Made by a program: the position numbers and the translations under genes. Below, piece by piece: positions 1-64,000 of a stretch of 64,000 bases of DNA. The notes beneath the pieces are model-generated. The model searched no databases and was not told the DNA's origin. It saw only the letters and a list, made by a program, of their open reading frames with translations. The stretch's first letter is position 1; each line of letters opens with the position of its first letter. Source of the DNA: Clytia hemisphaerica (taxonomy: Eukaryota; Cnidaria; Hydrozoa; Leptothecata; Clytiidae); assembly GCA_902728285.1 (NCBI GenBank), contig CACVBU010000472.1:1-64000 (forward strand), given 5' to 3'.

Positions 1-332
1 GCATACATCAAATCATTGCTATTTAGAGGTAATAAAATATTACTCAAACAATAGTGAGGAGAGTAGAGAAGGAGGTTCACCTTTTTGCTTACATTAAAAC
101 TACGTTTATAACCGTTATTCCATGTTATTGTTTTGCTAAGAAAGTTATAACATTTCATAGGTGAGAAGAAAAAATATCATTGAAAGAAGTATCGCATCAC
201 GTAACCTAAACATTGGATCAAATTTACGTAATATATTGTTGTAGTAAGGTAGTAAGATACTTTAAACCTTCACAAATGGTTGAAGTAATCTAGTGTAATA
301 GATACCTCTTGAACAGGTTGAAATCTACAATA

Positions 333-630
333 CAGTTGACGCTCTCTAATTTGATTTTTAAGGGGAATACACCTTTTCGACCGTAGTCGCACAGTCAGGC
401 GCGTGCCACTTTATTATTTGATTATTCCCCTAAACTCGATCCAATCCTTTTTTACACCTTTTTCTGTTGTATATGGGTACAAATGAAGACTGGGAGGGTT
501 TAGGGTGGTTAAACGGACAAAAAATGGCCGCACGGCAAATTGGCGGCTACGGTCGAAAAGGTGTATTCGATTTTCACCGAAAAAGGGAGCTTATCGAATA
601 GCAGAACATCGAATTAGAGAGTGTCAATTG
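333..630. mobile_element. TA-flanked MITE with an inner inverted-repeat element
   Basis: Ends CAGTTGACGCTCTCTAATTT and, inverted, CAATTGACACTCTCTAATTC, with TA on both outer sides, as for Tc1/mariner-type insertions. Inside, 366-567 is bounded by AATACACCTTTTCGACCGTA and its inverse. Related copies are at 42580-42752 (outer type) and 42909-43114 (inner type). No transposase is encoded. Confidence 0.7.
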
Positions 631-639
631 TACAGTAGA

Positions 640-2330
640 AAAAACGAGTGTTTGTTTTAATGTATTGTAGTAAAACTTATACCAGAGCTAGGAAAGGGAT
701 TTTTTTCTCGGATCAAAACTGTCTGAATGGTACATGCGTGGTTAATGCGTATGTTCAGTATCATATCGCCGTCGTATATTTTGTCATTTCGTTAAAGAAC
801 ATTATGGAAATTTTACTTTTAGAAAACAAATATTAAAATTAGTATAGGTAATGAGAAATTACTTGACTTCTCTTTACAGCGATGGATTAAAAAACTAATT
901 GGAAACTAATCTCATTATGTTTTATGGCTGCAGTTCATGTAAGAAGCTGTTTTTATTTCGAAGTTTAAGGTTTTTGCTGGTCTTTACTCAAAACTCGCTC
1001 AAAACATTTTTTGATTTGGTTTAAATATTCTACTATTACTAAGCAAACTTGAAGAGCTGGCCGGGATATTTCTAAGCTTACAGTATTAGTCTTCATTTTG
1101 CACATATCTTCACATATTGTGATTGGTTTTGCCAATTCCAAAAATACTACTGTTTTAAAATTTACGAATATTAGAATAAAGATACTTTTAAGACCAGACC
1201 CCCACCAGACCGTAAATGGTTTTATTCAAGGTTTTCGTCGTCCTCGCAGAAAAGTAATAACTCATTTCTTTATCATCGTACTCGTAGATCCAAGCAGAAG
1301 ATTTGATTGAAACATTACAAGGTATTTTCTTTTGTTGTCCAACAATGATGCTTTTCGGAAAAAGCATGTTTGGTTTTTTTTCGCGCGTTTTTTCCATCCT
1401 GTACATTTTTGTACTTGCTCCACAACCAAGTCTATCCGTCTTTTATGCCGCCATTATAAAAAAAAACAACACACGTGATGGCGCGAAAAGGATTAACGTT
1501 ACAAGATGCGGACCCTGGCGGAGGAATTCACCTCAAAACTCAAAATTACCATTACCAAGAAAGTAAGAAAGTCCTTCCAGGTGTTCTGATAAAAAGAAGA
1601 CTTATCTTTTTACTGTCATTTTACTTGTCATTCATGATAAATTTGCATAGGTGAGTTACTTGGGTCAAAACTTTTTTTGTGTGGGTGCTTTGCTTTGGTC
1701 AAGTTTTTTGGGCGTAGCTAGCTCTTGGTGTGAGGTTAGTTTGTACACAGACCTGATGTCTTTGTCTAATTTTAAAATTCATTGCTGTAGAGAGTCTCTT
1801 GTTCTTGTCTTTTCTGATTTGAGATTTATCAAATCACTGCTGTGAGGGAGTGCGGGGTGAGAAAGAGGGGAGTCCATCCATGAGAGAAGTGTTGTCATAT
1901 CATACTTTTCATCGCAGAGGTTTTGTTTCTGTACCGTCAACTGCTCTAACTTGGGACTATCTGTCAAAACATGGGACAGCAATTTGGCCACCATTTCACC
2001 GAAACTCCAAGGTTATTTTATTTGAGTTAAGGAACGACATATTAAAAAATACACGATTTCTCTTTTGATTTTACAGTAAGTGAAAATACAGACCAGATAT
2101 GCAACAGTCCCAGTCCCCAGACAGTGCGCACAGCCAGACGGTGTCAATCGAACAACTGCCGTTGTGTTCGACGAGTTTGATTGTGATTGAATTAAATTGG
2201 ATCACTCCGTTAGAGCTTTTTAGCGTGGGTGGTCGAGCGCTAAAGTATCGTACGAAAGCGAATAAAATCTAAATTAATCGAACGTAATCGAATACAATCA
2301 AACGTAGTCGAAGCAATCAAACGGGAAATC
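640..2330. other. No supportable gene
   Basis: AT-rich sequence with short open frames only. An ATG near 1347 opens a hydrophobic run (MFGFFSRVFSILYIFVLA) that could be a signal peptide, but I find no donor and frame that joins it convincingly to the phase-1 first ADAMTS exon. A good donor-like AG|GTGAGT is at 1649-1656. Confidence 0.4.
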
Positions 2331-2335
2331 CTGGG

Positions 2336-2538
2336 TACCGTAAGTTGGTCTAATGTTGACATCCGTCTTCTAATTTCGACATCATCTTTATAGATAGGAA
2401 TAATAAGAAGGTCGAAATCACTGATAGACTACTCTCATCGCGCTCGCTAGTCAAAGTCAATCAGCTATTCCGACCTTCCTCAGTTTCTATTGTTCCTATC
2501 TCTAAAGAAGGGTGTCGAAATTAGACCAACTGTCGGTA
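2336..2538. mobile_element. Foldback MITE, TA-flanked
   Basis: Left end CCGTAAGTTGGTCTAAT and right end ATTAGACCAACTGTCGG are imperfect inverted repeats with TA outside each. About 200 bases, non-coding, with further internal complementarity (CTTTATAGATAGGAA against TTCCTATCTCTAAAG). Confidence 0.65.
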
Positions 2539-3596
2539 ATATTTGATTGCGATTCAATTCTATAAGAATTGCGAAGCGATCCACTTAATTTCGCAAGTTG
2601 CTAGCAAGATGAGAGGAACTTTAAAAATCCATAAAGGGACATGATTGTAAGCCTTTAACGCCTAAAACGCCACACAATCACCCCACCTGCGCAATGTTCT
2701 TTCCTTCTAGTTGTTCTAATGTAATTATATGGTGCCTTAATAAAATTAAACGCCAGTCAAACATTCAAACATTTTTATTCGAATCAGCTGTTTGGATGTT
2801 TTTCAAAAATCAAAACAAAACAAATCAGAAACAAAAATTTAAAAATTATTTGTTTCTTACCAAGTTTTCATTTCAGAGTTACAGATTTAGATTTAGACAC
2901 ACACAATTTTCCTCAGTGTTTACTGCCTGCAATTTCTTAGTTGATTGGCTCAAAAACAGCAGAGTTGCTATAGAAGGAGCGGTTACTTTCTTGAGACAAA
3001 GAATACTCTTCTTCATGCCCAATGGGGTAAAAAACTCCTCATTGATTGACCTTTCAATACTTGATTCTTGCTCTAAAAGGTCTAGGACCTGGGTCTAGGA
3101 TGAAGACAAGTCATTGCCATCACCATTTGAATCAAATTTCTTTCCATATAATGGCAAATCAAACATTCAAAACCACAGGACCACTGTCTAGATGCGTGTC
3201 TGCGTAGTATTTGGATCTGTGTTTCGGCTAACTTTTTTGACCTTCACTCCTACCACTTTAAATCGGCATTTTTCACAGTCCTATCTGTCAAACTGAGAAA
3301 ATTTCCTTGACTGCAACCAAAGTCATTCAAAATGATTCGACAAAATCACTGTTTTCAGGGATTTTTTCAAGCACTTTGAGCTACTACCGTTTTTGTATAA
3401 TTAGATTGAGTTTCAGAAGCGTCACAAAACGCGAGCGAAGCGAGCGCGATTTATAGCTGGGGGTCTGGGGGCGCTGGGGTTCTAGGGGGCGGAGTCCGCT
3501 AAGAAATTTTTTTACTCCAAATTTGGCCCAGGATTGCTTTAAACAAGAACAAAACGTGAATACATTAACACCGCTTAAGTGAAAATAGAAAGATTT

Positions 3597-3705
3597 TGGC
3601 CCATTTTACGCCGGTCCTTTTAACGCCGGCCCTTAATCACGCCACGCACGAGCCCAAAAATAACGCCAATAAGGGCGGCCGGCGTAAAAAGGGCCGATTA
3701 GGTAA
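3597..3705. mobile_element. Short element of the ACGCCGGCCCTT family
   Basis: TTTTACGCCGGTCCTTTTAA and GGCCGGCGTAAAAAGGGCCG form inverted arms around AATCACGCCACGCACGAGCC. It is a shortened relative of the element at 41854-42292. Confidence 0.65.
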
Positions 3706-3888
3706 ATAGAAAGAGTTGTGGCAAAAGCGAAAGAAGGAATAACAACAAATCTGTTTTTAATGAAAAAATCTACAAAAGAATTTACAAGTAATAATGAGGA
3801 TTCTCTTAAAAATTCATTTCATCAAGAACAAATCTCACATACACCCCGCTGTCTCTTACTCTATTCTTTATCGAATTATGCGTGTTTC

Positions 3889-4318
3889 AAAGATCACTTT
3901 TATCAAATCGCTTTTTTCGTAACTTTTAAGAGTGTTTCAAAGATCATTTTTATCGAATCGCTTTTTTCGAAACTTTTAAGAGTGTTTCAAAGATCACTTT
4001 TATCAAATCGCTTTCTTTGTAACTTTTAAGAGTGTTTCAAAGATCACTTTTATCGAATTGCTTTTTTCGAAACTTTTAAGAGTATTTCTAAGATCACTTT
4101 TATCAAATCGCTTCTTCGTAACTTTTAAGAGTGTTTCTAGGATCGCTTTAATCAAATCGCTTTTTCGTAATTTTTCGTAACTTTTATGAGTGTATCTAAG
4201 ATCGCTTTAATCAAATCGCTTTTTTGTAACTTTTAAGAGTGTTTCTAAGATCACTTTTATCAAATCGCTTTATTCTTTGTAACTTTTAAGAGTGTTTCTA
4301 AGTTCACTTTTACCAAAC
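3889..4318. repeat. Tandem array, about 50-bp unit, 8-9 copies
   Basis: Units read AGTGTTTCAAAGATCACTTT then TATCAAATCGC, a T-run with Cs, and GTAACTTTTAAG. Copies differ by a few substitutions and short T-run length changes; one copy has a partial internal duplication of the TTTTTCGTAA segment near 4165. Confidence 0.9.
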
Positions 4319-4979
4319 TAACCACTTTCTCTATTACTGTAGCGAGTATTGTCCCAAGGTCACTCTTATCTATAGCTTTACGTGTAACTTTCAAAAGCTA
4401 GCTTAAAACGAGGTTAGAAAATATATTCAGCTAGTTGAAAAATTCCGACGAATGAATGACCGAGAGGATTTTAAGTTTTATCGACTGGATTTGATTTCAG
4501 TCGGACATAATGTCCGATTGCAGTCCTGCATTGTTGAAAATAATAATAAAGAATTTCAATGAGTGGGACAGGGGTATCTATACCAAACTTCATTTTTTAT
4601 TAGGTTATTCTAATACAGGTTTTCTCTAAAAGATTATTCGTGGTAGGACAGGGGTATCTTCAAAGTATTTCTTTTAACTTTAAATAGTCTGATTTTGTTT
4701 TTCAAATGTTTTGACTTTCTAGACGGAATGAAGATTTGATTTGAAAAGAAAAGTTCCTGAAGTTTCGTTATACCTCATCGACCCCGAATAGTTTTTTAAA
4801 GCAATTTTGCTGTAAATCTGTAATGACTTTTATTTCAATTTCGACCCCTTCTATTAAGTTATCATTTTGAAAAAAACTTTAATAAAAGAAGTAACTCAAT
4901 AAGTAGATTCATTCCCCGTTCCAAAAATCCAAGTAAATGCGAAATAAATGTTCTTAGAAAACTTATCCCATTAAAATCC

Positions 4980-5275
4980 ATTTGTTGCGTATGTTAAACC
5001 GTTTGTGACGAACGGTTTTTTGAATGATTCTTTAAAAGCATTCGCGGGAAACGGAAAAGCATTCTTCGCGTACGGTTTCATATCTCAAGTTTTCGTAAGC
5101 GTTCTTCACAAACGGTTTTCTTTTTAGACCGTTCGTCACAAACGGGTTAAAAAGCATAAGCGTTCGTTGCGAACAGTTTCAATAAAACTTTTTTTTAGAG
5201 CGTTCGCGAAGGATGCAAAAGCATTCCATTCGCTGCGAACGGTTAACCCGTTCGTCACGAATGGAAAGGCGTCCG
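4980..5275. repeat. Palindrome-rich CGTTCG stretch
   Basis: Repeated self-complementary blocks such as CCGTTTGTGACGAACGGTTT, CCGTTCGTCACAAACGG and CCGTTCGTCACGAATGG, spaced irregularly and mixed with AAAGCATTC. No reading frame persists across it. Confidence 0.75.
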
Positions 5276-5836
5276 TGTGTCCGAATCGAACGGTTTCTGA
5301 CCCAGTAGTGTTGTCTTTACTCTATACTGATTAAAAACAAACAATTGGCGTTTCTGAGAAAATTGCTTTGAAACATTTTTTTGTAAATTTTTTTTTATAT
5401 TTCGGATTGAGTTTCATAACTCAATCTTGGATTGAGTATTTTTGCCGGTATACGGTAGTAAAAAAGTACTTAGAAAAATCCCTGCTGTTTTGAAGATTTG
5501 ATTTGTATAGCAAATTTTCGCTTGGGATAGAAGTTAAAAGGTGCGCATACAATATAGGAAAACTGCTTTGCTCATAAATTTGTTTTGCAAAAAGTTTGAT
5601 CTGTGGGAATGATTTAAAAAAAAACAGATTTAAAGGTAGTTATGTGTCACCTCGTAGGGCACCCTGTAGATTTGTCATTTGTTGAAAACAAATGCAATTA
5701 GGCAACCTAGTCCTGTTTGAAAATATAGACTCGGGAATTGCCACTGCTTTGTGAATGATCTTGTGCATCATTGTAAGGTTGCAAGTTTTCCTTTGAGTTT
5801 CTAGGGTTTTTCATTCTAGTTAGTCAATCATTTTCC

Positions 5837-6726
5837 TTAAGCTGGAAGGATGATTCCAGTCAGCATAAACAAAACAAGCAGGTTTTTTTGTATCATTTCA
5901 ATTCGGTCTGGAAGTTCTTGATTGCTCTCTCCGATAGGGGTCAAGACTGTAGATGCATAGTTGAGGATTTGGTTTATGTAAGTCTTGTAGGCTTTTGCTT
6001 TAAGCAAAAGATTTGGATTTCGACATCCTCTCAGACAACACTGTAAGAGGTTGTGTGATTGTGTACCTTTTTTGCAAACCATATCATTGTGTGTATTCCA
6101 TTTCAAATCGTTTGTTCAGAATGACATCTAGATATTTGGTACTATCAACTTATCGATAACAATTGTTTTGTAATGTTATTACACTACTAAGTCTGTCTTT
6201 TATCCACAATCGATCATTTTCATGGCCATTTTTCCTTTTTCTTTACATTTGATGCCTGGAAATAAATCACTACTTTTTATAAACTGTTGATAATCTGATA
6301 TTGACTGTCGATAGCTGATCTCGACTGTCGATTAGCTGATCTCGACTGCTGATTAGCTGATCTCTACTGTCGATTAGCTGATCTCAATAATAATCCAATA
6401 ATCCTATGTTTGAATGAACACATGGACGAATGTCATTGATGTATACAAGGAATAACAATGGACCCAATACTGTTACAATAATGTGGGACTCCTGACTTAA
6501 CTTCACTTTACTTTATGCTTTAACATTAACCACTACTTATTGCGTCTGATTGCGTTTGATTTCTAAGGAATGATTTTATCCAAAACCAGTGACTACCTCT
6601 GACTCCATAGCTTTCAGGTTTGTGGCAAAGCTTTGAATGGCTTACCTTGTCAAAAGATTTGCTGAAATTGAGCAAAATCAAATCAATTTGATCTCCATTA
6701 TTTAAAGCGTTTGCAAAGTCATTCAC
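5837..6726 (-). mobile_element. Decayed non-LTR retrotransposon (reverse transcriptase remnants)
   Basis: Minus-strand frames at 6726-6526 and 6106-5837 encode pieces of a LINE reverse transcriptase and its downstream region: DLILLNFSKSFDKVSHSKL (the '.DFSKAFD.V.H..L' block, with Asp changed to Asn) and, further on, AKAYKTYINQILNYASTVLTP followed by IEMIQKNL. The order is right for one element, but the middle is missing and frames are broken. It looks like a CR1/jockey-type relic. Confidence 0.8.
6295..6388. repeat. About 21-bp tandem repeat inside the retrotransposon relic
   Basis: Four to five copies of CTGATCTCGACTGTCGATTAG. It sits between the two reverse-transcriptase fragments, so it probably expanded after the element died. 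Confidence 0.8.
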
Positions 6727-6760
6727 TGTTAATAAAAGTTGAGATTCACAGAATCTTTTT

Positions 6761-8060
6761 GGACCTACCTCCGGGTGCCCCGGTTATTAACCCATGTCCG
6801 TTCGTTCGTTCGTCCGTTCGTCTGTTACCAGCTTTTCTCAGGATTGGCTCATTAGCTTTTTCTGCAAAAATGATGCAAAATGGCAATGCCCAGAACGTGA
6901 CGGAGCCCAATTTTTGAGAAAAAATTTATTTGGGCAAATTTGGGCCAAAAACTACCTAAAAATAGGGTTTTTTGGACTTTGTGCAAATTCCTGTCATTAC
7001 TTTTTCTCTAAAGAATGGCTGAAATGGTTTTTCCCGGAAAATTCTTATTCGCCCTTAAAAAACGATCTTCGTATTTTGGGGTAAATTCCCTTTAACCAAA
7101 TAAGAAAATATAGCTTTTAACAATGTTGACTCTTTGTTTTTTTCTGATTTTTTGCACAATGATGCAAAATGGCAATGCCTAAAATGTGTCAGAGCCCGAT
7201 TTTCGAAAAAAAATATATTTGGGCAAATTTGGGCCAAAATCTGCCTAAAAATAGGGTTTTTTGGACTTTGTGCAAAATCCTGTCATTACTTTTTTCAGAT
7301 TTTTTGTACAAAGATGTAGGGCAAGATTCTCTAAAGTATGGCTGAAGTGGTTTTTCCTGGAAAGTTCTTTTTCGCCTTAATAAATGGATTTTCGTATTTT
7401 GGGGAAATTCCCTTTAACCAAATAAGAAAATATAGCTTTTCTCAAAGTTGACTCATTATTTTTTTCTGATTTTTTGCACAATGATGCAAAATGGCAATGC
7501 CAAAAATGTGACGGAGCCAGATTTTCGAAAAAAAATATATTTGGGCAAATTTGGGCCAAAAACTGCCTAAAATAGGGTAGGTTTTTAGACTTTGGTGCAA
7601 AATCCTGTTATTACTTTTTCTGATTTTTGTACAAAGATGGAGGGCAAGATTTTCTTAAAAAATGACTGAGTGGTTTTCCCGGGAAATTCTTATTCGCCTT
7701 AAAAAAACGGATTTTCGTATTTTGGGGAAATTCCCTTTAAACCAAATAAGAAAATATAGCTTTTCTCAATGTTGACTCCATAATTTTTTTCTGATTTTTT
7801 TGCACAATGATGCAAATGGCAATGCCCAAAATGTGACGGAGCCAGATTTTTAAGGAAAATTATTTTGGGCAAATTGGGCCAAAAACAGCTTAAAAGGTTT
7901 TTGGGCCTGAATGGTTTAAGTGATTTTCGTATTTGGGGAAATTCCTTTTTACCATTTTACATTATTCAACACACAAGCTTTATTTTTCCATTCTGAATTT
8001 TTGTACAATTATTGTCACTTTTTCCCTATTTTCATCTGATGTCAATCATTAGGTAGGTCC
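6761..8060. mobile_element. Non-autonomous element with GGACCTACCT ends and internal repeats (copy 1)
   Basis: Begins GGACCTACCTCCGGGTGCCC, then a TTCG microsatellite, then TGTTACCAGCTTTTCTC, and ends AGGTAGGTCC, the inverse of its first ten bases; ATTCAGCATGTTGCTTGTTT follows. Inside are four units spaced 290-325 bp, each with GATGCAAAATGGCAATGCC. Apparent short reading frames here are repeats of the unit, not genes. A second copy is at 55514-57139. Confidence 0.8.
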
Positions 8061-8392
8061 ATTCAGCATGTTGCTTGTTTGACTTGGTTTTAAGCAATCA
8101 AGGCAAGAATTGGAAAAAAGCTGGTGTTTTCTGTAGACCTAAGAATAGCGATAACAGCTGCACTTGCTTGGTCCATCACTTATAAGGCAATACATGAAAG
8201 TGAAAGAACTTTTGGAAAATGGATTATTTAAAGAAAAAATATTTTCTCGTCCCTTTCATACCTCAAAGTTGTGTCCCTTGATTTAATCTAATTTCAGGAT
8301 AGGAACATCATGAGTTTTAGCTTGCTCAAATTCAAAACAAAAACTATCTTTCATCATTTATTCATTATATTTAAACCATTTTTTTTTACTAG

Positions 8393-11300
8393 ATGTTTCT
8401 GTTATTGTTCTGCCAACCAACATTTACTATGCAACATCGAAGAAAGACATATTAGAATTAACATTCCAGGTAATCACAATATTTTAATTTCTTGAGACAG
8501 CAGTCATATAGCAAATAGTCGTTTAGGTCCATCTTGCCACTATATCAAATTTTTTAAGTGATCAGGGTAATTTCAAGCAAGTTTTTATAATTACAATAAT
8601 CGATTTTGTGAAGAAAAAAATATGAAAATTCAATAATGTAAAATAGAGGAATATCAGTGCAAAACCTTGAAAGCAATACAACCGTTCTCCCAAAGAACAG
8701 TTGGTCCATCTTGTCACTATATAAAATTTTCTTAGGCAATAGTAATACATCTGCTCTTTTCCACTGAACCTTATTGTCCTTAAATTTCAGCTCTAGTAAA
8801 AAAAGTTGATATTAGGTAGCCTACATAATTTTTTCAGTACAGTATGTGGCCCCCAAAACGGCGATCAAATTTAAAATTTCTCTCAAAGCTAGAGGAAAAG
8901 ACGTTTTACAAAAATTTTTCTTGCATGCAAAACTTTAATATCTCTACTTTATTTCCCGACAGTTCTTTTTCAAAATTTTCAATTTCAACAATATTTTTCA
9001 ATCGCTTAAAGATAGGTAGCTTTTTTCTAATGGCCCCCAAAACGGAGGTTTGCAATTTTAGCGATTTCTCGCGATATCTTTAAGATAGTAATACAAAATT
9101 TTGACCATAGTTTTTGAAATGTGATTTTAGAGGTTTTGGGCATAAATTAGTTTGATAAAATTTTTTACAGTATACCCCTGGTTGTCAAAATGCAGGTTTG
9201 GGGCCCCCAAAACGGGCAGGTGTAGTTAACAATCAATCATTAAGCCCAGTGGTATAGGGGAAGGAAAAAGAGGAAAACTATGAACATATTTGTGTTTACC
9301 CTTAAATTTACGACCCGAAAGATGTAAAAATTATGTTTTTTTGAAATATTCAAGATTTTCGTTTTGCAAAGTCCCCAAACTGAAAATTTCGAAATTTTCA
9401 AAATGACCAATTTAGATTTAACAACGCCTTAATCAAGTTTCTGAAAATCAATGTCTTTTTGAAATAGTTCCATTCATGTATGGAAAAAAGCTGGTGTGAA
9501 AATTTGAAAAGAAAAGCTTAACTGAAACTGAAAATATTAAGCTTTAAAGGCATTTTTCTCCTTTATTTTGCAGAAAAATGACAGAATTTGCCATTTTTTG
9601 CTGATTCAGCAAAATTTTTTATATATAATGTTAATTTTTTGTTATAAGCTATTAACTCAACCTGATAGGAATGGAATTCCAAGATTTTTTGCTGTTTCTC
9701 ATATTTAGAATTTTCGGTTTTATCAATGCTGATTCTAGGGTCCCAAAATACTGGTTGACCTTTAAGATGCTATATCTTTTACCCATCCTCTAAAGTCACA
9801 GATGTATCTGCATTTTCTGAACGGCATTAGGTGTAGAAAGTTTCCTATACCCCATTTTCATAACTTATTTTCAATATCCAAGGAGCTGGAGTGAGTTATA
9901 TGCAATTTTTATCTAATTTGTGTCATCACAAGCGATTTGAAGTACAAATAAAACGGAGCGTTCTTGAGACGTTCCTGAACGTTCACGAACGTTCCATAGC
10001 GTTCCTAGAACGTTCCAGAACGTCCTCGATCGTTCTAAAACGTTCAGGGACGTTTCTGAACGTTTCTGAATGTTCCAGAACGTTCAGAGACGTTCCAGAA
10101 CGCTCGAGAACGTCCCGGAACGCTCGCGAACGATCTTTTGAGTCCAAAGGTTAATATTGACTCAATAAGAACGTTATGGAACGTTTGAGAACGTTCGAGA
10201 ACGTTATGGAACGTTCAGGAATGCTTCCGAACGTTTTAAGACATCCTTAAACTTGTAAATGGAAGTGAATGACCAGGAATGTTTAAGAACGTTCTCTAGC
10301 GTTCTTAGAACGTTCCTAAAAGTTCAAGAACGTTCCATATCGTTCGTCTTGCTGGAACGTTCCATTTCATTCGTATTTAAAGTTGCTTGTGATGACACAT
10401 TTTGGTGTTAAAATATCTCCTTCATACGCAAATATGTTATTTTGAATCTGTCTCAATCCATCAAAAACATGCTCATCTTTTAGTATAACCATCATTCTTT
10501 CTAAATAAACAAAAATCGTTTAATTCTGATAAATCTACAAGTCAGAATCCTCATTTTAATGACAACCTCCGTTTTGGGGGCCGTCTCCGTTTTGGGGGCC
10601 ATATACTGTAAATAAAATGTGAAAGCATGCTGTTGCACCCGAAAGCAAAATAATGGGTAATTTTGATTGTCTCTCTCTGGACTCAACATGGTTATTTAAT
10701 GATTATTGATATTGTTTTTATTGCCCAGGTTCAAAATGGCGATACTGTATACCATTTTAATCTCAGAACAAGACATGATAAAATATTGGAGGATGATTCA
10801 TGCTTCATGGAAGGCTTTGTTTATGCTAAAGAACTACAAACAGTGGAAATGACAGTTTGTAACGGAATAGTATGTGTTGTACTAATAATTTTGAGCTGTA
10901 TCTGTTTAAAAAACTTTACAGGTTTTGTTCAACTTTTTCTTGGACTTTGCTAGATTAGAACAACAGGCACTTAACTGTCAATAAGGTTCTGTCATGAAAT
11001 GCACATATTAAAATCTTTCCAATGTAACAAAGTTCTAGCCAATCATAATTCTCGATTTTCAAATAGAACTTTTGTTGCATTTTCAAAAGTTTTTGACCAA
11101 TCAAATCGCTTGATTTAAAAAAAGTGCATACAGAAACTGGAAAACGATCATAGAACCCTGTTGTTCTAAAGTCACGATATTTTGATGATTTTGTTCCAGC
11201 AAAGGCAACAAAATCATTATAAAAGCGTTTCTTTAAATTGACATTATAAATGATTTCAAAACAACTCCAAAATTATATTTTAGATTGGTACTTTCAATAG

Positions 11301-12559
11301 AAATTCAACTAAAGCATCAATGATCATGCCTTTATTCAATGAAAATGAAGAAGTCACAATAGATAGACTGTCAGTCACTCCTCATGTTATAACAACGATC
11401 AATGCAGAAGATGAGCTTCCTGTCTATTCAACATTTATTTCCAATGAAATTGTGAAAGGTAGCACGCATTAATACTTTTTGGTTGATTTTAGTTTTCTGA
11501 TTCTTTAAACAAACTTTAATATTGAAGAAAATATAGTCATCTCCAGCATCAACTTTAACTTTGTTAATTTTAATTGGAGATTACTGGGTGTATTACTGCA
11601 ACCTTAGTGCAGTGGTAGAGCATCCTGCTGCGGTGCTCAAGGTTGTGGGTTCAACCCCCAGCCGGGTCATACCAAAGATTTCAAAAATGGTACTTGATGT
11701 CTCTCTGCTTGATGCTCAGCAATTAAGAGAAGGATCAAGGGCAAGTGGAGCAATCCAGGGAGAAAGAGTGGTGCCCTCCCCTACCCATCGGGTAGATAGC
11801 TATCTAAAGAGGAGCCTTTGGGTCAGCTCCGACTGCGGTTGCAGACTTCTTACTTACTTACTGGGTGTAGAGAGCCATAAAGAATAGAAATTTTTACCTA
11901 TGTTATGAATTCATGTTCATTACATCAAGGAATAAATTTCTTTTAGGAGGACGCACCAGATCTGCAAGAGGTATCGAAATGGCAACAATTGTACCTATTA
12001 ACAGAGCTGAAGGCGTTGTTTACGTAAGCAACTTCAGTTTTATGTTTAAATAAGTCACTTAAAATAGAAATGGCATTTTGACACCTTCACTAAATATTTT
12101 GGAAACTATTTCAGTAGCAATTTTCAATTTAGATAACTCCTGAAAAAGTCATTTGAAAAAAACGAAACCTTTTGGATAAGAAATAAATCAAGATAGCAAC
12201 ACACTGAAACATCTAGAAAATATCGCATTGTTTTTTATTCTGGCATCTCTTTTCAAATGTATCTGGCCTTAACAAAAACGTCATTTTCAATAAATTGTCT
12301 TGAAGTCTATATTTGATATTATTTTCTTATTCTTTCCTTTTACTTAGATGTATTACATGAACCCTTCAACACATAAAAGACAATATTTTTCACGGCTAAG
12401 AAATAATGAAAAGAATTTTATCCGTACTGTAGTTGGAACTACTTGGCTGGCATACGATGAGAACCAAAACCCACTGCTTCTGAACAATAATTATAACCTG
12501 TTGATTCTTCCAAAACATTTGCAAGATAACTTTGATGTGCTCATTACCTCAACCAAACA
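8393..12559 (+). CDS. ADAMTS exons 1-5: prodomain
   Basis: Five exons (8393-8469, 10729-10869, 11284-11458, 11947-12023, 12348-12559). Exon 1 reads in the frame [19 protein letters not shown]; exon 2 carries [10 protein letters not shown] and VEMTVCNGI, matching the conserved prodomain pattern of a glycine-rich 'C..G.V' segment followed by 'C.GI.G' in the M12B propeptide family. Exon 4 encodes GRTRSARG, whose RSAR fits a minimal RxxR proprotein-convertase site, although about 90 residues lie between it and the protease domain; a second basic cluster (KKTKSTYRR) sits in exon 6. Which site releases the propeptide is unclear. The region between the prodomain Cys motif and the protease is longer than I would expect for the family. 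Confidence 0.85.
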
Positions 12560-15500
12560 GTAAGCAATCTTATGACCTTATTACAGGTTTTGTTTTTAAA
12601 CACTACACACAATAATCAATAATCAATAGCAGATATCCGGCATACATCTAAGACATATGTGTAATTGACATATGCACTTTTACTTATGTAAAATTTCAAC
12701 CCATAAAACATCACAGCGATTGTTATGAGCAAACCTGTTTTGCCACTGTGATTTCTCTAATGTTCATAATATCTGATAATATAATAGCCAAAATTTACAA
12801 CCCACGAAACTCAGTCCAAAGTGGAAAAGTTGAAAAAGAATTGGCTCACCAGATAACATAATACCATCGCATTGAATATTATAGAGAGCAAAAATTTGAC
12901 AATGAATCTATAGATTATAGATTGTAATTATTATAAGGTTGTAAGACCGTAAACTTTAGTCTGATTTACATTGATTACTAATTTGTAATTATTGATTTCA
13001 TAGAAAGAAAACAAAATCTACCTACCGCAGAATGACACCAAGATTTGTCAAAATTCATGTTACAGCTGACGATTCTTTCATGAAGAAACATGCTGATAAA
13101 GAATCTGCCGAAAAATATATCAATAGCTTGATCAAAGGTGTAAGTGGTGAATTCTATTATGACCACTCTCTTGGTGTTCATTTATAAATTGGAGGTTTTG
13201 TTTGAATAATTTAGGTTAAAAGTGCCTTTTATTGATAATGCCACAGGTTCAAAATAATAATTTGAAATAATTTTCTCCTAACATCAATTATCTCTTCTTC
13301 AATCTGTAACAATGTAATCAAAAAATTAATCATTATTCCAGCCAATAAAAGTTTTAATGAAAACTTATTACTTTGGAATGAAATATTTCTAAGAACAAAG
13401 GAACAAAATGTATTTGATTGAAATTATCTTTCTCTTTAAGACAAATTTGGTTTTTCGTGACAAATCTTTGGATGCTTCATTCCATGTCATTCTAGAGGGT
13501 ATCAACTATGTCAAAAATAGAGAGGTTATTTTAATTACTTCAATTATCCTTTTCTCCTTGCCCTTTTGGGTGTATTTTCAGGTTTTTTCAATTTTTTGGG
13601 CAAAAAATCAGGTATCCCCTTGGTATTTGTCTTGACCTATCTGCTCCATGAACTTTCAACATACAAATAACATACTGAAACGACAACATAATTTTTTATT
13701 TTCACAAATGGAAGGCAATAAAGTTAAAAACGTTTCCTCAGCTTTTTTGTCCCTGCTCCAAATTCTGTTAATCTAAAAATTTCAGGTTTGAAAATAAGAA
13801 TAAAACAATTTAAGAACGAGTTCAGATTTTTCATTTACTGATTTTACGGTTTCTGCTTTTTGGGAGGATACTAATGAACAAACATCCGCTGTGGACATTT
13901 CCAGAAAATTTTGTCAAGTGGCTCAAAAATATGGGGAAAATTTTGGCAAGGGGAGGGGCACATGGCAGATACGGTTTCCCTTCCTTATTTTTTTTTTAGA
14001 AACCTGGATTATTCACGAATTTCTTAATTTCTCAATTTACGGACACCTGGATAACCCAGGTTTTTCAGGGTACCTCTTTGTGGTATTATCTTATCAATAC
14101 TAGTGCTGATTTTAAATGAACCGTACCTCTTTTTAATTACTAGGTTAAAATTCAAAGCAAAGATCCTAAAAAGTCTTTGAAAGATGCATGTCGTATTATG
14201 TATGATAAAAAGAAAGAACTTGGATTAGATTTCCACTTTGGTCTCTTTTTAACAAGGTAAATCTCATTTTAGCTGAATATTTTTAGAGATCCTTGGCCCT
14301 GACATCACTAATACTACCAAGGATCTGGCTGTGACTGACTTTTCTGATACCATGAGACACCAAGGTTAAACGTCAATACCTACATGATGTATTGACTAAA
14401 ACGTTTTAAAAATACAATCTTCTCAACTCCAAAAAAATCTTTTTTTTCTTGATGTGTTGCTGAGGATTTTGAAAAAAGCAGAAATTTCCACCAAGCTTCA
14501 TTTTTCTTTCTGAAGTCATGCTGGGTAAGAAAGGGGCCATCAGGTTTTAGGGCTATATTATTGATAAGACACTAGTTGTCTTTTGTCGAGGCTTTCAATC
14601 TAGAGCCTCACTTGGAAATATTGCTTTTTGCCAGAGCCAACTCTTGAAGTAAAAAAAGTGCAAATTTTTGCTTAAAATATTTTCCTTATTTTTTAGGAGG
14701 AATTTTGGTTATTCAGGTGAGATTCTGAAAGAGTAACAATACAGAAATATTTTTTTCTTGGGCAAGCCAAAAATGCAATCTTTCTTAAAAGTTTGTGCTA
14801 GATCCTAGCTAATTATTAATTAGTTAAGAGGGTTTTAAAGGATATGCTTTCTTAAATACCTGTATAGAGGAGTGCCCAGTGTCTTGATTTGAAAAGTGGA
14901 GATATGGAGTCCATATGACAACCATTTTTCTCTAATAGAAAAAAAATTCGATTTTGACCCACTAATATGGCTCAGATGAATGGCCCTTTACCAGATAAAT
15001 TTCTCCCTTAAATGATTCCATTTAGGTCAGAATCATGGTATTTAGAAAAAAAACTCTCTTCCAAAAATCAGGAGAAATTGCTCTCCTGGCTACCATGTAT
15101 TGTAATCATCACCCTTCCCCTAATATTTTATCCTTATTTAGTTATAATGCAATAAAAACTGTTTTAATTTTTCACAGGATTTACACCGTTGTATAGAATG
15201 TGTGTGAACTACAAAAGTTGTGCTCTGGTCTTTGATTCTGGAATCAGAACCTCATTCATTATTGCTCATGAAATCGGCCACAGGTCAGTTTTAACATGAT
15301 GATAAGTTATTGATATTATGTCTATAGCCGGGTTTCAATGTTTTGATTTTGTACGGGCGGACTGAGGTGGGTGGGCGATTGCGCTTGATTATTGGAGGCA
15401 ACGATTTATATGGAGACGAGTGAATATCAATCAAATTTTTGATAACTACCAGTCATATTTCTTCGAAATTTATGAATGGTAAGCCTATATACCTCTGAGA

Positions 15501-18500
15501 AAACATACTAAAATTTATTTTCAAAAGTCCTACCAGAGACTTCGTCAAAACAAAAAATTTGCTTGCCTCCAGCTAATGTTATGGTATTTTTGCCTCCAAA
15601 AAATCGGGCGGTAAAGCACGTGAGTAAACAAATGATGTATCACGAAAGCCGTCTATTGGAATTTTGTTTTTAATGTAATTTTTTGGCTGATGATTGTCGC
15701 TCTTACAGGCGACATGAAACTTTAAAATCTAAAAACTACGCAAGTCTTATTCATTAACAACAATATTATATGATGTTTTTATGTAATCACAAATGGTTTG
15801 TTTTTTAGTGTTCACAAGGAGTTTTTCAGTTATCTAATGGCCCTTATGATGCTAACATCTTGAAGCATTCGCTTTGACAAAATAATTAAAATAACAGGGT
15901 TTTTTTATCCTTAAAAGATTTCATTAGATATAATGAAATGTATACCATATTAATGATAATACCACTGCAATGACTTCACGAAATTATGCAACTTTTCTGT
16001 TTTGTTCCACCCAATACGTCACTTTTTCTATTGCTTAAGTGACGTATTGGGTGGAAAATTCTAAAAGTTCTGTTCTCAGAAGACTCTCCTGTGGTACATA
16101 TCATGAATTCGTAGGCAACGGCTCTTAAACGAAATAAAGCCATTCTATTGGTTAGAAGTGACGTAAAAATTACATTTGACCAATAGAATGGCTTTATTTC
16201 GTTTCGGAGGGAGACGGAGCCGTGGCTTGTGATTGTGGTATTAGATCTTGAATGTTTATTTTTAGTGTTGGTATAGCACACGATGGTGACCATAATGAAT
16301 GCGGAGTTGATGTCGCTCATGGAAGTGTCATGGCTCCACAAGTACACAGCCGCTTCGATCGATTTTTTTGGTCCAATTGTTCAAGAAGACAAATACATCA
16401 AAATATCAGGTTATTGAACTATAGTAATATTCTTAAAAATTTAACATTTTTTATGATGCAAGAACTTTTTGGACGTTTTTGATGGAGGTACAGTGGAACC
16501 TCGGAGCTCCAATTTTGAAATTAGGCCATTCCAGGGTGTCGAAAACACAAAATTGGGGTCTAAAGTACTTATCTGCAGACAGTAGGCCATAGAAGAACAA
16601 GAGAAAGGTTATTAAAACAGAGCTCGAGTGACTGGCAAGAGGTTAAATCGAGGTGGTGGGTACGGACTTGAAGAATCAGTGATTTATGATTTCTTTGGGC
16701 CACCTAAATTCATTGAATGGGTCAAGGGCGGGAAAACTGGAAATTTGTAGAAATAATTTGAATAATAAGACTAATAAGTGCTTGAAATAAAAATATCTAA
16801 AATTTTTTTTTTCGATTTTGGACGTCTGTGACCTGTTTAATATTCAATGTCCGCTAATTGGAGAGCTAAAATAGAGGTTTTGTGCGAAAAAATTTGTCCG
16901 CTAATCAGAGGGTCCGCTAATTGAGTGTCCGCCTTTTAGAAACTTTTTTATGAGGATTTGACTAGGAAACGGCCCGGGGAAAATGAAATTGTCCGCTAAC
17001 CAGAGGTGTCCGCCTTTTAGAGTGTCCGTTAATTAGAGGTTTTACTGTATAACTGATGACGCATTAAAAATCTAAATTGAGCGAACAATTCCACAATCAT
17101 CCACACCGACGCAATCGATCTTAAATAACCTGAATACCCCTTAACGCCCTACAGGTGGTCTTTAATTATTTACCGGGCGTGTCTAGTAATATTTTATTTC
17201 ATAATGATAATTTAACGAACAACGTCTTTGAGATTAAATGTACTTATTGAAATACAAATTGAAGTATTATCAAACGTAGATTAAAAGAAATAAGGTCAAT
17301 ATCTGTAAAGTATTTCTTTAAAAATTTACGACGGGTTTCTTTCAACGTCCGAAACGAAAAAATTTGAAACGTCCGGTAAATGATTGGATGTTTGCCGGCT
17401 CATTATTACATTTCTTGCTTAGAAAGATCATAGTTATTCAAAAAGTCATTAGTTAATTCGCAAAATGAGCACAGTGTCATAGCTCTAGTTTAGATGGTCG
17501 ACTTTCTGCCCTGCCTATTCTAATTGTTAGAGTTGGCAGAAAGTGGGCACAATGTTGGCAGTTAAAATCTTTGCTTGGAAAAAAATTGAAAGAAGACCTT
17601 GCATTGACCTCAAAAGACAGCCCACTCTATGCCTACTTTAATTCATAATTAGAATAGGTAGGGCAAAAAGTGGGCCGTCTAAACTAGAGCATAGTTACTT
17701 GTCTTTTGGAGGCTTCTATTAAGGCCTACACTAAGGTACCACTTGCTTGCGCTGCGATCGTACTTTTCCGAGCAAAGCTTTCACACTACTGGTCAAAGGA
17801 AAAATGAAACACTTTCATTGGCGCGATCAGACGTAACGGTTCAAAAAAGTTGAAATGTATTCAACTTTTTTTCGAGCGCATGCTATATTTTTATGACGTA
17901 ATCTTTTTTCCAAACAAAAAGGATTGAAGGCAAAAGGTGCGATCGCAGCGTGTGCAAGTGAAGACTGGCCTTTACTCTTTCAGAGAAAAATATTTATTTT
18001 ATGCCTGAAGATGGGCAATTTAGTCCGAAATAAATATCAATATTTGTTAGCGTAAATTTATCTAAACACAGTCTTGAGATGAAGTTTGATGGTTACTATA
18101 AAAAAATCGTAAGAAAATTGGCAGGGATTTATTTCTCTCTTATTTCTCTCTGGATATTTTGATGTCTTCTGTTTTGAAAAAGAATCGAAACCCCATCTCA
18201 TTATTTGTAAAATATCACAAATTCTTTAACATTAAGAATTCTATTTTGCAGGTACTTTTCATGTTTGCTAAAAGAGAAGCCACCCAAAATCAACACATCA
18301 GCATTGGATCTTCCTGGAGTAACACACAATTTAGATGGACAATGCAAATACACTTTTGGTAGAAAGTACAGTGGCTGCTTGGGGGTAAGCTTTTTTATTC
18401 ATAAGCAAATGACACGGACATATAGTACAACCACTAGTTGTAATACATAGTAAAATGCGACCACTATTAGGATCATTTACGATTATAGTACTAATAATCG

Positions 18501-21500
18501 TAGAGGAAGGAAGGCAATTTCTAATGAATTACGATAGGTCCTCCGGAAATGTACTCAAATTCCATGAGCGATAGTGAGAGCAATTTATTTACACCTCGGA
18601 ATGCAGGAGGGAAGTTTATTACATCATGTGTGTGATTTCCTTCCTACACGATTATTCGTACTAAACGTTGTAATCTCATAAAGCAAAAAATGAAATTAGG
18701 AATTAGTTTTTTGAGTCTAAAAGAAAAAAGAAATTTCATCATACCATAAATAACGAGTCTAACAAGGCCTCGTGAATAATTTTATTAGTTCTTATTGTTG
18801 CTTTTCCTTGGAGTCCATTGGAACAGTTTTTGGGGGATTTTCATGGAGCTCTGTTAACAGGTTCACTGCCAAGCAATTTTCGGATATTGAAAATATGGGT
18901 TCTTGGAACTTTATCGAAAGTCTGTCTTTCAGAGGCTCCTGTGGCCTCAGTTTTGCTTCAAATACCAAAATCGTACACAGTCGACGCAGAATTTCACGTA
19001 GATACCAAAATTCAATAGAATATAAGCTAAAGTATCAGTTAGTTCATATTGCCTGGACTACGTATCAAAAGTTATGAACCTTTGAAGCGATACCAGTATT
19101 TTAACCCTTTACTAAGAATATACTCATAATAATTGTGACAACATCAATGCTAACCTGTCGTTACCCCTATTATGAAAACGGGGTTCTGTGGTACAGTATC
19201 GCCAGCTTGTTTTTTATCGCTTGCAGAACCAACACAAACAACCCTATTCATACCAAACATATTCCTCCACAGTCTCCGGAGTGTCTTATTACCGTAAATG
19301 AAAATAGCTGCATTTATTCCACCGTGAGTATGTATTGTCGAGTATCCCAAAAAACGGATAAACTCGAAATGGCCTTTCCACATCTCGTTGGAACCTTCAT
19401 GAAAAGTATGAAACAGAACATTCCCTGTGACATAAACGATTGCTATGGCAATCATCGAGAATAAAATCTTCCTCGCAATGCCTATCACGTACTCGTCTCG
19501 GGCTCTCGATCTCAAATTCTCACTATTTGCGCGACTTCTTTTCCTTTGTAGTACGGTAGCAAAGGAAACATAGTTCCTGAGTGCAAGTAGAAAGAATATA
19601 CAGTCTATACTCATCACTATTAAACTTGCCGTAAACATAAATTGATAAATGCTCGCCATAACATATAATGCACCATCCATTACAGCCAGCGATACAACAC
19701 CAGTCATGATCAAAATCATTTTCTTTAATGGCATCTCTTGGGTTCTCCTCATGCTTTTTACACCGACATGTCTTCCTGAGGCTATTATAACAACGATAAA
19801 CCCAGAAACGTGTCCCGTGAATGTCAACTGAAACAGAGTCACCATCTCCAAGACTAGATTGAATTCACCAGCATAAATAGTCAATAGTAAGGTCGAAAGG
19901 ACTGTAACAGATACTGCCCCAATTGTGTCTGATATACTTAGAGCGAAAACTTGTTGTATTGATCGAGTTCTTCTGAGTTGTTTGGTTTTTATTAATCCGA
20001 TTATAACGAAAATATTCAGCAGAATGGAGACTACACCATTGATAAGGACATTGTAAATGATAAGGATTATCCGATGATGATTTGCCATATGGTAGCGCTC
20101 GTAGCTTGTTTCAGTAACATTTTCAGGCATTTCTGTGCTGTCTTGGGAAAGTTCTCGTCTTTTTCTAAAAATGGGGATCTTCGTTCCAAAAAAAACAAAC
20201 TACTTTCTGATGCGATTGTAAAACCCAGTTATTAAATCTCCAGAGATTTAGATTTTTTTTTCACGTCCGATATTTATTTGGTTGAAAGCTACCAAAAGGT
20301 TTTTCTTTTATATCACCAAGAATGTTCACAGATTTTCTCAACCGTCAATGTTTTCTGCTTGTTCAATATGTTTTTTCGGTGCTGAAATGTTGATACCCTA
20401 TTTCAGTCAAGCATTTATAGTGGCAGATGCATTGAAGCACTCCATTAATGTGTATTAAACGCCCCTTAAATGAAAATCATGACACATTAAATATATAGTT
20501 ACACTGAGTTCTGATGATGTTGTAATTTTTTAGATCACTGATTATGTCTTTTTGGAGTAATTTCCTACGCAGGAGAGGGAACAAAATGATAATATAACAT
20601 GTAGCTTTTAATAGTGTATTGCACAATTTTAGGTGCCCACCCACTGTTAAAGAATTGTGTAAAGCTTCAAGGATATGGTCTAAGAAAATTCCACTTGTAG
20701 TGCGTCGTGGTCAGTCAAGGGCTTTTTAACCTGTTAAACGAAAACCGCTTTTTTTATCGCGTTTTAACGTCTGTTACTTTTTGTCGCGGAATCGGATGTT
20801 CGTTTCAAAGTGTAACTGACCATGTAACAAATAAAAAGTTTGATTCCGATCTGACTCCGATTAGAAATTACGTCACAAAAAACACGACTTCTATTGCCAT
20901 CAGCTTGCTTGGATCTTGTTTAAGACTGAATCCCCAACCCCATTTTTTCGAAAACCAAAAACAATTTTATTTAATCCTACAACACATCTTTCCATCATTC
21001 AGTTTATTTTCCCTTCCAAAAAAGCGTGATCTATTGTTTTATTGTTTTATAAAAGTGAACTTATTAAATGTAATGACCGAAGATTTTCCAATGAAATAGA
21101 CTATTTAAAAATAAGGATTTTTTTTGGCTCGACAATGAGTTATCGCATGACTTCTCGTGAAATACTCAATTATTCTACTCAGTCCGAAACTCGTAAAATA
21201 TTTATCGTATAACTATTACTTATTTTATAGGACTAAACCCAGCTGATTCCATTACAAATTTGTTATAAGAATGCGAAAAATCTCCTAAAATGATAAGGGA
21301 AAATGACGACTAGAAAATTGTTGCTTTCAAAGGTTGAAATAAACGAAAATGCATGATTAATACCATCCGAAAGAGTACAAAATCTTGAGCAGAAAATAAA
21401 TGTGTTACATCTTTTTTTCAGATCCGAAGCCCTGATCAATATTGTCGATTTTTGTTTTGCCGTGTACCGAATCAGAAGAATAGATGTTCGTATTTGTCTC

Positions 21501-24500
21501 TCCCTCCAGTTGATGGAACTATATGCGCCAAAAATCAGGTGAGAAAGTGAACAATGATATTTAAGCGGAGTCTCCATTATTCGAACACGCATGGGGAACT
21601 CAATTTTGTGCGAGTTAGGGAAATTACCGCCCGACTTCGTCTCTCGAACCCTTAGCGGGATTAAAAGATAAGGAAAAAGGAAAATTTTGTTAATTTTTTA
21701 CCCTTATTGGGACATTACGATCTTTCAAGGTGCAAAAAGTTGAAATTTTTCTCTGCGATCTTTGATGAGACTGAGATTTTTGAAACCTACCTAGCACATA
21801 CCTGTAACCTTCACTTGCCTAGGTCCCCCGGGCACCTACCATTTGCTTTCACACAGCACTTGTAAACAAAAGAAAGAGCAACTCTCTGCCCCTCCCGCGC
21901 CATGCGAGCATAAAATTGGTTTGATAATTCCGCGCCTCTTTTCTTTATCAAAAGAATGAATAGAATATCTTTAAAACATAAGCTCATCAATTTTCATTGG
22001 TATTTTCGAAGATTCTTCAAAATTTCTTAAAATTATTTCATGTGGCAAGTTCAATGCAGATGTCTCTTTTTTTCCTACTTTTCCTATTTCTTTACTATAA
22101 ACATGTTATGGTGCGACTTTTATTCGTTTGTCTTTTTCAAGTTTATCATGTTACATTAGTTTTGGCCTATTATTATAAGTGGGAAGTTCATCAGAAAATA
22201 AAGAAATAAAACTTGAAATAAATTAGATTTGAGATAATTAAATAAACTATAAACCCTCATAGCGTGTAAGGGTACACCCTCTTCTTAAGTAGAATGGGGG
22301 GGGGGAGGTGGAACTGATAATTCATAATTTTATGGTATCATTGGTATCACCTCCGTTTGGAAAGTCTTTTTTGAGGGGGGGGGGGCTACACCCAAAAAAA
22401 TGCAAATGAAAGCCGGGAGTTAAAATACAGCCACATATTTGATGTATTATGAGGTAGAAATCTCGATTCGAAAAGTTAAAATAAATTTGCATTTTGCATT
22501 TCACTTTTGTTTCGATCTTCCAGTGATGTACAAATTCGTTTAGGCCTTTAACGCCGTAAAATAAGACTCGTTTTGTCTTCTCACCTTACACGTAGCTCAA
22601 GAAAATGAACGCCAAATGTTTAAAAACGTCACTTTGACACTGTTTTTAGAGCATTTTCAACTGTTAATAGCAAATTATCCCCACATAAGCTCATTAAGCT
22701 CAAAAATGTTTTTTTATTCCAGGTATTGTATGTTTATAAATTTAGGTTGAATTCGGATCCTAACCTAAGATTACTCTAAGAATATTTTAGGATAATCCCC
22801 CCTAAAAACAATTAAGAAAATTCATGATGAAATGGAAAAAACACCATCTTATAATAAAAGTATGTAACAGTTGTTCTTGGTACTATTCTCGTATTTCATC
22901 TTCTAACTAATTTTATTTTATCACCACTTTCCATTTTCCAGTGGTGTGTTAAAGGCAAATGTATTCCTTTCGGGCGTCTAACGCCCACGCCCGTCGATGG
23001 TGGCTTCAGCAAATGGAGTGCGTGGTCGAGTTGCACAACAAGATGTGGCCCTGGGGTATCCAAAAGATATCGAAAATGTGACAGTCCAAGGTATGTTTTT
23101 CGTTCATTATTATATATATGTGAAGAAATTCAAAGAATCCCTGTCCAACTATCTTCTTTCAGGAGATTTGGGTGGCAGAGCAGCATATGCATTCCGTCCT
23201 TATTAGGACTCGTCAGCACTGCATACTGCACCCTGGCTAGGCAGATCGAATTGCCTAGCGTCTCGTGTCATGTTTCACAGCTCAAAGATTTCAAAGCGGT
23301 AGAATCGCTGGTAATGTTCAGTTATTGATTATTAGACAAGCCGAATGCAAAATCTATGTAGGAGAACAGATATTTATTTCAACGGCAATTATCTTTTTAT
23401 AATTATGAAAAGATAATTACCGTATCATAAAAATCTTTTCTCCTACACAAATTTTGCGCTCCTCTTCTTTACGCTACTGTTTATAACTCTTAACAAAAGT
23501 TGGCTTGTTTGGAGGTGGGATGAATCGCTTAAAAACGTTGCACTTGAAATAGTTCGTGACGAATAAAATACACGTTTTTTTTTTTATTAGAACCTAGTTT
23601 ATAAGAACATATAGGCTGAAATTCGTCGAAAAATTAAGAACATCTTAAGAACATGCCCAGCCTCAGTTTGGAAAAAAATGACGAGAAACTACAATTTTTC
23701 CCTCTTTTTAAGCAGTTTTAACCGAATTTAGGGGTGGATCTTCAAAAGTCGAGAGTCGAATATTGTCCAAATTTTGCCAAATTTAAGTGCTCTTTATTTT
23801 GTATCATATTGTCGATTAAGAGTAGTCTGAAAAATTAAGAACGCATTTAAGAAAATTTTAGGCTGAAAATTGCTAAAAAAAATAAGCACATCCAGGCTCA
23901 GCCAAATTTTAGGTGTTCTAATAAAAAAAAAAAACGTGTATCTAACCATAAGGCGACGGAGTGTTCGAAATATTATCCTACGTCTTATGATCATTAAGAC
24001 GGAAGATGACTATGATTTTAGAGAGATTATGTATCGGAGATATTCTACGGCTACGGTTGCGGGATTGAACCAAAGGCGATGTCGTTGTCTACTTTGCTCT
24101 TTCTTTGCTACTTCTCTAGACCAATATTTGGTGGTAAACCATGCAATGGGAGTAAAACGGAATGGAAAATGTGCCAAGACTATACAGTAAGTATGAACTT
24201 TTATTTGAGTTTATTTGATATAGACACTTGCAATCCAAAACCATATAATGTTGATGTCAACTTATCATATTTCAGAATGAATTAGGCTTATAACTAAGAA
24301 AATGTTTTTCCAATGTTCAGTAGCTACCTTGCTAGCTAAAGGCTTCATCTGCATCCCTTTTATATAAAAAATGTAAAATATTCAAGGATTCGTGAAGCCT
24401 ATGCTAACCTTTTAATGTCGAAGGGTTGAAAGCAGATTAAAAGTATAAAGTAGTTTGGCTTGCTACGAGAACTGTCGTGAAACCTTAAACCTGATTGTTG

Positions 24501-27500
24501 GAAAAAGGCTGTAATTTTAGTCTTCACGAGAGTTTCTTGTTGACGGTAACTCTCAATATTATCGAATAATGGAGCGCATCGAATAGTAGAACGTCGAATT
24601 AGAAAGCATCAACTGTATTATTTTTTCCATTCTTCACAGCCCTGTCATATCCATAAAACATTCGAGGACCAACGAGACGATTCATGTTATGCATTTGGTA
24701 CTGGTTGGAAGTGGTTCAGACCTTCTGATATCAGTCGAAGATGTAAGTAAAATAAGCGAGCATAAATGTTTTTCAGAAGAAAGAGGCTGTAGTGTTCGGT
24801 AATGGCTGGCTGGAAGTGGTTCAAACCTTCTGATATCAATCAGAGATATAAGTAAAAATAAACGAGCATAAATTAATGGACTGTTTCAGGAAAAAATATG
24901 CATTACTGATAGGAATGAAGACACTGGAAACCTGTCTATCGCTTTAATTTCTTCTTTGAGGTATGACAAAACTTTATGCCGGAGATCTTTAGGAACGATA
25001 TAGACCTATTATTGGTAGACTTAGTCGCGAGTGAGCTTGTTTGATAATATAACACACGACCTTCTTTCGACACCGGACCGATAGATTTTTGCTTCACTGA
25101 TGCATAATCTAATTTTTGTTAATTTTTTCTCCAGTAAGAAATTTATCATTCGATTTGAATTTTGAAAATGGCTTTGGTTCTTGGACACACGCACCAAACA
25201 CTACCACAAAATGGCAGCTCCACCAAGGTGCGACACAGACCCCTGAAACTGGGCCCTCCGTTGACCACACCTTTGGCAACAAGACAGGAAAATATATGTA
25301 TTTCGAATCTTCATATCCACGATTGAAAGGTGACAATGCGATGCTGGTTAGCCCAACTATTTTGACACCGGCTACTTGCGTCCGGCTGTATTTTCACATG
25401 CTCGGCAAAAGGATTGGTAAGCGATTTTTACGTCATCAATTTATAATGAAGCTTATGATGATTGTATGAAACTTACTGTGAAGCAAATTGTGTTTTTTTT
25501 CTGAAAATCTTAGTCTAGCTGACAGCGAATTCATATTCTTTTAGGAAAATATCGTGATTTAAATCTCTGTACCGCCGTTTGCGAAAATAAGATCCCAATT
25601 ATTATCATCTCTAGAATTCAGGATTTGATTTTCGAGAAACGGGTTAACGCTATTTTCTGTCAGGAATAAAAGGAAAAAAATTTTCGTGTGTTGTTTTTCA
25701 GGTACGTTGAAAATCTTGCAATTAGACGTTAACAATACAATCATAAGTGTGTTATGGAAGCGCTCGAGTAGTGCTGGTAAATATTGGTACAAGATCCAGT
25801 TTGATGTCTTTTACCATAAGGAATACAAGGTAATTTTTAGGGCTGAGCTGGAGTTTGTATGAGATACTTCACCAATTTGCTATTTGAAGCAATATTAAAG
25901 ACCAACCAAGTTAAATAAGACTCCAACTTGTCCTGATATTTAATGCAAAAATTCATCTCGGCTTTGGATCACGAGATTTACGGCGTCCACGTTTCGAGAG
26001 ATTCATTTCTCATCTTCGGGTGGTTGTTTTATTGATACATCAATTGAAAAGGGCTACATACACTACACATTATTTGTTAGACAATATATTGACAATGTAT
26101 TCCAACCTGCCGGCAATCATATTGAAAAGATGTTGGCAATATTCACAGATTTAAAAAGCCCGTAGGGCTAGATGTCGTGCTTTGGCTGGAAAGTGCCGTA
26201 TCTCGGTAGGAAATCCTACCTAGGTCATGTGATATTACAATAGAATTTAAGCGCATGTACAATCAGAAGCTTCGCGGCTTTTCGAAAACAATTGCAACTT
26301 TATTTCTTGAGATATTCACTTTTTTTTAGCGCGCGATGGCTTAAAGCACGACATCTAGCCCTTCGGGCATATAAATCTTTGTCAACTCGATTGTCAATAT
26401 TCCAGAAATATTTACAGTTTACATGGAGAAGATTTCTTTTTATATTAGAAAATAAGATTGCTTCAAAAACCAATCAAATATCAAGTTGACATGTTGACTC
26501 TTCAAATTTCAGATTGGAATTGAAGCTACACGAGGCAGCAGTTATTTATCTGATTTTGCCATTGATGACATTGAAATCACTCCCGGACAATGTCTGGATA
26601 GGCGAGCAGGTAACTTGATAACGTTGAATCTCTGTTATTATTATTCTATTCTTTATGTATTCATCAAAACCGGAATTTTATTTCAAACTTAAGGTGTTGG
26701 AATACTGATAGACTACTGTCCTGGAAACTGGTTATATTATCAACTATGGAGGATTGTTTCAGGAAGAGTTAGCAGATTAGATTAGCAGATAGATTCCATA
26801 TATCAATTATATTAAGGGAGAAGAGACACGGATCTTGACATTTTTATCGCAAATCGAAGTACTACTTTGTTCTATGTATATTAATTGAGTCTTTTGCCCA
26901 TAGAACCTACACTGGATGACACATCACCTTGCAGACTATACTGCCGACATCCTCAAAAGAATTACTTACAAATCGGCAAAGACGTCAGTGACGGGTTGAA
27001 GTGTAGTTCAACGTCAAGTAATATCTGCGTCGACGGAAAATGTCAGGTGAGATTCGAAATTGTATTTTATACCGAACTCTCAAAGAAAAATACACTCATA
27101 TACAATCAATGGGAAGGGGGTCGGTACTAAAACCTCGAACTTAACGATGTTTAGTGACGTGGTGGTATACCCATTGACTTCTAAGCCCGAAGGACTAGAC
27201 TCGAGACTCCTGGATGTGACATGAAACCACTTATTTCCCGTCCAGAACGCCCGCGCGTGGTTTTCACACAAAACTAAAATATATCGCTAGATTAAAAAAA
27301 ATACAGTCCTCAAAAACAAAGGAACCGCTATGTACAATCCGTCGTCGTGATTATGGCGCGTTCTGGACTCTTCGGGCTTTAAAGTCAAATCACTCAAGCT
27401 CAATAATTCCATAGTGGGTAATCCTAGAAACTTGAAATTTGGTCACTGACCTTTACAATTCCTAGACAAAGCTATATCCGCCATTTTTGATCGGTGTTTT

Positions 27501-30500
27501 TTTAAAGTGGTATCAAAGATATTCGACGAAAAGTACACCTAGCGTTCTCCATGGTCCACCGTTCTCCTTACATTTACACCGCTATTGAGTAGTGCTACCA
27601 TTAGCAGGCCATATTAGGGTAGCGTCCGTTGGTGGCCAAAAAGGTCACTTTTTCTTGTGTGTTTTCCACTAAAAAGGCTGTTTTTACCAAAATTTCAGTA
27701 CTTTCAGGAGAGGAAGCGTCTGATAACCGGACGCTAAAAGGGCGTGAAAAACGGCCTGATTAGGGCTTTTACCCTTACATTTTCAAAAAACTCTGATCAA
27801 AGATTTTGCTTGGCCGGCATTGAGAAACTGCCTCCAAGGTCTATAGCTCAATTTAGCACACCAATATTTTGAAACATCTTAGTTTTAAAACTATTGCATT
27901 GTAACGTCTTCAAGATATACTGGGTAATGAGTAATGTAATTAACTTGAAATTTGGTACGTTTAAGGAGCACATCAAAACTTTGAAATATCCTAATTTTGA
28001 AACTATTGTATTTCACTATTGACGTTACAAGATATACATCAAACCTAACCGGACAAGTCCACCTCAATATCAACAGCTCCTAATATGAATTTTTTTTAAC
28101 AATCGCTCTATTTTGATTCTCTCACCCTATCTATAAGTTAACCTAGAAATCTAAGCTAGTTTGATTCAGTCACTAGGATAAATCTGATGGTAAGTTGTCA
28201 CTGAATAACTAAGGCAAACTTAAAATCCGTAAATATAAAAAATCTTTAAAGCCTCGAAAGCGCTATATTGCCATTAGCCGTGTGTTCTAGCCTTGTGAAT
28301 ACGGGCTTAGTTAACTAGGCTATCTATAAGTAATCCTTTAAGTATTTTTCAATCTTAATCTTTCAGCGTTTAGGATGTGATGGACTGATTGGGTCAGATA
28401 AGCAGTACGATAAATGTGGTATATGCGGTGGAAAAGATATTGATTATAATTGCGCGCAACAAGAATTCAACATAAAAGTCCAACTTACTAAGTGTAAGTA
28501 GTCTAGCTACCAAGCATAGTCCATGCATGTCTAGTGGGGGCCTTCCGAGGGTACAAGATACCGGAAACCAGTAATTTTCATTATAGAATACTGGGGTACC
28601 GGCCAAAAATTTCTTGATACCGGTCAAAAACGGTCGATAAGTACCGGAATACTGGAAATTCAGCTTTTCAATACTCGACTACCAGGCATCTTTCTGTCAA
28701 ATACCGTTCAATACCGGATTCTCGGAAGACCTCTGTTCTTTGACATGTTTTGGCCTAAATCTCCCCGTTTTTTCTCCTCGGCTTTGTTTTGCGATCGGAT
28801 TTTAGAAATACAACATTTTAGAAAGAAAAAAACTGACAGAAATTTGCTCTAAAGTGCTCAATCTTTTTGGAAAAAGGATATTGATGATTGCTTCCAAACT
28901 TTTTCATTCTTTCTTAGTATCACAACCTATATTGAAAGTTCCAGAGATTGCTTCTGAATTTGTCATTACCAAAACAACACCATCTGATGTCAAACTTGGT
29001 ACGTGTTTTTACTACTGTTTTATCTATTTGCTTATAGTTGATCATTTCTTAAAGTTCTTCCATGCTTTAAACAGTGCAAGAAAGGCCAAACACTGTCTGA
29101 ATTAGCATTGATTTTAGCCAAACGCTTCATTTAAAATACTAATGATTGGATAACAGTAAAGTGAGGAGGTTTGAGGTGATTTTGAGCAGTGCCGAAAGTG
29201 AACACTTTCTTACTTTTGGAGATGAACTGCCAAATCTTTGAAACTTAGAAGTCAAAATATGCCTTCCCTATTGGTTTACCAACCCTAAATAACCTGGAAT
29301 AACTAGGAAACATATCATGGTGGTGGAAATGTTAAATACCACCCCTTACGTATACCGTACTTCGTATACGACCCGTACGTAAATTAAACCAAGAAGGGGT
29401 CAAATCAGCTTGATTTACGAACTCCAGTAACAAATATTCTCCCATTTTTACTTCCCTTCAAAAAAGTCACTGTTACAAAATTACTGCATACTGAGATATC
29501 TTGATCTTTTTTTCTCTCCAACTAAGAATTCTTGGTAAGGATTAGCTTTTGAGTATAAATTTGCGCAAGTTGAAACTCGGCTTTTCAGTGAATTTATATC
29601 TTTAACCACTCAGCTTAGCACAAGAAACAAAGATCTCTTTCATTTGGCATTTCTTACTGTCAATCGGGTAGTAGTACACGCTAGATCTGTATCAATCCTT
29701 CTGGTCGGGCCGGTTATTAGAGCATTTGCTCGTGATGTCTTTTCATTGAAATGTACCAGTAAATTTCAAAAGCTTAAATTCAAATATGGTTAACTGAACA
29801 GAGAAACTAATAAGCACACATGATAACGGCTGCACATACTTCACTGACACGCACGTTAATTTGTACTAATATCAAAGAACTCGCATAATTGAAATGCACT
29901 CTCAAACACTTTACTGATGCACATAACCAAGCACTTATCCACCAACAATTAATTGTAAGTAACTATCTATTTATCGCACTTATAATATTAAATTTTTAGT
30001 TTACAATAATATCTAACCACTGACCTTTATATACCCTTTACTGCGCGGTTGGTTTTTGAAGGACTGGTAGTGAATTTACAAGGAAATGACGTCAAAATTC
30101 TTTGTCTATGAGAATGCCAATGCAACAAATTCAGACATTTTGACGTCATTTCTTCCTGGTAAACTCGAACCTAGTCTCTTCGTGCTTAATTTTAAGGATT
30201 AAAAATATGTGTATTCTGGTCTGACCTACCTTTGCCGTGTATTTTGGTTTAAGTCAAACAAAACTCAAGAGGTAAAATGCACGTTTTTTAAAAATAAAAA
30301 ATCAGAATAGTTTTTCTCCATTAAATCATACGATATTCTTTAACTTTTTCGGGATAGAATATTCTTACAGTAATACTTAAATTTGTAATACACACCTGAA
30401 ACATAAAATGGAATTTTTGTTTAAAAATGCTCTACCAATGACATCATTACGGTTCTATTGCCAATTTCTATAATTGTGATATTCTTAAGGGCTACTTAGA

Positions 30501-33500
30501 CTACACAATATATTGACGAACAATATTTGACAATATCGTTTTCGGACTGTAATGTACGAAGTAAATAACAGGTGCTCTCTTATAAAAAAGTATTTTCTTT
30601 CTGTAAACAATCCCCCTATAGTGTTGGAAAATTGCAAATCAAGCTGTCAATATAATTGCGGAAGCCTTTTCAATATATTGCCGGCACTCAGCAATATATC
30701 ATCAATATATTGCCTGACAATATATTGTTTAGTGTATGTAGCCCTTTAGCATATTCTTGATTTTTTGGTCAATTTCTTCATGGACATAAAGTATCTTATA
30801 AAAAACCGTGTAATTACTGATTATACTCAAAAAGAAAAGTAAAATGAAAGATTGTCACAACTATCACGATTATTATCGTAAATTACAAAATAAATTACAA
30901 TATTACAAAATTATTATTATTATATTACAAAATTACAAAATATTACAGTATATTACAAAATACATATAATTAATATAATACATCCCTCTTTTTTATCAAT
31001 ATTTAGCTATGAAGGACAATGTAAAGAGAGCTACGTATTACTACGGCCACTACCCACGTACAGGCTACGACTGGTATTATTTTACCATCAACAAGGCTAC
31101 ATTACGCTACGAGATCCCTTACAACCGCACTGAAAGGGTTTATATAGACAAAGCTAATGGCATGGACGCCGAAGTTCAGGTTAGTGAAATCGAGTTTTGA
31201 ACATTTATCCCCGTCGTTAGGCAATAAGCATCTGTCTATGTTAAGAAAATTCGAAGAGAAGTTATCAAGGAAGTTTAATGAAATATATCTTTAGTGAAAG
31301 GATGCAGATTGTTCATCAGCTCCACAAATTTATCTTAAACAATATCACAGGAAAAAGTCATCAGTTCCCACGGGGGAAAGTCAAATTAAAAGGGTGGGAA
31401 AGTACATGTTTCCCACGCGTGGGACCCTGCAATGTTTTACTCTGGTGGGAAGTGTCAAATACCACTCTATAAAATCCCACGTTGAAAAAACAAATTCCAG
31501 CGGTTTAAAACTAAATTAACATGCAAGAGGTGGTTGCTCTCGACATTGTGCTGAGAATAGTGAAAATGAAAAGCACACGCCTAAATTTGAACTTCACACC
31601 CAGCTATTGCCAATTATTTGATAAATTGTTAAATGTATTCGATCATTCGTGAGCATTGGCTCGATAGATCCCATTCGTTCTGTCATGTACTTGCGCTACT
31701 TTGAGAATCCCGGCACTTTGTCACAACAGCGGAACAACGACCTGATACCGATTGAACGGCCGCATGGCGGATGACGATTCCACTGAGCCCTTGCGACGCA
31801 AGTCCATTGCGAACGAACGAGGCCGCCCTTGCGGGACGCCTCACCTTTAGCTTTGTGTTACACACTGATCGAATACACTCTTATAATGTTAATGATTTGC
31901 ATACAATCTGAACAGTTTTGACCCAATTTTCACTTGTGTTTTTTTTTACGCATGCGTAGTACAAGTATGGGTATTTAATTGTACTTTCCCACCCTATATA
32001 TTGTACTTTCCCACCCTATTAATTTGACTTTCCCACCCTATTAATTTGACTTTCACACCCTATTAATTCGACTTTCCCACCCGTGGGAACTAATGATTTT
32101 TTCCTTTGTCTGTCTTGACCTTCTGCGTTTTTAGTTTTGTAGTGTAAGTTTTCGTCGACTATATAGTTGCTAAGTGTTTATTTGAAATTCACACCTAAGA
32201 TATATCAAAAAGACTCTAAAGGGGTTTCCGCAGTGCGATATTAGTAATACCGATGTATCGATGTATCAAAATATTTTAGATAAAGTCCAGGGTGTGAAAT
32301 CGGAAATCCTAAAGATTCAAATTTGTACCCGAATTTTATTGCAGGGAAATTCCAATGGGGGAAATTCCACTTTGCAGCTTGAGAAAAATTACGCGGAAGA
32401 AATAATTTTTAAAATTTCCAGCGCTGGAAATGGGGTTTTCCCACCCGTAGGATCTGATGACTGTGTATTCTTCTCAATTTCATTGTTTTTGGTGTTTTTC
32501 TCTTTTGTAATTATCGGGCCAATCCAATTCTTTTGACAAAATGTTTTTTGATGACGTCACTATCATGCCCAAGGTGAGCAAAAACCGAAAATTTCCTTTG
32601 TTCTTATAGATAGCTATTGTAATCTAACGAAGGCTTTAGAAAAAAGTTCCCTGAGTCTAATATGCTTATTATATCCTAAACATTCAATAAATTACGGTTT
32701 AAACGATATATTTGACATAAAAAATAAATTTGTATTTTCGATAGTTCTGCCGCCTTTTTTAAAGAAGGTTGAGATCTAGGGACCAAGGCCAGCAAATCCT
32801 TTGACACCGACACATAGTTCTGACATACAAAGTTACAATGTTTTCTCCTGTCGCCATCAAAAGCAGTTATACAAAATAATATACAAAAATTATTTTTCTG
32901 TTCCTCTTCCTTCTTTCTGACCAATGTGAGAAAACTTAAAAATTAAAATGATGAGTAAGCAAACGATATCACTCTTATTTAAAAACAAAACCTTTAAAAT
33001 AAAATTAAAAATGCATTTTACATGTTGGCCGTTGAACTAGTTTAATAATTTAGGCATAAGTATTAATACCAATATACTTTATGAGGCATCTTGGTAGCTT
33101 TTCTCTTAAATGTTGCTCATGGAAAGATTTCAAACAAACCATTCTCGCTTGGTTCTTCAGGCTGATGTTATGTTGACCTTTCAGCTTCTTGAAGTTCAAT
33201 GTTGTTACGTAAGTGTTATCAAACTGCCACTTATTGGAAACGGTCATCAATTCATTCATTGTCCAGTTAAAACAAATTATACGTGAAGTTAAATTTATGC
33301 GTTCAATCACCTTTTTCCCGGATACTACCTCGTACATATCCCCTGATGAATACACATAAAGAAACTTCTTCACAAAATTAGAAATGACCTGGAATTCTTC
33401 ATTGTTGTTTGGTATACCTTCTATCGGGTAGTGATTAACGAGTTGAAGGCCCTCTTGAGTGAATTCTAGCAATCGAGCTTCATCATTTGTCGACACTGCA

Positions 33501-36500
33501 AGAAAAATTGAGCCTTGAAGATGTGTAAAATATTGATACGATTTTTCACTATTTTTGTCTTCGATTTGATGTTTTGATACAAACTCTCCTGAGAAGTCAA
33601 AACAATATAGAAATTCTGTCCGTGGAAATCTAAAACTCGGTGAAATCCCCTCAAGTACAAAAATTTGTTCCGTTTTAAAGTTCAGGAAAATGTTCTTTTT
33701 GGTGTCGTCTACATTTCCACTAAATGGACGAGGAAAACACTGTTCGTAAATAGCATCTATCCGGATTCTATTGTAATGAGTCATTTTCTCCTCGTCAAAT
33801 TTAATGAAATCCAAAATAATGTCTTGTCCCACACTCAAGCTGTGCATCGATATAAGAAAAGAACCATGATCAGTTTTATGAATTTGTAAAGTTTCAAAAA
33901 TAGGGTAACTCGGGAATGATAAGTCGATTTTATCTCTTTCGCTTTCAGTTTGAATCGCACTGATTTTGATAGTCTCGGCGCTCCTAAAGAAACCTCGAAA
34001 ATCTTTCTTTAACCAACCAGTATAAACAGTTATAATTTTTTCACCCAGTTCAGTCATAGGGTGATATATGTTGAACCATCGTGTTGTTAAGGGATCATAT
34101 GTGATAGTATGCTGATTAACCCGTTCAGTGATAAGGTCTATATCTAAACTCCGTATAGGTGTCTTTCCGCCAAAATACCGATACTTTGAACGGAATATTT
34201 CGTAAATGATATGACAATGCTTTACATTTTGGTGGTCCAGCCATAATCGTATAATATTTTCCAGTATAGTCAAACCTGTGATTTCTCCAGTTATTCGGTT
34301 CCATATCTTTGTCGTAGTGTGGAAGTTGCTCATCACAACTAATCACTTCTGGAGGAAGAAAGTTACCTCGTTTCTGGCTTAACATAGCGGTCTACTCTTT
34401 GGACTGTCTCGTCTGATTCTTTTGGTATCTTTTTTGACACTGCAGACTTTATAATAAATACTAAGGAAATTTGGTCGAATATTGTGAAAAAAATGAAGAA
34501 GCATATCGTTAGAGATTCGTTCTTTTCTTCAATCGTTCTTTGAATGGATGCTGTTTACTTTTTAATTTAATCCTGAATCACAAGAATAACCTAGTCCAGC
34601 CTATTTTTCCAAAGTATAAATTATTACTTGGCAGACGCCGTTGAAAATCTTCAAACTTTCCGAGACCAAGCCTGACGTGATTGACATTATTCGGATTCAA
34701 CATTGAATGAAATGAATTAATCGTGGTTTGTTATATGTTTTGTTACCTAAATATACCTATTTATCGACCGCCGGAGGCGGTTTCTTTCATAGTGATACAC
34801 TAATCTCGTTTTGTCTTGGCTCATTACTTTGTCTACCATTTACTTTCGGGTTTTTTAACTAGATTACCCAGGTGTTTCTCTTTTTTTTTGCCTGAATGTC
34901 CTTTATTCGGAATTGAATAATCGAGACATGAAAAATGACTATATTGTAATCTGTTTTCAATGAATAATCTAAAATGTACTGGAGATGACATGTAGGCGTT
35001 AATAATGTCTGATAATGAGGGCGCGCTCTTTCGCGAGCGTGATGCGTGATGGAAGGCGGTCGTTTCAGTGTGGTTTACATCCACACTGTGACCTAGTTAT
35101 TAATTTCGCTTAGCGAAAGTATTACTATAGCCTTTCTGCGGTGTCCTCGGAAAAAAAATTAGAAAACGAAAGTGCTTGATACGGTGGACCAACTCACTAA
35201 ATTTAATTTACAAATTACACGCTCGTATAACCACGGACGATTTTCGCGGGTTTTCTTTGGATTACGTCATATATCCTTGTGTCTTTAGCTCCACAGTTTT
35301 GATTTTTTCTTTATTTTCTTATAAGCATATACTTTATAAGAATCAAATCAATACCTTTCGGTAATTAGTTCTTACAAAGTAAACAAGGGATGGCACACAA
35401 TATGAGCTTACTTATTTTTCTTATAAGCATATACTTTATAAGAATCAAATCAATAACTCTTGATAGACGGTGATATACCTTTCGGTAATTAGTTCTTACA
35501 AAGTAAACAAAGTATGACGCACAATATGAGCATATTTATTTATCTTATAAGCATATACCTTATAAGAATCAAATCAATAACTCTTGATAGACGGTGATAT
35601 ATCTTTCGGTAATTAGTTCTTACAAAGTAAACAAGGGATGGCGCACAATATGGCCTTATTTATTTTTCTTATAAGCATTTACTTTATAAGAATCAAATCA
35701 ATAACTCTTGATAGACGGTGATATAGCTTTCGGTAATTAGTTGTTCCAAAGTAAACAAGGAACGGCGCACAATATGAGCATATTTATTTTTCTTATAAGC
35801 ATTTACTTTATAAGAATCAAATCAATAACTCTTGATAGACGGTGATATAGCTTTCGGTAATTAGTTGTTCCAAAGTAAACAAGGAACGGCGCACAATATG
35901 AGCTCATTTATTTTTCTTATAAGCATTTACTTTATAAGAATCAAATCAATAACTCTTGATAGACGGTAATATACCTTTCGGTAATTAGTTGTTCCAAAAT
36001 AAACAAGGAACGGCGCACAATATGAGCTCATTTATTTTTCTTATAAGCATATACTTTATAATTTATTTTTCTTATAAGCATTTACTTTATAAGAATCAAA
36101 TCAATAACTCTTGATCGACGGTAATATACCTTTCGGTAATTAGCTCTTACAAAATAAACAAGAGATGGCGCACAATATGAGCATATTCATTTTTCTTATA
36201 TAAGCATTTGCTTTATAAGAATCAAATAAATAACTTTTGATAGACGGTGATATTACCTTTGTTTATTAGTTCTTAAAAATTAAACAACAGTTGTTCTTAA
36301 ATTGGGTTGGTCTCTTTTTTTAGCGATTTTAAGCCTCATTGTTCTTGTAAAATTGTTTCATCAAGGCTCGATGTAAAGTAGATTTCAAATTGGCTTCAAT
36401 CTCTACTTCTTGTTTTTCCTATGTAGTTTAAATTCTAGGCGAAATTTTCGACTTTAAGTCGTCTTGTTAGTATTATTAGTATTTCACGTATTTTATAATA

Positions 36501-39500
36501 TGTTGAGTGACAAATATACTCAACCTAATCGTAACTGCAAATTAGAACGAGCACTGTTCTTTTTTCATTTACCAGTTGCCTTAAAGGTTTTCTTTTTACA
36601 TGAGTGCTCCCGTTTCTATCAGACACATGTTTCACATCAGGACAGTGTCTGCCTATTTTTATATTGTGCTGATGTAAGGAAAAAATGTTTTTCTTTTTCT
36701 CTTTCTGACCAATCTTGCTCCACATCCGTGTCAATCCAATGCGAAAAAGCTTGTGAAATAAAATTGATGAGTAAGCAAACGATATCAATCTTATTTAAAA
36801 ACAAAAATCTTAAGGAAGCATTAAATTAACTAATGTAATATTTCTTGTTTAATTTTTTCTTGAAAGAAAAGATGATTAGACCTAAGAATCACTAAGTTAC
36901 TCCAAAAGACACTTTGGCTGTTTTGAATATAAAAATTCATCAGCTTTTATCCATCGAGAGTAATCCCGGAGGCGCCATATGAAAGTATTTTAATTTGTGT
37001 AGGAAAATCGACCTGAAGTCCTATACACCAAGATACTCCAAAAGACATTTTGGCAGTTTTGAATATAAAAATTCATCACTGAAATTGCTCAAACAGGAAA
37101 GTCTTGCTTGATGTTTCAAGCTTACATCAATCGATTCGGTTTTTACAAAATATGACAGAGTTTTTGTGTGAGTGCTAAAGTTTTGATGAGAGTCAAAATT
37201 GTAGATTGAAGTGTACATAATCTCTCCCAAACTCCAGTTAAAATTATAACTCGACATTTCTTTTTCAATTTTCAATGGTTTAATAATCTGTTTTCCAGAA
37301 CTTACATCGAATACGTAGATTTGACTTGATACTCGTGGAGTAATTGTATTGATCTCATAAAATGTTTTAATCCACACCTGAAGAATGTCTCGTTGAAAAT
37401 ACTTAGCAACTCGAAAATCAGTGTAATATTTGTGATAAGTGCTTGGTAATACTATAGACAGCGGAAACTCTTTGATGAACGTCACACCATCAACAGTAGC
37501 TCTTAATAATCTAACCGTAAGCTTAGCGGTGACTGTAATAAAAAATTCGCCACGTAGCTGTGCGAAAAACTGACTGTCACTTTCGTCTGGTAATCTTTGT
37601 GCGAATTCCAGTTGCCCTTGGAAATTAAAGCAGTATGTTTGACCTCTCATAGCCTTATCCTTATTGGAAATTAATACATATCCAGCTTTAAAATTGAAGA
37701 ATATGAAATAATCCTTTTCAAATAATCTTCCGTGAAAAAAACGTTCCGTTAAGTAATGATTCAAAACAATACATTTGTGGTACGAGACAGACTCCTGACC
37801 ATATTCTAGTAAATCAATTTGAATCCGTCTGTAGTCTTCAGGTGGCCCATTATTATGGCGAGTCATTAATACGAGGTAACGCTGTCCATAATCCGAATCT
37901 GTCTTTATGTCAACATGAATTACCTTTGGTTCATGATCAAATTCAATGACTAAATGGTTGTTATTATCGATTGGTTCGTCCATTTTGATTTTGGACCTGA
38001 ATTCTATTCGATCTAAACCTGACGTATGCTGTACCGATGGTATACAAGCAGAGTTAATAATTATTCTGTATTTGTCTGGATTTGGTATATTTTCGGACGT
38101 AATGTAAAACCAACGTGTAAAATACGGGTCATAAAGTATCTCTGAAAAATCTATTGGAGCATGACCTCTCCCAAGCATAACAAAATGTTTCTGTACTGTT
38201 TCGTCTTCATGGTTGTATGATAGGAACACAATCTTCGCTGTTAAGTAATGCCGTTTTGAGATTGGTCCATCTGCTATTGAGTAATATTTCCCTGATTTGT
38301 CAAAACCATGGTATTTCCACCTATGAGGGTATATGTCCCATCCATCAACCTCTGCCAGTTCGCATTTTTCCAGTGTTGTAGGTAGAAATGTTTGTCGCTG
38401 CATATTTAGTCGAAGTATATTGTTTTGTAGCTTATTTTACTCACTTTGAGGCTGGCATTGTTCACATTAAGTTGCTGAGATTCAAATAACTGTTTATAGA
38501 TTCAATTTCCAAGCTCAAATCAATAATTCCGGCAGAACTTTGGTTTTGTTTTCCCTTTAGTAAAGCCATCTTCTCATTTTGTGTTACTATCTGCCACAAA
38601 CTTCATAAAATTAAATCTTTCATGTGTTTGAATTTGTAAATTTAAAATATTAATCCGGTATTAATTTTTTGAATTGCGATTCCAATGCTTGCTGAATTAA
38701 TATTCATTGAATTTTTGATTTCGACCTAGATTTGTTCAGTACTCTAATACTATGCTCAGATCCAATTTAATGCTATCAGTTCGTTGGAAAGATCATTTTA
38801 CTAGCAACGAGTTAAACGAATAATTTAAAAATTTGAAATTACAAAATTACCGGCTAAAACATCATTAGATGAAGATTTAAACAAAACAACCTAGATTGTA
38901 AGACTAAAAGGGCCAAAGATCTAAAAACTATAAGTTCAAGATTATAAATATACATTGTGAGGCTAAAAATCATTAGTTCAAGATTTTGAATATGACAGCC
39001 TATACATTGTGAGGCTAAAACGGCCAAAAATCTAAAAATCATTACTTCAGGATTTTGAATATGATAGCCTGATAGCGTAGGATACATTAGAGAGATATGT
39101 ATCAGAGATATTCTACGGCTACAGTTGTGGGGCTGCTCATGCGGGTCGTCACCAAAGGCGACATGTCGTTATCTACTTTGCTCTGTATGGGAAAAATACC
39201 AAACACCAAAACACCGTATAAGCAAAGTCGACATAATGCCATACGTCAAATATCGAACTTGCTTTCACCCGCCATACATTGTGAGGCTAAAAAACTGTGA
39301 CGTAACGTTCCAAAATCCACCTACCTTACGTGGCCGAGCGTCCGCGTCCATGTAAAAAGCCCCTAAAAAGAACAAATATGCTCACATGTGAAACTTTATT
39401 TCAAAGATGTACATTCTGTTCAATTCTTTTCTTTACATTATAACAATTAACAAAACATATATATTACTTGAAATTAAAATAAATACATTTTTACCATTAG

Positions 39501-42500
39501 GGCTATACTACACTTGCATTGATGTAGAATTGTATAATTGAATTTCTTTCATCTACCGTGCTAGTCTGTGTCGTTGACCTCTACAAAACTGCATGTAGTA
39601 TGGTCTATAAGGCGCACGAATCTGTTAGTGGATTCCAACAGCCTACACCGTGCGGGTTGTGGAATATGCAAACTGATATACTCGCAGCTCATCCATACCT
39701 ATTATTCAACTGAAAAAATGGATTGATGTTTATTACTCTGCGTTTCAGTACATCTATAAGTCTCAGCGAGTCGAGTCTTCTCGAAAGACAATGTTGTTTT
39801 ATAAGTTGTATCGCATACTCTTCTTCCATGAATTGGAGTAGATTTGAATAGGAGTACAAACTCGCCAATGTTAGCTGAGCTAAAATCGACTTTTGAGAAC
39901 GCTTTTTCCATCTTTTTTGAGGTCACTAATTCACCCGTTCCAATATTGATAATGAAGAGATCAGTGCTCGAAACAACATGAGATTTTACTGGATCATCAT
40001 AATAATCTTCCCGATTGTATCCAGGAGTCTTTTTCAGTGTTTTGATAATTAGACTAACACATTCTTGATTCTCGAATTTCCTCAATAGTTGGAATTCAGC
40101 TTGGAAGCTGTCGGGTAGAGGATTGTTTATGGGTAATCGGAATTCTCTTATGAATTCTAACCCTTTCGGAGTAACTGTCAACACCTTAGCAACCATATCC
40201 TCCGATACAGCAAGGAAAGTTGATCCACAAATTTGTGTCAAATATCGATACGATTTACTACTGTTTTCGTCCGTCACATTGTACGTAAACATCAGATTCC
40301 CAGAGAAATCAAAGCAACTCAATCCAACTTTTCCATTAGGATAATATTCTCCTCTTTCTCCATCAGACACCAAATACATACTTTCTGATTGGGTATCAAG
40401 AAAAATATCCAGGCTGACACTCAAATACCAATGGCGGCCAAACGATTTGAACGTTCTCATTTTCCGGCATTCACTTCGTTTCAACAAAACGCGTTTGAAA
40501 AGATTCATCCCTTTATCGCTATAAACCGTCATCAAATCTAACATTAAATGCGCGGTACTTAGCCTATGAATCAAGTAAAGAATACTTCCTTTTTCCTCAT
40601 TCTGTTTTTCTAGTTTTGAGTAAATAAGAACCGATGAATTTGGAAAAGTTAGCTGTATAGTGTCTTTGTCGCTCTCAGCTACGTCCATGTCTACAGTGGA
40701 AATAATGTCACCACCATCACCACCATTGGTATCAACACTCTGTAAAAAGCTGGATAAGTTTCCACAGTTGATGGTAACGGTTGCCTCATCTTCAAAACTC
40801 ACTGGTGGATATATAATGTGAAACCAATGAGTTGTTAACGGGTCATATATAATGTTATCTGTTGTGTCAATACGTGTAGTTTTGGTCTTCAAAATGATTG
40901 ACTGTCTTTTGATTTTCCCAACATCGACATCGTGAGATAAAACAAAAACTGGATTTTTCTTGTTGTCTGACCACTCAAATATGGTGTAATATTTCCCAGT
41001 GTAGTCAAAGCCATGGTATTTCCATTTGTTGGAGCTGCGAGTTGAAACATAATCGTCTTCTTTCAAAACATAGTTTTCTGTATCATTTTGAAGGGAAGAT
41101 TGTGACGTTTGTTCTTTTGCTGCCATCTTGTTTGTTTTGCAAGATATTCTTGTTGTCTGCTTACTACCCTACTACTTTTTTACTTAAAGTATACAAAACA
41201 TAAGATAACTTTTTTTGATTACGCAGCAGAAGCTTCCTATAGAAGGAAGTATGACCATTGAAATCTTAAATCTATACATGCTTCATTTAATTGTTTTAAT
41301 AGTTAAAGTATACAAAACAAGAATAATTTAATAATGATTGCGCAGTACTATAGAAGGAAGTATAACCATTGAAACCTTAAATGTATACATGCTAAATAGC
41401 AACGGCTATAAGCATATCAAGAGTCAGATTTTGGAAAATCTTAAAATCATTGTCAAAGCATATGATGATTAGCTTTAGTTCATAAAATTTCAAGATATTA
41501 AACTTCCCAAAATGCAATTTACCTCATTATGTAAACATAACCTAGACATATTTTAGGCTCAAGTCAAGTTTCAAATCATAATGATACTCACAAAATTCAA
41601 CCTGTACTAAAAAAAATGGTTTTCCTCTAAAAATTATTTGTCCATTTAAACCATTTATGTACAGGACTGAATGCTTTTTCTTGCTTTCATACAAATTCAA
41701 AAAACCATACCTTAATAATTAATACCATTCGTATTGCACCATGGTAACTATTCCCATAAGGGTGAATAGTATTTAAATACCCAAATCTGACATTATAAAT
41801 ATAAATGCAATGGTCAGCTGTTTTTTGCTTGTTTACAATTTTAGTTTTGATCACCTTATCGGCCCTTTTTAAGCCGGCCCTTATTACGCCACAGCCTAAT
41901 TTTGGGCTTACTCAAATTAGGGCCGTTAATAACACCAAAATTTGTAGCTACTTATGCTTTAAATTAGTAAATAATGGCTAAAATTTACATTAAAATGTCA
42001 TTTTTCAGTAGTAAACTGATGAAAATTCCATCGAAAATCACTGATTTTTAAATTTATTAAATATTTAACTGAAGTTTTAAATATTGAGTAAAACAATGGA
42101 GAATTTTCGTCTTCGAATCATACCTAAAATCCTTTAAATTGAGAAATAATGATAAAAGATTAACGCCGCTTTTAGGTTAAAATTGCAAAATCTAGACCCT
42201 TTTTACGCCGGCCCTTTTAACGCCGGCCCTTATGACGCCACGAGCCAAAAAAAAAACGCCAATAAGGGCCGGCGTAAAAAGGGCCGATAAGGTATATAAT
42301 CATTCCTAAATTAAATAAAAATATAATGAAAGGTTTTATTTTTTACATAGGATTCCCGTTTCATATATCAGACACATATTTCATATCAGGACAGTGTCTG
42401 CATATTGTTGTATTATGCTGATATAAGCAAAAAAAAGATTTTCTTTTCCTCTTTTTGACCAATCTTGCTCCACATCCGTGTCAGTTCAATGTGAAAAAGC

Positions 42501-45500
42501 TTGTGAATTAAAATTAACGAGTAAGCAAACGATATCACTCTTATTTATAAAAACAAAACCTTTAAATTACCTGAGTCGTCAGTCAACTCTCTCTATTACG
42601 AACCTCTATTATTCGAATCTTTCTGTAATTCGAACTGAATATTGGTCCCATTAGCTGGAAATTGTAGCTAAACTACTCTCCGTATATCGAATCTTTCTCT
42701 AATTCGAAGAAAACTTTTCCTCTCATGAAGATCGAATTAGAGAAAGTCAACTGTATGTAGTATATAATTAATATACAGTGTGTCCGTCGAATAAAACGGA
42801 AAATAAATAAAGCGGAATTATCTTATTCACAATAAATCCTTCTTTTTTTAAATGTCGCTTGAAGGGATTTGGATATCTATTGAGTGAAAATGAATTCCAT
42901 CCTATCCAAATACACGTTTTCGACCGTAGCCGCCAATTGTTGCGCGGGAATTTTTTTGTCCGTTTTGCCATCCTAAAATCGTCCCAGATTTTTTTTCGCA
43001 CTAAAGACAAAAGAAAAAAGTGTAAAAAAAGGATTGGATTCGAGTTTAGGGTGGTAAATTAAATAATAAAGTGGCACGTGCCTGATCGCGCGACTACAGT
43101 CAAAAAGGTGTATTACCTTATCGAACAAAACTTAGTCGGCCCTAAGTGACTAAATTTTGGCTTGGTGACTAAAATTAGGGCCGACTAAAAATTTGGGCTG
43201 ACTAAAATTTGGGCCGACAAAAAAATTAGAAATGGCCAAAACTTGGTTATTAGTCAGCCCTTAGTGACTAAATTTCGACGAGGTGACTAAAATTAGGACC
43301 GACTAAAATTAGGGCCGACTAAAATTAAGGCCGACTAAGTTTTGGCCGATAAGGTATTCTAAATCAACTCTTTAGTGAGATTAAGTTTGAGGATTATACT
43401 ATAAATAACCTCTTCTGGTTTTCCGGACAGACGGTAGTTGGTTTCTCATCTTTGTCAGAGTAGATAAATTGATTCATTGTTTGGTAGTAGATTTGACATT
43501 TTAATGAATTCAATCCATCATTTAGAAGGTTATATCAAGATATTCTGAAAGACATTTTGGTAGTTTGGAACTCAAATATTCGCTCGTGAAATGAGTCAAA
43601 CAGGCACGTCTAGCTTGGTGTTTCAAGCTTATGTTCTTATTGATATTGGTTTTTCGAAAATTAACGAATAGATCAAAACCTTCGCTTCCTCTTAACATTA
43701 ATTCACTCATATCCCAATTGAACGCAAAACCTTCAATACGATGACCATCGGCGACATACTCGTATATGTTTTTACCAGTAAAGATATCATAGACGAAAAG
43801 TTGGGCATCTGGAAAGTTTTTATCATAAGGGTTTAGATAATCTTTATCGATGTTTACACACAGAACATGTCCCTGGAGCTGCCTATTGATTTCAAAAAGT
43901 ATAACATAGTCAGCATCTGGTAAAGGTAGTTGGTGCTTTTTTAACTCAACTAACCCATTTTCAGTTACTCTCCACAGTTGAAGAATCATTTTTCTGGACA
44001 CTGAAAGAAACACTGAATTTTGGACTTGTGAGAAAAAGCGATAAGATTTTCCAATTGTCTCGTCTTCAATTTGAAATGAAAACAAGAGCTTTCCTGAGAA
44101 TGCAAAACAGTTGAGAGATACAGGAAAGTGTTTATGATTGTAAGGGTCATTATTGGTAAAATAAATTCTTTCCGATTCAAAATCAAGGAATATATTGGGT
44201 GTATTTTCTCCACCATCCCATTCCCAATTGTCCAACTCGTATATCAAAGATCTCTGATATTCCCCTGTCGGTATGGCTATTCGTCTATATACAGTAACCC
44301 CTTGTTCATTAAATTTGACCAGATATATAAAGAACCCACAGTATTCTTTCATATTAGAACCTTCCTCTCCAAAACAAAGTAGCAGATAATCCCCAATGCT
44401 CTTATTTTTCTTAATTGTTGAAAACAACAGCGCTAGATGTGAAGGAAAACACAGCTTGTTGTTATGTCCCTGCACCTCTGATATATCGATTGGAAGATGT
44501 TTTGGGTCAGTAGCGCTGGCCATATTGCAAATTAAATGACTCACAGTTCCAGAGTATAAGCAAGTCGTGTCAGCGTTATTTTCCAATCGCTTTTCAATAT
44601 TAAACCAGCGGTACGATTCAGTATCATACAAAACTTCACTTTTCTGTGGTATATCTTCCATGGAAAGATTAATACAACGTCTCTTGACAATTTTCTTTTT
44701 AACTTGGTCATAATATAAAACAGCTATTGTGGCGTTTGCCCATGTAAATTCCTCTAATATTGTGTAGTATTTACCAGTGAGACCGAATCCGTGAAACTGC
44801 CACTCATCGAGTAGCGAATCCCACCTATCAGAGTTCTCATCATTGGGGTCATCATCTATTCGCTTTATTTCTTTAACTTCCGATGGGAGAAAAGATGTTC
44901 TTTTATTTGCTAGCATATTGAGCTGCTCAGAACTAAAAAGAGTTCAATTTGTTAATACATGGATTTAATATAATTTTGGTGGGATTGAATTCGGCGAATT
45001 TAGCGGTTTTTGGTAAAATCCGTCAAATTAAATACCTTCACATTTAAAAATACCTTTTTAGGATGGAAATTCAATCTCATAGCAGCATGTTTAAGTAAAA
45101 ACTAATAAAATACCAAGTAATTTTTGATTTAAAAATTCCTAAAATTTTTCTACCCGCTAAATTAAATTTTTGCCGAATTTATTTTACAAATACTGCTATC
45201 TGCCAAGTTTAATATCCGCCAAAAGCGTATTTTGGTCAATGGCCAAATTAAATACACTCCAAAATTAATACACTTAAGGTATATCCCAAATTGCTTCTTT
45301 TCTCTTAAAATTTAAAATCTGTTTTACTTCAACTAAAATATTGAAATAGCCTCAAGTTCAATCTGAAATTAAATGGTGAATTAGTTAAAAGAATTGATAT
45401 CAAACATTTTCAATATAAAACCATTGTCCGGTTGATGAATTATTGAAAATTCTTAAAAATAACCTAAATTGCTGTTCAAAAATGTATGGGAAAGCTTCAA

Positions 45501-48500
45501 TAGACCCTAAGGTTGGAGAATAACATAATCTGGATTGAAACTATCGGCTATTTTGCTCTATTACGTGATTCATAAAAAACTAGTGATACATTTTTTCCTG
45601 AAATCCCCCGTCCCTTTATTTGCTGATGCGTTAAAGCCCTGACCAAATAAAAAACTGGAAAACTAAAATTTGACCCCTGTATGGATATTTTTAACAGACA
45701 GGGGTCAAAGTCCAGCTTATTTAAGTGTCTTTGATTGAGATAAAAAATGACGTAATCTCAATTTAAGGGCTACTTAGACTACGCAATATATTGACGAACA
45801 ATATTCAACGTACCGTAGTACGGAGTAAACAACAGGTACTCTATTATAAAAAGGAATTTTCTTTCTTTATAAATCCCCCTATATTGTTGGAATATTGTAA
45901 ATCTAGCTGACAATAATTGCTAGCACTCAGCAATATATCGTCGATATATTGCCAATAATTGCCTGACAATTGCCTGACAATATAATGTGTAGTGTATGTA
46001 GCCCTTTACGCCTATCAAGTTTCAAGTTTCTTCATTTTTCTTCCACACAGCTAATTTCTCCTGGACCACGTTTAAACAAGACATCCATCAATCTAACCTA
46101 CAAATTCTACATTCCGATTGGATTAAATTTGACTAATGATGTGTACTCTTGGATCATGAAAGGATGGACAGAATGTTCTGCACCCTGCAATGGCGGTAGG
46201 TCGATTTATTTTCATTGTAAAATTTCCCTATCAACCCTTGCGAAAAATCTTTTTTCCAACTTATATTAGAACGCTACAACTCGAAAAGTTGTTATTATCT
46301 TAAGCAACCTCTCCTTTGGAACCCGTATACTTGCTCATTCTTTATTTTCAAATCGCTCTGCAAATACAGGTTGTCTTTTGACAGCTCCAGTCTTTTTAAA
46401 GCCAGTCTTAGACCATGTTCACGGGGACGGCTAGGCTACGATATATCTACTTCATTCAGAGCTTTAGACCATGTTCACGCGCTACGGTTCCGTTTCGCTC
46501 CGAAACGAAATGAAGCCATTAATTGGTTAAATTCATTTTTTATGTAACTTCTAACCAATAGAATCACGGAACCATAGCGCGTGAACATGGTCTTAAGCTC
46601 TGAATGAAGTAGATATGTCGTAGCCTAGCCGTCCCCGTGAAGGTGTCCATCAAAGAGCTATTTTCGTCTCAAAGTTCAGCATAATTCAATCAAATATTAA
46701 ATAAGAATGTGAACTTTTCCCTTTAAAACGAAATTCATTGCTTTGACTACTGAGATTATGCTCAAGTCCAATCGCTTTAAGCCGTGAGCCACAAATTTTC
46801 CTACCATCATGTGGAAACCATGGTAGCGTAGTAAGACTAATTCCCTAAAGAGTGGTTTCTACATGAAAACACACTGAAAACAAAATGGACTTTAGTATTG
46901 ATCCTTACATTCCAGGTACGAAGGAAGCACAATATCATTGCTTGAACTTGCGAACGAATGAAGAAGTTGCTTCTGGAAATTGCTCCTCAGAATCGGTCAA
47001 ATTATTACCAAAGCTGATGGCCTGTAACATACATAAATGTGTCACAAAGTGAGTTTAGTAATCGTTTATTATAATAGACGATATCGGCTTTCCGAATTAT
47101 CCCCGAATGATTACCCATGATGCATTGCGCAAAAAAATTCACGGACGATATTGACTTTCCGTGATTTTTTTGCGCAATGCATCATGAGTAATCATTCGGG
47201 AGAATTCCGAAAGCCGATATTGTCTATTATTACTGTTTCTCCACTTATTTTGGGACTGTGTTTTGAAGGCATTTTAGAAATTGCGACAGAGCCTGATTTT
47301 CAGGCTGAAAAATTCACTAAAATCTTCTTACCATGCTCATTTTCTCGCTTCTGACTTGAATGACATCATACAAATCGACTATGTTGGTCATTAGCGTAGC
47401 CAGGGGGGGGGGTTTGTGTAGGAAAGCAGATTTTTATTACACTGTTCATACTTTATATAAAAAGATAATTACAGTGCCATAAAAATATGCTCTCCTACAC
47501 AAATTTTGCGCCTCCCTTGGCTACGCTACTGGTTGGTCATGGTTACCTATCGCCTCGCTAATCACTTCCTAAAGATATCCGTATTAATGATAAAGCGAGG
47601 AGGCGCCCCTCTTATGCTATGACAAAGCAAAATATTTCTCGCACAGCGCTGAAAGGAAGAAAGTTGCTTTTTCTGTAGGCAAATGGCAGGAGATAAGTTT
47701 ATGTGCTTTAAAGGTTTTGTAAGAGCAATCAAGTAAAATAGGTACGTCAAATGATACCCTGAAGAAAAGTATGAATTTTCTTTCTACAGATATGAATACG
47801 GGTACACCCGTTGGGGTCGTTGTGATAGATGCGGACAAATAGGCTCCAAAAGCCGGACAGTGTTTTGTCTGAAGAAGAAGGAAGGTGAAAAATCAATCAA
47901 AGTGAATGATACGTTGTGCAGTAAGGTTGCCAAGCCATCAACTCAAATGAAATGCTTCCGTTATTGTCCAAGTAAGTCAAAACATCTACAAATACATCAT
48001 GTGCGTAATTCATGTTTACGTCGTTTTTCGTCACCTGATGACGTCATCATCCTTTGAAAATGCCGAAAAAGTAACACTTCCTACTTTTTTTCATTTTTTT
48101 CAAATGATATCTACCACTGGTCAAAATTTCAAAGTTACAGCACTTGTCAATCTTCAGATATTAAGGGGCCTTCCCTATTAAGAAATAGATTGATATGCTT
48201 TATAGATGTTAACTGAAGCATAAAAACATTTTTAAAATTACACAATTCTCTATGAGGTTTCACTTTTGTGTTTTCGAGTATAAAAAACAAGCCCGGGATC
48301 CAATCTTCTGATTACAAAGAGCGAATCTATGTACTTGCACTTTTGAGGACGGTAAAGTGACTGAAGCGATTTGGAATAACCCGCACTTCTGACCAGCAAA
48401 ATCGAGGACGGTAAAAGTGCTGATTTACCGTCATCCTCAGCAGGTCAGGATGTAGACAAATTAGAACCTTACCGTATCCGCCGCAGAAAAACACACATAC

Positions 48501-48885
48501 GTAAACTCGGTAATAGTGAGGTTATAAGTAAATCAGTAAAATCACGACGACGAACGAAAATTTAACAGGCTAGTGAGTTTCAACTAATCAAATTTCGTAT
48601 TTTCACTAGCCTCATACATTTTTCGTCCGTCTTCGTGATTATCCTTGTATGCTTAACCTCAGTAATATGTTCTCTACTCAAACTAGTACAAATATGTTTT
48701 CTTCTTCTTCAGAAATCCGAAAATGTATCGAAAAATCCAGAATGTGTCCTAGATTGTTCAAGCAAGGATATTGTTCCTATCGGACAGTTCAAACGTTGTG
48801 CTGTAAAACTTGTATTCCACAGACCAGCAATGAACTTGGTTCAAGAAAATCAAAGTCAAGATCGAAGTCAAGATCAAGGAATTGA
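8393..48885 (+). CDS. ADAMTS-family secreted metalloprotease with an inserted MAM domain (27 exons, 5' incomplete)
   Basis: Coding exons: 8393-8469, 10729-10869, 11284-11458, 11947-12023, 12348-12559, 13004-13139, 13441-13524, 14144-14256, 14697-14716, 15178-15283, 16266-16409, 18252-18384, 21422-21538, 22942-23090, 24120-24186, 24640-24742, 25135-25416, 25702-25829, 26513-26609, 26904-27046, 28367-28493, 28918-28998, 31007-31179, 46051-46195, 46916-47048, 47790-47971, 48713-48885. All introns are GT-AG (donor at 13525 is weak, GTTATT) and every junction keeps frame, giving about 1,172 codons to a TGA. Domain order: M12B-type prodomain, reprolysin-type zinc protease, disintegrin-like, TSP1, Cys-rich split by MAM, spacer, two TSP1-like repeats, PLAC. 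Family role: a secreted protease acting on extracellular matrix. The first exon enters in phase 1, so at least one upstream exon with the start and signal peptide is missing or unrecognised. Catalytic residues are intact, so it is probably active. Confidence 0.93.
8840..10608. mobile_element. Mariner-type non-autonomous transposon, 1.77 kb
   Basis: Left end CAGTATGTGGCCCCCAAAAC and right end (inverted) CAGTATATGGCCCCCAAAAC differ at one base and are each flanked by TA. Extra internal CCCCCAAAACGG blocks occur at 9029, 9201 and 10580. No transposase frame is visible. It lies in the intron between ADAMTS exons 1 and 2 and hosts the palindromic array at 9920-10398. Confidence 0.88.
9920..10398. 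mobile_element. Foldback element packed with GAACGTTC palindromes
   Basis: Bounded by GTGTCATCACAAGC and its exact inverse GCTTGTGATGACAC. Between them are more than 25 copies or near-copies of the 8-base palindrome GAACGTTC at 10-20 base spacing. The open frame 9891-10154 across it (Arg-Ser-Arg-rich) is a by-product of the repeat. Confidence 0.85.
11593..11857 (+). mobile_element. tRNA-derived SINE with target-site duplications
   Basis: The head has an A-box-like TTAGTGCAGTGGTAGAGCAT and a B-box GGTTCAACCCC with tRNA-like spacing. The tail is a CTTA repeat. Direct repeats TTACTGGGTGTA flank it at 11581-11592 and 11858-11869. The body includes a TATCTA palindromic region and CTCCGACTGCGGTTGCAGAC. 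Confidence 0.9.
13004..18384 (+). CDS. ADAMTS exons 6-12: zinc metalloprotease domain and start of the disintegrin-like domain
   Basis: Exon 6 opens the domain with [13 protein letters not shown]. The active site is split across two exons: exon 10 (15178-15283) ends in AHEIGH and exon 11 (16266-16409) continues SVGIAHDGD, giving the HExxHxxGxxHD signature with three zinc-binding His and the catalytic Glu. The Met-turn VMAPQ follows 27 residues after the GIAHD, as in ADAMTS enzymes. Exon 9 is a 20-nt microexon (14697-14716) encoding RNFGYS; it is confirmed by frame on both sides and by the smooth reading [18 protein letters not shown]. Exon 12 ends the domain (WSNCSRR... RYFSCL) and enters the disintegrin-like part with [15 protein letters not shown]. 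Confidence 0.93.
15998..16215. mobile_element. Two adjacent foldback units
   Basis: CACCCAATACGTCACTT pairs perfectly with AAGTGACGTATTGGGTG around a 12-base loop (16008-16053). Next to it, ACGAAATAAAGCCATTCTAT pairs with ATAGAATGGCTTTATTTCGT (16120-16202). The hairpins end about 50 bases before the exon 11 acceptor, which carries the third zinc-binding His. Confidence 0.8.
16491..17047. mobile_element. Pogo-like MITE, TA-flanked
   Basis: Starts TA|CAGTGGAACCTCGGAGCTCC and ends ...TTAGAGGTTTTACTG|TA, an inverted repeat of about 14 bases with mismatches. The right half carries tandem GTCCGCTAATTAGAG / GTGTCCGCCTTTTAGA units. Confidence 0.8.
17482..17690. mobile_element. MITE with long inverted ends
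   Basis: GCTCTAGTTTAGATGGTCGA and, inverted, GCTCTAGTTTAGACGGCCCA continue into CTTTCTGCCCTGCCTATTCT and its inverse, about 45 bases of imperfect arms. Confidence 0.8.
17721..17972. mobile_element. MITE with AAGGCC ends
   Basis: Left AAGGCCTACACTAAGGTACC then ACTTGCTTGCGCTGCGATCG; right arm is the inverse (GCGATCGCAGCGTGTGCAAG then TGAAGACTGGCCTT). Central T-rich loop, non-coding. Confidence 0.8.
18477..18673. mobile_element. MITE with TTAC ends
   Basis: TTACGATTATAGTACTAATA / ATCGTAGAGGAAGGAAGG is matched in inverse by TTACAACGTTTAGTACGAAT / AATCGTGTAGGAAGGAAA at the right end. Confidence 0.65.
19150..20130 (-). CDS. Divergent rhodopsin-class GPCR, intronless, nested in an ADAMTS intron
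   Basis: A 326-residue protein from an ATG at 20130. Seven hydrophobic segments are visible: TM1 about residues 18-45 ([11 protein letters not shown]), TM2 with [10 protein letters not shown] (the family LxxxD position), TM3 ending ASGRHVGV where DRY is normally found, TM4 [13 protein letters not shown]5 [17 protein letters not shown]6 [14 protein letters not shown]7 [16 protein letters not shown], which resembles NPxxY plus the helix-8 start. An Asn-glycosylation site (NVT) sits in the short N-terminus. It has no introns and lies opposite to the ADAMTS gene inside intron 18385-21421. The Asp of DRY is replaced by Gly, so coupling may be altered. The ligand is unknown. Confidence 0.85.
   Translation of the reverse strand: MPENVTETSYERYHMANHHRIILIIYNVLINGVVSILLNIFVIIGLIKTKQLRRTRSIQQVFALSISDTIGAVSVTVLSTLLLTIYAGEFNLVLEMVTLFQLTFTGHVSGFIVVIIASGRHVGVKSMRRTQEMPLKKMILIMTGVVSLAVMDGALYVMASIYQFMFTASLIVMSIDCIFFLLALRNYVSFATVLQRKRSRANSENLRSRARDEYVIGIARKILFSMIAIAIVYVTGNVLFHTFHEGSNEMWKGHFEFIRFLGYSTIHTHGGINAAIFIYGNKTLRRLWRNMFGMNRVVCVGSASDKKQAGDTVPQNPVFIIGVTTG
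21422..24186 (+). CDS. ADAMTS exons 13-15: disintegrin-like domain and first TSP1 repeat
   Basis: Exon 13 (21422-21538, 39 codons, phase 0-0) encodes a cysteine-rich stretch including YCRFLFCR and [12 protein letters not shown], the usual disintegrin-like ending before WCVKGKC, which begins exon 14 (22942-23090). Exon 14 continues into the TSP1 repeat: [20 protein letters not shown], with the WxxW motif and the CxxxCGPG typical of the central TSP1. Exon 15 (24120-24186) completes it with [22 protein letters not shown] and CTTRCG are the usual C-mannosylation and O-fucosylation contexts in this family. A dispersed repeat runs to within 15 bases of the exon 15 acceptor. Confidence 0.93.
23343..23479. 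mobile_element. CTACACAAATTTTGCG MITE, copy 1
   Basis: Left arm GCAAAATCTATGTAGGAGAA, right arm (inverse) of CTCCTACACAAATTTTGCGC, around AAAGATAATTACCGTATCAT. A second copy is at 47392-47530. Confidence 0.75.
23571..23940. mobile_element. CACG-polyT element, copy 1
   Basis: CACG followed by a T-run and ATTAGAAC at the left, and GTTCTAATA, an A-run and ACGTG at the right. Internal AATTAAGAACATCTTAAGAA motifs recur in the copies at 50917-51168, 55503-57402 and 62752-63103. Confidence 0.75.
24030..24105 (+). repeat. Dispersed repeat next to the exon 15 acceptor
   Basis: TGTATCGGAGATATTCTACG, then GGCTACGGTTGCGGG and CAAAGGCGATGTCGTTGTCT, recurs at 39097-39185 with about 85-90 percent identity. 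It runs into the pyrimidine-rich tract used by the acceptor at 24118-24119. Confidence 0.7.
24640..24742 (+). CDS. ADAMTS exon 16: first part of the Cys-rich domain
   Basis: Encodes [20 protein letters not shown] and then [13 protein letters not shown]. In ADAMTS proteins the segment after TSP1 reads 'C....FR..QC...N......W.P', which this matches with two Cys and a Trp-rich end. It ends in phase 1 with donor GTAAGT. The partner half of the Cys-rich domain, starting with the PCxLYC motif, appears only after the three MAM exons, so the domain is interrupted here. The last 50 bases of the exon and its donor are duplicated about 110 bases downstream. Confidence 0.85.
24795..24870 (+). pseudogene. 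Partial duplicate of the exon 16 end and its donor
   Basis: GGCTGGAAGTGGTTCAAACC and TTCTGATATCAATCAGAGAT repeat the end of exon 16 (24690-24742), followed by the same intron start AAGTAAAAATAAACGAGCAT. The donor GT is changed to AT, so the copy cannot be spliced as an exon end. It lies in the intron immediately before the MAM exons. Confidence 0.85.
25135..26609 (+). CDS. ADAMTS exons 17-19: inserted MAM domain
   Basis: Exons 25135-25416, 25702-25829 and 26513-26609 encode about 169 residues with the hallmarks of a MAM domain: [17 protein letters not shown] at the start, W-Q then [20 protein letters not shown], a GDNAMLVSP strand, [27 protein letters not shown], and the closing [23 protein letters not shown] domains are adhesion or dimerisation modules of meprins, receptor phosphatases and other surface proteins. 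The first conserved Cys (normally before 'DFE') is replaced, and only two Cys are seen (TCVRLYF and GQCLDRR). Intron phases are 1 at both borders, so the block is a shuffling-competent 1-1 module. Confidence 0.9.
26050..26150 (-). mobile_element. Partial GGGCTAC-family MITE
   Basis: AGGGCTACATACACTACACA followed by CAATATATTGACAATG-type sequence, as at 30488-30745 and 45776-46005 but inverted. The far end merges into the next element. Confidence 0.55.
26155..26375. mobile_element. MITE with GCCCG ends, in the last MAM intron
   Basis: GCCCGTAGGGCTAGATGTCG / TGCTTTGG at the left, inverse of AAAGCACGACATCTAGCCCT / TCGGGC at the right, about 30-base arms. Confidence 0.8.
26904..31179 (+). CDS. 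ADAMTS exons 20-23: rest of Cys-rich domain and spacer
   Basis: Exon 20 (26904-27046) encodes [10 protein letters not shown], then DVSDGLKC and NICVDGKCQ; exon 21 (28367-28493) gives [20 protein letters not shown], the highly conserved end of the ADAMTS Cys-rich domain. Exons 22 (28918-28998) and 23 (31007-31179) form the cysteine-free spacer, a beta-rich substrate-recognition domain in this family, with [20 protein letters not shown] and [12 protein letters not shown]. Exon 23 ends in phase 0 just before the 14.9-kb intron that houses four minus-strand genes. Confidence 0.9.
28527..28735. mobile_element. MITE with CCTTCCGAG ends and TACCGG motifs
   Basis: GGGCCTTCCGAGGGTACAAG / ATACCGG at the left, ATACCGGATTCTCGGAAGAC at the right as the inverse; several internal ATACCGG/CCGGTAT motifs. 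Confidence 0.7.
30280..30809. mobile_element. CACG-polyT element split by a GGGCTAC MITE
   Basis: Outer ends CACGTTTTTTAAAAATAAAA and, inverted, CACGGTTTTTTATAAGATAC. Inside, 30488-30745 has ends AGGGCTACTTAGACTACACA and TAGTGTATGTAGCCCT and many CAATATATTG motifs. Confidence 0.7.
31350..32104. mobile_element. MITE with about 40-bp ends (GGAAAAAGTCATCAGTTCCC)
   Basis: Left GGAAAAAGTCATCAGTTCCC / ACGGGGGAAAGTCAAATTAA is mirrored by TTAATTCGACTTTCCCACCC / GTGGGAACTAATGATTTTTTCC. The right half carries four units of about 25 bases (TTAATTTGACTTTCCCACCC). It lies just inside the 14.9-kb intron. Confidence 0.85.
32895..33003 (-). repeat. Shared 3'-flank element, copy downstream of family member 1
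   Basis: Plus-strand reading GATGAGTAAGCAAACGATAT followed by CACTCTTATTTAAAAACAAA; starts about 47 bases past the stop of member 1. It is internally shortened: the GACACGGATGTGG part is missing between TGACCAATG and AGAAAACTT. Confidence 0.75.
33050..34385 (-). pseudogene. SOCS-box-like family member 1, frameshifted
   Basis: Two overlapping frames carry one gene. The N-terminal part begins at an ATG at 34385 ([14 protein letters not shown]), like member 4's [14 protein letters not shown], and contains the family motif [13 protein letters not shown]. The match then moves to another frame near 34250 ([10 protein letters not shown]) and continues for about 400 residues to a stop at 33050. Family landmarks follow: [44 protein letters not shown], and the tail [12 protein letters not shown] with [10 protein letters not shown], which resembles a SOCS box. 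A single base-level shift in the first 50 codons means either a recent pseudogene or an assembly error; the remaining frame is open. It sits in the 14.9-kb ADAMTS intron on the opposite strand. Confidence 0.8.
35300..36265. repeat. About 124-bp satellite array, 7-8 copies
   Basis: Each unit has the inverted repeat TTCTTATAAGCATTTACTTT / ATAAGAA, then ATCAAATCAATAACTCTTGA, TAGACGGTGATATA, CTTTCGGTAATTAG and GTAAACAAGGAACGGCGCAC. The spacing is about 124 bases in most copies; the first is shorter and a 32-base partial copy is inserted near 36040-36070. It separates nested members 1 and 2. Confidence 0.9.
36600..36826 (-). repeat. Shared 3'-flank element, copy downstream of family member 2
   Basis: Full-length form of about 220 bases, ending about 195 bases beyond the member 2 stop. 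In gene sense it contains the core GATTGACACGGATGTGGAGC and, distally, a hairpin with arms CAGACAC and GTGTCTG around TGTCCTGATGTGAAACAT. Confidence 0.8.
37021..38403 (-). CDS. SOCS-box-like family member 2 (putative ubiquitin-ligase adaptor)
   Basis: A 460-residue intronless ORF from an ATG at 38403. The N-terminus has TFLPTTLEK and [14 protein letters not shown], the body has [49 protein letters not shown] and [14 protein letters not shown], and the C-terminus reads [15 protein letters not shown] with [13 protein letters not shown]. The tail follows the SOCS-box pattern: BC-box-like LxxxAxxxC, then LP-x-x-L-x-x-YL. SOCS boxes recruit elongin B/C and a cullin to make the upstream region a substrate receptor. 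The body, with repeated aromatic-Gly strands, could be a beta-propeller; I do not recognise the fold. Function is inferred from the tail only. Confidence 0.8.
   Translation of the reverse strand: MQRQTFLPTTLEKCELAEVDGWDIYPHRWKYHGFDKSGKYYSIADGPISKRHYLTAKIVFLSYNHEDETVQKHFVMLGRGHAPIDFSEILYDPYFTRWFYITSENIPNPDKYRIIINSACIPSVQHTSGLDRIEFRSKIKMDEPIDNNNHLVIEFDHEPKVIHVDIKTDSDYGQRYLVLMTRHNNGPPEDYRRIQIDLLEYGQESVSYHKCIVLNHYLTERFFHGRLFEKDYFIFFNFKAGYVLISNKDKAMRGQTYCFNFQGQLEFAQRLPDESDSQFFAQLRGEFFITVTAKLTVRLLRATVDGVTFIKEFPLSIVLPSTYHKYYTDFRVAKYFQRDILQVWIKTFYEINTITPRVSSQIYVFDVSSGKQIIKPLKIEKEMSSYNFNWSLGEIMYTSIYNFDSHQNFSTHTKTLSYFVKTESIDVSLKHQARLSCLSNFSDEFLYSKLPKCLLEYLGV
38885..39075. repeat. About 60-bp tandem repeat, about 3 copies
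   Basis: Units contain TGTGAGGCTAAAA, GGCCAAAAATCTAAAAATCA and TTCAAGATTTTGAATATGA. It lies between nested members 2 and 3. Confidence 0.75.
39095..39190 (+). repeat. Second copy of the repeat at 24030
   Basis: TGTATCAGAGATATTCTACG then GCTACAGTTGTGGGG and CACCAAAGGCGACATGTCGT; see the copy next to the exon 15 acceptor. Confidence 0.7.
39702..41126 (-). CDS. Family member 3, lacking the SOCS-like tail
   Basis: A 474-residue intronless ORF from an ATG at 41126. It shares the N-terminal motif [15 protein letters not shown] and body motifs [41 protein letters not shown] and [11 protein letters not shown] with members 1, 2 and 4. After TTLSFEK, where the relatives continue into ISLKHQAR...LPKCL, it ends in an unrelated [17 protein letters not shown] tail and a stop at 39702. 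No SOCS-like sequence is seen in the other frames just downstream. If the relatives are ligase adaptors, this copy may be a non-ligase form, or its end was replaced. Confidence 0.78.
   Translation of the reverse strand: MAAKEQTSQSSLQNDTENYVLKEDDYVSTRSSNKWKYHGFDYTGKYYTIFEWSDNKKNPVFVLSHDVDVGKIKRQSIILKTKTTRIDTTDNIIYDPLTTHWFHIIYPPVSFEDEATVTINCGNLSSFLQSVDTNGGDGGDIISTVDMDVAESDKDTIQLTFPNSSVLIYSKLEKQNEEKGSILYLIHRLSTAHLMLDLMTVYSDKGMNLFKRVLLKRSECRKMRTFKSFGRHWYLSVSLDIFLDTQSESMYLVSDGERGEYYPNGKVGLSCFDFSGNLMFTYNVTDENSSKSYRYLTQICGSTFLAVSEDMVAKVLTVTPKGLEFIREFRLPINNPLPDSFQAEFQLLRKFENQECVSLIIKTLKKTPGYNREDYYDDPVKSHVVSSTDLFIINIGTGELVTSKKMEKAFSKVDFSSANIGEFVLLFKSTPIHGRRVCDTTYKTTLSFEKTRLAETYRCTETQSNKHQSIFSVE
41854..42292. 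mobile_element. CCTTATCGGCC-ended MITE
   Basis: CCTTATCGGCCCTTTTTAAG at the left; GGCGTAAAAAGGGCCGATAA / GG at the right is its inverse. Sub-terminal CGCCGGCCCTT motifs are repeated. It lies upstream of the shared 3' element of member 4. Confidence 0.85.
42352..42562 (-). repeat. Shared 3'-flank element, copy downstream of family member 4
   Basis: Matches the member 2 copy over about 210 bases, including the distal CAGACAC/GTGTCTG hairpin. It lies about 950 bases past the member 4 stop, but three inserted inverted-repeat elements (42580-42752, 42909-43114, 43114-43356) account for most of that gap. Confidence 0.8.
42580..42752. mobile_element. CAGTCAACTCTCTC-ended MITE
   Basis: Left CAGTCAACTCTCTCTATTAC, right inverse ATTAGAGAAAGTCAACTG, with internal TCGAATC/GATTCGA motifs. 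Same family as the outer element at 333-630. Confidence 0.75.
42909..43114. mobile_element. AATACACGTTTTCGACCGTA MITE
   Basis: AATACACGTTTTCGACCGTA at the left and the inverse ACTACAGTCAAAAAGGTGTA at the right. Same as 366-567 in opposite orientation, sharing AAAAAGGATTGGAT and AAATAATAAAGTGGCACG. Confidence 0.75.
43114..43356. mobile_element. CCTTATCG-ended MITE with GGGCCGACTAAAATT repeats
   Basis: Left TACCTTATCGAACAAAACTT / AGTCGGCCC; right inverse GGCCGACTAAGTTTTGGCCG / ATAAGGTA. Inner GGCCGACTAAAATT units repeat at least six times. Shares its terminal CCTTATCG with 41854-42292. Confidence 0.8.
43522..44916 (-). CDS. SOCS-box-like family member 4 (putative ubiquitin-ligase adaptor)
   Basis: A 464-residue intronless ORF from an ATG at 44916. 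It begins [17 protein letters not shown] and has [73 protein letters not shown] and [12 protein letters not shown]. The tail is [15 protein letters not shown] with [13 protein letters not shown], the clearest SOCS-box-like ending of the four copies. It is the copy nearest the 5' end of the minus-strand cluster. Copies face the same way with 3-6 kb start-to-start spacing, consistent with tandem duplication inside one host intron. Confidence 0.8.
   Translation of the reverse strand: MLANKRTSFLPSEVKEIKRIDDDPNDENSDRWDSLLDEWQFHGFGLTGKYYTILEEFTWANATIAVLYYDQVKKKIVKRRCINLSMEDIPQKSEVLYDTESYRWFNIEKRLENNADTTCLYSGTVSHLICNMASATDPKHLPIDISEVQGHNNKLCFPSHLALLFSTIKKNKSIGDYLLLCFGEEGSNMKEYCGFFIYLVKFNEQGVTVYRRIAIPTGEYQRSLIYELDNWEWDGGENTPNIFLDFESERIYFTNNDPYNHKHFPVSLNCFAFSGKLLFSFQIEDETIGKSYRFFSQVQNSVFLSVSRKMILQLWRVTENGLVELKKHQLPLPDADYVILFEINRQLQGHVLCVNIDKDYLNPYDKNFPDAQLFVYDIFTGKNIYEYVADGHRIEGFAFNWDMSELMLRGSEGFDLFVNFRKTNINKNISLKHQARRACLTHFTSEYLSSKLPKCLSEYLDITF
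45776..46005. mobile_element. GGGCTAC-family MITE just before exon 24
   Basis: Ends AGGGCTACTTAGACTACGCA and TAGTGTATGTAGCCCT, internal CAATATATTG motifs. Its right end is 45 bases before the acceptor of ADAMTS exon 24. Confidence 0.8.
46051..47971 (+). CDS. ADAMTS exons 24-26: spacer end and two C-terminal TSP1-like repeats
   Basis: Exon 24 (46051-46195) carries the last spacer strands, including [10 protein letters not shown], then [16 protein letters not shown], the start of a TSP1 repeat. Exon 25 (46916-47048) completes it with several Cys ([20 protein letters not shown]). Exon 26 (47790-47971) encodes a second TSP1-like repeat: [20 protein letters not shown], then C at the end of the strand and FRYCP. 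Both are divergent from the central TSP1. Phases 0-1, 1-2 and 2-1 join without a frame break. Confidence 0.85.
46420..46640. mobile_element. Long foldback element
   Basis: TTCACGGGGACGGCTAGGCT / ACGATATATCTACTTCATTC / AGAGCTTTAGACCATGTTCA is mirrored almost perfectly by the right half ending GTAGCCTAGCCGTCCCCGTG. The loop contains AACCAATAGAAT, also found in the hairpin at 16120-16202. Confidence 0.88.
47077..47225. mobile_element. Foldback element
   Basis: ATATCGGCTTTCCGAATTAT / CCCCGAATGATTACCCATGA / TGCATTGCGCAAAAAAATTC pairs with the right half ending GAATTCCGAAAGCCGATATT. The stem covers about 65 bases each side. Confidence 0.88.
47392..47530. mobile_element. CTACACAAATTTTGCG MITE, copy 2
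   Basis: TAGCGTAGCCAGGGGGGGGG at the left, CCCTTGGCTACGCTA at the right; internal TGTGTAGGAAAGCA / CTCCTACACAAATTTTGCGC as in copy 1 at 23343. Confidence 0.8.
48538..48645. mobile_element. Foldback element before exon 27
   Basis: AATCACGACGACGAACGAAA / CAGGCTAGTGA pairs with TCACTAGCCTC / TTTTTCGTCCGTCTTCGTGATT. It ends about 65 bases before the PLAC exon acceptor. Confidence 0.75.
48713..48885 (+). CDS. ADAMTS exon 27: PLAC domain and stop
   Basis: Reads [20 protein letters not shown] and then TLCCKTC, the six-cysteine PLAC (protease and lacunin) module found at the C-terminus of several ADAMTS and ADAMTS-like proteins. A basic, serine-rich tail of alternating Lys/Arg-Ser follows, ending in RSRN and a TGA at 48883-48885. 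The acceptor at 48711-48712 follows a CTTCTTCTTC tract. Confidence 0.9.
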
Positions 48886-49012
48886 TTGTGTTACACAAGA
48901 AATATTTTTTACTTTTTGGATGGATCTACAGTCAACTGCTAAAATCTTTTGAAATGGAAAAACTTCAGCTTATGGTGAATTATTGCAAGATTAGGCTCTT
49001 CCAGAAAAATGT

Positions 49013-49196
49013 TCGTACATGGGGGTGGAGGATATAGTGTCTGGGGGTAGTGAAAAATCTACCAAATTTGCCTTGCCTTTGCCTTGTAAACTTGCTCTGT
49101 TTGGGGGGTAATTTTGCGAGTATCCAGGTTAGGCAGGTTAGACCTGCTGTCCGGGGGGTAAATTTCCAAAAAATGTTATATCCTCCACCCCCCATA
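49013..49196. mobile_element. MITE with GGGGGTGGAGGATATA ends
   Basis: CATGGGGGTGGAGGATATAG at the left, TATATCCTCCACCCCCCAT at the right. It lies in the 3' flank of the ADAMTS gene. Confidence 0.8.
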
Positions 49197-50432
49197 TTCA
49201 AATTCTTTCTTGAAAAGCCCATTGCAGCTTTTTACTGCGAATTCCATCCCCAAGCAGATTATCTCATTAATTTTTTTATGTAATGAGATAATAGTGTCTG
49301 AAACTAATGAAATGCTTGACCTTTTAACGTTGTTCTTGTATGAATTAGTAGAGGTGCCTGTTTAACAACTCTGACTGCCCTCCATTACTCGCCCTCTATT
49401 TAACCAGTTGCATTGCCCACCCTCTTTTATCCGCCCTCTATTTAACAAGTTGCATTGTAAAACTTTTTAATATTTCTGTTTTGCATGGACAAACGTAGTA
49501 GTGGTTTATATTTTTAACCTGTAATTTTTTATACTTTTATTATTGCAAGAAAGATTTCGTAGCTAGTAGAATTGGTCTTTATGAAGTGTACATATTGTTG
49601 CTACCGTCCCTCACTCCCAACCCTAGATAATACCATTTTCTGCTAAAATGACTCACTGAAATAAGGTTTTGACTTTGACCCTATTTCAACACAGGAGGGT
49701 ATTTTTAAGATCTAGAATTTTAAATGATTGATCGACAAAATTTTAGACCCTCAAATCTAACAGCGTAAAACTAATTTGCCTTTTTAAAAAGCCTAAAACT
49801 TTATACGATGAACTGGGTAAAGAAAAGACTTGATATGGTACACATCTGCCATGTTTTCAAGCTGATTGAATTGAATAACTCTACTCATATTTTGCTGGAA
49901 ATATTTATTAGAAATTGTCAATTTTGACTTGAACGTCCAAACGTTAGATTCGTCTTTTGTTTATCCCTTTCATCACCAGGGTTTCTTTATTGGTGCTGAT
50001 ATTATAATTTCTAATCGTATATGTGTTTCAAAGTTTTACTATAACTGTTTGGAATTTAGCCCTCGAAGGTTAAATGCATTTGAGGTTTCACCTAAAATTA
50101 CAATAGCAAAACGCTGAAAATGCATAACAGCCAAGTACCAAAAATACCCTGTTCATGCAGTCGAACCTTTTGGTTTCGTTCTCAGATCTAAGGTTATAAA
50201 GAATGCATTTGGGTATGGGCCCGATATCGGACAGAAAAGTTGTGAGGTCAATCGGGGTGCTGAGTTTGGACGATTTTTATTGTTGTCGGGTAATGCTCTA
50301 TCTGAAAAAATATTTCAATGGGCCATCTTGTAATTATTTGAAAAGAGTTAAAATATGAATTCTCATTGTCCAGAAAACAGCTCATTGAGCTCTTCATTTC
50401 ATCCATGTTTACCTGGTGTTTTATTGATGTAC

Positions 50433-50670
50433 GAAACCCTTAGAAATCACTTGAAATCCTCAAACTTTCATAAACCTTTTGTTTCGGTCCTATAAGTTCC
50501 CATTTGAAGTCAACACAAAGAACCTGTTGTCTCAAAAGTGGATTTTGACATACAAAACCCTTAGGAATCACTTGAAATCCTTAAACTTCCATAAACCTTT
50601 TTTTTCGGTCCTATAAGTTCCCATTTGAAATCAACACAAATAACCTGTTGTCTCAAAAGTGAATTTTGAA
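50433..50670. repeat. Tandem duplication, about 118-bp unit
   Basis: Two copies of ACCCTTAGAAATCACTTGAA / ATCC ... TTTCGGTCCTATAAGTTCCC / ATTTGAAGTCAACACAAA ... GTTGTCTCAAAAGTG, over 90 percent identical. Confidence 0.85.
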
Positions 50671-50916
50671 ATGTTTAAAAATGGATACACACCAGGACAG
50701 TTAAAAAGTCTTTTAGTTTCGCCCCCGTAAAAATAATAGTTTTAATTAGAGAAACTGTTGATGAATTTACTCAGTGAGACACTAATTCATTATTTAAAAT
50801 GGACACCTTACGAGCCCGAATTAAGGCCCCAATTTCACTCGAAGTTGTGATTTCAAACTGTTAAACTTCAGTGAAAATTGTCAAATTTGTCGCAAGTTGA
50901 GCAAACGTCATACACG

Positions 50917-51168
50917 TTTTTTTTATAAGGACATCCAAAATTTTCGAAGCTTTCGGATGATTTTAACATTGTGAGTTTTGAGCCTAAAAAATGTTCTTAA
51001 CATGTTCTTATTTTCACCATTTTCTGAATATTTTTGTCCAATTTCCTTAGAAATAGGGTGTTTTTGATTCTACAAAGTCTTAAAATGTTCTTAACTTGTT
51101 CTTAACATTTTGGTCATCGAAGCCTTAAGTTCTTATATAGTTTGTTCTTATAAAAAAGCGGGTGTATT
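50917..51168. mobile_element. CACG-polyT element, copy upstream of the YHF gene
   Basis: CACGTTTTTTTTATAAGGAC at the left; TTGTTCTTATAAAAAAGCGG at the right. Internal CTTAAAATGTTCTTAAC motifs match those at 57158-57402. It ends about 200 bases before the TATA-like box of the YHF precursor gene. Confidence 0.8.
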
Positions 51169-51375
51169 GTTTAAACCAAGCTTGACTCCTCTCTAGATTA
51201 TCAATAACAACACCTTGGAAATTACACACAAAAGAAGATTGTCAACTAAATCTTCGTTTTACACAAAAAGTAGAAAATCTTTAACTATTTATTGATTAAG
51301 AAAGTTGAATCTGTACAAGTTGAGTCATTTCAGATGAAGTCTTGCTTAGCTGAGGGTGGGTCGTTTTCTTCAAAG

Positions 51376-51388
51376 AATATATAAATCT
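51376..51388 (+). promoter_or_regulatory. TATA-like box of the YHF precursor gene
   Basis: The sequence AGAATATATAAAT lies about 95 bases before the start codon at 51477, which would leave a short 5' UTR of roughly 65 bases if initiation occurs about 30 bases downstream. Position and sequence fit a core promoter; there is no direct evidence of transcription. Confidence 0.4.
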
Positions 51389-51476
51389 TGAATTGCTGGA
51401 AGTTGTATCCAGTAGTATACAACAAAATACAGCGAAAGGCTCTGACATCCAACAAGTATCACCCAAAAATATAGAC

Positions 51477-52766
51477 ATGAGGAATTTATCATTATGTGCT
51501 TTTTTCCTATTGGCTGTAACCATGGTAGCATCACGATCAATTGAAGATAGCTCTGGTACGTCTTCACATTATTATTGATATAAACCTCCGACATACAGAA
51601 GTTTTCTTCCCCGGTAAACAAAACTCTTCCTTAGATTTTCAACATCGTATTTTAGCTCGTGGTTTTGTGGGAAATCTTTAAGGGGTAATGAAACGTTCTT
51701 AATCGAATACCAACCCCCTCAAAATTTAACCCTGATGATTCCTCTTGATTTATTCTAATCTATTTTTTTTGAAAAACCTTTTTAGAGCAAGGCTACCATT
51801 CGGAAAGTTTTCAGTAATACTCCCGAAAGTGTAATTTGTAATTTCCTCTATAGCGTCCCTTTAAAAGAATACTCCACTGACACAACACTACTGGTTTAAG
51901 GTCACCATAACTTTGAAGATATCGATAATAGTATATCCTTAAGTATTGAAATTTAAAAAAAAATCAACGCCACAAAACTTAGCCCGTTTATCAGTCTCTC
52001 CCTCTTTTGGCGTTGAATCTTTCCTAGCATATCTCTTTCTTCAATCCATCAGGTCACAACGATTGAAAGATTTTGTTAAGCTCATCATAGACCTACAACA
52101 TAATTATTTTCACAATATTGATTTTCAGCTCAAGGTGACGTCATAATGTCAGATGACGCTTTGCAAGCTGTTTACAACGATATCTTAAATACAGCCAATC
52201 AAGTAAACTCAGCTACCAGCGAACTGAAACGTGCCGTAGGGAACCGGTACTCGTCTTGTAATCCGGATGTCGAAGATTGCGGAAGTGAGAAAAACAAACC
52301 ACACATCAGTCAAATAAATGCTGACGCTGCTAAACGAGAAGGTTATGGAAACGGATTCAGCCCTTGGCTTCACCGTTACAAAGATACCGCATCTGAGAGG
52401 GTCCCTATCTACCATTTTGATTCCAGGGCTGCCAAGAGAGTTCCAATGTATCACTTCAAGGATGGAGCGTCGCCAGAGAAGAGAGCTCACAAAGTTCCAA
52501 TGTACCACTTTAAGGATGCAGTATCGTCTAGGAAGAGATCGCGCAATGTACCAATGTACCACTTTAAGGATGTAGAGTCGCCTGAGAAGAGAGCTCGAGT
52601 AGTTCCAATGTACCATTTTAAGGATGTAGCGTCGCCTGAGAAGAGAGCTCGAGTAGTTCCAATGTATCACTTCAAGGATGTAGCGTCGCCAGAGAAGAGG
52701 GCTCGAGTAGTTCCAATGTACCATTTCAAAGACACTAAAGCTGAAAAGTTCTCGTTTTACCATTGA
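51477..52766 (+). CDS. Two-exon secreted precursor with seven YHF repeats and dibasic sites (neuropeptide-precursor-like)
   Basis: Exon 1 is 51477-51555 (MRNLSLCAFFLLAVTMVASR, a clear signal peptide, phase 1 end, donor GTACGT); exon 2 is 52129-52766 after the acceptor ATTTTCAG. The join reads through as ...SSAQGDVIMSDD, giving 238 residues. After a spacer with KR sites and two Cys (YSSCNPDVEDCG), the C-terminal half holds one VPIYHF and six VPMYHFKD units, most separated by SPEKR, SSRKR or AAKR. Cleavage at KR would free peptides such as VPMYHFKDGASPE, with N-terminal ARV, SRN or AHK extensions on others. There is no amidating Gly before the basic sites. The last copy ends TKAEKFSFYH at the stop. 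I do not recognise the peptide family. Role as neuropeptide or other secreted peptide is inferred from layout. Confidence 0.85.
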
Positions 52767-52847
52767 TGAATTTTAGCCCAGGCGATGAATTTCTGCACAA
52801 TTTTTTGCATGTATTCACTCTGGTCAAAATGACATAAAACTTAACGG

Positions 52848-53000
52848 TTGATTTAAAGGTTTTGTTTTTAAATAAGAGTAATATCGTTTGCTTACTCATC
52901 AATTTTGATTTCAAAGCTTTTTCACATTGGATTGACACGGATGTGGAGCAAGATTGGTCAGAGAAAGGAAAAGAAAAACATTTTTTGCTTATATCAGAAC
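52848..53000 (+). repeat. Shared 3'-flank element, copy downstream of the YHF precursor
   Basis: Begins TTTAAAGGTTTTGTTTTTAA about 80 bases after the stop and continues through ATATCGTTTGCTTACTCATC, CATTGGATTGACACGGATGT and GGAGCAAGATTGGTCAG. The same sequence lies, inverted in the window and therefore in the same sense relative to the genes, downstream of nested family members 1, 2 and 4. Confidence 0.8.
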
Positions 53001-53069
53001 GTGCATTTAACGAAATTTAATACTTGGATATTCAGAGAAGAATTTGTTTACAAACGTCTGTCATCCATC

Positions 53070-53252
53070 CGGAACACGGGGGAGGGGGCACTCATATGGT
53101 CCAACCCACGGCATTTGCCGTCCTTAAGGGTAGGTTTATCGAGACCCTCGAAATGCACTGTAAGGGTGTACTTTTGATAGAGTACACTACAAGGTTCTAG
53201 AAGGTTTAGAAATTCAGTGCCCCCTCCCCCCCCCCCCCGGGTCCGGAATACA
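53070..53252. mobile_element. MITE with TCCGGAACACGGGGGAGG ends
   Basis: TCCGGAACACGGGGGAGGGG / GCACT at the left; AGTGCCCCCTCCCC, a C-run, then GGGTCCGGA at the right. Lies between the YHF gene and the convergent GPCR. Confidence 0.8.
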
Positions 53253-53720
53253 TGCTTGTCGTAGACTATCACAGGAAAGACACTAGCCTGTACAGTGTTT
53301 CGAAGGATGCATGGGATGTTTGTTGTCTTATATGCAATCGTAGCAAAGTGTAAATTCAATATCTTTTGTAAATAAGTATTTCTTCACAATTTTATTTAAT
53401 ATTATACTAATTAATGATTTTACGGGTCTTATTTTACAAAATGAATTCTAAATGTAACAAATCAACCCGTCTTCAATATTCTGTAAATGGCACGAAGAAA
53501 AACAACTTATTATGCGTACCTTTTCGTGCAAAAATTTCAAACTCTTTCTATTCCCGCCTCTCACCAATATCCCGCACACAGCATACAAAGCTCTTACGTC
53601 CGTCTCAGCGAATTACGAGGAGAAGCTCTCCAAATTCAGCAATATAGAAAATACTGCAAAATTTAAAGAATCCATCCATTTCAGTCTGAAAAAAAAAATT
53701 CGACACTTCTCTATAAAAAA

Positions 53721-54791
53721 TCATGAATCACTTACTCTAAATTTACCAAATTTACATAACCCGCCAAATCTTTTTTTGAATCTCACCCGGATTTCACCGA
53801 TATAGAAAATATACACAATAGCGTCTGACGCCAAAGCTGTAGCTATCAACAATCGAGTAATAATACTAAAAACACGCGGTGGCGATGCCTCCATTACAGC
53901 GTACACAAAATCGATTAAATCTGGAACGAGCCACAAAGCGATAAAACTACCGACAAGTAACACAGGTAGATATAACGAACGTCTTCTAGCTTTTGACCTT
54001 GCCGTATTTGCTTCAGCCTCAATATTACGGTCGGTTCTTGTTATATTGTCTCTATTACTCCCGGTGTCGTCCTCACTCCTACCATTATTATTAATTTCGT
54101 GTTGGCTTTTGAACTCTATTCTTGGAGTCCTTTCTTCAATATCTTTTGCTATTTGTCGCTTATTGTCTGGAAGCTTGACAGTTACTGAGGCTATTATTGC
54201 TTTACGTTCCCGTCTGTTCTTACGTATTAACGCAAATAGATAACCGTAAATAATGACGGCGATCAGAAGGAACGTAATTTCTTCTGACGGCCAAATATAT
54301 AGAATTGTAATTCGTTGAATACAGCTTGAGTCGCATACGTGGCGAGTTAAGTAGAAAACTAATTGAAATAGTATTGACACCAACCATGCTATGGCGATCG
54401 CGAATTTAGTTTTACGGTCACTGACTAATAACGGGTACTTGATGTTGAAATGGATTTCCAGAAAGCGGTCTATAGTCAACGAACACATGATTAATATGTA
54501 GCAAAGATAGGTGCCGTGTGCGTCCACCAGCCGTATCTGTAATGCCGTATCCTTCAAATGGAAAAGATAAACGATCCTATACATGATTTTCAATAAGCAT
54601 TTAATAATAGCGATGACACTTAAGTTGATTAAATAATACTTTTGATTGGTGGAGATACTATTGATGCGTGTGGTGAGTAAGAGGTGTAATCCAATAACGT
54701 GTATTGTACAAGGTATAGTGTAAATGACGACGAATGCGATTTGTTCTTCCCTAGGTGCTTCAAAGATGGTTGGACCACTGGCACTACTCAT
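53721..54791 (-). CDS. Rhodopsin-class GPCR, intronless, convergent with the YHF precursor
   Basis: A 356-residue protein from an ATG at 54791. TM1 about residues 17-38 (FVVIYTIPCTIHVIGL), TM2 YYLINLSVIAIIKCLL, TM3 CYILIMCSLTIDRFLEI with DRF at the DRY position followed by the usual KYP, TM4 IAIAWLVSILFQLVFYL, TM5 ITFLLIAVIIYGYLFALI, a long charged third intracellular loop (about residues 190-270) rich in Asn, Arg and Glu, TM6 VGSFIALWLVPDLIDF, TM7 ALASDAIVYIFYI in place of NPxxY. This is the general form of orphan GPCRs that are expanded in cnidarians. The gene converges on the YHF peptide precursor with a gap of about 950 bases. Whether the two are a ligand-receptor pair cannot be judged from position. 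Confidence 0.85.
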   Translation of the reverse strand: MSSASGPTIFEAPREEQIAFVVIYTIPCTIHVIGLHLLLTTRINSISTNQKYYLINLSVIAIIKCLLKIMYRIVYLFHLKDTALQIRLVDAHGTYLCYILIMCSLTIDRFLEIHFNIKYPLLVSDRKTKFAIAIAWLVSILFQLVFYLTRHVCDSSCIQRITILYIWPSEEITFLLIAVIIYGYLFALIRKNRRERKAIIASVTVKLPDNKRQIAKDIEERTPRIEFKSQHEINNNGRSEDDTGSNRDNITRTDRNIEAEANTARSKARRRSLYLPVLLVGSFIALWLVPDLIDFVYAVMEASPPRVFSIITRLLIATALASDAIVYIFYIGEIRVRFKKRFGGLCKFGKFRVSDS

Positions 54792-54929
54792 ACTTCATGC
54801 AACATTTGAGACATTGTATTGTGTATGTGAAATTCTACGATTCAGCAAGGTATGTGTCTTTGTTTTTCTTATCCACCTGATTAAAGATACAAAATTGTAA
54901 TTTCCTTAATGTTCATATGAGTCATCCAT

Positions 54930-55082
54930 ATTCATGATATGCACCATTGCAATGTCTTCCACAGACCCAACAGCTGATTGGTTGCAAGTGACGTATTGAC
55001 TGATTTTACGTCACTTACAACCGATCAGCTGTTGGGTCCGTGATGTAATGTCAGAATGGTGCATATCATGAATACTGTACGT
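54930..55082. mobile_element. Foldback MITE (TTCATGATATGCACCATT), copy 1
   Basis: TTCATGATATGCACCATTGC / ACCCAACAGCTGATTGGTTG / TGACGTATTG against the inverse right half ending AATGGTGCATATCATGAATA. Copy 2 is at 58448-58612. It lies in the upstream flank of the second GPCR. Confidence 0.85.
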
Positions 55083-55502
55083 ATGCAGCAAAAGAGCTAA
55101 AGGGGGACGTCATTTCTTTATTGTTTTCTGCGTACAGGGGGGAAGTTAAACATTTGAAGTTTTCCGTACGTGCTATATGGTTGACCCCACGTACAGGAAG
55201 ATGAGCCTTCCTTGTAACAAAACAGACTCAAGTCTCAGGACAGCGTCCGCTATCGTGAGCTTGGAAAATTTGCTCTTCCCCATGTGCTTCAAAGATGGTT
55301 CACATACAGCGAGATAAACCTTCCTTGTAATAGAACAGGACCAATCCAAGGAAAACCTCCGCTTGGCTTTACCAGTCTTGGACGAGTTTTTGCTCAGGAC
55401 ACATAGTGCTAATGACGTATAAAACCGACACTCTAAACGTTGCGTTGCTCGCAAGATCGGACCTGATAAGTGTCGATAACATTATGTTCGAATAATTTCA
55501 TA

Positions 55503-57402
55503 TACACGTTTTTGGACCTACCTCCGGGTGCCCCGGTGGAGGTCCTATGAATTAACCTCTGTCTGTTCGTTCGTTCGTTCGTTCGTTCGTTCGTTCGTCT
55601 GTTACCAGCTTTTCTCGAGATTGGCTCATTAGTTTTTTCTGATTTTTTGCACAAAGATGCAAAATGGCAATGGCCAAAATGTGACGGAGCCCGATTTTCG
55701 AAAAAAAATCTTTTCCGGCCGAAAATGCCGGAAATATGCCGGAAAAACCGGTTTTTTGGCAATTTCTCAAGATTTCATCATTAGTTTTTTCTGATTTTTT
55801 GCACAAAGATGCATATTAGCAATGCCCAAAACTTGGCCGAGTCCGATTTTTGAGAAAAAATTTTTTCCGGCCGGAAATGACGGAAATATGCCGGAAATCG
55901 CCGTTTTTCTGGATTTTCATTGGACTTTTTCCATATAATTGGTTGTTTTTTTCATTCAAAAACATTATTAATAGCAATGCCCACCATCAAGCATGTTTCA
56001 ATTTTCAATAAAATAGATTTTTGAAGCCGGAACTTTCTAAAAATCGCCGGAACAGCCGATTTTCGCCGGAAAAACGGTATTTCTTGAATTTCTTGAGCTG
56101 TACTTTATATTCTTTCATGAAATTTTGCACAATGATGCAAAATGTCAATACCTAAATTGTGACGGAGCCCGATTTTCGAAAAACATCTTTTTCCGGCCGA
56201 AAATGCCGGAAATATGCCGGAAAAACTGTTTTTTTGGCATTTTCTCGAGATTTTATCATTAGTTTTTTCTGATTTTTTGCTCAAAGATGCGTATTAACAA
56301 TGCTCAAAACATGGCCGAGTCCGATTTTTAAGAAAAAATTTTTTCCGGCGGAAAATGCCTGAAATATGCCGGAAATCGCCGTTTTCTAGATTTTCATTGG
56401 ACTTTTCCATATAATTGGTTGTTTTTTCATTCAAAAAAACATTTCAATAGCAATGCCCACCATCAAGCATGTTTCAATTTTCAATAAAATTGAGTTTTGA
56501 AGCCGGAACTATTTTAAAAGTCGCCGGAACAACCTATTTTCGCCTGAAAGACAGTATTTCTTGAATTTCTCGACCTGTACTTTATATATTTCTATGAAAT
56601 TTTGCACACTGATGCAATATGACATTACCTAAAATGTGAAGGAGCCCGATTTTCGAAAAACATTTTTTTCCGGCCGAAAATGCCGGAAATATGCCGGAAA
56701 GACCGGTTTTTTGACTTTTCCTCGAACTTTCATTTTTAGTTTTTTCTGATTTTTTGCAGAAAGATGCGTATTCGCAATGCTCAAAAAATGGCCGAGTTTG
56801 ATTTTGGAGAAACAAATTTTTCCGGTTGCCGGAAATCGCCGCTTTTTGCAGATTTTCATTGGATTTTTTCCTTGTATTTCTATGTTTTTCACACAAAAAC
56901 ATTATTGATAACAATGCTCACCATCAAGCATGATTCAATTGTCAATAAAACTGATTTTGCGACCAGAACTTCCTATTTATTTTTTCCCTACAACCCTTCT
57001 CTCTCCCCCCATCAACAATCAATGATGAATTTATTGTGTTGTGTATTTTCGCTAAATGCTATATTTTCTGACTGATTTTTTTCATTTTTCTTTTTGCATT
57101 GCTATCAATGCTAACTAACTTTCATCATCAGGTAGGTCCATTCAGCATGTTGCTTGTTTTTATAAGAACGTCGAAAATTTTTGAAGCCTTCCGATGTTCT
57201 AAACTTTTTGAGTTTTAAGCCTAACAATGTTCTTAAAATGTTCTTATTTTCACCATTTTGTGAGTATTTTTGTGCAATTTCCTAAGAAATTGTGTGTTTT
57301 CGAGTCCACAAAGCCTTAAAATGTTCTTAACATGTTCTTAATATTTCGGCCATCGAAGCCTTATGTTCTTATATACTTTGTTCTTATAAAAAAAACGTGT
57401 AA
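55503..57402. mobile_element. CACG-polyT element interrupted in its T-run by a GGACCTACCT element (copy 2)
   Basis: The outer element starts ACACGTTTTT (55503-55513) and resumes at 57156 as TTTTTATAAGAACGTCG, ending TTCTTATAAAAAAAACGTGT at 57402. The insert 55514-57139 (GGACCTACCT to AGGTAGGTCC, plus ATTCAGCATGTTGCTTGTTT) contains a TTCG run and six units in three dimers (about 152 + 325 bp) with TTCCGGCCGAAAATGCCGGA-type GC palindromes. Confidence 0.85.
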
Positions 57403-58447
57403 ATCACACCCCGTATCATTGCCTCTTACTCTCCTCCAAGAATGAACATGAAAATGTCTCAAAAAAAATTAACCAAAACTTTTCCCTCTTCAAAGTAAGT
57501 GAAGTTGACTATTAGAGAATCGTGACACAAACGGGGAAGGCCGACACAATAAAATCACATTTAATATAAAGAATATGGTGAATTAATCTAGAAAATAATT
57601 TTCTTCCCTGCTTGAATTATTGGAAGAAAACATGACCAATCGCAATTGTAGATTTGATTTCTATAAAGAACTTTCAATGGAGTCAATCAGAAATTAAGCC
57701 TTTTTTGGGTGATTTTTCAAGATTTTTCTCAATCACCTTTCTTTGAAAGTTCTTTTAGAAAGAATTATCCCATCATCCCTTTCAAAGTGTGAACTACAAT
57801 AGTTTTTTGAAGTTTTCATTTCCGTAAAAGCGAGTTCCCCTTCACACAGAGTTGACACCTAAAAACTCTGTTATGTTTTTCACACTTTTGATTGCGACCT
57901 ATTTGACATTCTCTAGATCATGAAAAGTAAACAACGAAGCTAAAAATGTCCTAAACTCGAACACCACGGGAAAAACTATGAATCATTTGAATTACGGGAT
58001 AAAAATAGGCTAAGATTCTCTTGAAGGACGCAGTTCGAGTCAATACAACAATTCCATTACAATTTTTAGTCCCGTCCTTAACCGAATAAAGTTTTCTGCT
58101 TGAATTCTAACACGAGTCAATACCACTTGCCTTTCCCTGCCAAGTATATGAGTAACCTTATGAAAGTGAATTTTAAAAAACCTCTGCATTGATTCAGCAA
58201 AACAATCAGGAACAAAGATGGATACCACTCACTCACTATAACCCTCTCTATAAAAGGAAGTACATCTCAGCAGGGTACCTGTTACGTTTCTCCAGGAGAG
58301 TTATTATGGTAATTCCGAACAGTGAATTCCTGGGGTATGTTCAATTGATACCCAACAGTGACATTTTTTTATCAAATATAGAAAGGCTGTCGTTTTAATT
58401 ACAATCTCTTTCTCTCTCTCTCTTGCTAAGATGACTGTATTCACTTT

Positions 58448-58612
58448 GTATTCATGATATGCACCATTACAATGTCTTCCACGGACCCAACAGCTGATTG
58501 GTTGTAAATGACGTATTGACTGATTTTACGTCATATACAACCAATCAGCTATTGGGTCCGTGATGTAATCTCAGAATACAGATCATGTATGTACTGCATA
58601 TCATGAATAGCT
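58448..58612. mobile_element. Foldback MITE (TTCATGATATGCACCATT), copy 2
   Basis: TTCATGATATGCACCATTAC / CACGGACCCAACAGCTGATT / GGTTG with the inverse at the right, ending TGCATATCATGAATA, with a short insertion (ACAGATCATGTATG) before the terminus. Confidence 0.8.
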
Positions 58613-58639
58613 TGAATTGAATTAATTCACTTCAAAGTA

Positions 58640-61600
58640 CTGGTATTCATTTTGAGTAAAGATTACTTCACTTTTCATAGTGAATACCTTATCACCTGAA
58701 ATTTGCTTTCGTTATTACAAACACACGGAACCAATATGAAATTCGGGAGTCTCTGGTGCCTCTATAATAAAATAATCATGGAGTCATAAAAGTTACGAAA
58801 TAAACCAAAAACGATTTCATATCTGTACTAGCCGCAGAAATATTTGGTACTAATTGGCTTGAACACACCACTGCTACTAGGCTCAAAGGTTTTCGGATTT
58901 CTCGGGTGCTTCCTTTAGTAAGAATATTACGAAGTCATCAAATTTATTATCCAAAAATTTCTAACTAACTAGCTGTAAGCTCCAGAAATCATGATACTAA
59001 AAAATAACTAAACTGCAACTCGTCTCAAAAGAGTTTAAAGTTGAAGTGAAGTTTGAGTTGAAAACAATTCGAGTTTTGAACTTTCCTGAGATTTATAGTC
59101 GACTCTTTCATACGGAAACTCCTTAAAAGACCGGAACTCAGCGCCATTTAACATGGAAATCTTGTCGTTAGTTCCGACTTCATTGGGTGTTTCCGTGTAA
59201 AAGATGTCATGAATATCAATATAGTATATATTGATCATATATAAGGAATGTTTTTTCTTCATTTTCATGTAAATATATTGGTTAAGTATTTTTTCTCAAA
59301 GTAAATGCCAATATTTTTTGTTATCTTCACTGATTTCTTCCATTTTTGAACGTCTCTAAGGAAAAATGGGAGGCCTAAGTAGAATTAGTGTCAATTTAAC
59401 ATGATAAAATATTTTGAAGAATTATTTATCGAAAAAATCAAATTTGATTCGAATCCCAGTGATTTTCTCGGGATTTAATTCGATTTATAATTCCCAATTT
59501 TATGATTCATTCCCGATTCATTATAGGTAAAATTCTTCCTAGATGCTGAATCTAGCGTTCTAGATTGTGCGTGTATCGTCATAGTTTTTACCCCCCTACA
59601 TTCAGGGGGATCTTGGGTTTTGATGAACCAAAAGCAAGGGGGGGGGTGTTAAGTATGACTTTCCTAAGGGGGGGGTTGCCAGTTAAGGGGGGTTTCTTAG
59701 ATAAGGGGGATCTTCCTTGAATTATGCAAAATTTCAATTTTTCATTTATACTGATTTCAAAGGGGGGGGGGGTGTGAAATTTAAATGAATTTCCCAATTA
59801 AATGAATTTCCTAAGGGGGGTTAGCACTTAAGGGGGGTCCTCTTACCTAAGGGGGGGTCTTGACCCTTCTAGAAACTATGATCGTAGGACATTTATCGTT
59901 CACCATTCTTCCACGTTCTAAAAAGGGTTCCCGAAAAAAAAACAACTACGAGGGAGATTTGTGTTGATCCAAAGAAAGAATTTACCATCAGAACAATTAT
60001 AACGATCATTCTGCAGTCAAACTTTCTAGAATATATACCGAAAAGCTGAAAGCAACAAAAGGTGAATTTGAAACTGTTAAATTTATTTTATTCCCCTTGT
60101 TGTTGAGCTATATGACGCTCGCCTCGTACTTGTTTATATTTAAAAGCCGCTAAATGTGTTTACTTCGGAACATTAACGTCATTTGTTAGAATTAGTCTTT
60201 TTACACCACGCTTCTTTATCTAATATGGTAGACGTTTTTTATGCTCGTTACTAAGCTTTCTTAAACTGAGTTCTTCTACGATTCACTTTTACTGTGTTTC
60301 CTGGAATTCCTTCATCATGAGTATACAAGATTCAACAATTGTGTCCTGTATTTTGCTTTCTACTTGAGAGCCAAACTATTTTTGTCTTCAACGCAGTTAC
60401 CCGAACAACCTACCTTCACCCCAATTTAGATATCTCCTGTTCCCTTAGCCCAAAAGTGAGTTTACGTATCTATATTTGTTGCCAGTGGAGTACTGAGTGA
60501 GTGTATCTCCCGTTATCGCTCTGTAGTACACTCTGAAAACACAAGATACATAAAACCCGCTAAAGATCACGACTGCACAATTTTTTTTGATACTTTCGTT
60601 TTGAATCACAAAATCAACCCATTCATTTTCTACCATTCGGCTTCAACGATCTCTCTCATACTTTTCCTTCCCAAAAACATTTTTTCCGAACGGGAAACAA
60701 AAACAAGGGTACAAGATATTTTAACAACCTACTGGTATTTATGTACCAAAATACATATTAATTAAGCGTGATTAGTATCACTTATTTCCCTCTCTCTCTA
60801 TGTTTACTATGGACCATTTATTTTCATTCATCATTAACTCTTGAAAGAAAAGAGACATTAAGGAAAAAGAGTTTTTCTAAATTTTTCCTGTTTTATCTTC
60901 CCAAACTCTTGTGTACCTTTATATTTCCCTTTTCTTATTAGCTCTTGACAATTGTCTTTTCACTAGAAGAAAATGCGTATCTCAAGTTAGGCCAAAATCA
61001 TTGAGTTTGAAGCCCCGTAGACACTGAAGGGGCTAGAGAAGAATCTTCAACCTTTCTCAAGTAAGAAAAGGTGAAGCTTCAAGATTAGCGCCAATTTCGG
61101 GATAACGGATTGGATCAAGCAATATCTTTGTTTGAAGGCGGTATATTTTTCGAAACTCGGCGAAAGACTTTATTTTTAATCCTGCATTTGTGCGAAAATC
61201 TCGCTGGTCACGCGTTTTTGGACGGAAAAAAAGTGGCTTCATTTAGCTTTAAACTCAATGTCAAAAATTATTTCAGCCTCCAGATGTCAGAAATAATGGC
61301 TAAGAAAAAGAAAATTTGAAGATTGAAAAACATCTTTAGAAGAAACTTTTTGCAGCTCACATTTGTTCTCGTAAAGCGGTCACTGTTTTACATGAAGAAG
61401 TACTGAACGTTCATAGTAGTCATAACATAGTATATTTACGTTTGAAAGTAGAATATCTCTTTAGTACTTTTTCACAACATGGAAATTTCCTGGAACGTTT
61501 CATGAATTTCAAATATTCTTTTGACCATCTTGAACTTGAAAAACTTGTTCTGATCGATTTCAAAACTGCAACTTTGATTTATCATCCGGTTGTATTTTTT

Positions 61601-62740
61601 CTTAACCCTTCAAATCCGGGGACTTATTTATACACGTTCCAAATTTGCCAATATACCAAGTCCCAGACTTAAGGTTTTAACTCCTGACCACTTGATCTAT
61701 AAGGGCATTAACAGAATGCATTTAGAACGAGTATAAAAAATCTTTCTTTTGATACCAAAACCATGACTAACTCTCAAGATACAAGCTTTTATGCTAGTTT
61801 GAAATTTTGGATTTCAAAAGAAAAACTTGCAAATTTTAACATTTTTCAAAAAAAGTTGCGCGTTGGAAAGTTTAAACTGAGAATAAACGGAGTCTTGGGA
61901 TTTTACTCTCCAGAGGGTCTCGCAAGCAAAGGTCTTCACCAAAGAAAAAGAACTTGTTGATAAAGGGTTATTCTAAAATGCCTGAATATTATGCAAACTT
62001 TAAAGTTTAAATTTTAAAATTAGCCATTGGAATTACCAGCTACCTCTCACCTTTCTTCGAATTAGAGAAATAATCAAATTATAAATTACTTGAAAAATTA
62101 TCAGCTGAGGGAATCAATATTTTAGTTCGAACTACAGAAATATTCGAATTATATAGGTTCGTATTAGAGAGAGAGTTGACAATACCTATAAATCCGTATG
62201 AGTAGCAAAATGCTGAAAAAATGAAGATCTTTTGAGCATCAACAATTGACAGGTTCTGATCATAAAATGATGTAAAACAAAAACTGTACCAGCTTAACTT
62301 TATTTTTGCACACTCCTTCAAACGATTTGAATGTTTTTTTAAATGTCAGCGACCATATCATTTCTTATACTATATCATTTCTTATACCATTCCTTTTGCT
62401 GGGAAACGAAGAAATTAAGCCACTGGTTGTTTTAAAAGACACTACACTACGACGTGTTTTTAATCAAAATATAAAGGTTATTCTTACATTTCTTCATGTT
62501 TTTAATGAAATAATCTATCACTGTACAAAACTTCTCGTTGCCTAGTGCATTGGATACCCTTGGCTTATTTTAGAGGATTTAAGTCCATTCGCTTTGAGTG
62601 TGCACTATTTTTTGCTACAATGTGAAAACCACTCTCAAGCGAATTCTTGAATTCTTTTTGAATTTTCCCAACAAGATCTTTATGGGCCATTTCAAAATCG
62701 AAGTGAATCATGGCTAATCAGGACTGGTTGTATCCCCGCC
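58640..62740. other. No supportable gene
   Basis: AT-rich with only short open frames. Contains the G-run array at 59600-59870 and, at 62050-62180, fragments of the TTCGAATTAGAGA family (GGTTCGTATTAGAGAGAGAG / TTGACA). A 77-codon minus frame (59268-59035) has no recognisable features. Confidence 0.5.
59600..59870. repeat. G-run array
   Basis: At least eight runs of 5-10 G's separated by 10-40 bases, in CCTAAGGGGGG, AGTTAAGGGGGG and ACTTAAGGGGGG contexts. The pattern C/TTAAGGGGGG recurs, suggesting an imperfect tandem unit. Confidence 0.8.
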
Positions 62741-62751
62741 GTAACGGTCAT

Positions 62752-63103
62752 ACACGCTTTTTTATAAGAATGGTGTAAATCCATTTCATCATGGATATTT
62801 TTAACTTTTTTGGGAAAATCATCCTAAAATATTCTTATAGCATTCTTAGGTTAGGATCCTAATTCAGACTAGATTTAACATTTAGAACATACGTCTCGAG
62901 CATAAAATGACATTTTTATGAAAGGAGTGAGCCTTACTCGAGGGTAATAGACAATTTATAATTGAAAATGCTCTAAAATGGCATTCTTAGCTTGAGTAGC
63001 AAAATTCCATGATGGTGATATTCTTAGCATTATTCTTAATTTTTTGGCCATTTTCATCATGAACATTCTTATAAAGTGTATTCTTATTAAAAAACAGCGT
63101 GTA
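62752..63103. mobile_element. CACG-polyT element, copy near the right end
   Basis: CACGCTTTTTTATAAGAATG at the left; TTCTTATTAAAAAACAGCGTG at the right as the inverse. Internal ATTCTTATAGCATTCTTAGG and GGATCCTAA match part of 22730-22800. Confidence 0.75.
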
Positions 63104-63171
63104 TTGCTGAGACACAAAAACATTCAAAATTTTAGACCAACGGTGCACTGGAAAAAAATGAGCACACCTGG

Positions 63172-63276
63172 GTGTTAAAAGTGCATTTCACACCTTGGAA
63201 CTTGCAAGAAATTCACCCGGGGTGGGGAAATCGTTCACGTTCAAAGGTGTGAAATGTACTTTTTACACCCAGGCGA
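63172..63276. mobile_element. Short MITE with ACCTGGGTGT ends
   Basis: CACCTGGGTGTTAAAAGTGC / ATTTCACACCTT at the left and AAGGTGTGAAATGTACTTTT / TACACCCAGG at the right. Confidence 0.8.
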
Positions 63277-64000
63277 TCTGGTCTTTTTTCCTGTTGCTCC
63301 TCATTGCCCAAGATTCCTTTCAACCATGATCTGGTCAATAATAATTTCCAACAACTACAAGTGTGAACGACTCAAATATTTTCTTGTTGTTGTACTACAG
63401 TAAAGTTGGTTTGATGATACCTAAGCAAATCCCCAAGTTTGCATGTATGTGTTAATCAAAATCACATTGAAAACATGATTTGAGAAAAATATGAATTCTA
63501 TATTTAGACCATCATACCACATTTCTTCCTTTTTCGAAATTCCGTTCAAAAAGATTCTTCTTTTACTATTCATATTTTTTAATATGCTTATTTTGTGATG
63601 GGGAAATAGATTGTCCGGATTGTCTGAATATCTTTTGATTTTTGTTTTTATCGGATATAAATATCAAAAAGTTCAACTTCATTAAATTTATGGCAATATT
63701 CATTGCGATCGAAAACTGTACGATTATCTTTATTCCGGCTTTATTATAATTTTGGTTGAAGATTAGCATTCTTATCACAAAATCTTAAGATAATCTCGTC
63801 CCCATTCTCTCTTTCTCGTCTTTAATAATGTATAAGCTTTCTTGTTGAGAACAATTGAAATTCGTCTTTTATAATGAATCTCTCTCTTTAAATCTTTGAG
63901 GGTCCCATATGGCTTTGCTGTGATTTTTAACTCCGTATTTCTTGCAAATCAAAGGAGATCTGCCTACAAATAGTTTTCTTCACAGTTATGAGTTATGAGA

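Follow-up and report, generated by a model that had tools for sequence, protein, structure and literature searches.

Gene model and domain composition

The window, by which we mean the whole analyzed stretch of 64,000 nucleotides of contig CACVBU010000472.1 from the hydrozoan Clytia hemisphaerica, carries on its forward strand a gene for an ADAMTS metalloprotease in which a MAM domain is predicted to interrupt the Cys-rich domain. Joining 18 exons from 15178 to 48885 gives a frame that is open from the active site of the metalloprotease through to the C-terminus. This model was spliced independently of the Clytia protein P0001 from NCBI (1188 amino acids, named 'ADAMTS 2-like isoform X1'); the two are 100% identical over the 431 residues used in the search, and the complete model (826 residues) is contained in it as residues 363–1188. 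One more exon, ending at 13004, is kept off the list below because its end differs between our own boundary and P0001, with 116 of 127 residues matching over a two-exon stretch. The exons are as follows, with the numbers 16 and 20 taken from the original prediction.

12348..12559, +, ADAMTS exon 5' of the metalloprotease domain; translation within P0001
14144..14256, +, ADAMTS exon, metalloprotease domain; translation within P0001, Pfam Reprolysin at P0001 257–445
15178..15283, +, exon in which the zinc site begins (HEIGH); H392, E393 and H396 invariant in 11 sequences
16266..16409, +, exon with the remainder of the zinc site (GIAHD) and the Met-turn (VMAP); translation, invariant columns
18252..18384, +, exon in which the disintegrin-like region begins; Pfam PF17771, P0001 466–536
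21422..21538, +, exon, disintegrin-like region; Pfam PF17771
22942..23090, +, exon that completes the disintegrin-like region and opens the central TSP1 repeat; Pfam TSP_1, P0001 551–602
24120..24186, +, exon with the end of the central TSP1 repeat; translation
24640..24742, +, exon 16, opens the Cys-rich domain (Cys616, Trp625; SCYAFG...WKWFRPSD); ends in phase 1 with T
25135..25416, +, MAM exon 1; starts in phase 1; Pfam MAM
25702..25829, +, MAM exon 2; Pfam MAM
26513..26609, +, MAM exon 3; ends in phase 1; Pfam MAM
26904..27046, +, exon 20, Cys-rich domain resumes (PCRLYC); Pfam ADAMTS_CR_3, profile 41–112
28367..28493, +, exon 21, completes the Cys-rich domain (DKCGICGG) and begins the spacer; Pfam, translation
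28918..28998, +, spacer exon; weak Pfam spacer match, E 0.0019, under the cut-off
31007..31179, +, spacer exon; Y955 and E963 invariant
46051..46195, +, exon that completes the spacer and opens a TSP1-like repeat; assigned by position and eye
46916..47048, +, exon with the end of the TSP1-like repeat; by position and eye
47790..47971, +, exon, TSP1 repeat; Pfam TSP1_ADAMTS, P0001 1076–1127
48713..48885, +, last exon, with the stop codon and a Cys cluster that is PLAC-like by eye

The exons with the three Cys-rich motifs SCYAFG...WKWFRPSD, PCRLYC and DKCGICGG lie where the original prediction had put them, and each of the six exons from 24640 to 28493 (24640–24742, 25135–25416, 25702–25829, 26513–26609, 26904–27046 and 28367–28493) is bounded by an AG acceptor and a GT donor. 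Rfam yields no match within the window; the genome that holds it comprises 417 Mb.

The ADAMTS identity of the protein is supported by several family features. The zinc motif HEXXHXXGXXHD is present as HEIGHSVGIAHD, together with the Met-turn VMAP, Reprolysin matches P0001 with 54.2 bits (cut-off 20.8), and the zinc-site columns are invariant across 11 sequences; with the zinc site intact, the protein is likely to be an active protease. In the Pfam scan of P0001, the disintegrin-like region (PF17771, E 3.9e-16) and the central repeat (TSP_1, E 1.6e-9) are recognized as well, the spacer (PF05986) scores 19.0 bits, below its cut-off of 23.6, at the position expected for a spacer, and the last exon has no PLAC match. 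Membership in the meprin/MAM-astacin group was considered and rejected, the Astacin profile scoring 13.8 bits on the assembled exons (cut-off 22.5) compared with 39.4 bits for Reprolysin. By eye, no signal peptide is evident in P0001, and Pep_M12B_propep has no match in it at E 0.01; the annotated 5' end may be incomplete, and if the real protein truly lacked a signal peptide, its secretion would be in doubt.

The inserted domain

The three exons following exon 16 encode a MAM domain (Pfam PF00629). The match covers 156 residues (profile positions 2–157 of 158) and scores 104.9 bits (cut-off 26.4; E 4.7e-30), far outside chance; in the full P0001 it spans residues 643–798 with 102.4 bits. The relatives with solved structures include the heavy chain of enteropeptidase (E 4.2e-21) and MDGA1 (E 5.5e-21), and the MAM-LDL receptor class A proteins P0003–P0005 are 32–35% identical to the Clytia domain. 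A usual MAM has four conserved Cys that form two intradomain bonds, as in neuropilin-1. The Clytia domain retains only Cys716 and Cys798, aligned with the usual pair of C-terminal Cys in a MAM relative, and other residues stand in place of the N-terminal pair; because the family is defined by its profile, the domain is still called MAM and is, judging from its sequence, a two-Cys variant.

ADAMTS Cys-rich domains have ten conserved Cys (available text of PMC4448532), and all ten are found in the Clytia protein (C616, 813, 817, 837, 845, 850, 855, 868, 871 and 880), with Cys616 preceding the MAM domain and the other nine following it. In a MAFFT alignment of the Clytia protein with the MAM removed, Cys616 shares a column with the first Cys of the Cys-rich domain in all 10 other ADAMTS, Trp625 is aligned with Trp in eight of the 10, and Cys813 and Cys817 are aligned with the CxxxC in 10 of 10; the comparison set consists of all protein-search matches, except P0001, that have PF01421 in the domain list. 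The ADAMTS_CR_3 profile scores 24.9 bits (cut-off 21), but only from profile position 41 onward; the match does not extend over exon 16 whether or not the MAM is included in the query, and exon 16 alone has no Pfam match. The assignment of exon 16 to the Cys-rich domain is therefore based on the MAFFT alignment, since Pfam does not reach this exon. Together, the alignment and the order of the Cys support insertion of the MAM between the first Cys and the other nine, as originally proposed, and the domain architecture can be considered firmly predicted. A MAM domain is present in none of the 10 other ADAMTS scanned and, with the Clytia protein itself counted, in one of 11.

Second haplotype and splicing

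A second contig, C504, carries the same architecture. All 21 exons compared are present, with AG acceptors in 21 of 21 and GT donors in 20 of 20 internal cases, and the contig is collinear with the window over ∼59 kb. Among the 17 aligned pieces of at least 1 kb, 15 are 93–98% identical and the others 91.9% and 84.0%. A recent paralog was rejected in favor of the second haplotype, given the collinearity and the mostly 93–98% identity. Between the haplotypes, the MAM differs at four amino-acid and five silent positions (pN 0.010, pS 0.046), and the other 657 residues of the model at 10 amino-acid and 14 silent positions (pN 0.006, pS 0.034); these differences, small in number, give no indication that the MAM domain is decaying.

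Splicing exon 16 straight to exon 20, one of the outcomes by which the original prediction was to be refuted, would join T to AA and create an in-frame TAA stop on both haplotypes; the other, placement of the MAM exons in a separate transcript, is contradicted by P0001 and by the open frame. Both a separate MAM gene and a form that skips the whole MAM are thus rejected, because the junction of the flanks reads TAA and the NCBI protein contains the MAM.

Origin of the insert

The MAM cassette consists of 507 bp (residues 635–803) with a phase-1 intron on each side, and modules spread by shuffling usually show this 1-1 phase combination. Through PF17771, five further ADAMTS loci were located in the Clytia genome, and none has a MAM within the 20 kb read per locus (best match, E 4.1). 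On C735, C230 and C419, a phase-1 intron, with donor and acceptor both read, lies between the equivalent of Cys616 and the CxxxC; on C18 and C462, the intron is absent at that site. The MAM was probably shuffled into a phase-1 intron that already existed, this being the simplest landing site because three of the five paralogs have a MAM-less phase-1 intron there; the likely type of landing intron thus survives in three paralogs. An exon-by-exon search of the genome, in which 150 of 156 candidates were scored so that the counts are lower bounds, found at least 76 MAM matches, of which six are those of the two haplotypes and the others, at least 70, are 28–45% identical. No close donor is among the matches scored, and the idea that the cassette arose recently from a different MAM of Clytia finds no support.

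Structure and possible function

The AlphaFold model of the whole protein, built on a 14-row alignment, has a mean pLDDT of 57.1 and a pTM of 0.36, with pLDDT below 50 over residues 620–658, 665–699 and 780–810; this quality does not suffice to judge the MAM, the N-terminal part of the Cys-rich domain or the closure of the fold. Foldseek with the whole model returns ADAMTS13 (6qig) as the first match (E 5.0e-30), a rank that, in this model, mainly reflects the ADAMTS part. Most of the 50 rows listed by VIA-align span the catalytic domain only or the catalytic and disintegrin-like domains, and among these rows only 6qig spans 256–1002, with an rmsd of 17.2. There is no MAM structure among the 50 Foldseek matches listed, and this is not counted against the MAM.

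The explanation that appears best, with a probability of roughly 0.6 for the whole, is that a Clytia ADAMTS metalloprotease acquired, through exon shuffling, a complete MAM module of phase 1-1, probably by way of a phase-1 intron already present in the loop between the first and the second Cys of the Cys-rich domain. With the flanking Cys-rich sequence retained and the ten Cys kept, we infer that the domain probably folds around the insert, its closure being provided by equivalents of the ADAMTS13 bonds Cys450–Cys487 and Cys483–Cys522, which alignment and counting place at Cys616–Cys817 and Cys813–Cys845. The bonds 450–487, 483–522 and 508–527 hold the ADAMTS13 Cys-rich domain, and residues 471–474 form its exosite (both from the available text of PMC6706451). 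By manual count back from Cys483 in the aligned row P0019, residues 471–474 directly follow the conserved Trp, and, again by manual count, the MAM cassette begins about six residues past the positions aligned to them. As the MAM would adjoin the loop that touches the substrate in ADAMTS13, an added docking surface is the best guess, and by this analogy a plausible one: the MAM would project beside the exosite loop and, in addition to it or in its place, offer a matrix or cell-surface partner a surface on which to dock. More tentatively, and with the odds somewhat against it, an ADAMTS of the Clytia lineage might have extended or replaced its Cys-rich substrate loop with the MAM, so that the shuffled-in module sets the choice of target.

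The MAM might instead be a passenger, tolerated because the surface loop is permissive and varies in length, and might hardly affect the choice of substrate; we consider this reading unlikely although it deserves more weight than the other alternatives. The length of the loop that holds the insertion indeed differs among the 10 ADAMTS homologs, two of the four MAM Cys are lost, and among the protein-search matches the architecture occurs in one gene only; against this, the rate of amino-acid differences between the haplotypes in the MAM is low compared with the silent rate, though differences of both kinds are few, and its four potential N-glycosylation sites fit an exposed, secreted domain. 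Dimerization of the protease through the MAM is distinctly less probable. The MAM of meprin beta contributes to dimerization (available part of PMC9848320), but meprin forms its disulfide link through a fifth Cys, and in neuropilin-1 the MAM is a monomer (available part of PMC5104691); a meprin-like disulfide dimer is disfavored because the Clytia MAM keeps only two Cys, aligned with the usual C-terminal pair, and none to spare. A non-covalent dimer is still conceivable.

About equally improbable is a facultative MAM, part of which would be dropped in a splice variant. Skipping of MAM exon 1 alone, or of exons 2 and 3 together, preserves the frame (other partial skips shift it), and the name 'isoform X1' suggests further annotated isoforms; such partial skips, however, would disrupt the MAM fold, and a skip of the whole cassette runs into the stop. 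The suspicion that the MAM exons are part of a different gene or result from misassembly can be almost entirely dismissed, given that both haplotype contigs show an identical exon order and keep every splice site compared, and given the frame that is open over the junctions and the identical NCBI protein.

Relation to known systems

We thus predict that the Clytia gene encodes a real form of ADAMTS, hitherto undescribed in the open-licence papers listed, with a MAM built into the Cys-rich domain, that is, a complete adhesion module inside the disulfide-bonded domain that carries a substrate exosite in its human relative ADAMTS13. No description of an ADAMTS with a MAM was found among the open-licence papers listed by the searches. 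In the available text of an ADAMTS review (PMC4448532), PLAC, GON-1, CUB and mucin modules are named and MAM is not, and the extra modules of the vertebrate family come after the spacer; the available parts of PMC12225738, PMC12549020, PMC9083331, PMC549037 and PMC4890752 describe no ADAMTS with a MAM either. The protein searches, in which detection requires shared 5-residue words, returned 10, 1 and 14 matches, with no other MAM-containing ADAMTS among them and no other hydrozoan ADAMTS among the named ones. If the shuffled-in module does set the choice of target, this is a natural domain-insertion exosite, in the literature searched described for no ADAMTS. The Clytia protease may recognize its targets in an unusual way, and the gene offers a clean test case for the effect that exon shuffling into the interior of a domain can have on protease specificity. 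Clytia is a hydrozoan used in the laboratory, in which removal of the gene should be practicable.

Among the known systems, ADAMTS13 (6qig) shares with the Clytia protein the metalloprotease, disintegrin-like, TSP1, Cys-rich and spacer regions in the same order, and its Cys-rich Cys align with those of Clytia (rows P0018 and P0019), but it has no MAM in the Cys-rich loop and bears two CUB modules (available text of PMC4448532). ADAMTS2/3/14 and the other PLAC-bearing ADAMTS are brought to mind by the NCBI name 'ADAMTS 2-like', the C-terminal TSP1 and the Cys cluster that by eye resembles PLAC; the Clytia protein differs in the MAM insert and in a PLAC-like cluster that lacks a Pfam match. The closest relatives found for the MAM by sequence, the MAM-LDL receptor class A proteins and enteropeptidase, are not ADAMTS. 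The MAM-astacins of Hydra and meprin also join a metzincin protease to a MAM, in the former case likewise in a hydrozoan, but these are astacins whose MAM follows the catalytic domain (available part of PMC9848320) rather than interrupting a Cys-rich domain.

Additional features of the window and of related contigs

924-1320, + strand: N-terminus of P0001 (ADAMTS 2-like isoform X1) and the frame upstream
24701-24767: 3'-terminal part of exon 16 plus the adjoining splice donor
24806-24873: duplicate of the preceding segment, within the next intron (88% identity)
51477-52763, + strand: signal peptide-like start and ORF with a repeated peptide

The N-terminus of P0001 is MAAVHIQAEDL, in which inspection by eye reveals no evident signal peptide, and the frame ahead of the protein start reads KLISLCFMAAVH; on these grounds the 5' end may be incompletely annotated. 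Exon 16, the 3' end of which is duplicated, has two matches on the haplotype contig C504.

At 51477 lies the signal peptide-like sequence MRNLSLCAFFLLAVTMVAS; the ORF that follows contains six copies of VPMYHFKD plus one near copy, with basic residues on either side of the copies. Judging from this sequence, the region looks like a precursor of a secreted, neuropeptide-like repeat peptide; a Pfam search with a guessed join produced no match.

Elsewhere in this genome (G000), MAM matches are densely clustered at C435:577060-635504 and C598:14190-71317, perhaps representing a very long multi-MAM gene or array. The contig pairs C435/C598 and C330/C504 look like uncollapsed haplotypes: DNA collinearity was examined for C330/C504 only, and the C435/C598 pairing rests on the MAM matches, which correspond between the two contigs.
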